Of a stretch of 47,902 nucleotides of DNA, positions 1 through 47,902 are shown in pieces (within the stretch, counting starts at the first letter, position 1; every line of letters starts with the position of its first letter). A program made the translations under genes and the position numbers. A model generated the notes under the pieces. That model had not been told where the DNA came from and did not search any database. It worked only from the letters and a program-made list of their open reading frames with translations. Origin of the DNA: Thauera linaloolentis 47Lol = DSM 12138 (GTDB lineage Bacteria > Pseudomonadota > Gammaproteobacteria > Burkholderiales > Rhodocyclaceae). The DNA lies in contig NZ_AMXE01000023.1 of assembly GCF_000310205.1 (NCBI RefSeq), positions 1 to 47,902 of the forward strand, given 5' to 3'.

Positions 1-294
1 GGCGAGGCCGGGGCGTGGCGCGCGAGCCGCGCGCCGCGTGAAGGCGGCGGCCCTCCGCGCGAAGGCATGCAGTTCGCGGGCGGTCCGCGCCAGGCCACGG
101 TGAAGGTGCTCAGACCCGACAACACCATCGAAGAACGCGGCATCGCCATCGGCGTCTCCAACCGCGTCGCGGCGCAAGTGCTGTCCGGCCTGGAAGAAGG
201 CGACAAGGTCGTGGCCGGCAGCGCCGCCTCGGGTGGCAGCGGCCAGCCAGGCGCCAACCGTCCGCCGATGATGGGTCCGGGGCCGCGGCTGTGA
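1..294 (+). CDS. MacA-like periplasmic adaptor, C-terminal end (partial)
   Basis: The reading frame is open from the first base and ends in a TGA that overlaps the macB start by 4 bp. Only the last 97 codons are present. The visible part has a beta-rich stretch ([20 protein letters not shown], then a V[11 protein letters not shown] segment) typical of the membrane-proximal domain of RND/MacA-type membrane fusion proteins, then a Gly/Pro-rich tail. The adaptor would link the inner-membrane MacB to an outer-membrane channel. Family and pairing are inferred mainly from the genes that follow; the lipoyl and hairpin domains lie outside the window. Confidence 0.8.
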
Positions 295-2264
295 AGCGCG
301 AAGCCTTCGCGCCCGACGGTGCGCATGCGGCGCAAGCCGCCCAGCCGCTGATCGAGCTGTCCGGCATCACCCGCAGCTTCGTCAACGGCGAGGTCGAAAC
401 ACGTGTGTTGCATGGCATCGATCTCGTCATCCATCCAGGCGAATTCGTCGCCATCATGGGCGCATCCGGCTCGGGCAAGTCGACGCTGATGAACATCCTC
501 GGCTGCCTCGACCGCCCCACGACCGGCACCTACCGCTTCACGGGCCAGGACGTTTCCCGCCTCGGCCGGGACGAACTCGCCCGCCTGCGGCGCGAAGCCT
601 TCGGCTTCGTGTTCCAGAGCTACAACCTGATCGGTGGCGCCACCGCGCGCGAAAACGTCGAAGTGCCGGCGATCTACTCCGGCATGCCCCCGGTCGAGCG
701 CCATGCCCGCGCGCAAGCCCTGCTCGGCATGCTCGGCCTCGAAGAACGCGGCCACCACCGCCCCAACCAGCTCTCCGGCGGCCAGCAGCAACGCGTTTCG
801 ATCGCGCGCGCGCTGATGAACGGCGGGCGCATCATCCTCGCCGACGAACCCACCGGCGCGCTCGACAGCAAGAGCGGCGAAGAAGTGATGAAGCTGCTGC
901 GGCAACTGTCGGCAGAGGGCCACACCATCATCCTCATCACCCACGCCCGCGAAGTGGCGGAGCTAGCCCACCGCATCATCGAAATCCGCGACGGCCGCAT
1001 CGTCTCCGACCCCGGCCCGCAAGCACCCGAAGGCCCCGAGCCGGACTTCGCCCCGCATGTGGACCGCAGCTCATCCCTGTCCGACATCGTCGAAGCCACC
1101 CGCACCGCGCTGCGCGCGCTGCGCGCCAACCTGTTCCGCGCCATCCTGACCCTGCTCGGCATCGTCATCGGCGTCGCCTCGGTGATCGCCATGCTCGCGA
1201 TCGGCGACGGCGCCAAGCAGAAGGTGGTGGACCAGATCAGCGCCATGGGCACCGACCTGCTCACCATCCGCCCCGGCGCGCCCAACCAGCGCGGGCGCGA
1301 CACCACCGCCACGCTCGTACCCGAGGATGTGGACGCCATCCGCGAACTGCCCAACATCCGCGCCGCCGTACCCGAGCAGTCGAGCAGCGTCACGCTGCGC
1401 CACGGCGGCAACGACCACCGCACCCAGATCAACGGCACCTCGGCGGACTACGTCGTCGCACGCAACTGGGCGGTCGCCACCGGCACCTTCTTCAGCGCCG
1501 ACGACGTTTCCCGCTACGCCACCGTCGCCGTACTCGGCCAGACCGTCGCCAACGCGCTGTTCGCCGGCGCGGAGCCCATCGGCCAGTACGTGCTCGTCAA
1601 CAACATCCCTTTCCAGGTCATCGGCACCATGACCGGCAAGGGCGCATCGTCCTTCGGCCAGGACCAGGACGACGTCATTTTCATGCCCCACACCACCGCC
1701 AGCCTGCGCATCACCGGCCAGCGCTTTCTGCGCAACGTCACCGTGGCGGTGGAAGACGTCGTCCGCATCGACGACACCCAGGCCGCGGTGCACGGCCTGC
1801 TGCTGACGCGCCACGGCGTAGAGGACTTCCAGATCCGCAACATGGCCTCGATCATCGACACCGTGTCGGAAACGCAGAACACGCTCACCATCCTGCTCGG
1901 CACGGTCGCGGCCATCTCGCTGCTGGTCGGCGGCATCGGCGTCATGAACATCATGCTGGTCTCGGTCACCGAGCGCACCCGCGAAATCGGCATCCGCATG
2001 GCCACAGGGGCGCGCATGAAGAACATCCTGCAGCAATTCCTCATCGAAGCGTTGGTGGTGTCGGCCATCGGCGGGGCCATCGGCGTCGCCGCCGGACTCG
2101 GCACCGCGGCCATCATCGCGTTCTTCGGCACCCAGGTGAAATACACCCTCCTGCCGGTCGTGCTCGCCTTCGGCTGCGCCTTTGCCACCGGCCTCATCTT
2201 CGGCTACCTTCCAGCGCGCAAGGCCGCACGGCTCGACCCGGTCGTCGCACTGGCCTCGGAATGA
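291..2264 (+). CDS. macB: MacB-type ABC efflux ATPase/permease
   Basis: 657 aa, the usual length of MacB, which fuses an N-terminal ABC ATPase to a four-helix permease with a large periplasmic domain and drives export of macrolides, peptides or siderophores. Walker [10 protein letters not shown] is at residues 57-65, the signature LSGGQQQR at 161-168 and Walker [12 protein letters not shown] at 182-192. A first membrane helix lies near 280-305, the periplasmic domain spans about 306-525, and three C-terminal helices carry the typical [20 protein letters not shown] region. It starts at GTG, overlapping the adaptor stop by 4 bp (GTGA), and its stop overlaps the next gene, so the three are translationally coupled. 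The substrate cannot be read from sequence; location in an iron-rich region makes siderophore or metal-chelate export possible. Confidence 0.93.
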
Positions 2265-3739
2265 CAAACGCCTCGCAACACGCCACACTTCGAGACCCCC
2301 ACACCTCGCCATCCGCCATGCACGTCACCCAGCCGCAACACGCCCCCTGGCCCCGCACCCTCGCAATGGCCGTCGCCACCGCCCTTCTCACCGCCTGCGC
2401 CATCACCGAACCGGTCGCACGCCCCGACCTGGCCATGCCCGCCCAATGGAGCGAGGCCACGGAGGCCAGCCGTGCTGCAACGGCGGACATCTCCGACACC
2501 TGGTGGCAGAGTTTCGGCTCGCCGCAGCTCGACGCGCTGGTCGCCGAAGCCATGCTCAGTGCGCCGGACCTGCTGATCCAGGCCGAACGCGTCATCCAGG
2601 CCGAACTGGCGCTGCGCCAGGCCGGAGCCTCGCTGCTGCCCTCGTTGTCGCTGGGCGGCGGCAGCAGCGTGCAGAACGCCGAAGGCAAGGAATCGGGCTC
2701 CACCAACGCCAATCTCAGCGCGCGCTACGAAATCGACCTGTGGGGCCGGCTCGCCGCCACTCGCGACGCCAGCCGCGCCAGTCTTGCCGCAACGCGCTTC
2801 GACCGCGATGCAGCGCGCCTGTCGATGACGGCCAGCGTCGCCACCCTCTGGTTCCAGGCCCTGGCGCTCGACGAACGCGCCGACATCGCGCGCCAGAACC
2901 TGGCGATCGCCGAACGCGTGCTGAAAGTGGTCCAGGCGCGCTACGACAACGGCGCGGCCTCCGCACTCGAACTCAGCCAGCAGCGCAGCACCGTATTGTC
3001 GCAGCGCAAGGCCATCGAACCCCTGGAAATCACGCTGCGCCAGACGCGTTCGGCGCTCGCCATCCTGCTCGGCCGCAACCCGCAGGCCGGCTTCCTGGAC
3101 GACGAGCGGCTCGCACAACTGCATATCCCCGCCGTCGAGGCCGGACTGCCCTCGGACCTGCTGCTGCGCCGCCCCGATCTCGCATCGAGCGAAGCCCGCC
3201 TCGTTGCCGCCTCCGCCAACCTTGCCGCGGCACGCGGCGCGCTGCTCCCCAGCATCAGCCTGTCTGCCGGCGCCAGCGCCGCCAGTGCCGAACTGCTGTC
3301 GCTGTCCGGCCACAACAGCGTGCTGTCGCTATCGGCCTCGCTGCTGCAAACCATCTTCGACGGCGGGCGCCTCGCCGCCGACGTCGACATCCAGCGCTCC
3401 CGCCAGCGCGAACTGGTCGAAACCCATCGGCAAACGGTGCTGGCCGCGCTGAAGGAAGTCGAGGACGCCCTCTCCAATGCCGTCCGCGACGCCAACCAGG
3501 AAACCGCCCAGCGCGAGATCCTGACCGAGGCCCAGCGCAGCCTGCGCCTGGCCGAGCTACGCTATCGCGAAGGCGCCGACAGCCTGCTGACGGTGCTGGA
3601 TGCGCAGCGCGCCTTGTTCTCGGCTCAAGACCAGTTGGCGCAGTTGCGGCTCACGCGGCTGACGGACGCAGTGACGCTCTACCGCGTCCTGGGCGGCGGC
3701 TGGAACATGCCCGAAGCCCCCGCCCCCACGGCCGGCTGA
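2261..3739 (+). CDS. NodT-family outer-membrane efflux lipoprotein
   Basis: 492 aa. TolC/NodT-type outer-membrane factor, the exit duct for the MacAB pump upstream. A lipobox LLTAC follows a hydrophobic stretch, so the mature protein should be lipid-anchored at Cys. Two OEP repeats of long helices follow; typical motifs seen are [14 protein letters not shown] and a C-terminal [19 protein letters not shown]. The ATG at 2261 overlaps the macB stop (ATGA), which favours it; a second in-frame ATG at 2318 would give a shorter signal peptide with the same lipobox. Completes a macA-macB-tolC operon. Confidence 0.92.
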
Positions 3740-3748
3740 GCCCGGCCG

Positions 3749-3767
3749 CAGCCGCGCCTCGCGGCTG
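3749..3767. terminator. GC hairpin between convergent genes
   Basis: Perfect 8-bp inverted repeat CAGCCGCG (3749-3756) and CGCGGCTG (3760-3767) with a 3-nt loop, located between the stops of the efflux operon and the convergent HxlR gene. There is no T-run on either side, so it may be a weak or Rho-assisted bidirectional terminator. Confidence 0.4.
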
Positions 3768-3787
3768 GAGGCGGACAGGAGGCGAAC

Positions 3788-4216
3788 CTAACGCCTCCCG
3801 TCCTCCTGCTGTGCAAGCGCGATCCTGGGCCAGTTGATTTCCACCCAGTCCGCCAGCGCCACCACTTTCTCCGCCGCCTCGCGCCCCAAGGGCGTCAGGC
3901 TGTACTCGACATGCGGAGGCACCACCGGGTAGGCCTTGCGCAACACCATGCCGTCGCCCTCGAGCCACTGCAGGGTCTGCGCCAGCATCCGCTCGCTCAC
4001 GCCGTTGATGGCGTGGCGCAGTTCGCTGAAGCGGCAGGTCTTGCCCGACAGAGCGATCAGCACCAGCACACCCCAGCGGCTGGTCAGGTGGCGCAGCACA
4101 TCCCGCGACGGACAGGTCGCCGCCATCAGGTTGCCGCGCGCCATCTGCTGTTCCAGCGTAATGCCCCGCAGCGCGGGATCGGCGCCGCCATGCGGTGTCT
4201 TGGCCATGTTCTTCAT
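3788..4216 (-). CDS. HxlR-family transcriptional regulator (QorR-like)
   Basis: About 142 aa from the ATG at 4216; a GTG at 4228 and an ATG at 4207 are alternatives. Single winged-helix HxlR domain: the SRWGVLVLIALSGKTCRFSELRHAI block and the SERMLAQTLQWLEGDGMVLRK recognition-helix/wing region are diagnostic. Cys at about residue 35 sits just before the DVLRHLTSRW helix, the place where redox-sensing HxlR members (QorR, YodB, HypR types) keep their sensor cysteine. Divergent from a QorB-like quinone reductase, the same arrangement as ytfH/ytfG in enterobacteria, so it likely represses that gene and itself and is relieved by quinones or electrophiles. The palindrome at 4234-4252 is the probable operator. 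Confidence 0.9.
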   Translation of the reverse strand: MKNMAKTPHGGADPALRGITLEQQMARGNLMAATCPSRDVLRHLTSRWGVLVLIALSGKTCRFSELRHAINGVSERMLAQTLQWLEGDGMVLRKAYPVVPPHVEYSLTPLGREAAEKVVALADWVEINWPRIALAQQEDGRR

Positions 4217-4233
4217 ACTTACATCCACGTCAG

Positions 4234-4252
4234 TACTTACAAATAGTAAGTA
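4234..4252. promoter_or_regulatory. Palindromic operator for the HxlR regulator
   Basis: TACTTAC (4234-4240) - AAATA - GTAAGTA (4246-4252), a perfect 7-5-7 inverted repeat in the short divergent intergenic region. A third copy of the half-site, TACTTAC at 4216-4222, overlaps the regulator start in direct orientation 18 bp away. HxlR dimers bind such palindromes; assignment to this regulator is inferred from position. Confidence 0.7.
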
Positions 4253-4326
4253 AAGAAACTACAGTCCTTGCACGTTCATCCCCGAACGGACATCCACAAC
4301 CCGACTTCACCGCAAAGGACTCCATC

Positions 4327-5181
4327 ATGACCATCGCTGTCACTGGCGCAACCGGCCAACTGGGCCGCATCGTGGTACAAAAGCTGCTGGGCAAGACCTC
4401 GGCCCACGACATCGTCGCACTGGCCCGCGACCCCGCCAAAGCCGCCAACCTGGGCGTCGCCGCCAGAGCCGCAGACTACACCAATCCGCAATCGCTGGCC
4501 GCCGCCCTCGCCGGCGTCGACAAACTGCTGCTGATCTCATCCAGCGAGATCGGCCAGCGCGCAACACAGCACCGCAACGTGATCGCTGCCGCCCGGCAAG
4601 CGGGCGTCAGCCTGCTGGTCTACACCAGCCTCCTGCACGCGGACCGCTCCACTCTGGATCTGGCCGACGAACACCGGGCCACCGAGGCGGACCTGAAAGC
4701 CAGCGGTCTTCCTCATGTGATCCTGCGCAACGGCTGGTACACCGAAAACTACACCGGCTCGATCGGCGGTGCCCTGGTGGGCGGCGCCTTCCTGGGCAGC
4801 GCCGGCGACGGACGCATCGCCTCCGCCGCGCGCGCGGACTACGCCGAGGCCGCAGTGGCGGTGCTCACCAGCGCAGCGCACGAAGGCAAGACCTATGAAC
4901 TCGCGGGCGACCATGCCTACACGCTGACGGACCTGGCCGCCGAAATTTCCAGGCAAACCGGCAAGGACACTCCCTACAAGGACCTGCCCGTGGCCGAATA
5001 CGCGGCGGTATTGGCTGGCGTGGGCATACCGGAAGGCTTTGCCAAGGCCATCGCAGGCTGGGATGCCGAAGTCGCCAAGGGCGTGCTGTTCGACGACGGC
5101 CGCCAGCTTTCGCAACTGATCGGCCGACAAACCACCCCTCTGGCCGACACTGTCGCAGCGGCGCTCAAGGCATTGGTCTGA
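4327..5181 (+). CDS. QorB-like NAD(P)H:quinone oxidoreductase (NmrA/atypical SDR)
   Basis: 284 aa, close to the 286 aa of E. coli QorB (YtfG). Rossmann glycine motif G7-x-x-G10-x-x-G13 (TGATGQLG), then an ALARDP segment that reads the NADPH phosphate, and an NmrA-like C-terminal half. It would reduce quinones with NADPH in the cytoplasm, a detoxifying step. Start chosen at ATG 4327, where the glycine motif immediately follows and AAGGA lies upstream; a longer in-frame extension runs through the operator and is unlikely. Divergent partner of the HxlR regulator, which probably controls it. Confidence 0.88.
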   Translation: MTIAVTGATGQLGRIVVQKLLGKTSAHDIVALARDPAKAANLGVAARAADYTNPQSLAAALAGVDKLLLISSSEIGQRATQHRNVIAAARQAGVSLLVYTSLLHADRSTLDLADEHRATEADLKASGLPHVILRNGWYTENYTGSIGGALVGGAFLGSAGDGRIASAARADYAEAAVAVLTSAAHEGKTYELAGDHAYTLTDLAAEISRQTGKDTPYKDLPVAEYAAVLAGVGIPEGFAKAIAGWDAEVAKGVLFDDGRQLSQLIGRQTTPLADTVAAALKALV

Positions 5182-5190
5182 GCCTGACAG

Positions 5191-5232
5191 TCATGCAGCA
5201 GGTACGGAGCACAAGCTCCGCCCGCTGCATGA
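5191..5232 (+). terminator. Long imperfect hairpin after qorB-like gene
   Basis: Outer arms TCATGCAGC (5191-5199) and GCTGCATGA (5224-5232), inner arms CGGAGC (5205-5210) and GCTCCG (5215-5220), loop ACAA. It begins 9 nt after the stop. No T-tract follows, so intrinsic termination is uncertain. Confidence 0.45.
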
Positions 5233-5350
5233 ATGCCCATCGCGCACACCAAGCTCAATGCGCCCCAAACCCGCCGCATATGTGTCAATTACGCAACACA
5301 TTTGGACATAAATCCGCCATATGGGCGGATATTGTTTTACAAAACTTGTT

Positions 5351-5369
5351 ACGAATCATTATCATTTTG
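5351..5369 (-). promoter_or_regulatory. Fur-like box upstream of first TonB receptor
   Basis: Contains ATCATTATCATT; the minus strand matches the classical 19-bp Fur consensus (GATAATGATAATCATTATC) at 13 of 19 positions by hand alignment, including 9 in a row. It lies in an AT-rich island about 105 bp before the start codon, where a promoter is expected. Supports iron repression of the receptor. Confidence 0.7.
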
Positions 5370-5425
5370 GAACGTCTTTTTAATAAACCTAGCCAGCCAC
5401 CTGCTGCATAATTTTCAGTTATGCC

Positions 5426-5458
5426 TATGACAGGAAGCCAGCCAATCTTCCTGTCATA
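5426..5458 (+). other. Perfect 12-bp hairpin in receptor leader
   Basis: TATGACAGGAAG (5426-5437) and CTTCCTGTCATA (5447-5458) form a perfect 12-bp inverted repeat with a 9-nt loop. It ends at the AGAGGA ribosome-binding region, 14 nt before the ATG of the receptor at 5473. It could be an mRNA structure that limits ribosome access, a partial attenuator, or a dyad operator for an additional regulator. The second receptor has no obvious equivalent. Confidence 0.6.
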
Positions 5459-5472
5459 GAGGATCTTGTTTC

Positions 5473-7806
5473 ATGGCACATACCGCAACGCCACGCCTCC
5501 GGCACACTGCCCTGCTGATCAGCCTGGCTTTTCCCGCAAGCACGGCCTTCGCCGATGACCAGCAACTCGGTTCGGTTGTCGTCAGCGCGACCGGCTTCGA
5601 ACAGAAAGTCACCGATGCACCGGCCTCGATTTCCGTCGTCACCTCGGAAGAACTCGCCAAGAAGCCCTACACGACCCTGATCGATGCGGTTCGTGACCTT
5701 GAAGGCGTCGATGTCGGCGAAACCTCGGACAAGACCGGCCAAAAGACCATCAGCATGCGCGGCATGGGCTCGGACTACACCCTGATCCTGATCGACGGCA
5801 AACGCCAGAACAACCACGGCGACATCTACCCCAACAGCTTCGGTGGCAACCAGTTCAACCACATCCCGCCACTCGACTCCGTCGAGCGCATCGAAGTCAT
5901 TCGCGGACCGGCGTCCACGCTGTACGGTGCCGATGCCATGGGCGGCGTGATCAACATCATCACCAAGAAAGACATCACGAAGTGGACCGGCTCGATCACC
6001 TACGGCCGCAGCCTGCAGACCAACAACGATTTCGGCGATGACATCACGACGGACTTCGCCGTCCGCGGTCCGATTCTCCCCGGAAAACTGGGCGTGGCCT
6101 TGCGCGGCAGCGTCTATGAACGCCAGGCTTCGACACCGGAGTTCAAGTCGACCACCGACCCCGACGGCATCGTGCACACCCGCGCGCTCGCTTTCGGCGG
6201 CGGCGGCAAAACGGTCGACAACACCAACAAGGCGTATGGCATCAGCCTGTTCTTCACGCCTACCGAACACCAACGCATCACTTTCGACTACGACGACTCG
6301 GTTCAGGAATACGACAACAAGCCTGTCTACGATCCAGCGAGCGGGGAGGTCGCCTATCCGCTGGGCACGGTTGACAGCATCGATACAATTTGGCGCAGGT
6401 CGAACTCCGGCGGCGGGCGCGCCGACCCCCGTGTCGGCTACCTCGACGAGCAGGAATTCACACGTGAATCGTGGTCGCTTTCGCACGAAGGAAAATGGGA
6501 TTTCGGCACGAGCTTCGTTTCACTGTCTTATGTCGAAACCGACAACAACGGCCGCACGATGCCCTTCACCGTGGCTGAACGCAGGCAACTGCTCGAAATG
6601 ATCGATGGTACGGGTGCCTATGCCGGCATGAGCCTGGCAGACCGCAAAGCTGCGGCCCAAAACACCTTCCTGCCGCGCAAGAAGCGCACGCTGCAGAGCA
6701 ACCAGTACACGCTGGACGCGAAGCTGGACATTCCGTTGCAGAACCTCGCGGGCGACCATCTGCTGGTGCTTGGCGGCCAGGTCATCGACGGCGAATTGAA
6801 GGACGGCGTGTTCGGCATGGAATCCGGTACACCGGGCAAGATCCAGGAAAACAAGATGTGGTCCCTGTTCGTCGAGGACAACTGGATGCCGAACGACGCC
6901 TTCACGCTTACCGCGGGCGTGCGTTATGACGACCATGACGTATTCGGTGATCACATCTCACCGCGCCTCTATGGTGTCTACAAGGTCGCGCCGCAATGGA
7001 CCGTGAAGGGCGGCGTCAGCACCGGCTACAAGACGCCCAAGACCACGCAGCTCTATGACGGCATCGTCGGCTTCGGCGGCCAGGGCACATCGCCGATGTA
7101 CGGCAACCCCAACCTCGAACCGGAAACCAGCCGCAACACTGAGCTGGCGGTCTACTGGAACCACCCGGCCGGACACAACTTCAACGCCACCGTGTTCCGC
7201 AACGACTTCGAAGACAAGATTGCCAACCAGCCTTGCGGTCCCGGCACGCCGCAAGCTTGCGCAAGCGCGGGAGAGTACGCCGACATCGGCTACAACCCGG
7301 GCACCAACCGCGCCACGAACATTGACAAGGTCGTGATTCAGGGCGTGGAACTGGCGGGCCGCTGGCAGATCGCGGACAACTGGGCGCTGCGCGGCAACTA
7401 CACCTATACGGACAGCGAACAGAAGAGCGGCGCACAAAAGGGACTCCCCCTGAACTACACCGCCAAGCACATGTTCAATACCACGCTGGACTGGCAGGCC
7501 CTGGACAACCTCAACGTTTTCCTGACCATGGAAGCGCGCTCGAAGCGCTATCGCGGCTTGGTCGACAACAAGGTTTCCCACTACAAGGACTACGAGGTGT
7601 TTCACCTGGGCGCAAGCCTGCGGGTGAACGAACACGTCACCATCAACGGTCGTATCAACAACCTGCTTGATGAGGACTTCACGACCTACAAGCACTCGTT
7701 TACGTACGATGCAGCCGAAGGTGCGTGGTCGCCCACCTACACCGACGACTACAACAACAAGGACAAGTCCCGCAACTTCTGGGTCAGCGTCAACGCCACC
7801 TTCTAA
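5473..7806 (+). CDS. TonB-dependent siderophore receptor (CirA/FepA-like), first of tandem pair
   Basis: 777 aa outer-membrane receptor. Signal peptide MAHTATPRLRHTALL...ASTAFA with likely cleavage near residue 27, then a plug domain (about 40-170) with ISMRGMGSDYTLILIDGKR, VERIEVIRGPASTLYGADAM and GGVINIITKK, and a 22-strand barrel ending in the C-terminal phenylalanine (SVNATF) used by the BAM machinery. Barrel motifs such as LTAGVRYDDHDVFGDHISPR and VKGGVSTGYKTPK match catecholate-siderophore receptors. It would import a ferric chelate with TonB-ExbBD energy. Own Fur-like box upstream and strong terminator downstream. The next gene is a clear paralogue with a nearly identical signal peptide, indicating tandem duplication followed by divergence of the extracellular loops. 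Confidence 0.93.
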   Translation: MAHTATPRLRHTALLISLAFPASTAFADDQQLGSVVVSATGFEQKVTDAPASISVVTSEELAKKPYTTLIDAVRDLEGVDVGETSDKTGQKTISMRGMGSDYTLILIDGKRQNNHGDIYPNSFGGNQFNHIPPLDSVERIEVIRGPASTLYGADAMGGVINIITKKDITKWTGSITYGRSLQTNNDFGDDITTDFAVRGPILPGKLGVALRGSVYERQASTPEFKSTTDPDGIVHTRALAFGGGGKTVDNTNKAYGISLFFTPTEHQRITFDYDDSVQEYDNKPVYDPASGEVAYPLGTVDSIDTIWRRSNSGGGRADPRVGYLDEQEFTRESWSLSHEGKWDFGTSFVSLSYVETDNNGRTMPFTVAERRQLLEMIDGTGAYAGMSLADRKAAAQNTFLPRKKRTLQSNQYTLDAKLDIPLQNLAGDHLLVLGGQVIDGELKDGVFGMESGTPGKIQENKMWSLFVEDNWMPNDAFTLTAGVRYDDHDVFGDHISPRLYGVYKVAPQWTVKGGVSTGYKTPKTTQLYDGIVGFGGQGTSPMYGNPNLEPETSRNTELAVYWNHPAGHNFNATVFRNDFEDKIANQPCGPGTPQACASAGEYADIGYNPGTNRATNIDKVVIQGVELAGRWQIADNWALRGNYTYTDSEQKSGAQKGLPLNYTAKHMFNTTLDWQALDNLNVFLTMEARSKRYRGLVDNKVSHYKDYEVFHLGASLRVNEHVTINGRINNLLDEDFTTYKHSFTYDAAEGAWSPTYTDDYNNKDKSRNFWVSVNATF

Positions 7807-7826
7807 GCAGGACATCCCCATCACGA

Positions 7827-7862
7827 CGGGCCGCGCCGATTTTCGGCGCGGCCCGTTTTTTT
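7827..7862 (+). terminator. Intrinsic terminator of first receptor
   Basis: Perfect 13-bp GC-rich stem (CGGGCCGCGCCGA at 7827-7839, complement at 7843-7855), 3-nt loop and a run of seven T (7856-7862). Classical Rho-independent terminator 20 nt after the stop; separates the two receptor transcripts. Confidence 0.95.
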
Positions 7863-7982
7863 CGTCTGGCATCAACAGATCGATCCAACAGCACGCACGG
7901 CTCTCCTTCCAACCTCAAAAACCTCAAAGACGACACAGAAAACAGGCTTATCGAAATAATTGTCAACATTGAAACAGTTGAT

Positions 7983-8001
7983 ACAAATCATTATCATTAT
8001 T
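7983..8001 (-). promoter_or_regulatory. Fur-like box upstream of second TonB receptor
   Basis: AATCATTATCATTATT; the minus strand matches the 19-bp Fur consensus at 14 of 19 positions, with eleven consecutive matches. Same distance from its gene as the first receptor's box (about 116-119 bp from the shared AATCATTATCATT core to ATG), so the promoter was duplicated with the gene. Confidence 0.75.
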
Positions 8002-8102
8002 TTGGATTTAATCGATCTTAGCGAAGCTCCTGCAGGATCATCATGCGGCTCACTTCTGCCAGGACGCCAAGCACCCCTATTGACATACAGGATTCCCCGT
8101 TC

Positions 8103-10265
8103 ATGGCACAGACATCCACGCCACGCCTTCGACGCACAGCCCTGCTGTTGGGCCTCGCTTTTTCCACTGGTACAGCGTTCGCTCAAGAACAGGAACTCGG
8201 ATCGGTGGTTGTTTCCGCCTCCGGCTTCGAACAGGACTTGAAGGAAGCGCCTGCTTCGATTTCGGTCGTTACCCGCGAAGAACTGGAAACGAAGCAGTTC
8301 CGCGATCTGGCAGAAGCTCTACAAGACGTCGAAGGCATCGACGTACGGGGCAGTACCGGCAAGACTGGCGGTCTGAACATCAGCATCCGCGGCATGCCAA
8401 GCGATTACACACTGATTCTGATCGACGGCCGTCGACAGAACGTTGCTGGTGATGTCACCCCCAACGGCTTTGGCGACGCGCTGACCAGCTTCATCCCTCC
8501 GATATCGGCCATCGAGCGCATCGAGGTCATTCGCGGCCCGATGTCTACGCTGTATGGCTCCGATGCCATGGGTGGCGTGGTCAATATCATCACGCGCAAG
8601 GTTGCAAAGGAGTGGAACGGCTCACTCGGAGTCGAAGCAGGCATCCCGCAAGACGGCGACTGGGGTGCATCGCAAAAGATCAACCTCTATGCGAATGGCC
8701 CTATCGCACAGGATCTACTGGGCATCGCCGTACGCGGCAGCCTGTTCCAGCGGGGCGAAACGGAGCGAATTCGTGATGCCACGGGTAATGCACGGGACCC
8801 CGCGCCGGCAAAGACTCGCCAACATAGCATCGGCACCCGCCTGACGCTCACGCCCAACGCAAGTCACGACATCTGGCTCGATATCGACCAAGCGCGCACG
8901 TGGTACGACAACGAAGACTGCCGGCTTGGTGGACGCGATTATCTGAACAGCAACTGCGTCACGGCCAACACGACCGTGACCGGCTACAAGGACTACATGC
9001 GTCTCGACCGGGAGCAGATTGCGATTGGCCATAGCAGCCGACTGTCGTTCGGCCTGTTCGAATCGAGCCTGATGCGCACGACCACCGAAACCAAAGGGCG
9101 CACCATTCCAACCGCCGCACGCCCGGCAGGAAGCCCAGACATCGGCGCGGATCGCGAACTCGAAACCGTCAATGTAGTGTTCGACACGAAACTCGTCGCC
9201 CCACTTGGAGAATCGCATGTAGCAACCGTTGGTGGCCAGTGGTGGGATGCCGAACTGACCGACAGCCTGCTGCCCGACGACCATGAACAGACCATGTGGT
9301 CGCTGTTCATCGAAGATGAATGGCGTCTCACCGACAGCCTGGCCGCAACCCTGGGCGCACGCTACGACCACCATGACGCCTTCGGCGGCGAGGTCAGCCC
9401 GCGTGCCTATCTGGTATGGAATGCCGCATCGAACTGGACAGTGAAAGGCGGCGTCAGCCAGGGCTTCAAAGCCCCCCGCCTGAACCAGCTCATCGACGGC
9501 ATCAGCGGCATCAGCGGGCAAGGCACCTCGATCAGCATCGGCAATCCCGATCTCAAACCGGAAACCAGTACCAGTACCGAACTCGGCATCCTGTTCGACA
9601 ACCAGGAAAACTTGAGTGCATCGGCAACCCTGTTCCACAACAAGATCGAAGACAAGATCAGCAGTGGCGGGGACTGCACGGTCAACTTCATCTCCAGTTG
9701 CGTCGCCAATCCGGACGCAACCTACTCGATCAACAATGATGAAGCCAAGACCTGGGGTATCGAACTGACATCCCGCATCGTGCTGGCGCCACGTTGGTCC
9801 CTGAATCTGAACTACACATGGACTGACAGCGAGGTAAGAGAAAACGGCCAGAAGAACGGCGAACTCAGCGATACCGCCAAACATATTGCTAACGCTCAGC
9901 TACGCTGGGATACGACCGATAAGCTGAGCCTGTGGGTGCGTGGAGAGTATCGTGGCGACAGCCGCCGCTTCGATGGCGATCCCGACAGCTTCTCCGGCAA
10001 CACGCTACGGGAGTACCAGGCTCTCGGCGACCTCAAAGGCTACTCGCTGTTCCATCTGGGCGGCTCGTACAAGGTTGCCAGCAACGTGACGGTCAATGCG
10101 AACATTTTCAACCTGTTCGACAAGGACTTCACCAAGTTCAAGACGTGGACGAATGTAGCCGGCGTCGAGCAACTCGGCAGCGAATATTATCGGTCGGCAC
10201 AATCCACCAAGGGCACGGTAACTGCCGGCCGCACGCTCTGGATCTCCGCGAACGTCAACTTCTGA
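8103..10265 (+). CDS. TonB-dependent siderophore receptor, second of tandem pair
   Basis: 720 aa from ATG 8103; an in-frame ATG at 8043 exists but the signal peptide (MAQTSTPRLRRTALLLG...GTAFA) begins at 8103 exactly as in its paralogue. Plug motifs ISIRGMPSDYTLILIDGRR, IERIEVIRGPMSTLYGSDAM and GGVVNIITRK; barrel motifs LAATLGARYDHHDAFGGEVS and TVKGGVSQGFKAPRLNQ; C-terminal SANVNF ending in Phe. Likely ferric-siderophore import. It carries paired cysteines in loop regions (CRLGG...NSNC, and GGDC...SSC) absent from the first receptor at those places, so ligand specificity has probably diverged. Own Fur-like box and terminator. Confidence 0.93.
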   Translation: MAQTSTPRLRRTALLLGLAFSTGTAFAQEQELGSVVVSASGFEQDLKEAPASISVVTREELETKQFRDLAEALQDVEGIDVRGSTGKTGGLNISIRGMPSDYTLILIDGRRQNVAGDVTPNGFGDALTSFIPPISAIERIEVIRGPMSTLYGSDAMGGVVNIITRKVAKEWNGSLGVEAGIPQDGDWGASQKINLYANGPIAQDLLGIAVRGSLFQRGETERIRDATGNARDPAPAKTRQHSIGTRLTLTPNASHDIWLDIDQARTWYDNEDCRLGGRDYLNSNCVTANTTVTGYKDYMRLDREQIAIGHSSRLSFGLFESSLMRTTTETKGRTIPTAARPAGSPDIGADRELETVNVVFDTKLVAPLGESHVATVGGQWWDAELTDSLLPDDHEQTMWSLFIEDEWRLTDSLAATLGARYDHHDAFGGEVSPRAYLVWNAASNWTVKGGVSQGFKAPRLNQLIDGISGISGQGTSISIGNPDLKPETSTSTELGILFDNQENLSASATLFHNKIEDKISSGGDCTVNFISSCVANPDATYSINNDEAKTWGIELTSRIVLAPRWSLNLNYTWTDSEVRENGQKNGELSDTAKHIANAQLRWDTTDKLSLWVRGEYRGDSRRFDGDPDSFSGNTLREYQALGDLKGYSLFHLGGSYKVASNVTVNANIFNLFDKDFTKFKTWTNVAGVEQLGSEYYRSAQSTKGTVTAGRTLWISANVNF

Positions 10266-10327
10266 TCCTGCATGGCGGTACGTCGTCCAAGTGCCGCCGC
10301 ACCACCGATCGCAACGAGTTCGAGCAA

Positions 10328-10358
10328 GCCACACCGGCCATGCCGGTGTGGCTTTTTT
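10328..10358 (+). terminator. Intrinsic terminator of second receptor
   Basis: GCCACACCGG (10328-10337) and CCGGTGTGGC (10343-10352), 10-bp perfect stem, 5-nt loop, followed by six T (10353-10358). Confidence 0.93.
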
Positions 10359-10491
10359 CTCATCCCATACTCATTCACATACGAGCCCGGGCACTTGCAC
10401 GCCCACATTGCAGACATTGAAGCTCAGCCAGATATTGGCAGCCATGCTTCACAGACGTACAAAAAACTACAACAAATTTTGGAAGTTAGAT

Positions 10492-10514
10492 TGTTGAGAA
10501 TAATTATCAACATT
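10492..10514 (+). promoter_or_regulatory. Fur-like box of the PepSY/flavoprotein operon
   Basis: GAGAATAATTATCAACATT (10496-10514) matches the Fur consensus at 13 of 19 positions. The same site contains the dyad TGTTGA (10492-10497) / TCAACA (10507-10512). It is about 85-105 bp before the ATG at 10598. Confidence 0.6.
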
Positions 10515-10597
10515 AGAATGGCGGGCTCATGGTCCCGACATCCAGCGGATATATCCACCGCATCGGGCATTCGAACCGACGGAACCGCGCCTTACCG

Positions 10598-11305
10598 ATG
10601 CCGACCTACCCCGAACCACTGAGCCGCCGCACGCCTCCCCCGACAAGCCCAGCGCCGGCATCCAGCCCGCAAGCCGTCGCGCGCCAGCAGGCCCGCCGAG
10701 GCAACTGGCTGAAGACGCTCCACCAGTGGCACTGGATCAGTTCCGCGGTTTCGCTGTTCGGCATGCTGATGTTCGCGATCACGGGCATCACGCTCAACCA
10801 CTCCGGCGCCATCGAGGCCAAGCCCCGCATCGAGACCCGCAGCGCCGCCATGCCCGACACGCTTGCCGAGACGCTGCGCCGGATGGTGGCCGACGAGACG
10901 CCGCCGGAAAGCCCCCTGCCTGCCGACGCGGCCGACTGGGTGGCCGAGGCGCTGGGCGTCCAGGTATCGGGCAAGGCGGCGGAATGGTCGGAAGAAGAAA
11001 TCTACCTTGCCCTGCCCCGCCCCGGCGGCGACGCCTGGCTGCGCCTCGACCTGCAAGGCAGCGAGGCGGAATACGAACTGACCGACCGTGGCTGGATCGC
11101 GTGGCTCAACGACCTCCACAAGGGGCGCAACTCCGGTGAAGCCTGGAGCTGGTTCATCGACATCTTCGCCGTGGCCTGTGTGGTGTTTTCGGTAACCGGC
11201 CTGCTCATCCTGCAGGTGCATGCCGCCAACCGCGCATCGGTATGGCCGGTCGTCGGCCTGGGCGTGGTGCTGCCGACCCTGCTCATCCTGCTTTTCGTCC
11301 ATTGA
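10598..11305 (+). CDS. PepSY-associated membrane protein
   Basis: 235 aa from ATG 10598 (an earlier in-frame ATG at 10529 lies close to the Fur-like site and lacks support). Small inner-membrane protein with an N-terminal helix at the LHQWHWISSAVSLFGMLMF region containing conserved His, a periplasmic portion of about 110 residues, then two C-terminal helices (WFIDIFAVACVVFSVTGLL and PVVGLGVVLPTLLILLFV) with LHKGRNSGEAWSW before them. The LHxWHW and LHKG histidines are typical of the PepSY-associated TM family, thought to bind haem and pass electrons across the membrane to ferric chelates. First gene of a five-gene operon with DUF2271, DUF4198 and a diflavin reductase. Confidence 0.85.
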   Translation: MPTYPEPLSRRTPPPTSPAPASSPQAVARQQARRGNWLKTLHQWHWISSAVSLFGMLMFAITGITLNHSGAIEAKPRIETRSAAMPDTLAETLRRMVADETPPESPLPADAADWVAEALGVQVSGKAAEWSEEEIYLALPRPGGDAWLRLDLQGSEAEYELTDRGWIAWLNDLHKGRNSGEAWSWFIDIFAVACVVFSVTGLLILQVHAANRASVWPVVGLGVVLPTLLILLFVH

Positions 11306-11324
11306 TTCATTTCTGGAGCCCTCC

Positions 11325-11837
11325 ATGCACAAACCCCTGCTTCTCGCATTCGGCCTGCTGGCTACCGGCCCGGCGCTCGCCGCCGGCATCGAGGTGGAGA
11401 TCGAACTGCCACGCATCGACGTGTCGGACTACCGCCGCCCCTACGTCGCCGCCTGGCTGGAACGTCCCGACAACTCGGTCGCCGCCAACCTGGCCGTGTG
11501 GTACGACGTCAAGATGCGCAACGCCGAGGGTGCCAAGTGGCTCAAGGACATGCGCCTGTGGTGGCGCCGCACCGGGCGCGACCTGGAGCAGCCGGTCGAC
11601 GGCGTGACCAGCGCCACCCGCAACCCCGGCGTGCACAAGCTGAGCTTTACCGAAGGCCAGGTGCCGCTCGGCAAGCTGGCTGCCGGTGAATACCGCCTCG
11701 TCGTCGAGGCCTCGCGCGAACATGGCGGCCGTGAGGTGGTGACCGTGCCACTGCAGTGGCCGCCTGCCTCGGCGACGCGCAACGAAGCGCGCGGCGAGCA
11801 CGAAATCGGCACCGTTGCCGTACAACTCAAGCCCTGA
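11325..11837 (+). CDS. DUF2271 periplasmic protein
   Basis: 170 aa. Signal peptide MHKPLLLAFGLLATGPALA, then a small beta domain starting IEVEIELPRIDVSDYRRPYVAAWLE and containing RLWWRRTGRD and DGVTSATRNPG, as in DUF2271 proteins. Start ATG 11325 with CTGGAG 7 nt upstream. Function of the family is unknown; members recur beside PepSY, DUF4198 and flavoprotein genes downstream of TonB receptors, so a role in periplasmic handling or reduction of a metal chelate is inferred. The DGVTSAT-type stretch resembles covalent-flavin FMN-binding motifs (DxxSGAT) and could be a flavinylation site, though this is speculative. Confidence 0.8.
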   Translation: MHKPLLLAFGLLATGPALAAGIEVEIELPRIDVSDYRRPYVAAWLERPDNSVAANLAVWYDVKMRNAEGAKWLKDMRLWWRRTGRDLEQPVDGVTSATRNPGVHKLSFTEGQVPLGKLAAGEYRLVVEASREHGGREVVTVPLQWPPASATRNEARGEHEIGTVAVQLKP

Positions 11838-11861
11838 CCCATCCGACCTGAGGAGATACCG

Positions 11862-12665
11862 ATGAAACTGAACAAGCACCTCGCCGCGGCCGCCCTTGGC
11901 CTTGCCATCGCCGCACCGGCCGCGCAGGCACATGAGTTCTGGCTGCTGCCGTCTTCCACCGTGCTGTCCAGCCCAGGCTACATCACCGTGGACGCTGCCG
12001 TTTCCAACGACATCTTCTACTTCAACTACCGCCCGCTGGGCATCCGCGACAACCTGGTCATCTCGGCCCCCGACGGCAGCACGGTGGCCCCCGAGAGCCT
12101 GACTCAGGGCAAGCTGCGCACGGTGTTCGACGCCAATCTCCAAGCCACCGGCACCTACCGCCTGGCCATCGCCAACTCCAGCCTGATGGCGAGCTGGAAG
12201 GAAAACGGCGAAACCAAGCGCTGGCGCGGCACGCACGCCGAAATGGCGGAGAAGGTTCCGGCCAATGCCCAGGATCTGGTGGTGCGCGAAGGCATCTCGC
12301 GCCTGGAGACCTTCGTCACGGTCGGCCGCCCGAGCGAAATCAAGCCCACGGGCAAGGGCCTGGAACTGCTGCCGGTCACCCACCCCAACGACCTGTACGA
12401 AGGTTCGCCGGCGGTGTTCACCTTCGTCGTCGACGGCAAGCCCGCCGCCGGGGTCGAGGTGGAGATGATCCGTGCCGGCACCCGCTACCGCGACCAGTTG
12501 GAGAAGATCACCCTCGTCACCAATGCGGACGGGCAGGTGTCCTACACTTGGAAGGAGCCGGGCATGTACTACGTGAAGACCGGCGTCACAGGCAAGAGCG
12601 ACACGATGGAGAACGTGGAGCGCCGCCTGTCCTACGTCACCACGCTGGAAGTCCTGGCGCAATGA
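11862..12665 (+). CDS. DUF4198 periplasmic protein (NikM/CbiM-associated type)
   Basis: 267 aa. Signal peptide ending AAPAAQA directly followed by HEFWLLPSS, the characteristic mature N-terminus of DUF4198 proteins whose first His may bind metal. The C-terminal part contains NDLYEGSPAVFTFVVDGKPAAGVEVE and DGQVSYTWKEPGMYYV, a carboxypeptidase-regulatory-like (CNA-B/DUF4198) beta sandwich. Usually found with metal-uptake systems (nickel, cobalt, iron). RBS GAGGAG 8 nt before ATG. Member of the PepSY operon; likely a periplasmic metal-binding or chelate-presenting protein. Confidence 0.82.
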   Translation: MKLNKHLAAAALGLAIAAPAAQAHEFWLLPSSTVLSSPGYITVDAAVSNDIFYFNYRPLGIRDNLVISAPDGSTVAPESLTQGKLRTVFDANLQATGTYRLAIANSSLMASWKENGETKRWRGTHAEMAEKVPANAQDLVVREGISRLETFVTVGRPSEIKPTGKGLELLPVTHPNDLYEGSPAVFTFVVDGKPAAGVEVEMIRAGTRYRDQLEKITLVTNADGQVSYTWKEPGMYYVKTGVTGKSDTMENVERRLSYVTTLEVLAQ

Positions 12666-12702
12666 TCGCTGCCGGCCCGTCCGACGGGCGGCCTGACAGC
12701 CG

Positions 12703-14070
12703 ATGATCAGCCTGGAGCTTTCCCGCGTCGGCCCGGCCGCCGGGGTGGTCGCCGCCTATGCGGCGTTCTGCCTGCGGATCTGGGCCGCGCACCGCAAACG
12801 CGCCGCCGCGCATAGCGCGACCGGCGCCGATGCCGTGCTCGTGGCCTATGCCAGCCAGAGCGGTTTTGGCCGAGAACTCTCGGAGGAAGCCGCCAAGGCG
12901 CTGGAGTCGACGGGCATCGGCGTGCGCCTGTGCCCGCTCGACGCACTCGATGCCGACGGCTTGAAGGCCTGTCGCCAGGCCTTGTTCGTCGTCAGCACCT
13001 GCGGCGAAGGCGACGCCCCCGACAACGCCGCAGGCTTCGTCAGGCGTGTGATGGAGCATGCGCCATCACTGCACGGCTTGCACTACGGCGTCCTTGCCCT
13101 GGGCGACAGCAGCTATACGCACTACTGCGGCTTTGGCCGCCGCCTGGATGCGTGGCTTGGAGCATGCGGGGCGACACCGATGTTCCCCCGCATCGACATG
13201 GACCGCGCCGACGGCAGCGCGCTGGCCACCTGGCGCCACCGCCTTGCCGCCTTCGCCGGCCTCGCGGAGCTGCCGGAAAGCGATCTGCCCACGCTCGGCT
13301 TCTGGCGTGTGCGCAGCCACCGCCACCTCAACCCCGGCAGTGCCGGCGAACCGGCCTGGCATGTCGAACTCGAGGCGCTGGACGGCGATGGCCCGGACGC
13401 GCGTTCCGTTCCCCTGCCAGACTGGCAGGCGGGTGATCTGCTGCAGTTGTATCCGCCGGGCGACGCCAGCTCGCCCCGGGACTATTCGATCGCCTCGCTC
13501 CCCGGAGACGACACGGTCCAGTTGCTGGTACGCCGGGCACGGGGGCAGGATGGTTCGCCGGGCGTGATGTCTTCGCTGCTGACCAGCCCGGCCGGCCTGG
13601 GTGCCGTCCTGCATGGACGCATCCGCCCGCACCCCAATTTCCGTATCGGCGACAACGCTGACCGGCCCTTGCTGCTCATCGGCAACGGCACCGGCCTTGC
13701 CGGGCTGCTCGCCCATCTGCGGCAGCGCGTCCGCTACGGCGACGGCCGCAACTGGCTGGTGTTCGGAGAGCGCAACAAGGCGCATGACGATTTCCACGGC
13801 GCCGAAATCGAGGCGCTCGAAGAACAGGACCTGCTGGCCCGCTGCGATCGGGTCTATTCGCGCGACGACCCCGCCGAATACGTGCAGGACCGCCTCGCGC
13901 GCGCGGCCGACACCGTGCGCGACTGGGTCGCTGGCGACGCCGCGATCTACGTCTGCGGCAACGCCGTGGGCATGGGGCCTGCGGTACATGAAACCCTTGC
14001 CGCGATCCTCGGGTCCGACACCCTGGAACGGCTCGCGCAGGAAGGCCGCTACCGCCGCGACATCTACTGA
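12703..14070 (+). CDS. Membrane-anchored diflavin reductase (CysJ/CPR-like)
   Basis: 455 aa. One N-terminal membrane segment (about residues 8-25), then a flavodoxin domain (VAYASQSGFGRELS phosphate loop; STCGEGDAPDN; LALGDSSYTHYCGFGRRLD) and a ferredoxin-reductase module (FAD motif RDYS, GNGTGLAG and VCGNAVGMG for NADPH), ending in YRRDIY whose terminal aromatic stacks on FAD as in CysJ. The connecting domain is short, so the protein is smaller than CysJ (about 600 aa). It would move electrons from NADPH through FAD and FMN to a membrane partner, most likely the PepSY protein, giving ferric-siderophore reduction. Starts 37 bp after the DUF4198 gene. Confidence 0.88.
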   Translation: MISLELSRVGPAAGVVAAYAAFCLRIWAAHRKRAAAHSATGADAVLVAYASQSGFGRELSEEAAKALESTGIGVRLCPLDALDADGLKACRQALFVVSTCGEGDAPDNAAGFVRRVMEHAPSLHGLHYGVLALGDSSYTHYCGFGRRLDAWLGACGATPMFPRIDMDRADGSALATWRHRLAAFAGLAELPESDLPTLGFWRVRSHRHLNPGSAGEPAWHVELEALDGDGPDARSVPLPDWQAGDLLQLYPPGDASSPRDYSIASLPGDDTVQLLVRRARGQDGSPGVMSSLLTSPAGLGAVLHGRIRPHPNFRIGDNADRPLLLIGNGTGLAGLLAHLRQRVRYGDGRNWLVFGERNKAHDDFHGAEIEALEEQDLLARCDRVYSRDDPAEYVQDRLARAADTVRDWVAGDAAIYVCGNAVGMGPAVHETLAAILGSDTLERLAQEGRYRRDIY

Positions 14071-14134
14071 ACATGACCGGCCATCCCGGCCGTCATGCGA
14101 CCGGTTCCGCTCCACTCTCTACAAGGAAGAAAGC

Positions 14135-14524
14135 ATGATGAAGAAGAGCCTTGCCATTCTCGCCCTCGGCACCGTCGGCGCCCTGAGCCACGTGCCCGCG
14201 TTCGCCGCCGACCCCGCGCCCGAGCGCGTGTCGCACTACGAGGCCCAGAAGGGCGAGTCGATCGAACAGACCATTGCCATCCTGCTGGAAACGAACGCCA
14301 AGCTGAAGGAGCTGCTGGCCGGCGAAATGGGCGAGTACGACATCCACGACATCCACAGCCTGAGCTACACGCTCGAAGACTCACTGATGGCCATTGCGAA
14401 TGAAGTGAAGCAGTTGCACGGCACCGTCGCCGACATGCACTTCGCCAGCGAAGGCCAGGACCGCGACGCCGTCATCGACTATGGCAAAGCCTATCTGAGC
14501 GGCGTCGAGAAAATCATCAAGTAA
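14135..14524 (+). CDS. Small secreted helical protein (DUF6746-like)
   Basis: 129 aa. Signal peptide MMKKSLAILALGTVGALSHVPAFA, then an all-helical acidic domain with the pattern ERVSHYEAQKGESIEQ, IHDIHSLSYTLEDSL and a closing YGKAYLSGVEKIIK. From memory this resembles the uncharacterised DUF6746 family. His residues cluster in the middle (HDIHS, LHGTVADMH), so metal binding is possible. RBS AAGGAAG upstream of the ATG at 14135. Last gene of the PepSY operon; function unknown. Confidence 0.75.
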   Translation: MMKKSLAILALGTVGALSHVPAFAADPAPERVSHYEAQKGESIEQTIAILLETNAKLKELLAGEMGEYDIHDIHSLSYTLEDSLMAIANEVKQLHGTVADMHFASEGQDRDAVIDYGKAYLSGVEKIIK

Positions 14525-14787
14525 GCCGCCCCATGCCACCGGGCGTGCGCGCCGCATGCCCGGTGGCCGTGCCCTCGCGGCCCGCGGGGGCTGTGCGCCG
14601 GTCGCAACCCGGGCGGCACGAATGGGCAGTCTGGAACAAGACCGATTCTCATCATTGGGCTATAGTTGGCGGTTTCGATCCCTGCCAGGCCTGCCTCTCC
14701 CATGCCCTCTTTGTCCCCATCCTGTCACCGCTGCCTGCCTGCGGCCCGCCGCCAGGACGAAATGCCCTGCCGCAGTGGAGCGCGCCG

Positions 14788-15219
14788 ATGAGCCGCGTCG
14801 TTTCGTCGCTCCCCGGCCGCATCCGCATCCGCGACAAGGCGCTGCGCAACCGCGCCCGCCTCGCCGAAATCGAAAGCGCGCTCAGGCGCCTTGATGGCGT
14901 GGTCGTCGTGGAGCCGAACGTTTCGGCGGGCAGCATCGTGCTGCACTACGCGCCGGACAAGACCGATCCGCTCCGCCTCGAAAACGAGGTCGACACCGTG
15001 ATCGACACTGCGCTGGCGGCCCCGCAGCGCCCTGCCGGCTCTCGATCGCTGCGCATGCAGGTGAATCGCTGCGCCAAGATCGGCATGATGGGCAGTCTCG
15101 CCACGTCACTCGCGCTCGCCGCTACCGGCAACAAACGCTGGCATGCGATATCGGGCGGGCTGTTCGTCGCCTGCCTGGGCATCCATCTCGGTGTCCATCG
15201 CCGCCATCTGCTGCGCTGA
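14788..15219 (+). CDS. HMA-like domain protein with hydrophobic C-terminus
   Basis: 143 aa from ATG 14788, with TGGAG upstream; an open frame extends further upstream without signal. The N-terminal 80 residues look like a ferredoxin-fold heavy-metal-associated domain (SLPGRIRIRDKALRN, LRRLDGVVVVEPNVSAGSIVLHY) without the CxxC metal motif. The C-terminal part has two hydrophobic stretches (MMGSLATSLALAATG, GGLFVACLGIHLGVH). The same type of domain occurs in the small protein at 22915-23253 and at the N-terminus of the P-type ATPase at 18942, so it is probably an accessory of that cluster although on the opposite strand, convergent with it. Confidence 0.7.
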   Translation: MSRVVSSLPGRIRIRDKALRNRARLAEIESALRRLDGVVVVEPNVSAGSIVLHYAPDKTDPLRLENEVDTVIDTALAAPQRPAGSRSLRMQVNRCAKIGMMGSLATSLALAATGNKRWHAISGGLFVACLGIHLGVHRRHLLR

Positions 15220-15234
15220 GGCAGGAGAGCCCGC

Positions 15235-15804
15235 TCAAGGCGCGCGCTCGGCCGCCTCGCCCCGGTACGCAATACAGCCCGCCGCGAGCCTGATCAGGCG
15301 CCTCGCCAACGCGACGGCGCCTGGTTGTGCCGGGCCATCGCCGGGCAAGTAGATCTCGATGCAGAGGTAAAGAAAGGACGGGTTGTGCCAGATCCGCTCC
15401 GGAATCGCGGTGTGCGTACGGACGGCATCCGGGGCGCCGAGCACGATGATGCGCGCACTTGCAGGCTCCGCCCGTGCCAGCACGGTTTTCAGGTGCGCGC
15501 CCAGCACCGCATCGCCGCAGATGAGATCGGCGCTGGGGCCGTTCTCGTCGAAGCCGGTATGGAGGTCGATCAGCAACTGGTGATGGCTGCGCATGTGAGG
15601 CAGCAGTTGAAGATACAGTGCCTCGTGCACCATGTCGTAGCGGAAGCTCTGGTCCGGCCGCGGCCTGCGCCCCGACAGGCCGTCGGGAATCTCGAGCACG
15701 TCGACCTCGCCTGCCCGCAGGCCGTCGACCACCTCGCGGCCGAAACTAAGCTCTTCGCGATGGATGCCGATCACGACGAGCGCGGGGGCGGAACTGATGG
15801 CCAC
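15235..15804 (-). CDS. Short AstE/AspA-like zinc hydrolase homologue linked to feo
   Basis: 189 aa from a GTG at 15804, 13 nt after the feoC stop, with AGGAG 9 nt before it; a longer open frame upstream is only the feoC shadow. Motif H15-x-x-E18 (IGIHREEL) and the later LLIDLHTGFD with D80 and H82 match the zinc ligands of the succinylglutamate desuccinylase/aspartoacylase (M14-like) fold, H-x-x-E and DLHT. The usual families are longer (about 320 aa), so this is a minimal form. A hydrolase of an N-acyl amino acid or peptide-like substrate is plausible; why it sits after feoC is unknown. Last gene of the feo operon. Confidence 0.65.
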   Translation of the reverse strand: MAISSAPALVVIGIHREELSFGREVVDGLRAGEVDVLEIPDGLSGRRPRPDQSFRYDMVHEALYLQLLPHMRSHHQLLIDLHTGFDENGPSADLICGDAVLGAHLKTVLARAEPASARIIVLGAPDAVRTHTAIPERIWHNPSFLYLCIEIYLPGDGPAQPGAVALARRLIRLAAGCIAYRGEAAERAP

Positions 15805-15817
15805 CTTGGTCCGCTCC

Positions 15818-16093
15818 TCAGGCTGGCGGTCTCCCGGCCAGCCCTTCTGCCGCACCCGCAGCCGCTTCACTGCCGGCCCACTCGTACACCACCAGCGTTT
15901 CCGGATCGCACTTGCAGCACGTCGTGCCACAGCCCGAGGCGGCACCGACGATGCGCCGGACGCGCCCCTTGCGTTCGAGCGTGCCCAGCATCGGCCCGAG
16001 GGCCTCGGGTGTGCTTTCGAGCGCATGCGCCATGTCGGCCACGCTTGCCCGGCGGCGTTCGCGCAGATAGGCGCTGAGACGGGACAAGATCAT
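15818..16093 (-). CDS. feoC: FeoC-like [Fe-S]-dependent regulator
   Basis: 91 aa, 10 nt downstream of feoB. N-terminal winged helix (ILSRLSAYLRERRRASVADMAHAL, PEALGPMLGTLERKGRVRRI) followed by a cysteine cluster GCGTTCCKCDPE (four Cys), the region that binds an oxygen-sensitive Fe-S cluster in FeoC. A tail of about 20 residues rich in Ala and Gly follows. FeoC modulates FeoB stability or activity in response to oxygen. Start ATG 16093. Confidence 0.88.
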   Translation of the reverse strand: MILSRLSAYLRERRRASVADMAHALESTPEALGPMLGTLERKGRVRRIVGAASGCGTTCCKCDPETLVVYEWAGSEAAAGAAEGLAGRPPA

Positions 16094-16103
16094 CACGGCC
16101 TCC

Positions 16104-18431
16104 TCAAACCTGCTGCGGCAGCGGGAGACGGTCGCCGTCCCCCCGCGCACCATAGCGCCGCAGCGACCAGAGCGCCAGCGCGAAGCACGCAACGACGCCG
16201 CCGATCCAGGCAAGCGACGAGGCCGGATGCTGCGCCCAAGTCGCGGCCTGGTAGAACAGGGTCGCGAGGCCATAGCCCAGCCCCGTCGTCCATGCGACGA
16301 CGAAGACCGTCCACCGCGCCCCCGATTCCTGAAAGACGGCCGCCGTCGCCGCCGTGCAGGGGAAGTACAGCAGAATGAACAACAGATAGGCGAACGCGCC
16401 CGCCGCGCCATCGAAACGCGCCACCATGGCGCCGAAGGTGCCCGTCGACACTTCCTGGTCCTCGGCCACCGCCCACTGGTCGCTCAGGTCGCCGACGTCG
16501 AGGCCGATCGGATCGGCCCAGGCGCCCAGCGCCTCGACGAGATTCTCGGGAATGGTGGCAAAGGCTGCGGCGATGCTCTCGCGCAGATCGAAGGCTTCTT
16601 CCTCGTCCGCCTCGCCGCCCGCGTCCTGGACCGCGAGCGCCGAGTAGGCAGCGTCGAGCGTGCCCACCACGGCCTCCTTGGCCAGCACGCCGGTGAAGAT
16701 GCCGACCGCGGCCGGCCAGTTTGCCTCGGTCAGCCCCATCGGCGCGAACGCGGGCGTGATGCTGCGCCCGACCGCGGCCAGCACCGAGGCATCGCTGTCC
16801 TCGTTGCCATAGCTGCCGTCGGTACCGACGGAGTTGAGCACGTTCAGCACCAACACCATCGGCACGATGACGCGCCCGGCGCGGATGATGAACCCCTTCA
16901 GGCGGTCCCAGGCATGGCGCAGTACGCCCTTGACCGTCGGCAGATGGTAGGGCGGCAGTTCCATGATGAAGGGCGTCGGCTCGCCCTTCAGCAGCGTGTT
17001 GCGCAGTACCAGCCCGGTGAGCACCGCCACCGCGATGCCGATCAGGTAGAGCGCGAAGACGACGTTCTGCCCGCCGGTGGGGAAGAACGCGGCGGCAAAC
17101 AGGACATAGACCGGCAGGCGCGCGCCGCAGGACATGAAGGGCGCCATCGCGATCGTCATCAGGCGGTCGCGGCGATGTTCCAGCGTGCGCGTCGCCATGA
17201 TGGCCGGCACCGTGCACCCGAAACCGACGATCAGGGGCACGAAGGATTTGCCCGGCAGGCCCACCCAGCGCATGAAGCGGTCCATGACGAAGGCCGCGCG
17301 CGCCATGTAGCCCGAATCCTCGAGCACCGACAGGAACAGGAACAGGAAGCCGATCACCGGGATGAAGGTGGCGACGACCTGGATGCCGCCGCCGATGCCC
17401 TGCGCCAGCAGCACCGTCAGCCATGCGGGCGAGCCCAGGCCGTCCAGCAGTTCGGCGAGGCCATCGACCACCAGCGCCCCGGTGAACTGGTCGAAGAAGT
17501 CGATGAAGGCACCGCCGATGTTGATGGTGAACAGGAACATCAGGTACATCATCAACAGGAAGATCGGGATGCCCAGCGCGCGGTTGAGGACGACGCGGTC
17601 GATGCGGTCCGTCATGTCGCGGCCGACACGGCCGCTGACCTCCACCGCTTGTCCGGCGACGCGGTTGGCGAGCCCGTAGCGGGCATCGGCGACCATGATG
17701 TCGATGTCCTCGCCCAGCGCGGCGCCATGCGCCTGCGCCTCGGCGGCGAGCGGAGCGCCAGCGGCGGCGCGCGCCAGATCGTCGCCTTCGAGCAGCCTGA
17801 CCGCGAGCCAGCGCGGCGACGTGCCGACGGTCTGCGCGGCGGCTTCGAGCCGGGGCACGAGCATGCCGAGCGCCTTTTCGAGTTCGGGCTGGTACTCGAC
17901 CTGCGCCGTCGCCGGCCTGCGCGCCTGCACCGCATCGCGGATCGCCGCTTTCAGCGCATCAATCCCCTCGCCCTCCGAGGCCACGACCGGAATCACCGGA
18001 CAGCCCAGATTGCGCGACAGCGCTTCGACGTCGATGCGCAGCCCCTTGTCGCGGGCGACATCGACCATGTTGAGCACGACCAGCAGCGGCACCCGCATCT
18101 CGGCGAGCTGGGTGGTGAGGTAGAGGTTGCGCTCGAGGTTGGCGGCATCGACGATGTTGACGATCAGCCCCGCCTCTGCGGCATGCACGTAATCGCGCGC
18201 CACGCTTTCATCGAGCGAAACCTCGCGGTCGACGACGTCCAGCGAGTAGGTTCCCGGCAGGTCGACGACCTCGAAACGCAGGCCATCCTGGCGGTACTCG
18301 CCGCTTTTCTTCTCGACCGTTACGCCGGGCCAGTTGCCGACGCGCTGGCGCGATCCGGTCAGTGCGTTGAACAGCGTGGTCTTGCCGCAGTTCGGGTTGC
18401 CCACCAGGGCGATGACGTATTCGTTATTCAT
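16104..18431 (-). CDS. feoB: Ferrous iron transporter FeoB
   Basis: About 775 aa, normal for FeoB. The N-terminal G domain has G1 GNPNCGKT (about 11-19), G2 GVTVE, G3 DLPG and G4 NMVD, then the helical GDI domain and a membrane domain with two Gate repeats; the conserved SCGARLPVYVL is present and the second Gate region (LAKEAVVGTLDAAYSA) follows. Imports Fe(II) across the inner membrane. ATG at 18431 overlaps the feoA TGA by one base; a GTG at 18434 is an alternative. Flanked by feoA and feoC in the classical order, here extended upstream by a candidate ferrosome cluster. Confidence 0.97.
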   Translation of the reverse strand: MNNEYVIALVGNPNCGKTTLFNALTGSRQRVGNWPGVTVEKKSGEYRQDGLRFEVVDLPGTYSLDVVDREVSLDESVARDYVHAAEAGLIVNIVDAANLERNLYLTTQLAEMRVPLLVVLNMVDVARDKGLRIDVEALSRNLGCPVIPVVASEGEGIDALKAAIRDAVQARRPATAQVEYQPELEKALGMLVPRLEAAAQTVGTSPRWLAVRLLEGDDLARAAAGAPLAAEAQAHGAALGEDIDIMVADARYGLANRVAGQAVEVSGRVGRDMTDRIDRVVLNRALGIPIFLLMMYLMFLFTINIGGAFIDFFDQFTGALVVDGLAELLDGLGSPAWLTVLLAQGIGGGIQVVATFIPVIGFLFLFLSVLEDSGYMARAAFVMDRFMRWVGLPGKSFVPLIVGFGCTVPAIMATRTLEHRRDRLMTIAMAPFMSCGARLPVYVLFAAAFFPTGGQNVVFALYLIGIAVAVLTGLVLRNTLLKGEPTPFIMELPPYHLPTVKGVLRHAWDRLKGFIIRAGRVIVPMVLVLNVLNSVGTDGSYGNEDSDASVLAAVGRSITPAFAPMGLTEANWPAAVGIFTGVLAKEAVVGTLDAAYSALAVQDAGGEADEEEAFDLRESIAAAFATIPENLVEALGAWADPIGLDVGDLSDQWAVAEDQEVSTGTFGAMVARFDGAAGAFAYLLFILLYFPCTAATAAVFQESGARWTVFVVAWTTGLGYGLATLFYQAATWAQHPASSLAWIGGVVACFALALWSLRRYGARGDGDRLPLPQQV

Positions 18432-18658
18432 CACAGTTTCTCGACAGTCAGTGCGTCCGCCTCACCCTTGCGCAGGGTCAGCGCGAAACCGCGCACCCGG
18501 ATCTCGACCGGATCGCCCATCGGCGCGACCCGCATCACCAGCAGCTCGGCCCCTGGCGTCAAGCCCATCGACAGGAGCTTGCGGCGGTAAGGCCCTCCCG
18601 TGTCCGCAAAACCGCACACCTTGGCGCGGTCCCCTACTGCAAGTTGCTTGAGCATCAT
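18431..18658 (-). CDS. feoA: FeoA (SH3-like), feoB-proximal copy
   Basis: 75 aa, single FeoA domain: LKQLAVGDRAKVCGF, RRKLLSMGLTPGAELLVMRVAPMGDPVEIRVRG and FALTLRKGEA, the standard signature. FeoA binds the cytoplasmic part of FeoB and is needed for Fe(II) uptake. Two consecutive ATG codons at 18658/18655. Stop overlaps the feoB start. Confidence 0.93.
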   Translation of the reverse strand: MMLKQLAVGDRAKVCGFADTGGPYRRKLLSMGLTPGAELLVMRVAPMGDPVEIRVRGFALTLRKGEADALTVEKL

Positions 18659-18693
18659 CTGGCGTACTCCAATCGAATCGGGGGTGGCGCGGC

Positions 18694-18945
18694 TCAGTCC
18701 TGAAGCCGCGCCACCAGGATCTTGTGTGCCATGCCGCCGCCCAGCGCGAAACGCATCTCGCCGCGCCCGACGACCAGGCCGGCTCCCTGGCGCTGGCGCA
18801 CGACCAGTTCGCTGCCGACGTTGAGGCCCAGCTCCGCGACGCGCAGGGCCATGCCCGTCCCGCCGAGGATGGAGACGACGCGGACGGTTTCTCCTTCGCC
18901 CGCCATGGAAAGCGGGAAGGCGGCAGAGGGGCTCGGGGCAGTCAT
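18694..18945 (-). CDS. Second FeoA-domain protein
   Basis: 83 aa. FeoA/SH3-like domain (RVVSILGGTGMALRVAELGLNVGSELVVRQRQGAGLVV) with a longer N-terminal leader than the neighbouring feoA. ATG at 18945 overlaps the P-type ATPase stop by 4 bp; 35 bp separate it from the next feoA. Tandem FeoA genes are known in some feo operons; this copy is coupled to the ATPase gene and could serve it or form a hetero-oligomer with FeoA. Confidence 0.88.
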   Translation of the reverse strand: MTAPSPSAAFPLSMAGEGETVRVVSILGGTGMALRVAELGLNVGSELVVRQRQGAGLVVGRGEMRFALGGGMAHKILVARLQD

Positions 18946-21086
18946 GCGGATACCTTCTTCTGGTGTATGGCTGGCGCCTTTCTCGCACGGCGCCCGCGCG
19001 GCAACCCGGCGCCCGCGAGCGCACGCAGCAGGATGGCGATGGTGCTGCCGTTGTGCAGCGCAGACGCGGCAACCGGCGTCAGCCAGCCGAAGGCGGCGGC
19101 CGACAGGATCGTCGTGTTGAGGCCGACGGTAAGCTTGAAATTGCTGTCGATCAGCCGGCGCGTCGCCATCGACAGCGCCTTCGCATCCGCCACGCGCGCG
19201 ATGTCGTCCTCCAGCAGCGCGACGTCCGAGGCAAGCCGCGCGATGTCGGCGCCGTTGTGCATCGAGATGCCGACATGCGCGCCGCTCAGCGCGGGCGCAT
19301 CGTTGACACCGTCGCCGACGAAGGCGATGCGCGCGCCCTGCGCCGCCAGTTCCTGCAGGATGCGGGCCTTGTCCTGCGGCATCAGCCCGGCATGGAACTC
19401 GTCCAGCCCCAGTTCTCCGGCCATCACGCGCGCGCGCTCGGGATGGTCCCCGGTGAGCATCAGCACCCGTTTCACGCCGAGCCGCCGCAGGCGCCGTACG
19501 GTGGCGGCACTGTTGGCACGCAGGCCGTCGCGCAGGGCGATGACACCGAGCAGTTCGCCGCCGAAGCCGATGTAGAGCAGGGTCTTGCCGTCGAGATGCA
19601 GGCGCTCGATGATCTCGCGCTGCTTCCAGGTGGAAATCCCTTCGTCGTCCTCGATGAAGTGGCGCGAGCCGACGACGATGCGCCGCCCCTCGATGACGCT
19701 GGCGACGCCATGGGCAACGATGAATTCGACCTCTTTGTGGTCGAAGTGATGCGGATTGTCCAGGCGCCGCGAGGCCTCGACGACCGCCAGGGCCAGCGGA
19801 TGGAAATAGTGCTCTTCCACCGAGGCGGCCAGGTTGATGAGGTCTTCCGGCGAGTAGCCGGCCTTGAAGGCGATCGAGTCGGTCACCTCCAGCTTGCCGG
19901 TGCTCAGGGTGCCGGTCTTGTCGAACACGAAGGTGTCGGCCTCCGCCAGGCGTTCGAGCGCCTTCGCCCCCTTGACCAGCATGCCCGATTTGCCGGCCTC
20001 GTACATCGCGGCCTTGAAGGCGACCGGCGTCGACAGCTTGAGCGCGCAAGAATAGTCGGCCTGCAGCACCGCCGCCACCCGTTCCCAGTCGCGCGACACC
20101 AGCCAGGTGGCACCGGCCAGGCCCAGCACCATCGGCACCAGGCGATCCGCCATGCGCGAGGCTTCGAGCTGGGTGGCACTCTTCGCCGCCAGCGAATGCT
20201 CGACGAAATCCGCGATCCGCGCGGCCGCAGCCTGGGCGCCGACCCTTTCGGCATAGATGCGCAGGCGGCCCTCCTCGACCAGCGTGCCGGACAGCACGGC
20301 ATCGCCGCGCCGGCGCGCGACCGGCACGCTTTCGCCGGTCATCGTCGCTTCGTTGACCATGGCCTCGCCGCCAAGCACGGTGCCATCGACCGGAATCACC
20401 CGCCCGGTGGCGGCGATGACGGTATCGCCCACCCTGACCTCGGCGGCATCCAGCTGTATTTCGGCGCCATCGCGCTCGACCCAGATCTCGCCCACGTCCG
20501 GCTTCAGCAGATGCTTGAGCAAGTCGTCGGAACGGCGCTCGATCGAGGCTTCCAGATACTCGCCCAGGGCAAGCAGGAAGGACGTCATGTTCGCCGCGAG
20601 ATAGTCTTTGCGTCCGATCGAGATCGCGACCGCCATCGCTTCGAGCACGTGCGAGGTGACGCCTTTCTCGAGGAAATCGTCGACCGCCTCGCCCAGCAGC
20701 GGAATCGCCGTGCCCAGCGCGACCGGCGCCTGCAGCCCAGGCTGCAGCGAGCGTGTGGCGAGCAGCGTCGCCGCGCTCAGCGCCACCGGGGCGGCACTGG
20801 GCTCGCCGTCACGCATGGCGCTTTTCTGCCCCTGCATGGGCGCCATGCGCAGGATGTCGATTGCGAGGCGCTCGGCTGTCGTGGCCGCAGCATCGAATTC
20901 GACCACCAACGAACGGGCAGCCGGATTGACCCGCGCCTTGTCCACGCCGGCAATGACCACCACCGCCCGTTCGATGGCACGCGCGTCCAGCGGCGCGCCA
21001 GGGTGGCAGGTGTAGCGCCAGCGCGCACGGCCACGGGTGGCATGGATGGGTTCGAGCGCGGACACCCAGCCGGCGGTACTCATCAT
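18942..21086 (-). CDS. P1B-type ATPase with SCA motif (FezB-like, candidate ferrosome ATPase)
   Basis: 714 aa. An N-terminal HMA-like region without CxxC (about residues 18-80) precedes the ATPase core: TGES at 250-253, DKTGT phosphorylation site at 389-393, P1B HP dipeptide at 429-430, GDGVNDAPAL hinge at 591-600. The ion-binding helix has S346-C347-A348-L349-K350-L-S-T-P rather than CPC, CPH, SPC or TPC. From memory this SCALK type is the P1B-6 subgroup, to which the ferrosome protein FezB belongs; its metal is thought to be iron. Two start ATGs (21086, 21083) overlap the preceding stop, and the stop overlaps feoA. In Fez systems the ATPase sits in the membrane of an intracellular iron granule; that role here is inference from motif and neighbours. 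Confidence 0.85.
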   Translation of the reverse strand: MMSTAGWVSALEPIHATRGRARWRYTCHPGAPLDARAIERAVVVIAGVDKARVNPAARSLVVEFDAAATTAERLAIDILRMAPMQGQKSAMRDGEPSAAPVALSAATLLATRSLQPGLQAPVALGTAIPLLGEAVDDFLEKGVTSHVLEAMAVAISIGRKDYLAANMTSFLLALGEYLEASIERRSDDLLKHLLKPDVGEIWVERDGAEIQLDAAEVRVGDTVIAATGRVIPVDGTVLGGEAMVNEATMTGESVPVARRRGDAVLSGTLVEEGRLRIYAERVGAQAAAARIADFVEHSLAAKSATQLEASRMADRLVPMVLGLAGATWLVSRDWERVAAVLQADYSCALKLSTPVAFKAAMYEAGKSGMLVKGAKALERLAEADTFVFDKTGTLSTGKLEVTDSIAFKAGYSPEDLINLAASVEEHYFHPLALAVVEASRRLDNPHHFDHKEVEFIVAHGVASVIEGRRIVVGSRHFIEDDEGISTWKQREIIERLHLDGKTLLYIGFGGELLGVIALRDGLRANSAATVRRLRRLGVKRVLMLTGDHPERARVMAGELGLDEFHAGLMPQDKARILQELAAQGARIAFVGDGVNDAPALSGAHVGISMHNGADIARLASDVALLEDDIARVADAKALSMATRRLIDSNFKLTVGLNTTILSAAAFGWLTPVAASALHNGSTIAILLRALAGAGLPRGRRARKAPAIHQKKVSA

Positions 21087-21535
21087 GCGTCTCCGTGACG
21101 CTCCGCCTCGACTTCGGCGCGGATGTCGGCCATCTGCTCCTTCATTTCCTCGAAGCCGCCCGCCACGCCGGTGTACAGCTTCATCGCCGACTTGACGATC
21201 TTGCCGCGCAGTTCCTCGTCGCTCAGCACCCAGGCCGCCGCCGCGCCGATCAGCGCACCAAGCAGGAACTGCTCGGTGTTGCCCGTGCGCAGGAAGGCCG
21301 GCATGCCCTGCAACAAACCGCCATCGAGCCCGGCCGGCTGCTGCGGCGGAACGGCAGTGCCATAGGCATTCTGCCCCATGCCTTGCGCAAAGCCCTGCGC
21401 GAACCCGGCGTCGGCCGCCATGCCGCCCATCGTTCCATACTGCGCATAGGGCGACGGGCCGCCCGGCGCCTGGTATGCGCCGTCCTGGGTTGCCCTGCCG
21501 CCGTTTCCGCGATGTTTCCTGTGCTTCTTAGCCAT
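21083..21535 (-). CDS. Small Gly/Gln-rich membrane protein (YtxH/DUF5132-like), possible Fez accessory
   Basis: 150 aa. Basic N-terminus (MAKKHRKHRG), a Gly/Pro/Gln-rich low-complexity region (about 20-90, with FAQGFAQGMGQ repeats), one hydrophobic segment FLLGALIGAAAAWVL (about 104-118), then an amphipathic charged helix SDEELRGKIVKSAMKLY...FEEMKEQMADIRAEVEAE. A single membrane anchor with a long amphipathic helix fits a structural protein of a membrane compartment. Overlaps the ATPase start and the preceding gene by a few bp. I recognise only a loose likeness to YtxH or DUF5132 proteins. Confidence 0.75.
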   Translation of the reverse strand: MAKKHRKHRGNGGRATQDGAYQAPGGPSPYAQYGTMGGMAADAGFAQGFAQGMGQNAYGTAVPPQQPAGLDGGLLQGMPAFLRTGNTEQFLLGALIGAAAAWVLSDEELRGKIVKSAMKLYTGVAGGFEEMKEQMADIRAEVEAERHGDA

Positions 21536-21869
21536 CTTCCCTCTCCTGTTCGGCCTGCGCCGGATCGCGCAGCAATCGTTCTATGAGCAGCACGCCCGCG
21601 GCACCGGCTGCAGCCACGGCCAGCATCCTTGTGTAGTCCTGCCGGCGGAAGGCGGAGGCGGCCTGGCTTCCCGCCGCCAGCGCCGCGCCGCCCTGCAATG
21701 CATGGCGCAGCACGCGCTTCATTTCCGCTGGCGACGCGGGCGAAGGGCGGTCCTGGAATGCCGACAGGCAGCCTGCCGCGACGAAACCCTGGGCAAAAGC
21801 TCCGCTCGTGGCCCGCAGCGGCAGGCCGGCCGGCGCCTGGGGGGCATAGGACATGATCGGGTTTCTCAT
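21528..21869 (-). CDS. Small hydrophobic protein of the candidate ferrosome cluster
   Basis: 113 aa. Ala/Gly-rich with moderately hydrophobic helical stretches (TSGAFAQGFVAAGCL, LQGGAALAAGSQAASAF, LAVAAAGAAGVLLIERLL). No family recognised. The SGAFAQGFVAAG element echoes the FAQGFAQGMG element of the downstream neighbour, suggesting the two share an ancestral segment. Overlaps neighbours by 4-8 bp on both sides, so it is translated as part of the cluster. Confidence 0.65.
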   Translation of the reverse strand: MRNPIMSYAPQAPAGLPLRATSGAFAQGFVAAGCLSAFQDRPSPASPAEMKRVLRHALQGGAALAAGSQAASAFRRQDYTRMLAVAAAGAAGVLLIERLLRDPAQAEQEREDG

Positions 21870-22231
21870 GATTCGGCTTCCCTGCCATCCGCCGCCGGCG
21901 CGGCCGCAGGTTTGGCCTTCCTGGCCCTCGGGGCGCGCTTCCTGGGCGCGGAGGCCGGTTTCTCTGCCTGCGCCGGCTCATTCTGCACAGTGTCATCACC
22001 CGCCGTTCGGGTGTCGGCCGCTACCTCTGCAGCCGCTTCGCCGGTATCCGCCGCGAGGTGCTTGCGCGCACGCGCCGATGCGCTCTCGATGGCTTCGAGG
22101 CTGGACACCGTGACGCCGCGCAGCGTGTCCTGGGCCTTCTCCAGGCCAGCCTTGGTCTTGTCGGTCTTGAGCAGGCGGAGCGCGACTGCGCCAGTCAGCA
22201 CCCCTGCGACAAAGGGAAACAGCGGGAACAT
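21866..22231 (-). CDS. Single-span membrane protein with basic Ala/Lys tail
   Basis: 121 aa. An N-terminal hydrophobic segment (MFPLFPFVAGVLTGAVALRLL), a conserved-looking helix (KTDKTKAGLEKAQDTLRGVTVSSLEAIESASARARKHL), then a low-complexity acidic portion and a very basic tail (APRKRAPRARKAKPAAA). The tail could bind nucleic acid, phosphate polymers or acidic surfaces. No family recognised with certainty. Only 1 bp separates it from the ferritin-like gene upstream. Confidence 0.7.
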   Translation of the reverse strand: MFPLFPFVAGVLTGAVALRLLKTDKTKAGLEKAQDTLRGVTVSSLEAIESASARARKHLAADTGEAAAEVAADTRTAGDDTVQNEPAQAEKPASAPRKRAPRARKAKPAAAPAADGREAES

Positions 22232-22232
22232 G

Positions 22233-22928
22233 TCAGTTCTCCTTGTGATGGCGGCCGATCCTGCCTTTCAACAGGTAGACGCCTGCGCCGCCCGCGACCA
22301 TGCCGGCCAGCATGGCGGGGTGTGCTTGGCGCAGAAGCGGACTGATGACACCGAGCGGCCCGACATACGGCCCGAGCTGCGAGAAGGCGCTTTCGAGAAA
22401 GTCGGACAGCGGGCCGTGGCGGACGTAAGCCTGCTGGGACGGAATGCCGTGTGCGGCGTGATAGGTTTCCTGCGCCTGCGCCGCAACGGCCGCCTGGCGG
22501 AAAGCCGGCAGATGATTCTGCAATGCCGCGGCCTGCAGGTTCTGGAACACCCTGCGCACCTCGGGTTCGGCGACTTGCGTCAGCAGGTAGGCATACAGTT
22601 GCACATTGGCGATCTCGCCCACCACGGCACGCTGGCAGTTCGCCAACCAGGTCGGCTCGACCGTGGTCTCCCGTGCAAAGGGGTCGAGCGGCCGCGGAAT
22701 GCCGAAGCGCTCGCACAGCCCGAGCAAGGCGGCCACATGCTGCTCTTCCGAGCGCAGGATGTTGGTGAACGGCGGACGTTCGCCGAAGGCCTCGATCACC
22801 CGCGCGTAGAAACTGCGGGCCGCATATTCGTCATAGAGTGCGATCCGGACCGCCTGGTGTGCAGCGGGAAACGGCGCAGCGGGATCGACACGCTGCGTGC
22901 GCAGGATCAGTTCGTCATAGTTTTGCAT
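22233..22928 (-). CDS. Ferritin-like diiron-type protein with C-terminal membrane anchor
   Basis: 231 aa. The four-helix pattern resembles DUF2202-type ferritin-like proteins: E34 in LYDEYAARSFY, E61/E62-x-H64 in RSEEQHV, E105 in GEIANVQLY and H139 in LQNHLPAF. The last motif in relatives is typically ENH; here it is QNH, so one carboxylate ligand may be missing. After about residue 150 comes a spacer and a hydrophobic segment (AMLAGMVAGGAGVYLLKG) with a basic end. Iron oxidation or storage at a membrane surface is the likely role. Start ATG 22928 overlaps the upstream gene by 14 bp. Confidence 0.8.
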   Translation of the reverse strand: MQNYDELILRTQRVDPAAPFPAAHQAVRIALYDEYAARSFYARVIEAFGERPPFTNILRSEEQHVAALLGLCERFGIPRPLDPFARETTVEPTWLANCQRAVVGEIANVQLYAYLLTQVAEPEVRRVFQNLQAAALQNHLPAFRQAAVAAQAQETYHAAHGIPSQQAYVRHGPLSDFLESAFSQLGPYVGPLGVISPLLRQAHPAMLAGMVAGGAGVYLLKGRIGRHHKEN

Positions 22929-23253
22929 TGCCGATCTCCAGATAGGTATCGCGCAAGATGCGTTCGAGGATCTCAGCCGCATCCGAGGCGATACCGCCCA
23001 GCAGGTCAGCCCATGCCCGCTCCGGGATGACGATGGGGTCGTAATGCACGGTGCAGGAGCGTGCCAGCAGGTTTACCTGGACAGAATCGATACCGGGAGC
23101 CCGGTCGAGCAGAGACTGGAATGCACGCGCCTGCGCACGGGGCACATCGACGGATACGGCCCGGCTTTCGAGCTTGAGCCGAATGCGCCCACGAATGTGG
23201 TGGGCAATGCACACATCGTCCAGAAAGCTGCGTAACTTTTCAAAATCAGGCAT
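22915..23253 (-). CDS. Small HMA-like protein, first gene of candidate ferrosome/feo operon
   Basis: 112 aa, cytoplasmic. Ferredoxin-like fold pattern: HHIRGRIRLKLESRAV, LLDRAPGIDSVQVNLLARSCTVHYDP, with no CxxC motif; it resembles the domain at the N-terminus of the P-type ATPase and the protein at 14788. Followed by a helical end (AWADLLGGIASDAAEILERIL). Start chosen at ATG 23253, which has GGAG 6 nt upstream; an extended frame to 23355 lacks such a site. Probably interacts with the ATPase or metal cargo. It lies about 190 nt downstream of the predicted transcription start. Confidence 0.75.
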   Translation of the reverse strand: MPDFEKLRSFLDDVCIAHHIRGRIRLKLESRAVSVDVPRAQARAFQSLLDRAPGIDSVQVNLLARSCTVHYDPIVIPERAWADLLGGIASDAAEILERILRDTYLEIGNAKL

Positions 23254-23441
23254 CGGATTCTCCAGCTCGGCCTTCCCCGCGAGTTCCCCGGAAAGCAATG
23301 CAGACGGCCAGCGCTTCACCCCGGGAGAATCCCGAAGGTGGTTCCTGGCTGGCAAACTCGGCTGGCTACACGAACCGACTCGAACGGAACGAAACAGGCA
23401 TCCGCCTTTTCATGCGCGGGAAAGCTGCCTTCCTTAGCGTA

Positions 23442-23490
23442 TGTCATCACTATACTCCGACCTCTCAATCACCGATCTGACGCACGTCAA
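23442..23490 (-). promoter_or_regulatory. FNR/CRP-type class II promoter of the fez-like/feo operon
   Basis: On the minus strand a dyad TTGACGTGCGTCAG (23490-23477) is followed by TATAGT (23454-23449). If transcription starts at 23442 the dyad is centred exactly at -41.5 and TATAGT occupies -12 to -7, the textbook geometry of an FNR-activated class II promoter. The half-sites TTGAC/GTCAG fit FNR/DNR-family sites (TTGAT-N4-ATCAA) with C/G at the variable position. Implies anaerobic induction of the operon. Confidence 0.7.
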
Positions 23491-23508
23491 GCTTTGCTAC
23501 GGCGTCGT

Positions 23509-24192
23509 TCAGAACTCCCACGCCACTCCCACGTTGGCAATGCTGCGGCCATTTCCCCGGCCTGCCGCAGCCGACACCTTCAACCCGTCGATGATCGCGT
23601 AGCGCAACCCCACCTGGCGGTCGGGCCCCGCGTGTTCCTCGCCGAAAGTCTCGATCGCGAACTCGATCTGCCGGGTGAGCGGAAAGTCTGCCGCCACCCC
23701 CCAGAAATCCGCGTGGCTCTCGCCACGGCACCACTCTCGGCCCAGGTTCAGATGCACCCGTGGCCCCGCCTCGAAGGCCCAGGTCGCGAGACCGGCCAGG
23801 GCGTTGGCATGCGCGGCGTCCTCCCCGCTCTCGCGCTCCCGCCCGTATTCGTACTTCAAGCCAGCGGAAAGCCCGCTCTCCGATTGCAACGGCACCCACT
23901 TGACCGCCGCGCCCACGGCGCGCACCGTGACATCGGGCGCGGCGTCCCGGTCCTTCACCCGGGCATAGGCGATCTCCATCTCGACATTGTCCACGGGACC
24001 ATAGCCGACCGCCCCTTCGACGCCCTTCAGGGTGCCGTCCTTGCTCCAGCCGAACTCGACCTTGGCACCGCCGCGCTCCAGCGTTCCCGCATCATCGACC
24101 GCCATCGGGCGCTCGGCACAAGCCGGCATGCCGATGATGGCGAGCAGGGAGGCAATGGCAGCCAGACCCGCTTGGCCACGGTTCGCTTTCAT
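23509..24192 (-). CDS. Outer-membrane beta-barrel-like protein of unknown function
   Basis: 227 aa from ATG 24192, where a signal peptide MKANRGQAGLAAIASLLAIIGMPACA begins (a longer frame to 24279 has no signal). Mature part has alternating strands with aromatic girdles (AKVEFGWSKDG, VEMEIAYARV, GLSAGLKYEYG, IEFAIETFGEEHA, VGLRYAIIDGLKVSAAAG) and ends VAWEF with C-terminal Phe, as expected for an outer-membrane barrel of about 10-12 strands. No family assigned. It has an FNR-like dyad upstream, identical to the one controlling the fez-like operon, so it may be co-induced under low oxygen. Confidence 0.72.
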   Translation of the reverse strand: MKANRGQAGLAAIASLLAIIGMPACAERPMAVDDAGTLERGGAKVEFGWSKDGTLKGVEGAVGYGPVDNVEMEIAYARVKDRDAAPDVTVRAVGAAVKWVPLQSESGLSAGLKYEYGRERESGEDAAHANALAGLATWAFEAGPRVHLNLGREWCRGESHADFWGVAADFPLTRQIEFAIETFGEEHAGPDRQVGLRYAIIDGLKVSAAAGRGNGRSIANVGVAWEF

Positions 24193-24320
24193 GATCCAAC
24201 TCCACGGGGAGGCAATCATGAAAAGGGGGTGCCGGCTCCCCGGCGGCAACACTCCTGCGAGACTCGGGCGATGCAACATAATCGCCTTGCATCAGCCTAC
24301 GCCCCCCTGTCGCCACCGTT

Positions 24321-24340
24321 CTGACGCACGTCAAGCTTTG
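24321..24340 (-). promoter_or_regulatory. Second copy of the FNR-like site (exact 20-bp repeat)
   Basis: The 20 bp at 24321-24340 are identical to 23477-23496. The core reads TTGACGTGCGTCAG on the minus strand. A TAGGCT hexamer (24299-24294) lies one base off the spacing seen at the first site, giving a weaker candidate -10 for the outer-membrane gene starting at 24192. The site also contains the stop codon of the nnrS-like gene. Confidence 0.6.
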
Positions 24341-25635
24341 GCGTCCACGTCCTCCATCACCTCCTCACACCCCGTTCCCGCATCCGGTCTCGCGCGCACG
24401 AACACCGCACCAAGGAAGACCGCCGCCAGGCCATAGCCGATCGCCCACGCAACCACGCTCATCGCCTGCAGCCCGGCAGCGGCCGCTCCGGGCAGGCCGG
24501 ATGCCGCGCGTACCAGCGCGGCAACACCGATTGCCACGGCGGCAATTTGTACCCACGGCCGCGTGTCCAGTGCGTAGCCGGCATGCGTCCGTCCGGCGAT
24601 GCACAGCACACCGAAGATCGATACGCCCATGGCACCGACCGTCAGCAGGTGCAAACCCGCGCTGGGCGCCACCGGCACGCCGAGCAAGGACAGGCCGATG
24701 AGCGCATAGCCAAGCGCCATCGACCAATACACCGTGTAGAGCATCAAGGCCCAGCGCGACAGCAGCGCACGCCCGACGTGCCAGTCGTTGAGCAGGTTCA
24801 GCACTGCCGCGGCCGCGGCAAGCGCAATCCAGCCGGAAATCGCCGAACCTGGCAGCGCGAGCGCCACCGCGGTGTACAGCGCCACGCCGAAGATGGCGAG
24901 ATTGCGCCGTGGTGGCCGAGCCCGGTAGTCGAGCAGTTCGTCGTCGTCTTCGTCAGGGCGGCGGGACAGTCCGCCAGTGCGGCCATCCGTATATTGTGCG
25001 GCGCGGCGCAGACGCTCGGCCTCGAGCGCGTCATTGACGATACGCATCGAAACCCGGCTCAGCGCCACGATGATGAGCACCATCATCATGCCCACGCCGG
25101 CCAGCACCCAAGGCATCGGATACACGCCCCGCAGCACGTCGGCATGGAAACCGGTCACGGCCAGCCACATCGCGGCCAGCCCCCACAGGAAGGACAGGTG
25201 GCGCCGCTCCGGGTCATGCCACAGGCGGGGCGCCACCAGCACGACGAGCGCCGCCATGAAGCCGCTGTTGAGCAGCGCGGCAAGCATCTCGCCCATGCTG
25301 CCCATCGCGCCGGACAACCAGAACGCAAGCCTTGCCCCCGCCCACAGCAGCAACATGGCGATGGTCACGCGCCGCCCGAATGCCGCGGTCGAGGTGAACT
25401 CGGGGACTGCGGTCAGCACGAAGCCCGCGACGGCCGCGAGCCCGAAACCGAATACCAACTCGTGCGCATGCCAGACGATGGGGCCGCCCGGCACTGCCGG
25501 CACACCCACCCCGGCAGCAAGAAAACCGAGCCAGCCGAGCAGCAGGGCAACCCCATAGATCGCGGTGACGAGGAAGAAGGGCCGGAAACTGCACATGAAG
25601 AGGGGTTTCGCAGCCAACCGATCGAACACGTTCAT
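24331..25635 (-). CDS. NnrS family membrane protein
   Basis: 434 aa from ATG 25635. About 12 hydrophobic helices with the NnrS pattern: FRPFFLVTAIYGVALLLGWL near the N-terminus, IVWHAHELVFGFGLAAVAGF with conserved His, and LHLLTVGAMGVSIFGVLCIAGRTHAGYALDTR. NnrS is a haem- and copper-containing membrane protein linked to denitrification and to protection of iron pools from nitric oxide. A charged loop (GGLSRRPDEDDDELLDYRARPPRR) separates the two halves. It starts 7 nt after the ABC ATPase stop, so it appears to be the last gene of the TonB-receptor/ABC operon. Confidence 0.92.
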   Translation of the reverse strand: MNVFDRLAAKPLFMCSFRPFFLVTAIYGVALLLGWLGFLAAGVGVPAVPGGPIVWHAHELVFGFGLAAVAGFVLTAVPEFTSTAAFGRRVTIAMLLLWAGARLAFWLSGAMGSMGEMLAALLNSGFMAALVVLVAPRLWHDPERRHLSFLWGLAAMWLAVTGFHADVLRGVYPMPWVLAGVGMMMVLIIVALSRVSMRIVNDALEAERLRRAAQYTDGRTGGLSRRPDEDDDELLDYRARPPRRNLAIFGVALYTAVALALPGSAISGWIALAAAAAVLNLLNDWHVGRALLSRWALMLYTVYWSMALGYALIGLSLLGVPVAPSAGLHLLTVGAMGVSIFGVLCIAGRTHAGYALDTRPWVQIAAVAIGVAALVRAASGLPGAAAAGLQAMSVVAWAIGYGLAAVFLGAVFVRARPDAGTGCEEVMEDVDAKA

Positions 25636-25642
25636 CTGCCGA

Positions 25643-26515
25643 TCATCCCCCACAGCGGCTACCACCACGTGCAGCAGGCACAGGCTCGGCCGGCACCACC
25701 AGCCGCAGCGCGGACACCGGCCGCGCCGGCGCCGGCGCCTCCGCTCCCCGCTCTCCGGCCCCGGGCATCGCGGGCGGCAAACCGAAGCTCTCGCGCACCG
25801 CCGCCGTCTGCAGCAATTCCGCCGTATGGCGGTAGACCCAGGCGTCGTCCCGCCGAGCGGCAGGCACGCTCAGTTCGAAGCGGCACACGATGCGCCCCGG
25901 CTCGGGCGCCATCACCAGAATGGCGTCCGATAGGCGCACGGCCTCCATCAGGTCGTGCGTGATCATCAGCACCCCCATCTCACGGTCAGCCTGGTGGTCC
26001 AGCAGCAGGCGGTAGAGCTCTTCCTTCAAGCCCACATCCAGCGCCGAGAAGGGTTCGTCGAGCAAGAGCAGGTCGGGTGCCAGCACCAGCGCGCGCGCCA
26101 ACGCCACCCGGCTCTGCATGCCGCCGGACAATTGGTGCGGGAACTTGTCGAGATCCCGATGGGCAAGACCGAGCCTCAAGGCGATGTCGTGCGCACGATA
26201 ATGGCGTTCGTCGCACTTCATGCCGGCGGCCTTGAGACCAAGCGCGATATTGTCGAGCGCGCTCTGCCACGGCAGCAGGCGCGGCTGCTGGAACATGAAG
26301 GCGGTGGTGGCGAAGGTGTTGGACACCCGGCCCTGCTGCACCGTCAACAAACCCGCGGCCAGGTGCAGCAAGGTGGTCTTGCCACACCCCGAGGGACCGA
26401 CCAGCGCCGCCACCTCCCCCGCGGGCAGGCGAAAGCCGATGCCGGCCAGCACTTCGTCGCGGCCGAAAGCATGGCTCAAGCCATCAACGCGAAGCTCACG
26501 CGGCGGCGCACTCAT
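25643..26515 (-). CDS. ABC importer ATPase (NitT/TauT type)
   Basis: 290 aa from ATG 26515. Walker A GPSGCGKTT, Q-loop FMFQQPRLLPWQSALDN, signature LSGGMQSRVALARAL, Walker B LLLLDEPFSALD, H-loop ITHD. Closest in style to SsuB/TauB/NrtD-type ATPases. C-terminal 70 residues form an extension (ELLQTAAVRESFGLPP and a Pro/Ala-rich end). Energises the importer formed with the permease and binding protein upstream. Seventy-six bp separate it from the permease gene. Confidence 0.9.
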   Translation of the reverse strand: MSAPPRELRVDGLSHAFGRDEVLAGIGFRLPAGEVAALVGPSGCGKTTLLHLAAGLLTVQQGRVSNTFATTAFMFQQPRLLPWQSALDNIALGLKAAGMKCDERHYRAHDIALRLGLAHRDLDKFPHQLSGGMQSRVALARALVLAPDLLLLDEPFSALDVGLKEELYRLLLDHQADREMGVLMITHDLMEAVRLSDAILVMAPEPGRIVCRFELSVPAARRDDAWVYRHTAELLQTAAVRESFGLPPAMPGAGERGAEAPAPARPVSALRLVVPAEPVPAARGGSRCGG

Positions 26516-26591
26516 TGCACTCCCCTCCGACCACACGGCATGCTTCCCGAGGGAACACGCCTCCTCTCTTCCGACTGGCGAACGGGGGCGC

Positions 26592-27383
26592 TCATGCTCC
26601 GTGCTCCCGCCAGCGCTCCACCTCACGCTTGATAGGCTCCAGCACAAGGTATTCGACCGCGAGCAGCAAGCCAACCACGGCTGCGATCCAGGCCATCGTC
26701 GCGGCGGTGTCCAGATGCGAGCGCGAAACCGCGAGCGCCGCGCCGACCCCGTCCTGGGTCGCCAGCAGTTCGGCCATCACCACCACTTTCCACGACGTAC
26801 CGAGTGCGGCAATCCAGGCCGGGAACAGGTAGGACACAACATGCGGCAGATACACGTCGGTAAACATCATTCGCGGTGGCAGGCGAAAGGCTTCCGCCAT
26901 GCCGCGCAGCTGGTTGTCCAGAGTCCGCGTGCCCTGCAGGGCGCCGATGAAGATCACCGGAAAGGCCGCGACGAACACCGTGAACACCGGCGTACCATCA
27001 CTCGCCCCGAACCACAGCATCGCCAGTACCAGCCAGGCGATCGGCGGCGTCCCCATCAGCACGGTGACCAGCGGGCGCGACATCATCGAGGCGGTCATCG
27101 ACAGTCCGGCCAACAGCCCGAGCAGGCTGCCTGCGGCGACCGACAAGGCATAGCCCGTCAGGGCCCGGCGCGCGGTGGCGGCAAGCTCCGGCCAGGCCGC
27201 GCCGCTTTCGACAAGGCCCAGCAGAGTTCCGAAGGCAGAGCGCGGATCCGGCATCACCAGCGGGCCGTAGACGAGGCTGACTGCCTCCCACGCGGCAAAG
27301 AACAGCAACAGGCTGGCGATTGCGCCCCAGCCGCTCCACAGGTAGGCGGGCAAGCCGGCCGCCCAGGCGCGCAGCAGCCTCAT
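26592..27383 (-). CDS. ABC importer permease (NitT/TauT type)
   Basis: 263 aa, about six membrane helices. Contains the EAA-type loop (RTLDNQLRGMAEAFRLPPRMMFTDVYLPHVVSYLFPAW) and TPPIAWLVLAMLWFGASD, typical of SsuC/TauC permeases. ATG at 27383 overlaps the binding-protein stop by 4 bp. Upstream in-frame extension lies inside the neighbouring gene and is ignored. Inner membrane. Confidence 0.9.
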   Translation of the reverse strand: MRLLRAWAAGLPAYLWSGWGAIASLLLFFAAWEAVSLVYGPLVMPDPRSAFGTLLGLVESGAAWPELAATARRALTGYALSVAAGSLLGLLAGLSMTASMMSRPLVTVLMGTPPIAWLVLAMLWFGASDGTPVFTVFVAAFPVIFIGALQGTRTLDNQLRGMAEAFRLPPRMMFTDVYLPHVVSYLFPAWIAALGTSWKVVVMAELLATQDGVGAALAVSRSHLDTAATMAWIAAVVGLLLAVEYLVLEPIKREVERWREHGA

Positions 27384-28414
27384 TGCATCACGGCCGCGCC
27401 GGTGTAGAAGCCATCGTCGGGCAGTTTCCCGCCGAGCAAAGCTGGATTCTTGCGCAGCAGATGGTCGAACATGAACTCGAGTTCGGCACGGGCATCGCCG
27501 ATGGACACAGCCTCCAACTGGCTGACGGCGATCGAATCCGTCACCGCCTCGGGGCTCAGCATGTCGATGCGGGCGGCAACCGCCCTTCCACAGGACGCTG
27601 CATTGCTGCGACACCAGGCCAGCGAGCGCACGTATTCGGCTTCGATACGGGCAACGAGATCGGGCCGCTCACGCAACGCCCCCATGACCGCGATGCCGGC
27701 CTGCGGGATGCGGGCCGCACGCTTGAATACCCGCCCCCACTCCTGCTGCAGGTCCACGCTGCGATGCAGTTCGGGCGCCACCATGCTCAGCGGGAAGGAG
27801 CCGGTCTTGCGCAGAGCCATCGACACCGCAGGCTCCGCCAGCAGGGCATGATCGACGCGGCGCATCACCAGCAACTGCATGGCGTCGATCGGGCTGGCGA
27901 CATAACGCAGCGTCAGGTCCTTGCGCACCTCCAGGCCCTGCTGCTCGGCCAGCAGCTGGAAGACGATGTCCGGCATGTCGCCGCGGAAGGGCATCGCCAG
28001 CTCCTTGCCGCGCAGGTCGGCGAGCGATTTCAGCGTCGGATCGCGCGACACCAGCCACAGCACGCCCCATGTCGATACGTTGAGCATCCTCAGCTTCGCA
28101 CCGCGATTATAGAGGTTGGCCGCGACATTGGTCGGCATCGCGAGTACGTCGGCGCGGCCGTCGAGCGCCATCACGCGCAACTGGTCGGGATCGCGCCAAG
28201 GAACGAACTCGACCACCTCCGCGACATCGGCCAGCGCGCCCGAATCGACCATGTGGATCAGCGGATTGGAAACCGCCGCCGACGGGCCGGCAAGCGTCAG
28301 CTTCGGCAGCTTCTGCGCATCGGCAGTGCCGGTCACGATCAGGAATGCGAGCACCACGCAGGCGTGCAACAGTATCCGGCTCCAGCCGGGCAATTGGGGG
28401 CGTGGTGCTCGCAT
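27380..28414 (-). CDS. Periplasmic substrate-binding protein (NMT1/NitT-TauT-like)
   Basis: 344 aa. Signal peptide (LLHACVVLAFLIVTGTADA), then the type II periplasmic-binding fold: LTLAGPSAAVSNPLIHMVDSG, VMALDGRADVLAMPTNVAANLYNRG, SLADLRGKELAMPFRGDMPD and VMRRVDHALLAEPAVSMAL. The substrate is not evident. It starts 1 bp after a TonB receptor gene and is followed by permease and ATPase, so the cargo is likely something first moved across the outer membrane by the receptor, unusual for this ABC class, which normally handles small anions or pyrimidines. Confidence 0.87.
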   Translation of the reverse strand: MRAPRPQLPGWSRILLHACVVLAFLIVTGTADAQKLPKLTLAGPSAAVSNPLIHMVDSGALADVAEVVEFVPWRDPDQLRVMALDGRADVLAMPTNVAANLYNRGAKLRMLNVSTWGVLWLVSRDPTLKSLADLRGKELAMPFRGDMPDIVFQLLAEQQGLEVRKDLTLRYVASPIDAMQLLVMRRVDHALLAEPAVSMALRKTGSFPLSMVAPELHRSVDLQQEWGRVFKRAARIPQAGIAVMGALRERPDLVARIEAEYVRSLAWCRSNAASCGRAVAARIDMLSPEAVTDSIAVSQLEAVSIGDARAELEFMFDHLLRKNPALLGGKLPDDGFYTGAAVMQ

Positions 28415-28415
28415 G

Positions 28416-30476
28416 TCAGAAACTCCCGGAAAGACTCAATGTGATACCCCGGCCAGGCGCGGCCAGTTCCTGGCCGGAAACGCCGTCGGCCAGGTGCTCG
28501 TGGTAGCGCTTGTCCGCAAGGTTGTGCAGGCCGACGGCCACCGCTGCGCCATCGAAGAAACCGACGCTACCGAAGCGCCAGCCCAGCTCGGCATCGGCGG
28601 TAACGAAACCGGAAGTGGCGTCTTCGGTGCCGTTGGAGAAGCGCGTCGCCACGCGGTCCTGCTCGGCAACCGCGCGCAGTTGCGCCCGCCAGTAGAAGCC
28701 GCGCTCGGCAGGCTGGCCGATGCCCAGCCTCAGTTCCGGCGCCGGCATCTGGTACAGCGGCTCGTCATCCTGGTGGTTCTTGCCGCGCAGCCAGGTAAAG
28801 CCGGCATCGGCCACATAGGCGCCGACGGGCACGCTGGCACTACCCTCGACACCGTAGATGGTGACCTTGTCGAGGTTCTCGGTACGCTTGAGCGGCAGGC
28901 CCGAACCCGGGTGTGTCGCCCCGGTGACACGACCGGCGACGTAGTCGTCGATGCGCGTATAGAAGGCCGCCAACTGATACCTGAAGCCCTGTGCCGAACT
29001 CTTCAGGCCGGCCTCAAAGCTGGTCGACACTTCGGGATCGAGTTGCGGATTGCCTGTGTGGTAATAACCGTCGCCCCGTGCGGAGTCCTCGAAACGTTCG
29101 CGCATGTCGGCAGCGCGATAGGCACGCCCGACGTTGGCGTAAGCGTTGAGCGTCTCCGTCAGCGGGTGAATGGCGCCCAGCGACCAGGACAGGTTGTTGT
29201 CGGTGCTGTCGAGTCCGCTCGTCTGGGCTGCCGGCCCCCAGCCTTTCTGCTTCGCATCGCCGCTGACACGGTCATAGCGCGCGCCGGCAACGATACGGGT
29301 GCGACCCAGTTCGAACTCGTCCTGCACGAAGAGGCCTGTCGCCTCGACCTCGCCATCGGCAAACGGGTCATTGCGCTGATTGTTGTTGAAGAAGGGTGCG
29401 TTGTTGTCCATGTAGCGCTCGGGATCTCCCCTCATGCGCCAGGTTTCGGCACCGACCGTCAGCAGGTGCCCTTCGCCGACCGGAAACACATACTTTGCGC
29501 GCAGCCCGTCGGTCGTGAAGGTAACGTCGTTGCGCACGTAGTCGCGCCCGAGGTTTTGCGCGTGAGCGCGAATCTGGCGGAATACCTCCTGCCGATATAC
29601 CTCCGCCGACAACTGCCCGTCACCGAGCTTGGCATCAATGCCCAGTTCGTAGAGTTCGCGGCGCTGCTCGGGAGAATGGATCGTGGCGACGCCGAGCGGC
29701 GGCGGGATGCCCGCGCCACTGCGTGCAGAGCCCGGATACCACACATCCTTGTCCTCGTGCCGTTGCAGGTTGACGCGCAGACTGATGTCCTCGGTGAGAC
29801 GATGACGGTATTTGGCCAGCAGCGTATTGGATTCGTAGCCGGTGCGATCCTCGCGTCCATCCGGGCTGCGGTAGTCATCCACATCACGACCGGCCACGCC
29901 CAGTACCAGGGCATGCTCCGCGTTCGAGTGCTGCACCAGCAAGGCGCCAGCAACGCCTTTATCCACGCTGCTGAAACGCACGCCGGCACGTCCACTCGTA
30001 CGGTCGCCCGCGCTGAAGGCGGCCTCGGGGGTCAGCATATTGACCACGCCGCCCATCGCCCCGCTACCGTGCAGGACCGACCCCGGCCCTTTGACGACTT
30101 CCACGCGATCGAGCAGGCCGAGATCCATGAAGGAGGCGATCGCCCCTTGAGGCTGGGCCGAATTGACACGCAAGCCATCGACCATGACGACCACGCTTTC
30201 CTTCTTCAGCCCGCGGAGAACGGGATTCTGCCCCCAGGCGCCATCGGACTGGGTGGCCAGGCCGGGCTCGCCACGCAACAGATCGCCGAGGACATTGGCG
30301 CCAGCCGTAGCCGGCCGCAGCACCTCGATGGCCTGCGGTGTTTCCTGGGCATCGCCCGCGTAACCTTTGGCGGTGACGACCTGCTGACCGAGTACCGTCT
30401 CGGCATTCGCTGCGCCAAACGGAACAACGGACAGGCTCAGCATGGCCAAGGCCAGCGTGCGCAAGTGCAACTCCAT
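28416..30476 (-). CDS. TonB-dependent receptor of the ABC/NnrS operon
   Basis: 686 aa from ATG 30476 (GGAG 6 nt upstream; other in-frame ATGs at 30488 and 30557 lack an RBS). Signal peptide MELHLRTLALAMLSLSVVPFGAANA, plug with QVVTAKGYAGDAQETPQAIEV, PVLRGLKKESVVVMVDGLR, LDRVEVVKGPGSVLHGSGAM and GGVVNMLTP, barrel with TLNAYANVGRAYRAADMRERF and LHNLADKRYHEHLADGV, ending LSGSF. The plug and the RYHEHL-type end resemble haem/copper-type receptors more than catecholate receptors. A Fur-like box lies about 90 bp upstream. First gene of receptor-SBP-permease-ATPase-NnrS. Confidence 0.92.
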   Translation of the reverse strand: MELHLRTLALAMLSLSVVPFGAANAETVLGQQVVTAKGYAGDAQETPQAIEVLRPATAGANVLGDLLRGEPGLATQSDGAWGQNPVLRGLKKESVVVMVDGLRVNSAQPQGAIASFMDLGLLDRVEVVKGPGSVLHGSGAMGGVVNMLTPEAAFSAGDRTSGRAGVRFSSVDKGVAGALLVQHSNAEHALVLGVAGRDVDDYRSPDGREDRTGYESNTLLAKYRHRLTEDISLRVNLQRHEDKDVWYPGSARSGAGIPPPLGVATIHSPEQRRELYELGIDAKLGDGQLSAEVYRQEVFRQIRAHAQNLGRDYVRNDVTFTTDGLRAKYVFPVGEGHLLTVGAETWRMRGDPERYMDNNAPFFNNNQRNDPFADGEVEATGLFVQDEFELGRTRIVAGARYDRVSGDAKQKGWGPAAQTSGLDSTDNNLSWSLGAIHPLTETLNAYANVGRAYRAADMRERFEDSARGDGYYHTGNPQLDPEVSTSFEAGLKSSAQGFRYQLAAFYTRIDDYVAGRVTGATHPGSGLPLKRTENLDKVTIYGVEGSASVPVGAYVADAGFTWLRGKNHQDDEPLYQMPAPELRLGIGQPAERGFYWRAQLRAVAEQDRVATRFSNGTEDATSGFVTADAELGWRFGSVGFFDGAAVAVGLHNLADKRYHEHLADGVSGQELAAPGRGITLSLSGSF

Positions 30477-30560
30477 GTGCGACTCCATCGGGGTGAAGAG
30501 CTGACTGGCGAAAACCGGCCAGTTCGGAATGACTAAAGGATCAACTGGATGGAACAATAG

Positions 30561-30579
30561 TTAAATGGTAATCACTATC
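30561..30579 (-). promoter_or_regulatory. Fur-like box of the receptor/ABC/NnrS operon
   Basis: Minus strand GATAGTGATTACCATTTAA matches the 19-bp Fur consensus at 13 of 19 positions, including the GAT and CATT core triplets. It lies about 85 bp before the receptor ATG. Confidence 0.65.
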
Positions 30580-30621
30580 GTTTGATCCCGGTCAATTCCG
30601 TACATTCAATGCCCGACTGCA

Positions 30622-30684
30622 CTACTTTTTCGATTTCGGACAACCCTTGCAGGGCTTGTCCTTGTTGCAGCACTTCTTGCCCAT
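30622..30684 (-). CDS. 20-residue Cys/Lys-rich miniprotein
   Basis: A 20-codon frame (MGKKCCNKDK, then PCKGCPKSKK) with stop TAG and a strong ribosome-binding site AGGAG 7 nt before the ATG at 30684. Four cysteines in the pattern C-C-x5-C-x2-C and eight lysines. Too short for standard gene calling. The spacing suggests binding of one metal ion or a small Fe-S/Cu site. It lies between a Fur-type S4-paralogue operon and the Fur-like box of the TonB receptor, in the same orientation. I do not recognise a named family. Confidence 0.65.
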   Translation of the reverse strand: MGKKCCNKDKPCKGCPKSKK

Positions 30685-30726
30685 TGCCTTGCTCCTGAAA
30701 ACCTCAGGCTGCACGAGGACGTTCGA

Positions 30727-31023
30727 TCAATGCGTCAGCGAACCCGGCGTCGGAGCGGGGGATGATTCGCTGAGCAGGGCGTACGCACGCCAGTCGCCGA
30801 CCAGCTTCGCAGCACACTCGCGCACGCAGCCGGCCATTCGCACATCGCTGCCGATCACCTCCAGGTGATCGGCGATGGCTTTCGCCACCGCCGGCGACTG
30901 CCGCGCCGGAAAGCGCGACAGCAGGTGCAGTACCGCGGCAAGAGCCAGTTCGGGCTGGTTGGGATACGCCAGCCCTTCTTCCGGCGCAGCCGCCGCGCCG
31001 CGGCGGGGTGCGAGGGAGCTCAC
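30727..31023 (-). CDS. Small helical protein downstream of S4 paralogue
   Basis: 98 aa from GTG 31023, overlapping the S4-paralogue stop by 4 bp. Predominantly helical: ELALAAVLHLLSRFPARQSPAVAKAIADHLEVIGSDVRMAGCVRECAAKL. No family recognised. It aligns by eye with the protein at 31647-31937 (LA-x-VL...SR at the same place, a D before a Cys, then a Leu-ended helix), so the two probably derive from one ancestor and bracket the S4 gene. Function unknown; iron-limited regulation is inferred from context. Confidence 0.65.
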   Translation of the reverse strand: MSSLAPRRGAAAAPEEGLAYPNQPELALAAVLHLLSRFPARQSPAVAKAIADHLEVIGSDVRMAGCVRECAAKLVGDWRAYALLSESSPAPTPGSLTH

Positions 31024-31631
31024 AGTCGCACCGCATAGTATTCGACGACCTGCTGGACGTCGACCGGGAACGGCACTTCGTCCGGCGATGGCGTACGCGT
31101 CACGCTTGCCGTAAAGGCGGACTCATCGACATTCAACCATTCGGGACGCGTCAGCGAGGGCTCGGCGAGCGACTCGACGACAACCGGGATGCGGCGCCCA
31201 CGTTCGGTCAGCTGGATGCGGTCGCCCGGCTTGATGCGGATCGACGGGATATTGACCGAGCGGCCATTCAGCAGCACATGCTTGTGACGCACCAATTGCC
31301 GCGCAGCCACCGTGGTGGGGGCAAAGCCGGCGCGGAACACGAAGTTGTCCAGGCGGCGCTCAAGCAGCTCGAGCAGCTTTTCGCCGGTCGGGCCGCGGTC
31401 GCGCTTGGCTTCGCGGAACAAGCGCTGGATCTGCTTCTCGGTCAGGCCATAGTTGAAACGCAGCTTCTGCTTTTCGATCAGTTGCACGCCAAAGCCCGAC
31501 TTGCGCTTGGGACGCTGGCCATGCTGACCGGGCGGGTAGTTGCGCTCGCCGAGCGATTTGCGCGACAGGCCGGGCAGTTCGGTGCCAAGCGCACGCATCA
31601 CTTTCAGTCGGGGGCCGGTATAACGGGACAA
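31020..31631 (-). CDS. Ribosomal protein S4 paralogue, zinc-free, cyanobacterial/plastid-like
   Basis: 203 aa. Full S4 architecture: N-terminal domain MSRYTGPRLKVMRALG...YPPGQHGQ, then EKQKLRFNYGLTEKQIQ, LLERRLDNFVFRAGFAPT and the S4 RNA-binding domain (AARQLVRHKHVLLNGRSVNIPS). No cysteine occurs in the N-terminal region, so it cannot hold the zinc of C+ S4 proteins. The MSRY-x-GPRLK opening, PGLSRK, FNYGLTEKQ and VVEYYAVRL end are the style of cyanobacterial and chloroplast S4, not of the betaproteobacterial rpsD (MARYIGPKCKLARREG...). Start is TTG at 31631 with AAGGAG 6 nt before it. Not in a ribosomal operon; a substitute S4 used under metal limitation is the likely role. Confidence 0.92.
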   Translation of the reverse strand: MSRYTGPRLKVMRALGTELPGLSRKSLGERNYPPGQHGQRPKRKSGFGVQLIEKQKLRFNYGLTEKQIQRLFREAKRDRGPTGEKLLELLERRLDNFVFRAGFAPTTVAARQLVRHKHVLLNGRSVNIPSIRIKPGDRIQLTERGRRIPVVVESLAEPSLTRPEWLNVDESAFTASVTRTPSPDEVPFPVDVQQVVEYYAVRL

Positions 31632-31646
31632 GATGATCTCCTTCGA

Positions 31647-31937
31647 TCAGTTCGGGAATGAAACGGTTGTAACGAAAGCACGTGAGTGAGACCGATTCGA
31701 AGTCGATGCATCACTGCTGGCGCTGGCACCACCCAGGTGCCGGGGATGGGATATCGCCTGGTCGAGTTGTTCGCACGATGTCATCAGTTCCTGATCTATG
31801 GTGCTGGCGTCAAGGCAGCGCAGCAGGAGTCCTGCCTGGTGTGCAGCGCGAGGACAGCCCGTCTCGAGATAGCGCGAAACGTGCGTCAACACGCCGGCAA
31901 GCAGACGAGTCTGCTCGAGGGTCGAATCCCTTGCCAT
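31647..31937 (-). CDS. Small helical protein upstream of S4 paralogue
   Basis: 96 aa from ATG 31937 with GAGAGG 6 nt before it. Helical segment TLEQTRLLAGVLTHVSRYLETGCPRAAHQAGLLLRCLDASTIDQELMTSCEQLDQAI, then a low-complexity Ser-rich tail. Related by eye to the protein at 30727-31023. First gene of the S4-paralogue operon; a Fur-like box sits 19 bp before the ATG. Function unknown. Confidence 0.65.
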   Translation of the reverse strand: MARDSTLEQTRLLAGVLTHVSRYLETGCPRAAHQAGLLLRCLDASTIDQELMTSCEQLDQAISHPRHLGGASASSDASTSNRSHSRAFVTTVSFPN

Positions 31938-31955
31938 GAGACACCTCTCTTTTTT

Positions 31956-31974
31956 GCGAATAATTCTTAATATC
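31956..31974 (-). promoter_or_regulatory. Fur-like box before the S4-paralogue operon
   Basis: Minus strand GATATTAAGAATTATTCGC matches the Fur consensus at 13 of 19 positions. It lies immediately upstream of the first gene of the operon in an AT-rich stretch that contrasts with the surrounding GC-rich DNA. Confidence 0.55.
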
Positions 31975-32073
31975 ATTCAATCAAGGCAGTATGTCAAGGT
32001 CTTGCAGCCCACCACCGGCGATCAGGCGACCAGTTTCACGGTAAGCGGAATTTACACGGCACGTCAAACATAA

Positions 32074-32092
32074 GATAATAGCAGTAGTTCTC
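32074..32092 (+). promoter_or_regulatory. Weak Fur-like box before the imelysin operon
   Basis: GATAATAGCAGTAGTTCTC matches the Fur consensus at 12 of 19 positions and is followed by another AT-rich patch. It is about 140 bp before the imelysin ATG. Imelysin operons are commonly Fur-controlled, which supports the call; the match alone is weak. Confidence 0.4.
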
Positions 32093-32232
32093 ATTCGCGT
32101 AATTAATCAGAAAAAATTTCCTGCCAGCAGAATCGGCCGGACATTCCCTCGACGGCCCCTCCCCCGGCAACGACAGACTCAAGGCCCCGGGGGCATGCCG
32201 TTGCACCGCAGCCCCTTTCCGGAGATCGACCA

Positions 32233-33381
32233 ATGCGCCTGAAACTCCTCATCGCCGGCCTTGCCGCCGCAACCTTCGCCCTGCCTGCCGCCGCGCAAAA
32301 AACCGTCGCGCCGCAAGACGTGCTGAACCACTACGGACAGCTCGTACATGCCAGCTACGCCGACTCCGCATCCACCGCGCGCACGCTGAAAAAGGCCGTC
32401 GATGCCTTCGTCGAGGCACCGTCGGAAGCCGGGCTGATCGAAGCCCGCAAGCGCTGGCTGGAGGCGCGCGAATGGTACGGCCAGACCGAGGCCTTCCGCT
32501 TCTACGGCGGCCCGATCGACGGCGAAGACGGCCCGGAGGGCCGCATCAACGCCTGGCCGATGGACGAGGCCTATGTGGACAGCGTGGAAGGCAACCCGGA
32601 CACGGGAATCATCAACGACCGCAGCGTGAAGCTCGACGCGGAGACGCTCGCCGGCCTCAACGAGAAGGATGGCGAAGAGAACATCTCGACCGGCTGGCAC
32701 GCGATCGAATTCCTGCTGTGGGGGCAGGACCTGAGCGCCGATGGCCCGGGCAACCGGGCCTGGACCGACTTCGTCGACGGCAAGGCCCCCAACGCGGACC
32801 GCCGGCGCGCCTACCTGCAGATCGTCACCGATCTGCTGATCGAGGATCTCGACGGCCTCGTCCAGTCTTGGGCGCCGGGCGGGCAGAACTACCGTGCAAG
32901 CTTCTTGGCCGACCCGGCCAGCCTCACCAAGGTGATCTCCGCGCTCGGCATCCTGAGCCGTGCCGAACTCGCCGGCGAGCGCATCGAAGTCGCTCTCGAC
33001 TCGCAGAGCCAGGAAGACGAACACTCCTGCTTCTCCGACAATACCCATCGCGATGCGGTCGCCAATGCGCTCGGCATCCGCAACGTCTGGCGCGGCGAGT
33101 TCGTGCGCGCCGATGGCTCGCTGCTGAAAGGGCCTTCGCTCAATGCGCTGGTGGCCAGCAAGGACAAGGCGCTTGCGGGCGAGGTCGATGCACGCATGAG
33201 CGCGAGCCTGAAAGCCGCCGAAGCCATTCCGGCCCCCTTCGATCAGGCTATTCTGGCCGGCAACCCGGGACGACCGAAAGTCGAGGCCACGGTCACCAGC
33301 CTGAAGAGCCAGACCGAAACCCTGGTGCAGGCAGCCGAGGTGCTGGGCATCAAGCGCCTGAACACCGCGCTGCCCGAGTAA
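32233..33381 (+). CDS. Imelysin-family iron-regulated protein (IrpA-like)
   Basis: 382 aa. Signal peptide MRLKLLIAGLAAATFALPAAA. Peptidase M75/imelysin fold with the conserved G154-W-H156-A-I-E159 (GxHxxE motif), followed by LLWGQDLSADGPGNRAW and TDLLIEDLDGLVQSWAPGGQNYRASF, and the C-terminal cup region (LKSQTETLVQAAEVLGI). Imelysin-like proteins are periplasmic or outer-membrane-attached, bind metal or haem, and are induced by iron starvation. First of four genes with the order imelysin, di-haem oxidoreductase, imelysin, DUF1513, a recurring Fur-regulated cassette. Confidence 0.92.
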   Translation: MRLKLLIAGLAAATFALPAAAQKTVAPQDVLNHYGQLVHASYADSASTARTLKKAVDAFVEAPSEAGLIEARKRWLEAREWYGQTEAFRFYGGPIDGEDGPEGRINAWPMDEAYVDSVEGNPDTGIINDRSVKLDAETLAGLNEKDGEENISTGWHAIEFLLWGQDLSADGPGNRAWTDFVDGKAPNADRRRAYLQIVTDLLIEDLDGLVQSWAPGGQNYRASFLADPASLTKVISALGILSRAELAGERIEVALDSQSQEDEHSCFSDNTHRDAVANALGIRNVWRGEFVRADGSLLKGPSLNALVASKDKALAGEVDARMSASLKAAEAIPAPFDQAILAGNPGRPKVEATVTSLKSQTETLVQAAEVLGIKRLNTALPE

Positions 33382-33394
33382 GCCTGGCCCCCGA

Positions 33395-33423
33395 GGGGGC
33401 GTGCCGGCATCCGGCACGCCCCC
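33395..33423 (+). other. Perfect 13-bp hairpin between imelysin and di-haem genes
   Basis: GGGGGCGTGCCGG (33395-33407), loop CAT, complement 33411-33423. Very stable stem 13 nt after the imelysin stop without a following T-run. Likely a processing, stability or partial termination element that lets the first gene be expressed more than the rest of the operon. Confidence 0.65.
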
Positions 33424-33481
33424 CGATGATGCACAGGCGCAGCGAGGCCACCGCCCCTTGCGCACAGAGAACGGACGATCG

Positions 33482-34942
33482 ATGCAATTCAAATACAGCC
33501 TGCGTGCCGCGACGATCGCGGCGGCCGCGATGACGATGGCCCTGAGCCTGCCGGCCACCGGCGGCACCGCAGATTTCGAACCTGGCGAGGACCTGCCCGG
33601 CGGAGACACCACGACGGGCGACCAGGGCCGCAATGCCTTCTCCCACCCGGCAGCCAACCTGTCGGTCGACCGGCAGACCCCGTTCTTCATCGGCAATTCG
33701 TTCTTCAAGAAAAACTGGGTCGAGGCTCCTGCCTCCACCACGGGGCGCGACGGACTGGGCCCCCATTTCATCGCCCGTTCCTGTGCGGGCTGCCATATCC
33801 TCGATGGCAGAGGCTCGCCGCCTCCAGTCCAGGACGGCATCAATATCGAACAGCCCGTCAGCCTGTTGTTCCGCCTGTCCATTCCGGCCAGTGCTGCTCG
33901 CCCCGCCGGCAAGGACGGCGTGGTGCCGGAGCCTGCCTACGGTACCCAGTTCAACAACGCGGGGGTAACGGGCGTCCAGCCCGAAGGCGCGGTCGAGATC
34001 CGTTATGTCGAACAACCGGGCCAGTTTGCCGACGGCACCCCCTATTCGCTGCGCAAGCCGCTCTACCGGCTGCACGATCTGGCCTACGGCCCACTGCATC
34101 CAGACACGCAGATCTCGCCGCGCATCGCTCCGGTGGTGATCGGCCTCGGCCTGCTGGAAGCGATTCCCGAAGCCGACCTGCGTGCGATCGGGGCACGGCA
34201 GGCGGAGGAAGGCCTCGGCATATCGGGCCGTCTGAACCGCGTCTGGGACGCTGGCAGGCAGGAATGGATGGCCGGCCGCTTCGGCTGGAAGGCGAACGTC
34301 GCCACGGTCCGGCACCAGACTGCGGGGGCCTTCCACGGCGACATGGGCATCACGAGCACGCTGTTCCCGCGCGAGGAGTGCATGCCTGCCCAGGCCGACT
34401 GTATTGCGCGCCAGCAGCGCGAAGCCGAGTGGCGCAGCGAGCGCGGCGAAGCCGATGTCGATGTCGACGACCGCGCGCTCGAACGCACGGTCTTCTATAC
34501 GACGACGCTCGCCGTCCCTTCGCGCCCCGACGCCCGGAACCCGCAGGTCCTGGCCGGCAAGCGCCTGTTCCACGAAGCCCGATGTGCAAGCTGCCACGTT
34601 CCCCGGCACGTGACGGGTGAACTGCCGGGCTACCCCGAACTATCCAAGCAGACCATCTACCCGTATACCGACCTCCTGCTGCACGACATGGGCGAAGGAC
34701 TCGCCGACGGCCGCCCCGACTTCGAGGCCGACGGGCGAGAATGGCGCACGCCGCCGTTGTGGGGAATCGGCCGCGTGAAGACGGTCAACGGCCACACCAC
34801 CTTCCTCCACGACGGCCGCGCCCGCAATCTGCTGGAAGCCATCCTGTGGCACGGTGGCGAGGCGGAGGCCGCCAAGGCACGGGTACTCGGCCTCTCGAAA
34901 ACCGAGCGAGACGCCCTGATCCGCTTTCTGGAGTCGCTATGA
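33482..34942 (+). CDS. Di-haem oxidoreductase family protein (DUF1111, thiol-oxidoreductase type)
   Basis: 486 aa from ATG 33482; an upstream in-frame ATG at 33401 lies within the hairpin. Signal peptide with LRAATIAAAAMTMALSLPATG. Two c-type haem motifs: CAGCH at residues 101-105 and CASCH at 368-372, the latter in an ordinary cytochrome c domain with a late Met-containing segment (LLHDMGEGLADG). Periplasmic electron transfer role; in imelysin operons it is proposed to oxidise or reduce the metal handled by the imelysins. Stop overlaps the next start (ATGA). Confidence 0.9.
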   Translation: MQFKYSLRAATIAAAAMTMALSLPATGGTADFEPGEDLPGGDTTTGDQGRNAFSHPAANLSVDRQTPFFIGNSFFKKNWVEAPASTTGRDGLGPHFIARSCAGCHILDGRGSPPPVQDGINIEQPVSLLFRLSIPASAARPAGKDGVVPEPAYGTQFNNAGVTGVQPEGAVEIRYVEQPGQFADGTPYSLRKPLYRLHDLAYGPLHPDTQISPRIAPVVIGLGLLEAIPEADLRAIGARQAEEGLGISGRLNRVWDAGRQEWMAGRFGWKANVATVRHQTAGAFHGDMGITSTLFPREECMPAQADCIARQQREAEWRSERGEADVDVDDRALERTVFYTTTLAVPSRPDARNPQVLAGKRLFHEARCASCHVPRHVTGELPGYPELSKQTIYPYTDLLLHDMGEGLADGRPDFEADGREWRTPPLWGIGRVKTVNGHTTFLHDGRARNLLEAILWHGGEAEAAKARVLGLSKTERDALIRFLESL

Positions 34943-35976
34943 GTCCCCGCTCTTCCCTGTCGGCCGCACCCTTCCTTGCCGCCGCACTGCTGTCGGCAAG
35001 CGCCATCGCTGCGGCGCCCGCACCATTCGTCGCCCCTTCCGCGTGGATGTCCGCGCTCGGACAGCAGGTCCTCGCCCCCGGATATGCCGAACTCGCCCGC
35101 TCCTCGGCCGCGCTTGCCCAGGGCATCGGCGCGGCATGCGATGCGCCGGGCGACGGCACGCTCGACGCGGCACGCGCCGCATGGCGGCAGACGGCGCTCG
35201 AACTCCGCCGCCTGGCTGCGCTGCCCTTCGGGCCGGCCCTGGAAAGCCGCATCCTGCGCCGGCTCGACTTCTGGCCGACGCGCCCCCCTCAGATCGAATC
35301 CTCGCTGCGCGGCCGCGCCGCCGGCACGCTGCAGGATGAGCGTATCGGCGTCACCGCCAAGGGTATGCCTGCACTGGAATATCTGCTGTTCGACCCGGCC
35401 AGGGCCCCCCTCGGCTCCGATCCCACAGCCTGCCGCTACGCGGCCTGGCTAGCCGACGACGCCGCCCGCGAACTGGATGCGATCCAGTCCACCTGGTCGC
35501 CCTGGGTCGACAGCCTGGGCGAAACCGACCCGGAAACCGAAGCCGCGCTGCTGAGCGACAGCGTGAATATCCTGATCGGCGGCTTCGATACGCTGCGCGT
35601 CAAGTACCTGGAGAAACCTGCCCGCAAGCCAACCGACAGAACGGGTTTCGACGCCTGGCGCAGTGGCGGCGAACGCGCTCACCTGCTCGCGCTGTTCGAC
35701 GGCCTTCGCCTTGGCCTGCAGGGCCGCGAAGGACTGCCCGGGTTGACCGCCATCCTGCGCGGCCGCGGCCTGCTCGCGCTTGCCGACCGGCTCGACGCCC
35801 AGACGGAGGCCGTCGCCGGCGCCTTGCAGGGCTTGCCACCCAGCCCGGGCGAGGACGGCGGAGCCGCCATCGCCCGGACCGTCGAGGCGCTGGCCGTGCT
35901 GCAGGGGCTGCTGGCCCACGACGTGGCGGAAAAGCTCAAGGTCCGGGTCGGATTCGGAGACAACGATGGCGATTGA
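34939..35976 (+). CDS. Second imelysin-family protein, degenerate GxHxxE
   Basis: 345 aa. Signal peptide (FLAAALLSASAIAAAP), then an imelysin-like helical fold: AARAAWRQTALELRRLAALPFGP matches the region before the active cleft, and GMPALEYLLFD occupies the GxHxxE position with Pro in place of His. C-terminal repeat NILIGGFDTLRVKYLEKP. Loss of the His suggests altered metal binding compared with the first imelysin; such divergent second copies are usual in this operon. ATG overlaps the di-haem gene stop by 4 bp. Confidence 0.87.
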   Translation: MSPRSSLSAAPFLAAALLSASAIAAAPAPFVAPSAWMSALGQQVLAPGYAELARSSAALAQGIGAACDAPGDGTLDAARAAWRQTALELRRLAALPFGPALESRILRRLDFWPTRPPQIESSLRGRAAGTLQDERIGVTAKGMPALEYLLFDPARAPLGSDPTACRYAAWLADDAARELDAIQSTWSPWVDSLGETDPETEAALLSDSVNILIGGFDTLRVKYLEKPARKPTDRTGFDAWRSGGERAHLLALFDGLRLGLQGREGLPGLTAILRGRGLLALADRLDAQTEAVAGALQGLPPSPGEDGGAAIARTVEALAVLQGLLAHDVAEKLKVRVGFGDNDGD

Positions 35977-37078
35977 CCTGCCGCGCCGCCGCCTGCTGAA
36001 GACGCTGGCAGCCCTGTCCTGCGGAACACCCGCGACCCAGGCGTGGACGGCCGTGTGCGCCGATACCGCCCCCCCCAGCCTGCTGACCTGCTGGAGCGAC
36101 TCGCCCACACGCCCATCCGAATTCCATGCCGGCCTGCTCGGCGTGCAATCACCGGCACTCGCGCTGCCAGCCCGCGGCCACGACATCGCCTGGCACCCAT
36201 CGGCGGACGGCAGCGCGGTGGTCGTGGCCCGCCGCCCCGGAGACTTCCTCGTGCGCTGGCATGTACCGACCGGCGTGGAAGTGGCGCGTTTCGAAGCCGA
36301 CGACGAGTCGCGTTTCGAGGGGCATATCGCATTCCGGCCGGACGGCCGCGTACTCTACGCCACGGAAACGGACCTCATCACCGGCGACGGGCGGATCGGC
36401 GTGTTCGACGCCCTCAGCCTCGAACGTCTCGATGCCTGGCCCTGCGGCGGCGTCGGCCCCCACGCCGTCGAATGGATGGCTGATGGCCGGCTGGCGGTAG
36501 CCGTCGGCGGCATCCTGACCCTGCCGGAAACCGGCCGCGTAAAGCGAAACCTCGCCAGCATGGACCCTTCGCTGACCTTTCTCGATCCCGGCGACGGGCA
36601 GTTGCTGTCCCAGCACAGGCTGCCGGATGCCTTCATGAGCGTGCGCCACATCGCGCAGGACGCCGGCGGCGGCGTCGCGGTCTCGCTGCAAAACGAGGGC
36701 AGGACCGCCCGCCCCCTGTTCGCTCTGCTCGACGGCCGGCAGCTGCGGTACGGCGAAGCCGACGCGGACCTGATCGAACGCTGCGGCGATTACGCGGGCG
36801 ACATCATCGCCTCGAACGGCGGCTTCGCGGTGAGCTGCACGCGCGCGGGCGTGACCGCGACCTGGAGCGCGGACGGCAAGGCGCAGGCCGTCTTCGCCAC
36901 GCGCAGGGTATGCGCAATGGCCGAGTACGAAAAACGGCTCGTGGTCACCGGCGACGAAGGCGACCTCTGGCAGCTCGGCATCGCCAACGCTGCCCGCAAT
37001 GAGCAATGCGACAGACACTGGCAGTTGCCTGTGGCACTGGACAACCACGCCTGCGGTCCAGCAACTGCGCATGCTTGA
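35966..37078 (+). CDS. DUF1513 beta-propeller protein
   Basis: 370 aa. N-terminal twin-arginine-like signal (RRRLLKTLAALSCGTPATQA). WD40/NHL-like propeller strands: HDIAWHPSADGSAVVVARRPGDFLVRW, GHIAFRPDGRVLYATETDLITGDGRIGVFD, GVGPHAVEWMADGRLAVAVGG. These are the hallmark repeats of DUF1513. Exported, probably periplasmic partner of the imelysins. ATG 35966 lies 11 bp inside the preceding gene. Last gene of the operon. Confidence 0.9.
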   Translation: MAIDLPRRRLLKTLAALSCGTPATQAWTAVCADTAPPSLLTCWSDSPTRPSEFHAGLLGVQSPALALPARGHDIAWHPSADGSAVVVARRPGDFLVRWHVPTGVEVARFEADDESRFEGHIAFRPDGRVLYATETDLITGDGRIGVFDALSLERLDAWPCGGVGPHAVEWMADGRLAVAVGGILTLPETGRVKRNLASMDPSLTFLDPGDGQLLSQHRLPDAFMSVRHIAQDAGGGVAVSLQNEGRTARPLFALLDGRQLRYGEADADLIERCGDYAGDIIASNGGFAVSCTRAGVTATWSADGKAQAVFATRRVCAMAEYEKRLVVTGDEGDLWQLGIANAARNEQCDRHWQLPVALDNHACGPATAHA

Positions 37079-37351
37079 GTACCGCGCCGGGCACGGGCAT
37101 GCGCAGGGTCCCCACCGCCCCATACGCTTGCGTATCTTCTAGCCCCCATACCCATTCCTGCTCCCCCCGGAAAAACGTATCATCACTTTGCTCGCCCCCG
37201 CATGGGCCAGAGCGGAGCATGACCCAGCGACCTCCTGCGAGACCGGGGGTCTTGTTTCGCCATGCTCGTGCACGGGAGAGCACCGGAAACGGGAACCGCG
37301 CTGCTCACCCCTGATCAATAACCCGTTTCTAAAGATGGGAGAGGAAATAGA

Positions 37352-38989
37352 ATGTCGAATGCCTACGCAACCGGACTGGACAAGAATCCGGCCAACTACG
37401 TCCCGCTGTCGCCGCTGAGCTTCATCGAGCGCACCGCAACGGTGTACCCCACCCGCACCAGCGTCGTGCACGGCACGCGCAGCTACACCTGGGGCGAGAC
37501 CTACGCCCGCTGCCGTCGCCTGGCAAGCGCGCTCGTTGCCCACGGCGTCGGCCGCGGCGACACCGTCGCGGTCATGCTGCCCAACGTGCCGCCGATGTTC
37601 GAGGCACACTTCGGCGTACCGATGACGGGCGCAGTGCTCAACACGCTGAACACCCGCCTGGACGCCGAAGCCCTCGCCTTCATGCTCAAGCACGGCGAAG
37701 CCAAGGTCCTGATCACCGACCCCGAGTTCGCCAGCGTGATCCGCGGCGCACTCGAATTGCTGGAAGGCGACAAGCCGCTGGTCATCGACGCGCTCGATGA
37801 CGAGTATCCCGGCACCGAGCGCGTCGGCACGCAGTTGTACGAGGACTTCATCGCCGGCGGCAACCCCGACTACAAGTGGAGCCTGCCGAACGACGAATGG
37901 GACGCAATCGCGCTCAACTATACCTCCGGCACCACCGGCAACCCGAAGGGGGTGGTCTACCATCACCGCGGCGCCTATCTCAATGCCGCCTCCAACATCA
38001 TCAGCTGGGGCATGCCGCAGCATTCCGTCTATCTGTGGACGCTGCCGATGTTCCACTGCAACGGCTGGTGCTTCCCGTGGACCATGGCGGCCAATGCCGG
38101 CGTCAACGTCTGCCTGCGCAGGGTCGACCCGGCACTGATCTTCGAGCTGATCCGCAGCCAGAAGGTCAGCCACATGTGCGGCGCGCCAATCGTCTACGGC
38201 ATGCTGATCAACGCCCCCGACCAGCTGCGCGCCGGCATCGAGCACAGCGTCGCCGGCCTCATCGCCGGTGCCGCGCCTCCGGCCGCGATCATCGAGGGCG
38301 CCGAGCGCATCGGCTTCGACATCACCCACGTCTATGGCCTGACCGAAACCTACGGCCCGGCTTCGGTCTGCGCCAAACACCCCGAATGGAACGCGCTGCC
38401 CATCGACCGCCGCGCCGAACGCAACGGTCGCCAGGGCGTGCGCTACCACATGCAGGAAGCGATCACCGTACTCGATCCGATGACGATGGAGCCGGTGCCC
38501 GCCGACGGCGAGACCATGGGCGAGATCATGTTCCGCGGCAACCTCGTCATGAAGGGCTACCTGAAGAACGAGAAGGCCACCGACGAAGCCTTCGCCGGCG
38601 GCTGGTTCCACACCGGCGACCTGGCGGTGATGCACCCGGACGGCTATGTGAAGATCAAGGACCGCTCGAAGGACGTGATCATTTCCGGTGGTGAGAACAT
38701 TTCGTCGCTCGAAGTCGAGGAAGTGCTGTACCGCCACCCCGCGGTGCTGACCGCCGCCGTGGTCGCCAAGCCCGACGAAAAGTGGGGCGAGGTGCCCGCC
38801 GCCTACATCGAGGTGAAGGACGGCGCCGGCGTCACCGCCGACGACATCATCGCCCACTGCCGCGAACACCTGGCGCGCTACAAGGTGCCCAAGTTCATCG
38901 AGTTCTGCGTCCTGCCCAAGACCTCGACCGGCAAGATCCAGAAGTTCGCGCTGCGCGAAATGGCGAAGTCCTCGTCGGCGATCGAGTAA
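37352..38989 (+). CDS. AMP-dependent acyl-CoA ligase (medium-chain / AlkK-DmdB type)
   Basis: 545 aa ANL-superfamily ligase forming an acyl-CoA from a carboxylic acid, ATP and CoA. P-loop YTSGTTGNPKG at 190-200, GLTETYGP motif, GWFHTGDLAV hinge region, KDRSKDVIISGGENISS A8 motif, and catalytic lysine in TGKIQKFALR near the C-terminus. The set VYLWTLPMFHCNGWCFPW is typical of the medium-chain/methylthiopropionate clade. Own promoter region of 273 bp upstream; a GGAGAGGAAATAGA ribosome site precedes the ATG. Substrate cannot be decided from sequence. Confidence 0.93.
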   Translation: MSNAYATGLDKNPANYVPLSPLSFIERTATVYPTRTSVVHGTRSYTWGETYARCRRLASALVAHGVGRGDTVAVMLPNVPPMFEAHFGVPMTGAVLNTLNTRLDAEALAFMLKHGEAKVLITDPEFASVIRGALELLEGDKPLVIDALDDEYPGTERVGTQLYEDFIAGGNPDYKWSLPNDEWDAIALNYTSGTTGNPKGVVYHHRGAYLNAASNIISWGMPQHSVYLWTLPMFHCNGWCFPWTMAANAGVNVCLRRVDPALIFELIRSQKVSHMCGAPIVYGMLINAPDQLRAGIEHSVAGLIAGAAPPAAIIEGAERIGFDITHVYGLTETYGPASVCAKHPEWNALPIDRRAERNGRQGVRYHMQEAITVLDPMTMEPVPADGETMGEIMFRGNLVMKGYLKNEKATDEAFAGGWFHTGDLAVMHPDGYVKIKDRSKDVIISGGENISSLEVEEVLYRHPAVLTAAVVAKPDEKWGEVPAAYIEVKDGAGVTADDIIAHCREHLARYKVPKFIEFCVLPKTSTGKIQKFALREMAKSSSAIE

Positions 38990-39001
38990 GGTCTGTGCCC
39001 A

Positions 39002-39035
39002 CCATGCCATGGCGGGCAAAGCCGCCACGGCATGG
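39002..39035. terminator. Hairpin between convergent acyl-CoA ligase and azlD
   Basis: CCATGCC (39002-39008) with GGCATGG (39029-39035) and TGGCGG (39010-39015) with CCGCCA (39022-39027), one A-C mismatch, 6-nt loop. No T-tract; plausible bidirectional terminator. Confidence 0.5.
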
Positions 39036-39067
39036 CCCCGGCAAGGGGCTGGCGCCGGTAGCCGAGG

Positions 39068-39394
39068 CTACCAGCCCAGCCCCTTTCTCATCAGCAGCAG
39101 CACCGCCATGCCAAGCAGGAAGGGCAGCCAGGGATTGCGCCAGCGCAGGGCCACGGCGATCACGACCAGACCGGCCAGCAGCTTGGGATTGAAGAGCGTC
39201 ACTTCGCCGCCGTCGATCAGCAGGTCCGGTACCACCAGCGCCGACAGCGCGGCGGCCGGCGCATAACGCAGGGTGCGCTGCAGCGCCGGCGGCAGACGCC
39301 CCTTTTCCCCCAGCAGGATGAAGCTGCCACGCGTCCCCACCGTGGTCATCGACATCAGTACGAGCGTCACCCACAACCACACACCGTCGATCAT
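39068..39394 (-). CDS. azlD: AzlD family membrane protein
   Basis: 108 aa with three to four helices (WLWVTLVLMSMTTVGTRGSFIL, LRYAPAAALSALVVPDLLI, LLAGLVVIAVALRW, WLPFLLGMAVLLLMRK). Typical size and pattern of AzlD, the small subunit that with AzlC exports branched-chain amino acids or analogues. Its ATG overlaps the azlC stop by 4 bp. Confidence 0.9.
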   Translation of the reverse strand: MIDGVWLWVTLVLMSMTTVGTRGSFILLGEKGRLPPALQRTLRYAPAAALSALVVPDLLIDGGEVTLFNPKLLAGLVVIAVALRWRNPWLPFLLGMAVLLLMRKGLGW

Positions 39395-40095
39395 GCCGCC
39401 TCCCCGCGCAGCAGCCAGCGCTCTGCGGCAAACCCCGCCGCGATCCCGATCACGATACCGGCCACCACGCCCAGGCGCAGCGGCAGCCCGCGCAGCAACA
39501 CCGCCCCCAGCCCGCCCGCCAGCGCGGCGATCAGCATCGGGCGATTGCGCACCATCGGCAGCATCATGACCATGAGCGCAATCGTCACCATGAACTCGAG
39601 CGACCAATCGCGCGGAACGAATTCGGCGCCGAAGATGCCGAGCGCGGTACAGCTCTGCCACACGCACCAGTTGAATACCGAAGGCACGATGTAATAACCC
39701 CAGCGCCACTGCGGATCATCCGCCTTCAGCAACTTCTCGGCGCCGACCGCGAACACGCCGTCGACGAGCAGATAGCTCGACGCCAGCCGCCGGGCGAACG
39801 GCTGCCCATGGAAAATCGGTGCGATCGCGGCACTGAAAATGATGAACCGCAGGTTCAGCGCCAGCGCCGTCAGCATGATCAGCCACAACGGCGCCCCGGC
39901 GGCGATCAGCGGCAAGGAGCCCAACTGGGCGGTGCCGGCATAGACCAGCAGGTTCATGCCCAAGGCCTCGATCTCGGACAGGCCGATCGAGCGCATCGCG
40001 ATGCCGGTCACCACCGCCCAGGGCAGCAGGCCCACCGAAACCGGCAGGAAATCACGCAGCCCTTCGCGGGCGCCGCGGCGAAAAGCAGATTCCAT
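39391..40095 (-). CDS. azlC: AzlC family branched-chain amino-acid exporter
   Basis: 234 aa from ATG 40095 (earlier in-frame ATG at 40125 less likely). Conserved AzlC motifs: GLRDFLPVSVGLLPWAVVTGI, GMNLLVYAGTAQLGSLPLI and LNLRFIIFSAAIAPIF. Membrane protein exporting branched-chain amino acids (LIV-E type). Forms a two-gene operon with azlD. Confidence 0.92.
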   Translation of the reverse strand: MESAFRRGAREGLRDFLPVSVGLLPWAVVTGIAMRSIGLSEIEALGMNLLVYAGTAQLGSLPLIAAGAPLWLIMLTALALNLRFIIFSAAIAPIFHGQPFARRLASSYLLVDGVFAVGAEKLLKADDPQWRWGYYIVPSVFNWCVWQSCTALGIFGAEFVPRDWSLEFMVTIALMVMMLPMVRNRPMLIAALAGGLGAVLLRGLPLRLGVVAGIVIGIAAGFAAERWLLRGEAA

Positions 40096-40154
40096 CTTGG
40101 GCAATCTCGCAAAACGCCAAAGCATAGCAGCCGGCAGCGCGATTCCGGACCCGC

Positions 40155-42446
40155 CTAGCGCTCCCGGGCCTTCAGCGCGGAATCGAGGTAGGCGGCAAAG
40201 TCGGCGCCAGGCATCGGCCGTGCGAACAGATAGCCCTGCACCTCGTTGCAGCCGCGCGCGCCCAGGAAGGCAAGCTGCTCGGGGTCCTCGACCCCCTCGG
40301 CAATCGTTTTCAGCTTCAGGATGCGGCCAAGGTCGACGATCAGGTTCACGATCGCCGCATCCTCGGGGTCACAGGCGATGTCGCGCACGAAGGCGCGGTC
40401 GATCTTCAGCTTGTCGATCGGGAAACGGCGCAGGTAGGCAAGACTGGAATAGCCGGTGCCGAAATCATCGATCGCGATGCGCAGGCCGAGCGCCTTCAAG
40501 CGCCGCAAGGTCTCCAGTGTCGCGCCGGCGCCGTCCTGCACCAGCAGCGACTCGGTCAGTTCCAGTTCCAGGCATTCGGCGGGCAAACCCGTCTCGGACA
40601 GGATGCGGCCGACCATTTCCACCGGATCGCTGCGATGGAACTGCAAGGCCGAAACATTGACCGCCATCACCATCGGCCCCAGCCCCTGCTCGCGCCACTG
40701 CTGGGCCTGGCGGCAGGCCTCGCGCAGCACCCATTCACCGATCGGAATGATCAGCCCGCTTTCTTCCGCCAGCGGAATGAAACGCGCCGGCGGCACCGTG
40801 CCGAGCACGGCGGAGTGCCACCGCAGCAGGGCCTCGGCGCCGGAGACATGGCCCGTGACGAGATCGATCTGGGGCTGGTAGTGCAATTCGAACTCGCCCT
40901 GCTGGATGGCATGGCGCAGGTGGTTCTGCATCGCCAGGCGCTCATGCACGTCGGCGTTCATCTGCGCGGTGAAGAAGCGGAACGCATTGCGCCCGCTGGC
41001 CTTGGCCTGGTACATCGCGGTATCCGCCCGCAGCAGCAGGCTGTCGAAATCCCCGCCGTCTTCCGGATAGAGGGCGATGCCGATCGAGCACGAACAGGTC
41101 AACGCATGGTCGCCGATGCTGAAGGTGGTCTGCATCGCCTCGATGATCTTTTGCGCAACCGCCGCGACGGCGCCGCGATCGTGCAGGCCCGGCAACACCA
41201 CCAGAAACTCGTCGCCGCCCTGGCGGCTGACGGTGTCGCTGTCGCGCAGGCAGGACGCCAGCCGCTGACTGACCTCTTGCAGGAAGCGGTCGCCCACGCC
41301 ATGCCCGAGGGTGTCGTTGATGATCTTGAAATGATCGAGGTCGATGAACATCAGTGCCACGAGGGCCTGCTCCCGCACGGCGAAGGCCAGCGCCTGGTCG
41401 ACGCGGTCGCGCACCAACAAGCGGTTCGGCAGGCCGGTGAGCGGATCATGCGTCGCCGCGCGCAGCAACTGCGCCTGTGCCTCCTTCAACGCACGCAGGT
41501 CGACGTCTACGCAGTACAGCTCCGGTTCGCCATGCTCGTTGTTCAGCAGACTGTGGCTGGAGAACACCGAAACCGCCTTGCCATCGCGGTTGCGCAGTTC
41601 GAATTCGGCGGCGGGGATCGGCCTGTCATGCTCGATCCAGTCGCGATGCAAGCGCCTCATCTCGTCCCGGCTGGCGGGCGGGATGATCAGATCGTCGATC
41701 GTGTTGCCCAGGACCTCGTCACGCGAGTAGCCGTACAGCGCCTCGCTCGCCGCATTCCAGAACACCACCCGGCGCTCCGTGTCGTAGCCCTGCACGGCGA
41801 TGTTCTGCAGGTCCTCGAAGAGGCGGCGGAAACGCTGTTCGCTGGCCTTCAGGGCGGTGATGTCGCGCACGATCGCGATCGCGCCGGCGAACACCCCGTC
41901 GTCATCGATCATCGGCGACAGCTTGGCACTGAACCAGCGCCTCCCGTGAGGCAGGTCGAGCGCGTATTCCATCGACTGTACCGAACGCTCCTCGCGCACA
42001 CGCCGCAGCGCATGGCCGACTTCCTCGGGCAGCCCCACATCCTCGGCCCGGCGCCCCATGAAACGCTCGGGCGGCATCAGCAGTTCCGCGGCGTCAGGGC
42101 AGTACACATCCGAAAAGTGCAGCTCGCCATCGAGCACGAACACCAGATCGTCGAGCGACTTCAGCATCCACTGCAGACGCGCGGCGAGATCGCGCGCCTT
42201 GGTCCGCGATGCCCCGAGACGCACGAACTGGCGGCGCGTGACGATGTAAAGGAGAAAGGCGGTGACGAATACGAAGACCCCGCCCTTCCACGTCTGCAGC
42301 GTGACGTAGGCACCGGGATCGGGCGCGAGCCATAGCGCCATGCTGTCGGACAATGTAATCCACAGCCCCGCCACGATCATGTAGGGCACGACAATCCGCA
42401 AGGCGCGCCCAGTGGGGGAGTCGGTGCTCGACCATTTACCGTTCAT
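40155..42446 (-). CDS. Membrane PAS-PAS-GGDEF-EAL cyclic-di-GMP protein
   Basis: 763 aa from ATG 42446 (a TTG at 42455 is the only upstream alternative). Two N-terminal membrane helices (about 18-37, 54-70), two PAS domains (about 90-195 and 205-320), GGDEF domain with intact GGDEF at about 410-414, and EAL domain starting GAEALLRW with EAL at about 538-540 and later DDFGTGYSSLAYLRRFPIDKLKID. Both catalytic motifs look complete, so it could make or degrade c-di-GMP depending on the sensory input. Cognate signal unknown. About 135 bp separate it from the cyclase gene upstream on the same strand. Confidence 0.94.
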   Translation of the reverse strand: MNGKWSSTDSPTGRALRIVVPYMIVAGLWITLSDSMALWLAPDPGAYVTLQTWKGGVFVFVTAFLLYIVTRRQFVRLGASRTKARDLAARLQWMLKSLDDLVFVLDGELHFSDVYCPDAAELLMPPERFMGRRAEDVGLPEEVGHALRRVREERSVQSMEYALDLPHGRRWFSAKLSPMIDDDGVFAGAIAIVRDITALKASEQRFRRLFEDLQNIAVQGYDTERRVVFWNAASEALYGYSRDEVLGNTIDDLIIPPASRDEMRRLHRDWIEHDRPIPAAEFELRNRDGKAVSVFSSHSLLNNEHGEPELYCVDVDLRALKEAQAQLLRAATHDPLTGLPNRLLVRDRVDQALAFAVREQALVALMFIDLDHFKIINDTLGHGVGDRFLQEVSQRLASCLRDSDTVSRQGGDEFLVVLPGLHDRGAVAAVAQKIIEAMQTTFSIGDHALTCSCSIGIALYPEDGGDFDSLLLRADTAMYQAKASGRNAFRFFTAQMNADVHERLAMQNHLRHAIQQGEFELHYQPQIDLVTGHVSGAEALLRWHSAVLGTVPPARFIPLAEESGLIIPIGEWVLREACRQAQQWREQGLGPMVMAVNVSALQFHRSDPVEMVGRILSETGLPAECLELELTESLLVQDGAGATLETLRRLKALGLRIAIDDFGTGYSSLAYLRRFPIDKLKIDRAFVRDIACDPEDAAIVNLIVDLGRILKLKTIAEGVEDPEQLAFLGARGCNEVQGYLFARPMPGADFAAYLDSALKARER

Positions 42447-42581
42447 GTTCTGCAAGCCATTGAATCAGCGCCCAGCTTGACGGCTAATCTGGCCCGCGTC
42501 GCGGTAACAACGCACGAAGCGTCCGGGATCGGCAAGGCACCGCAGCAGATCGCCCGGCCGGCGCATGCAACGCGGTGTCGC

Positions 42582-43496
42582 TCAGCCTTCGTCGATGACG
42601 TGGAAGGCGAGCGTGGGCGCGGTGAAGTCGTCCAACTGGGCGCCGAGGCCGATCTCGCCTTCGCCGTACAACGCACAGCTGTCGCGGCGCAGCACGACGG
42701 GCGCAGCCGAGCCGACGAAGCGGACCCAGCTGCCATTGCTGCTGAAATCGGTGAAGGAGCACTGTCCACCCGACCATTCGACACGCGCATGCCGGCGCGA
42801 CACGCGCGGATCGTCGATCGAGAACCCTGCCCCTTCGCCACGCCCGATGATCAGCGGGCCATCGCCCGAATGCAGCACCACATGCTGGTCGAGCCGGCGA
42901 ATATCGAGCCGCTGAACCGGGAGATGGTCTTCCAGCAACTGGTTGAAATCGAACATCGCGGTCACGGTGGACTCGGCAGTGCGTGCCCAATCCACGCGCC
43001 ACACCCGCATCGGCTCGGCCTTGCCCTTGATCGTGATGCGGTCCAGGCTCTGGCACGCCAGCCGCTGGGCCTCGGGCAGCCCGCCGAAGGCGGCCTCGCC
43101 GATCAGCGTCTCACCCGCCTGCGCCCGATCGCTGAGGCGGGCAGCAACATTCACGGCATCGCCATAGCAATCGCCGTCGTGCTCGACGATCGGACCGCGC
43201 TCGACGCCGGTCTTGATGCCGAGCGCGCCGCCCTGCGGCAGGCCGGGCACCTGCTCCCTCAACACCTCTTGCATGCGCGAGGCAGCCTCGACCGCGGCGA
43301 GCGTGTTGTCGAACAACACCAGCACGCCATCGCCCAGATACTTCACGAGCTGCCCGCCCGCGAGCACGAGATGGCGGCCGATCGTCTGCGTGCAACGGGT
43401 GACGATCCGCGTGGCAACGACATTGCCCGCCGATTCAAAAAGACCGGTACTACCCGTCAGGTCGGCAAATACCACGGTCCTTACCGATTGCTTCAC
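42582..43496 (-). CDS. Class III nucleotidyl cyclase domain fused to FHA domain
   Basis: 304 aa from GTG 43496. The N-terminal CHD cyclase domain (VVFADLTGSTGLFE with metal Asp, KYLGDGVLVLFD with second Asp, GDAVNVAARLSDRA) covers residues 1-170. The C-terminal FHA domain (LIIGRGEGAGFSIDDPRVSRRHARVEW, SSNGSWVRF) recognises phosphothreonine. Probably makes cAMP in the cytoplasm under control of a phosphoprotein partner; no kinase gene is visible nearby. Confidence 0.9.
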   Translation of the reverse strand: MKQSVRTVVFADLTGSTGLFESAGNVVATRIVTRCTQTIGRHLVLAGGQLVKYLGDGVLVLFDNTLAAVEAASRMQEVLREQVPGLPQGGALGIKTGVERGPIVEHDGDCYGDAVNVAARLSDRAQAGETLIGEAAFGGLPEAQRLACQSLDRITIKGKAEPMRVWRVDWARTAESTVTAMFDFNQLLEDHLPVQRLDIRRLDQHVVLHSGDGPLIIGRGEGAGFSIDDPRVSRRHARVEWSGGQCSFTDFSSNGSWVRFVGSAAPVVLRRDSCALYGEGEIGLGAQLDDFTAPTLAFHVIDEG

Positions 43497-43679
43497 GCCT
43501 CTCCCCGCTATGGATCATCGAATCCGCGCAAGGCAGGGTCTTCCTCGCCGGCGCGACGAGGGTCCCTGCCTGTGCCGGAAGACGCGATGCTAGCATCAAG
43601 CCTCCTGATCGTCATCGCCCAGCGCAGGCAAAACCCTGCGGCCATCCGCATTCGGTGACGGGAAAGCACGGAAAAAGAC

Positions 43680-44570
43680 TCAGCTCGCGTGAATGGTGTG
43701 CAGGGCTTCGGCCAGCCGGGGCGCGACGCATACCGCGTTGCTCGGATGGGTGATGCAGTCGGTGCTCCAGATCTGGTCGACGCCGGCGTCGCGCAGCAGG
43801 GCGAGCGCGCCGCCGGCGAATACCGCGTGCGTCACGGCCACATCGACGCTTGCCGCGCCGGCGGCACGCAGTCCCCGCGCCGCCTGGGCCAGCGTATGGC
43901 CGGAGCTGGCGACGTCGTCGAGCAGCACAACGTTTCTCCCCGCCACATCCAGCCCCTCGGGCAGCGCGATCTCCACCTCGCAATCGCCATGGCGGACCTT
44001 GCTGCATACCGCATGGTCGAGGCCATGGGATGCGGCAGCGGCCTGCACCCACTGCGCCGACTCCGCATCCGGGCCCACCAGCAGCGCGCCCGGGCGCTGC
44101 GCGGCAACGATGTCGGCAAGCAACGGCGCGCCGGACAGCGCGACCGCATGCGGCACGGGCACCGCCTCCGCCAACGAGGCGACGCGGTGCAGATGGGGGT
44201 CCACCGTGAGCACCGCATCGAACAGGCCGGCAAGGAATTCGCCGACGATGCCCTGGCTGACCGCCTCGCCGGGCGTGAACTCGACGTCCTGCCGCATATA
44301 GGCCAGATAGGGCGCCACCAGCGTCAGGTGCTCGGCACCGAGGCGGCCCGCGGTACGCACCACCAGAAGCAATTCGAGCAGTTTCTCGTTGGGGCGGTGC
44401 AGGCTGCGGTAAACGACCACCTGGCGCGGCAGGGCCTGGGGCAGACGCAGGTGAAGCTCGTCATCGGGAAAGCGGTGCCGCTCGATGACCGCACGTTCGA
44501 CGCCGGCAGCCCGCGCGAGGCGCTCCGCCTCCACGGTCTCGTCGTCGAAGTGCAACAACAGGGTATCCAT
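43680..44570 (-). CDS. Ribose-phosphate pyrophosphokinase homologue
   Basis: 296 aa from ATG 44570 (GGAG 5 nt upstream; a TTG precedes it). Tandem phosphoribosyltransferase-like fold: HRFPDDELHLRLP near the N-terminus, RSLHRPNEKLLELLL, YLAYMRQDVEFTPGEAVS matching the Y-x-R-QD-x-x-F loop of PRPP synthetases, and the PRPP-binding loop NVVLLDDVASSGHTL. Shorter than housekeeping Prs (about 315 aa) and without its standard DLHxxQIQGFF signature (TVDPHLHRVASL instead), so it is a divergent paralogue related to archaeal-type or uncharacterised PRPP synthetases. Probable product is PRPP. Confidence 0.85.
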   Translation of the reverse strand: MDTLLLHFDDETVEAERLARAAGVERAVIERHRFPDDELHLRLPQALPRQVVVYRSLHRPNEKLLELLLVVRTAGRLGAEHLTLVAPYLAYMRQDVEFTPGEAVSQGIVGEFLAGLFDAVLTVDPHLHRVASLAEAVPVPHAVALSGAPLLADIVAAQRPGALLVGPDAESAQWVQAAAASHGLDHAVCSKVRHGDCEVEIALPEGLDVAGRNVVLLDDVASSGHTLAQAARGLRAAGAASVDVAVTHAVFAGGALALLRDAGVDQIWSTDCITHPSNAVCVAPRLAEALHTIHAS

Positions 44571-44741
44571 CAAGACTCCACGAACAAATGCAGTAGCACA
44601 GCAGCCGCACCGGCTCCACGAAACAGTGGAATGCGGCGATGCATGGCGGGCGAATGAAGGCTACACGCACGCTTCCATGGATTGAAGGATCAAATGGCGC
44701 GCGGCGAGAAACACGCCACGCTCCGCATTTCCTGGCGCCGT

Positions 44742-44768
44742 TAAAGTCCATGACGACAACGTCGTTAT
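44742..44768 (+). promoter_or_regulatory. Candidate sigma-28 (FliA) promoter of the chemoreceptor
   Basis: TAAAGTCC (44742-44749), 11-bp spacer, GTCGTTAT (44761-44768), compared with the FliA consensus TAAAGTTT-N11-GCCGATAA: 6 of 8 and 5 of 8 matches at exact spacing. About 80 bp before the ATG of the CZB chemoreceptor, a class of gene often under FliA. Confidence 0.5.
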
Positions 44769-44852
44769 CGACCGTATCGACGCCAGATTCCAAAACACAC
44801 AAGGGCGCAGGATTCGGCGCCCATCTCCCCCTTGCAACGCGGAGCATCACTC

Positions 44853-45941
44853 ATGGCCTGGTGGAACAACAACAATGAAACCAACGCCCTGCGCCACAAG
44901 CTGGCCGACAGCGAACGGGAACTGGCCGACGCGCGCGCCCGGCTTGCTCATCTGGAGGGCGAACTGGCGCGGCAGCAGACCGAATGCGCCGAAGTACGCA
45001 GGCGTGATGCGCTGAACGAGGCGCTATTCACCAACCTGCGCACCTACGCCGAAACCATGGGTTCGGTACAGCACTCGTTCTCCCACCTGGCCGGACAGCT
45101 TGCCACCCAGGAGTCCGCCGCGGCCGACTCGACCCGCGCCGCGGACGACAGCAGCAAGGCCATCGCCAGCGTGTCGGACCACCTCGGCACGCTGGCCGCC
45201 GAAACGGGCAAGACCACCGACTCGGTACGGCAATTGACCGCACGTGCCGCCCAGATCGATGGCATCGTCCAGTTGATCCGGGAAATCGCCGACCAGACCA
45301 ACCTGCTCGCGCTCAACGCGGCCATCGAGGCCGCACGCGCCGGCGAACAGGGGCGTGGCTTCGCGGTGGTGGCGGACGAGGTGCGCAAGCTCGCCGAACG
45401 CACCGCAGGCGCCACGAACGAGATTTCCGAACTGGTCGGCGCCATCCAGAGCGAAACAGGCCAGGCCGAGCGGGTCATCCGCGACCTGTCGGACAAGGCC
45501 GCCAACGCGGCCAGCGAAGGCGGCACCGCACGCATCAGCATGGACGAACTGTGCGGCCTGGCAAGAGGCATGGCGGACACCATGAAGCATGCCGCCCTGC
45601 GCAGCTTCGCCGAGCTCGCGAAACTGGACCATCTGGTCTTCAAGCTCGACGTCTATCAGGCGCTGACCGGCCATTCGGGCATCTCGGCCGAATCCCTGTC
45701 CACCCACACCACGTGCCGGCTCGGCCACTGGTATCAGGACGAGGGGAGGCAGTTCGCCCACCTGCCCGGCTACCGTCAGCTCGACGCGCCGCACGCGCGG
45801 GTGCACCAGAGCGGCAGAGCGGCCCTCGAACGCGTCGCCGGAGGAGACATCGCCGGTGCGGTCGGCGCCATCGCGGACATGGAGGCAGCCAGCATCCAGG
45901 TGCTGGACAACCTGCAGCGGATCGCCGACGCCGCCGGCTAG
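44853..45941 (+). CDS. Soluble methyl-accepting chemotaxis protein with C-terminal CZB zinc domain
   Basis: 362 aa, no membrane helix. N-terminal coiled coil (about 10-60), short MCP signalling domain with the hairpin tip [43 protein letters not shown], then a CZB domain with the His/Cys set [35 protein letters not shown], which binds zinc. Such receptors respond to zinc or hypochlorite-type signals in the cytoplasm and couple to CheA. The signalling domain is shorter than usual. Start ATG 44853. Confidence 0.92.
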
Positions 45942-45963
45942 GCCGGGCCGGCGAGGCGTCGCC

Positions 45964-46992
45964 TCACCCGCCGGCCTCTTCGCCGCGCACACGAAAGCGC
46001 AAGGTCCCGATCATCTGCTCATCGCCCGTCAACACCCTGACCTGCCAGCGCCCGGCGGGATCCGGCGGAAAATTCTGCTTGCGGGTCCAGGCGCGATAGC
46101 CCTCCTCGCGCCCGCCGCGGATGTCCAGTGCAATACGGTCGATCTCGCGCCCTTCGTGGAGCCAGACATGCTGGATGCGCTCCTGCAGGCCCAATGGGGC
46201 GCGGATCGCGGTGTAGGCATAGAGCCCTTGAGCGGCAAGCCGGGCGGCATCGATCTCGACCAGGCTGCCTGCAGGCGCGCGGTTCGCATCGTCGACCTCG
46301 ATGGCCAGCGCCATGTCGGCAAGGCGCAGCGTGGCAGGGGGAACCCACAAGCGCGCCAGCCATCCCGCCGCCGCGAGCGCCAGCATCAGGCCCACGACGA
46401 GCACGCCGCGCCACCAGCGCGGCACCGTGATCGAACCCAGCAGGCTGGGAAAGGCGAGCAGCACCGCAATGCCCAATGCCAGTTCGTAGCTGCGCGCGGT
46501 CGGCACCTGCAGAATCAGCGGCATCGCCACCAGCAGCACCGCGAACAGGGTCACCGTGTGATAGGTCAGGAACAGCCAGCGCCGGGGAGCAAGCCGCCGG
46601 TAGTAGATCGGATCGATCAGCGCCACCAGCGCCGCCGCGATCAGACCGCTGGTGAACACCGCCTGCCCGCTGTTCCATGAGGTACTCGCAAGGAAGAAGG
46701 GCAGCGCGAAGAACAGGCTCTCCTGGTGGATCATCTGCGTCGCGTAGCGCAGCAAGGGCGGCGGCAGGCGCAGACCGAAGCGCTCGTGCAGCATCTCGCT
46801 CAACACGCGCTCGAGGACCAGCCAGACCCAGCCAAGCAGCATCGCCACCGCGATGATGCGGGCAAAACCCTCGTGACGCTCGACCAGGAAGAAGCTCGCC
46901 ACGCCCGAAACGAAACCGAAGCCCGCGATCACGCCCGGATAGCGCTGGGCGAGGGCGACGAGATGCAGCAGGCTAAGCTTGAGATCGGGCAT
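45964..46992 (-). CDS. Multi-span membrane protein with C-terminal DUF2914 domain
   Basis: 342 aa from ATG 46992; a longer in-frame extension to 47277 overlaps the divergent gene and is unlikely. Eight or so hydrophobic helices (GFGFVSGVASFFLV, AVAMLLGWVWLVLE, ALPFFLASTSWNSG and others) followed by a periplasmic beta domain with QHVWLHEGREIDRIALDIRGGREEGYRAWTRKQNFPPDPAGRWQVRVLT, the DUF2914 pattern (WxxNG/EGRWRVDV style). Family proteins (DUF5924/DUF2914) have no known function. Confidence 0.82.
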   Translation of the reverse strand: MPDLKLSLLHLVALAQRYPGVIAGFGFVSGVASFFLVERHEGFARIIAVAMLLGWVWLVLERVLSEMLHERFGLRLPPPLLRYATQMIHQESLFFALPFFLASTSWNSGQAVFTSGLIAAALVALIDPIYYRRLAPRRWLFLTYHTVTLFAVLLVAMPLILQVPTARSYELALGIAVLLAFPSLLGSITVPRWWRGVLVVGLMLALAAAGWLARLWVPPATLRLADMALAIEVDDANRAPAGSLVEIDAARLAAQGLYAYTAIRAPLGLQERIQHVWLHEGREIDRIALDIRGGREEGYRAWTRKQNFPPDPAGRWQVRVLTGDEQMIGTLRFRVRGEEAGG

Positions 46993-47212
46993 CGGCAAGA
47001 AAGGCGAGGAAAGACCGGGGAACAGGAAAGTACAGCATCGCCCCGGCGGTGGAACAGACTGTGAGGAATTCTTGCCATTGTCGGCCACAGGGCGCCGCCC
47101 GCGAGCGCATGCGTCCGAAAGGCGGAGAAGAACGCCGTGCACGGCGGCAAGCCGCGGCAGGACGGGAAGAACACCGTAGAATGTGCCGCCTCTGCTCACC
47201 CGCGATACCGCC

Positions 47213-47869
47213 ATGCCAGCCTGCCGGCACGTCCTGTTCGATCTCGACGGCACCCTGATCGACTCCGCCCCCGCCATCCTTGCCAGCTATCGCGAGGCTT
47301 TCGCCGGTGCCGGTCTCGCGCCCGCGCGTGCGATCGACGCATCCATCGTCGGCCCCCCGCTGGCCGAAACCCTGCAGATGCTGGCCGGCAGCGGCGACCC
47401 CGCCCTGCTCACCGTCCTGGCGGAACGCTTCAAGGCCAGCTACGACACCACCGGCTACCTGCAGACTGCCGCTTATGCGGGCATCGGCGACATGCTGGCG
47501 CGGCTGGCCGCAAGCGGGCTCCGCCTCGCCATCGCCACCAACAAACGCCTCCATCCCACGCGGCTGATCCTGCAGCATCTCGGCTGGGCGCATCATTTCG
47601 AGGCGGTCTATGCGCTGGATATGTGCGAACCCCGGTTGCCCGACAAGGCGGCGATGATCGCGCGCCTGCTCGCCGACCGCGGCATCGCGCACGAGGACGC
47701 CGTCTATGTCGGCGACCGCGTGGAAGACGGCCGCTCCGCCGACACCAATCGGCTGCCCTTCATTGCCGCCACCTGGGGCTATGGCAGCCTGGACGCCGGC
47801 GACATGGCACCGCACTGGCACGCCGCCGCAAGCCCCGCGGCGCTCGCGGCACGCCTCGCCGGGGCCTGA
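47213..47869 (+). CDS. HAD-family phosphatase (phosphoglycolate phosphatase-like)
   Basis: 218 aa from ATG 47213. HAD motif I D10-L-D12-GTLIDS, motif II IATNK, motif III lysine in LPDKAAMI, and motif IV VYVGDRVEDGRSAD. The alpha-helical cap follows motif I as in Gph/PPase subfamily IA. Motif IV reads GDRVED rather than GDTxxD. Substrate not determinable; phosphoglycolate or a nucleotide monophosphate is likely. Divergent from the DUF2914 protein. Confidence 0.88.
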   Translation: MPACRHVLFDLDGTLIDSAPAILASYREAFAGAGLAPARAIDASIVGPPLAETLQMLAGSGDPALLTVLAERFKASYDTTGYLQTAAYAGIGDMLARLAASGLRLAIATNKRLHPTRLILQHLGWAHHFEAVYALDMCEPRLPDKAAMIARLLADRGIAHEDAVYVGDRVEDGRSADTNRLPFIAATWGYGSLDAGDMAPHWHAAASPAALAARLAGA

Positions 47870-47899
47870 GCCCGGCGGGCCAGCGCGTGCTCAGGCCCC
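47861..47899. terminator. Inverted repeat at the right edge
   Basis: GGGGCCTGAGC (47861-47871) and GCTCAGGCCCC (47889-47899), perfect 11-bp arms, 17-nt loop, spanning the HAD gene stop. The sequence ends two bases later, so a T-tract cannot be checked. Confidence 0.5.
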
Positions 47900-47902
47900 G
47901 CC

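Follow-up and report, generated by a model that had tools for sequence, protein, structure and literature searches.

A candidate ferrosome-type gene cassette joined to a feo operon in Thauera linaloolentis

Ferrosomes are a recent discovery. FezB is a P1B-6 ATPase. The locus analysed here, in which the gene for an ATPase of this type runs into the genes of a Fe(II) importer, raises the question of whether a fez-type (ferrosome) module has been joined to a feo operon. The locus lies in a window of 47,902 nucleotides, by which we mean the whole stretch of Thauera linaloolentis DNA that was analysed. We consider it probable that the locus is such a joined module, with the proven Fez sets known to us by description.

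Six cassette genes occupy the minus strand from 23253 to 18942, and neighbouring genes overlap or abut. In gene order, they encode a small HMA_2-like protein of 112 aa (22915..23253), a ferritin-like (DUF2202-like) four-helix protein of 231 aa with a C-terminal hydrophobic Gly-rich segment (22233..22928), a small one-helix protein of 121 aa with an Ala/Lys/Pro tail (21866..22231), a small Gly/Ala-rich hydrophobic protein of 113 aa (21528..21869), a YtxH/DUF6110-like (PacL-like) protein of 150 aa (21083..21535) and a P1B-6-type, FezB-like metal ATPase of 714 aa (18942..21086). On the same strand, the cassette continues into a first feoA (18694..18945; Pfam FeoA, 1.8e-13), a second feoA (18431..18658; Pfam FeoA, 1.1e-21), feoB (16104..18431) and feoC (15818..16093; Pfam FeoC, 3.1e-17). 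The ATPase gene and the first feoA overlap by 4 bp, and the largest gap is at most 35 bp. All four feo genes score above their Pfam cut-offs, and the Feo system of the window is complete, with FeoA, FeoB and FeoC all recognised. The six genes in their order and the direct continuation into feoA-feoA-feoB-feoC were recovered as an earlier note on this DNA had described them; that note missed a seventh, HMA_2/cytochrome-like cassette gene beyond feoC (14788..15219), which is on the plus strand, convergent with the operon and outside 18942-23253. TonB receptor and imelysin genes flank the cassette.

The class of the ATPase is central to the argument. A conserved HN in TM6 is described for P1B-6 pumps, and we took it, together with a TM4 motif other than CPC, as defining the class. 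The window ATPase has DYSCALK in helix 4 and HN in the last helix (QADYSCALK and SALHNGST). The SCALK label for P1B-6 is that of the earlier note, and the motif was read as it had stated; the wider TM4 pattern, D-x-[SA]-C-x-x-K, comes from our own table and is present in all 41 ATPases (window plus 40 relatives). The last-helix HN is present in 39 of these 41, the remaining two being cut ORFs, and D344, C347, K350, H678, N679 and T682 are invariant in the 34 aligned ATPase rows. Reference pumps have CPC, SPC or CPG at the helix-4 site. In a tree from which the near-copy or cut rows L036, L057, L060 and L078 were left out, 37 rows form one clade with a support of 100/100, apart from 11 other P1B reference rows that include E. 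coli CopA and ZntA; one presumed relative, L037, turned out to be a CPC pump and was moved to the reference set. Thus, the phylogeny that could have placed the ATPase with Cu or Zn pumps did not do so. The ATPase scores 473 bits with TIGR01525, and its AF2 model shows a P-type layout with an HMA-like fold at the N-terminus. With the cadmium-family model TIGR01512, it scores 351.4 bits against a curated cut-off of 313.5, which would fit a pump whose substrate is a different divalent metal (Zn, Cd, Co, Ni or Mn) and which merely adjoins feo. However, TIGR01512 is a subfamily model and not a substrate test, and despite this score the tree position of the ATPase is away from ZntA. Motifs and tree set it apart from the Zn/Cd and Cu rows, and on these grounds we rejected a Cu or Zn pump; by both, the window ATPase is of the P1B-6 type.

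The second component is the protein encoded directly before the ATPase. According to the published summaries, DUF6110 proteins are typically encoded alongside P1B-6 pumps, and in the Anaerotignum and Deinococcus loci a DUF6110 gene immediately precedes the P1B-6 ATPase gene. The window protein has a Gly-zipper helix followed by an amphipathic stretch. A Pfam scan gave YtxH and DUF5132 below cut-off, with DUF6110 not among the matches. In profile-profile comparison with the DUF6110 set, it matched over 57 columns (probability 95.1, E 3e-8), and a profile built without DUF6110 rows recovered two of the four DUF6110 rows, at 1.6e-5 (Deinococcus) and 1.2e-4; an iterated profile gave 2e-17 for this link, a value for which the profile possibly already contained the matched sequence. 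From these comparisons, we conclude that the protein is PacL-like, with distant homology to DUF6110. The 121-aa one-helix protein (no Pfam match) is represented by 24 aligned rows including the window, sought in the fetched loci only, and the 113-aa Gly/Ala-rich protein (no Pfam match above cut-off) by 27 HMM matches of an iterated profile to ORFs of the fetched loci. The three small proteins with one hydrophobic segment each that had been noted before are present (21083-22231), and small membrane proteins encoded with a P1B-6 ATPase, as expected of a fez cluster, are found at this locus.

The same homology gives rise to a different explanation. PacL-type relatives work in metal efflux and not in an organelle, which speaks against the ferrosome reading. 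DUF1490, the family of PacL, is described as related to DUF6110, and PacL is reported to gather pumps into membrane foci that confer zinc and multi-metal resistance; in Mycobacterium, PacL1-CtpC is summarised as such a zinc and multi-metal efflux platform, in which a small one-helix protein of the DUF1490/DUF6110 group is encoded with a P1B-6-like pump. Because the window YtxH-like protein belongs to the PacL/DUF6110 type, it could cluster the pump in an "effluxosome"-like membrane platform that expels surplus Feo-imported iron to the periplasm without any organelle, and detoxification next to an importer makes sense. However, the cassette also encodes two more one-helix proteins, two proteins of the HMA_2 type and one with a ferritin fold, and the summaries of PacL systems mention none of these; those of PacL1-CtpC describe efflux and mention neither a storage protein nor feo. 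Moreover, TM4 of CtpC has CPC and that of the window ATPase SCALK. In Clostridioides difficile, by contrast, ferrosomes are reported to require a membrane protein (FezA) and a transporter (FezB), both Fur-repressed. Likened by description, this pair resembles the small membrane protein and transporter of the window, the difference being that two genes are named in C. difficile whereas the window has seven cassette genes plus feo. We therefore regard a Fe(II) efflux platform as unlikely.

The ferrosome module remains our preferred reading, and the part of it that is weakened concerns the ferritin-like protein. DUF2202 matches this protein at 1.8e-4 and 21.8 bits, just under the cut-off of 22, and matches 10 of 15 members of its family at 0.01. 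In the AF2 model, helices 21-159 are mostly above a pLDDT of 85 and the tail is of low confidence. The best Foldseek match is MJ0754 (3q4n; E 1.9e-3, TM 0.64 of target), and the further PDB matches are other ferritin-like chains, none at 0.001. The models thus indicate a four-helix ferritin-like fold. The canonical diiron ferroxidase ligand set is E, ExxH, E, ExxH. Among 15 homologues, E34 is kept in 12, E61 in 14, H64 in 12, E105 in 14 and H139 in all, and these five occur together in 11; the helix-D Glu is present in none, and the protein does not have the canonical set. Because this one ligand is missing throughout the family, oxidation and storage by the protein are unproven; it may still bind iron. 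Of what the earlier note proposed for this protein, the ferritin-like character holds and the oxidase/storage role is weakened. The note's ferrosome proposal as a whole is partly supported: the ATPase does not group with Cu or Zn pumps, and one of the small proteins is homologous to the DUF6110 partner family.

The cassette encodes two HMA_2-like proteins. The small one encoded at 22915-23253 matches Pfam HMA_2 below cut-off (6.8e-6; 26.5 bits, cut-off 30) and has GRxR in place of CxxC, with GRxR in 23/23 aligned members and CxxC in 0/23. The product of the seventh gene matches HMA_2 at 33.8 bits (cut-off 30), and its hydrophobic tail weakly matches DUF4405, below cut-off (20.1 versus 26.7 bits). 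Eleven of 15 family members match DUF4405 at E values up to 0.05 (best 9.3e-4), and H118 and H132 of the tail are invariant in all 15. FezC is described as a DUF4405-like ferrosome cytochrome of Desulfovibrio magneticus, and heme binding of the FezC type is reported as demonstrated with a Desulfurispirillum indicum protein. Compared by description, the seventh protein may resemble FezC in its weakly DUF4405-like tail with two invariant His, and differs in the HMA_2 domain in front and the sub-threshold DUF4405 match. A search for a separate DUF4405 gene elsewhere in the genome gave two matches, neither over cut-off. In L041-L043, L048, L058 and L064, a counterpart of the seventh gene immediately precedes the small HMA gene, whereas the stretches fetched for L030, L031, L032 and L038 yielded none. 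We conclude that a seventh cassette member, new here, lies beyond feoC and that its product is a candidate FezC-like HMA_2 cytochrome-like protein, with heme binding predicted from the tail.

The cassette recurs. Its spread is patchy and includes Thauera, a genus of environmental bacteria, Azomonas, and plasmids of Azospirillum (six genes) and Arcobacter; among the Thauera carriers is T. butanivorans (L027). That the cassette occurs in two phyla and on plasmids points to movement between lineages. The Arcobacter plasmid locus L059 has the same six-gene order as the window, annotated as HMA-less hypothetical, DUF2202, hypothetical, hypothetical, YtxH and ATPase, and this recurrence makes the order more than chance. 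The blastp identities to the window are 26% (HMA-like), 31% (ferritin-like), 33% (YtxH) and 47% (ATPase), the two middle small genes being matched by profile only. The link to feo is less constant: of the 37 tree rows, 12 have feoB in the stretch that was fetched, with seven changes as the fewest on the tree, and 25 lack it there, some because contigs end. The feoB gene lies behind the ATPase in Thauera, Azomonas agilis and Burkholderiaceae loci and in front of it in L044, L050, L055 and L078; in the window's own 11-row clade, L030, L038 and L040 show no feo in the 2.7 to 8.3 kb that follow the ATPase gene. The 25 rows would suit a pump for another metal, but feo neighbours recur in several orders and the flanks are TonB receptor and imelysin genes; together with the motifs and tree, this makes such a pump very improbable.

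Among other ferrosome systems, the fez operon of Shewanella putrefaciens is reportedly also close. The Rhodopseudomonas palustris operon, with FezB as its P1B-6 centre, is multi-gene like the window cassette and likened to it by description. It is summarised as six fez genes (RPA2333-2338), and the Azospirillum cassette, which is of the window's kind, likewise numbers six. The window differs in an extra ferritin-like gene, the detached HMA_2/cytochrome-like gene and feoAABC in the same run. The titles and abstract openings of the literature matches listed contain no description of fez joined to feo or of ferrosomes in Thauera.

Upstream of the operon, a 17-bp leader element (23360..23376, minus strand) is kept in four relatives and missing from L029 and L033. 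Of five genomes searched, four have perfect or one-mismatch matches nowhere but at this operon, and the fifth (G048) has the element there with two mismatches; as a regulon motif it was rejected, two-mismatch totals not exceeding a reversed-pattern control. An Rfam search for a riboswitch in the leader gave no match, and a pattern search 5' of the operon found no sigma-70 promoter. An FNR-like TTGAC-N4-GTCA lies 5' of the operon and again in L027, L028 and L039; L040 has it in a TTGAT form, and it was not found in L029 or L033; because its shuffle p values are 0.18-0.46, except in L040 (0.005), the site is weak and only suggestive. The pattern search, with approximate start positions for some loci, found no convincing Fur box 5' of the operon (best window match 10/19, p 0.8), and matches are higher elsewhere (12 in L032 and 15 in L048, each p 0.000, with 200 shuffles for L032; 13 in L038; 14 each in L054, L059 and L062).

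We suggest the following model for a ferrosome module joined to feo. FeoB would be the entry route of Fe(II), and the P1B-6 ATPase, with Fe(II) as its predicted substrate, would move part of it from the cytoplasm to the inside of a membrane compartment. The DUF6110-like and the two other one-helix proteins, whose helices would pack by glycine zippers, would in this way cluster the pump and may also shape or crowd the compartment membrane. The GRxR HMA_2-type proteins could provide docking or handle anions or iron, the ferritin-fold protein would bind iron at the compartment membrane, perhaps anchored there, and the HMA_2 cytochrome-like protein encoded past feoC would set the iron redox state. 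The genome has one feoB over cut-off, at this locus, and the three further P1B pumps that exceed the TIGR01525 cut-off are encoded on a different contig from feoB. Because the iron-store genes run tightly into the only recognised Feo set, uptake and storage may be co-induced, perhaps from one mRNA. A bolder version, possible but doubtful in our judgement, is that one transcription unit combines the only Feo importer with an iron organelle, and that FeoB, the pump, the ferritin-fold protein and the FezC-like HMA_2 cytochrome form an uptake-to-storage machine in which Feo-imported Fe(II) is handed straight to the organelle. In that case, the HMA_2 domains with GRxR would amount to a new module that handles iron or phosphate without cysteines.

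For such clusters, the DYSCALK/HN ATPase, the DUF6110-like partner and the GRxR HMA_2 proteins provide a recognition set. Because the genes of the importer and the pump adjoin those of the candidate redox and binding proteins and there is one feoB over cut-off, the route from importer to store is testable by simple deletions.

The minus-strand cassette (23253-18942) encodes, in order, an HMA-like protein (112 aa), a ferritin-like protein (231 aa), a 121-aa protein, a 113-aa protein, a YtxH-like protein (150 aa) and a P1B ATPase (714 aa). Adjacent pairs of these six genes abut or overlap; the start codon of the first feoA (18694-18945, minus) lies within the 3' end of the ATPase gene, and a second feoA (18431-18658), feoB (16104-18431) and feoC (15818-16093) follow on the same strand. 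Because the genes overlap or abut, and no gap in the entire run exceeds the 35 bp that separate the first feoA from the second, a single mRNA is the likely prediction for the cassette and the feo genes. The window is one contig of a genome 4.2 Mb in size (completeness 99.99%).

Among named relatives, the ATPase is closest to those of Thauera butanivorans (92% over 703 columns) and further Thauera. It scores 473 bits with TIGR01525 (heavy-metal P1B pump) and 351 bits with the cadmium-family model TIGR01512 (cut-off 313.5), and does not reach the cut-off of the copper model TIGR01511. Helix 4 reads QADYSCALK and the last helix SALHNGST. Passages of PMC9374683 give an HN motif in TM6 as a feature of P1B-6 ATPases and DUF6110 proteins as their usual partners. 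Among the window's ATPase and 40 listed relatives, D-x-[SA]-C-x-x-K is present in 41/41 and HN in 39/41, the exceptions (relative loci L057 and L078) being cut open reading frames. D344, C347, K350, H678, N679 and T682 are invariant in all 34 aligned rows, as are R20 and R22 of the N-terminal domain, where the exact GRxR string occurs in 27 of 37 rows; three of 37 rows contain a CxxC somewhere within their first 130 residues. In a 48-row tree, one branch (support 100/100) splits the 37 motif-bearing rows from 11 others, among them three T. linaloolentis paralogues as well as CopA and ZntA of E. coli.

The chief evidence for the putative handling of iron by this pump is recurrent linkage to feo in varied arrangements. 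By HMM annotation, feoB lies inside the fetched stretch in 12 of the 37 tree rows, with at least seven changes on the tree. It is behind the ATPase in the window, L027, L028, L029, L031, L032, L033 (where the contig is cut) and L039, and in front of it in L044, L050, L055 and L078 (the last outside the tree). The Clostridia loci L035 and L036 (the latter outside the tree) have it ahead of the ATPase at a distance of about 3.6 kb or more. In L030, L038 and L040, all members of the window's own clade, no feoB was found in the 2.7, 4.8 and 8.3 kb, respectively, behind the ATPase. Given one feoB in a genome of 4.2 Mb, we estimate that a single copy would fall in such a stretch by chance in roughly 0.5% of cases. 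The T. linaloolentis feoB is on a different contig from the three other P1B pumps over the cut-off.

In the YtxH-like protein, an amphipathic stretch comes after a Gly-zipper helix. In a profile alignment, its family (n=21) matched four DUF6110-type proteins, encoded directly 5' of P1B-6 ATPases, with probability 95.1 and E 3e-8; of three members of this set that were tested, two score above the Pfam DUF6110 cut-off. Searching with a plain profile of the 21 members recovered two of the four (1.6e-5 and 1.2e-4). An iterated profile gave a lower E-value of 2e-17, a result that may be circular. In a search confined to the cassette loci, homologues of the 121-aa and 113-aa proteins were present. 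The HMA-like protein has GRxR in 23/23 members and CxxC in 0/23.

The 231-aa protein falls slightly below the Pfam DUF2202 cut-off, and 10 of 15 family members match DUF2202 at 0.01. Its AF2 model (13 sequences) is a four-helix bundle of mean pLDDT 72.8, with the helices far above this mean and the tail below 50. Foldseek gave no PDB match at E <=0.001; the top match was MJ0754 (E 1.9e-3), with further ferritin-like chains ranking behind it. In the 15-row alignment, which includes two near-identical Arcobacter rows, the ferroxidase helix-D glutamate is absent throughout, and the remaining five ligands are all present in 11 rows. Because the ligand set is incomplete, a ferroxidase role is not supported and we label the protein ferritin-fold, with iron binding possible. 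Since its gene is present in 14 of the 37 tree rows, with at least five changes, it is an accessory of the cassette.

A seventh gene (14788-15219, plus) lies beyond feoC, convergent with the operon; an open frame between feoC and this gene (15235-15930, minus) has no Pfam match at 0.01. The seventh protein scores 33.8 bits with HMA_2 (cut-off 30), and its tail gives a sub-threshold match to DUF4405 (20.1 bits, E 9e-4). Published work identifies the ferrosome protein FezC as a DUF4405-like cytochrome with demonstrated heme b binding. H118 and H132 are invariant across 15 aligned proteins, and the His-containing tail is absent in the distant aligned loci L051-L056, L061, L062, L077 and L078. The gene is beyond feoC on the opposite strand in the window, L027, L028, L029 and L039; the fetched stretches of L030, L031, L032 and L038 yielded no copy. 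In L041, L042, L043, L048, L058 and L064, which have no feo behind the ATPase (the last two being Azospirillum plasmids), a homologue lies directly 5' of the small HMA gene. Because the DUF4405 match is weak, 'FezC-like' is a working hypothesis for this gene.

The operon leader holds a 17-bp element, GGTTCGTGTAGCCAGCC (23360-23376, minus), which has its sole perfect genomic match here, is kept in L027, L028, L039 and L040, and is not conserved in L029 or L033. An FNR/DNR-like half-palindrome, TTGACGTGCGTCAG (23477-23490, minus), is weak on its own; similar sites lie upstream in the same four loci. Upstream of the cassette and on the same strand (24331-30557, minus) are genes for a TonB receptor, an ABC transporter (permease and ATPase) and NnrS; a candidate binding protein, which scores below its Pfam cut-off, accompanies the ABC genes. 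NnrS, ABC and TonB receptor genes are likewise beside the cassette on a Cereibacter conjugative plasmid (L061, 1-4978). Genes for imelysin, a di-haem oxidoreductase and imelysin (32233-35976, plus) perhaps form an iron-related periplasmic operon, and we infer that the region resembles an iron island. Amid these iron-related genes is a lone ribosomal protein S4 gene (31020-31631, minus; 203 aa, no cysteine), perhaps a paralogue.

Searches at E 1e-100 detected the ATPase in 14/150 genomes of the family, 2/369 of the class, 8/398 of the phylum, 4/48 of the class of genome G250 and 2/385 of that of G439, where each count includes the query or centre genome and some genomes were counted in more than one search. 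A named-genome scan gave 12 loci, one of which (L037) is a CPC pump. At 1e-90, a plasmid collection held 13 ATPase records (Azospirillum 8, Arcobacter 2, Cereibacter 1, Vibrio 1, Deinococcus 1). Azospirillum (Alphaproteobacteria) is nested in the 23-row clade of the window's family and Azomonas (Pseudomonadaceae) in the window's 11-row clade, both with support 100/100, and these placements point to spread of the cassette ATPase by horizontal transfer. P1B-6 cassettes are also present in a small Pseudomonadota class (L051-L053, L055; 48 genomes searched). On two plasmids of Arcobacter food isolates (L059, L060), the cassette, with a DUF2202 gene, is near a recombinase and HipA; L060 has a Tn3 transposase nearby and its ATPase gene is broken into two frames.

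Judged from sequence, these data support the assignment of the cluster as fez-type, with a putative organelle, metal and single mRNA. New here are its joining to the sole feo system (feo beside fez may be mentioned in the founding ferrosome papers), a ferritin-fold protein as an accessory, and a FezC-like candidate gene that stands detached.
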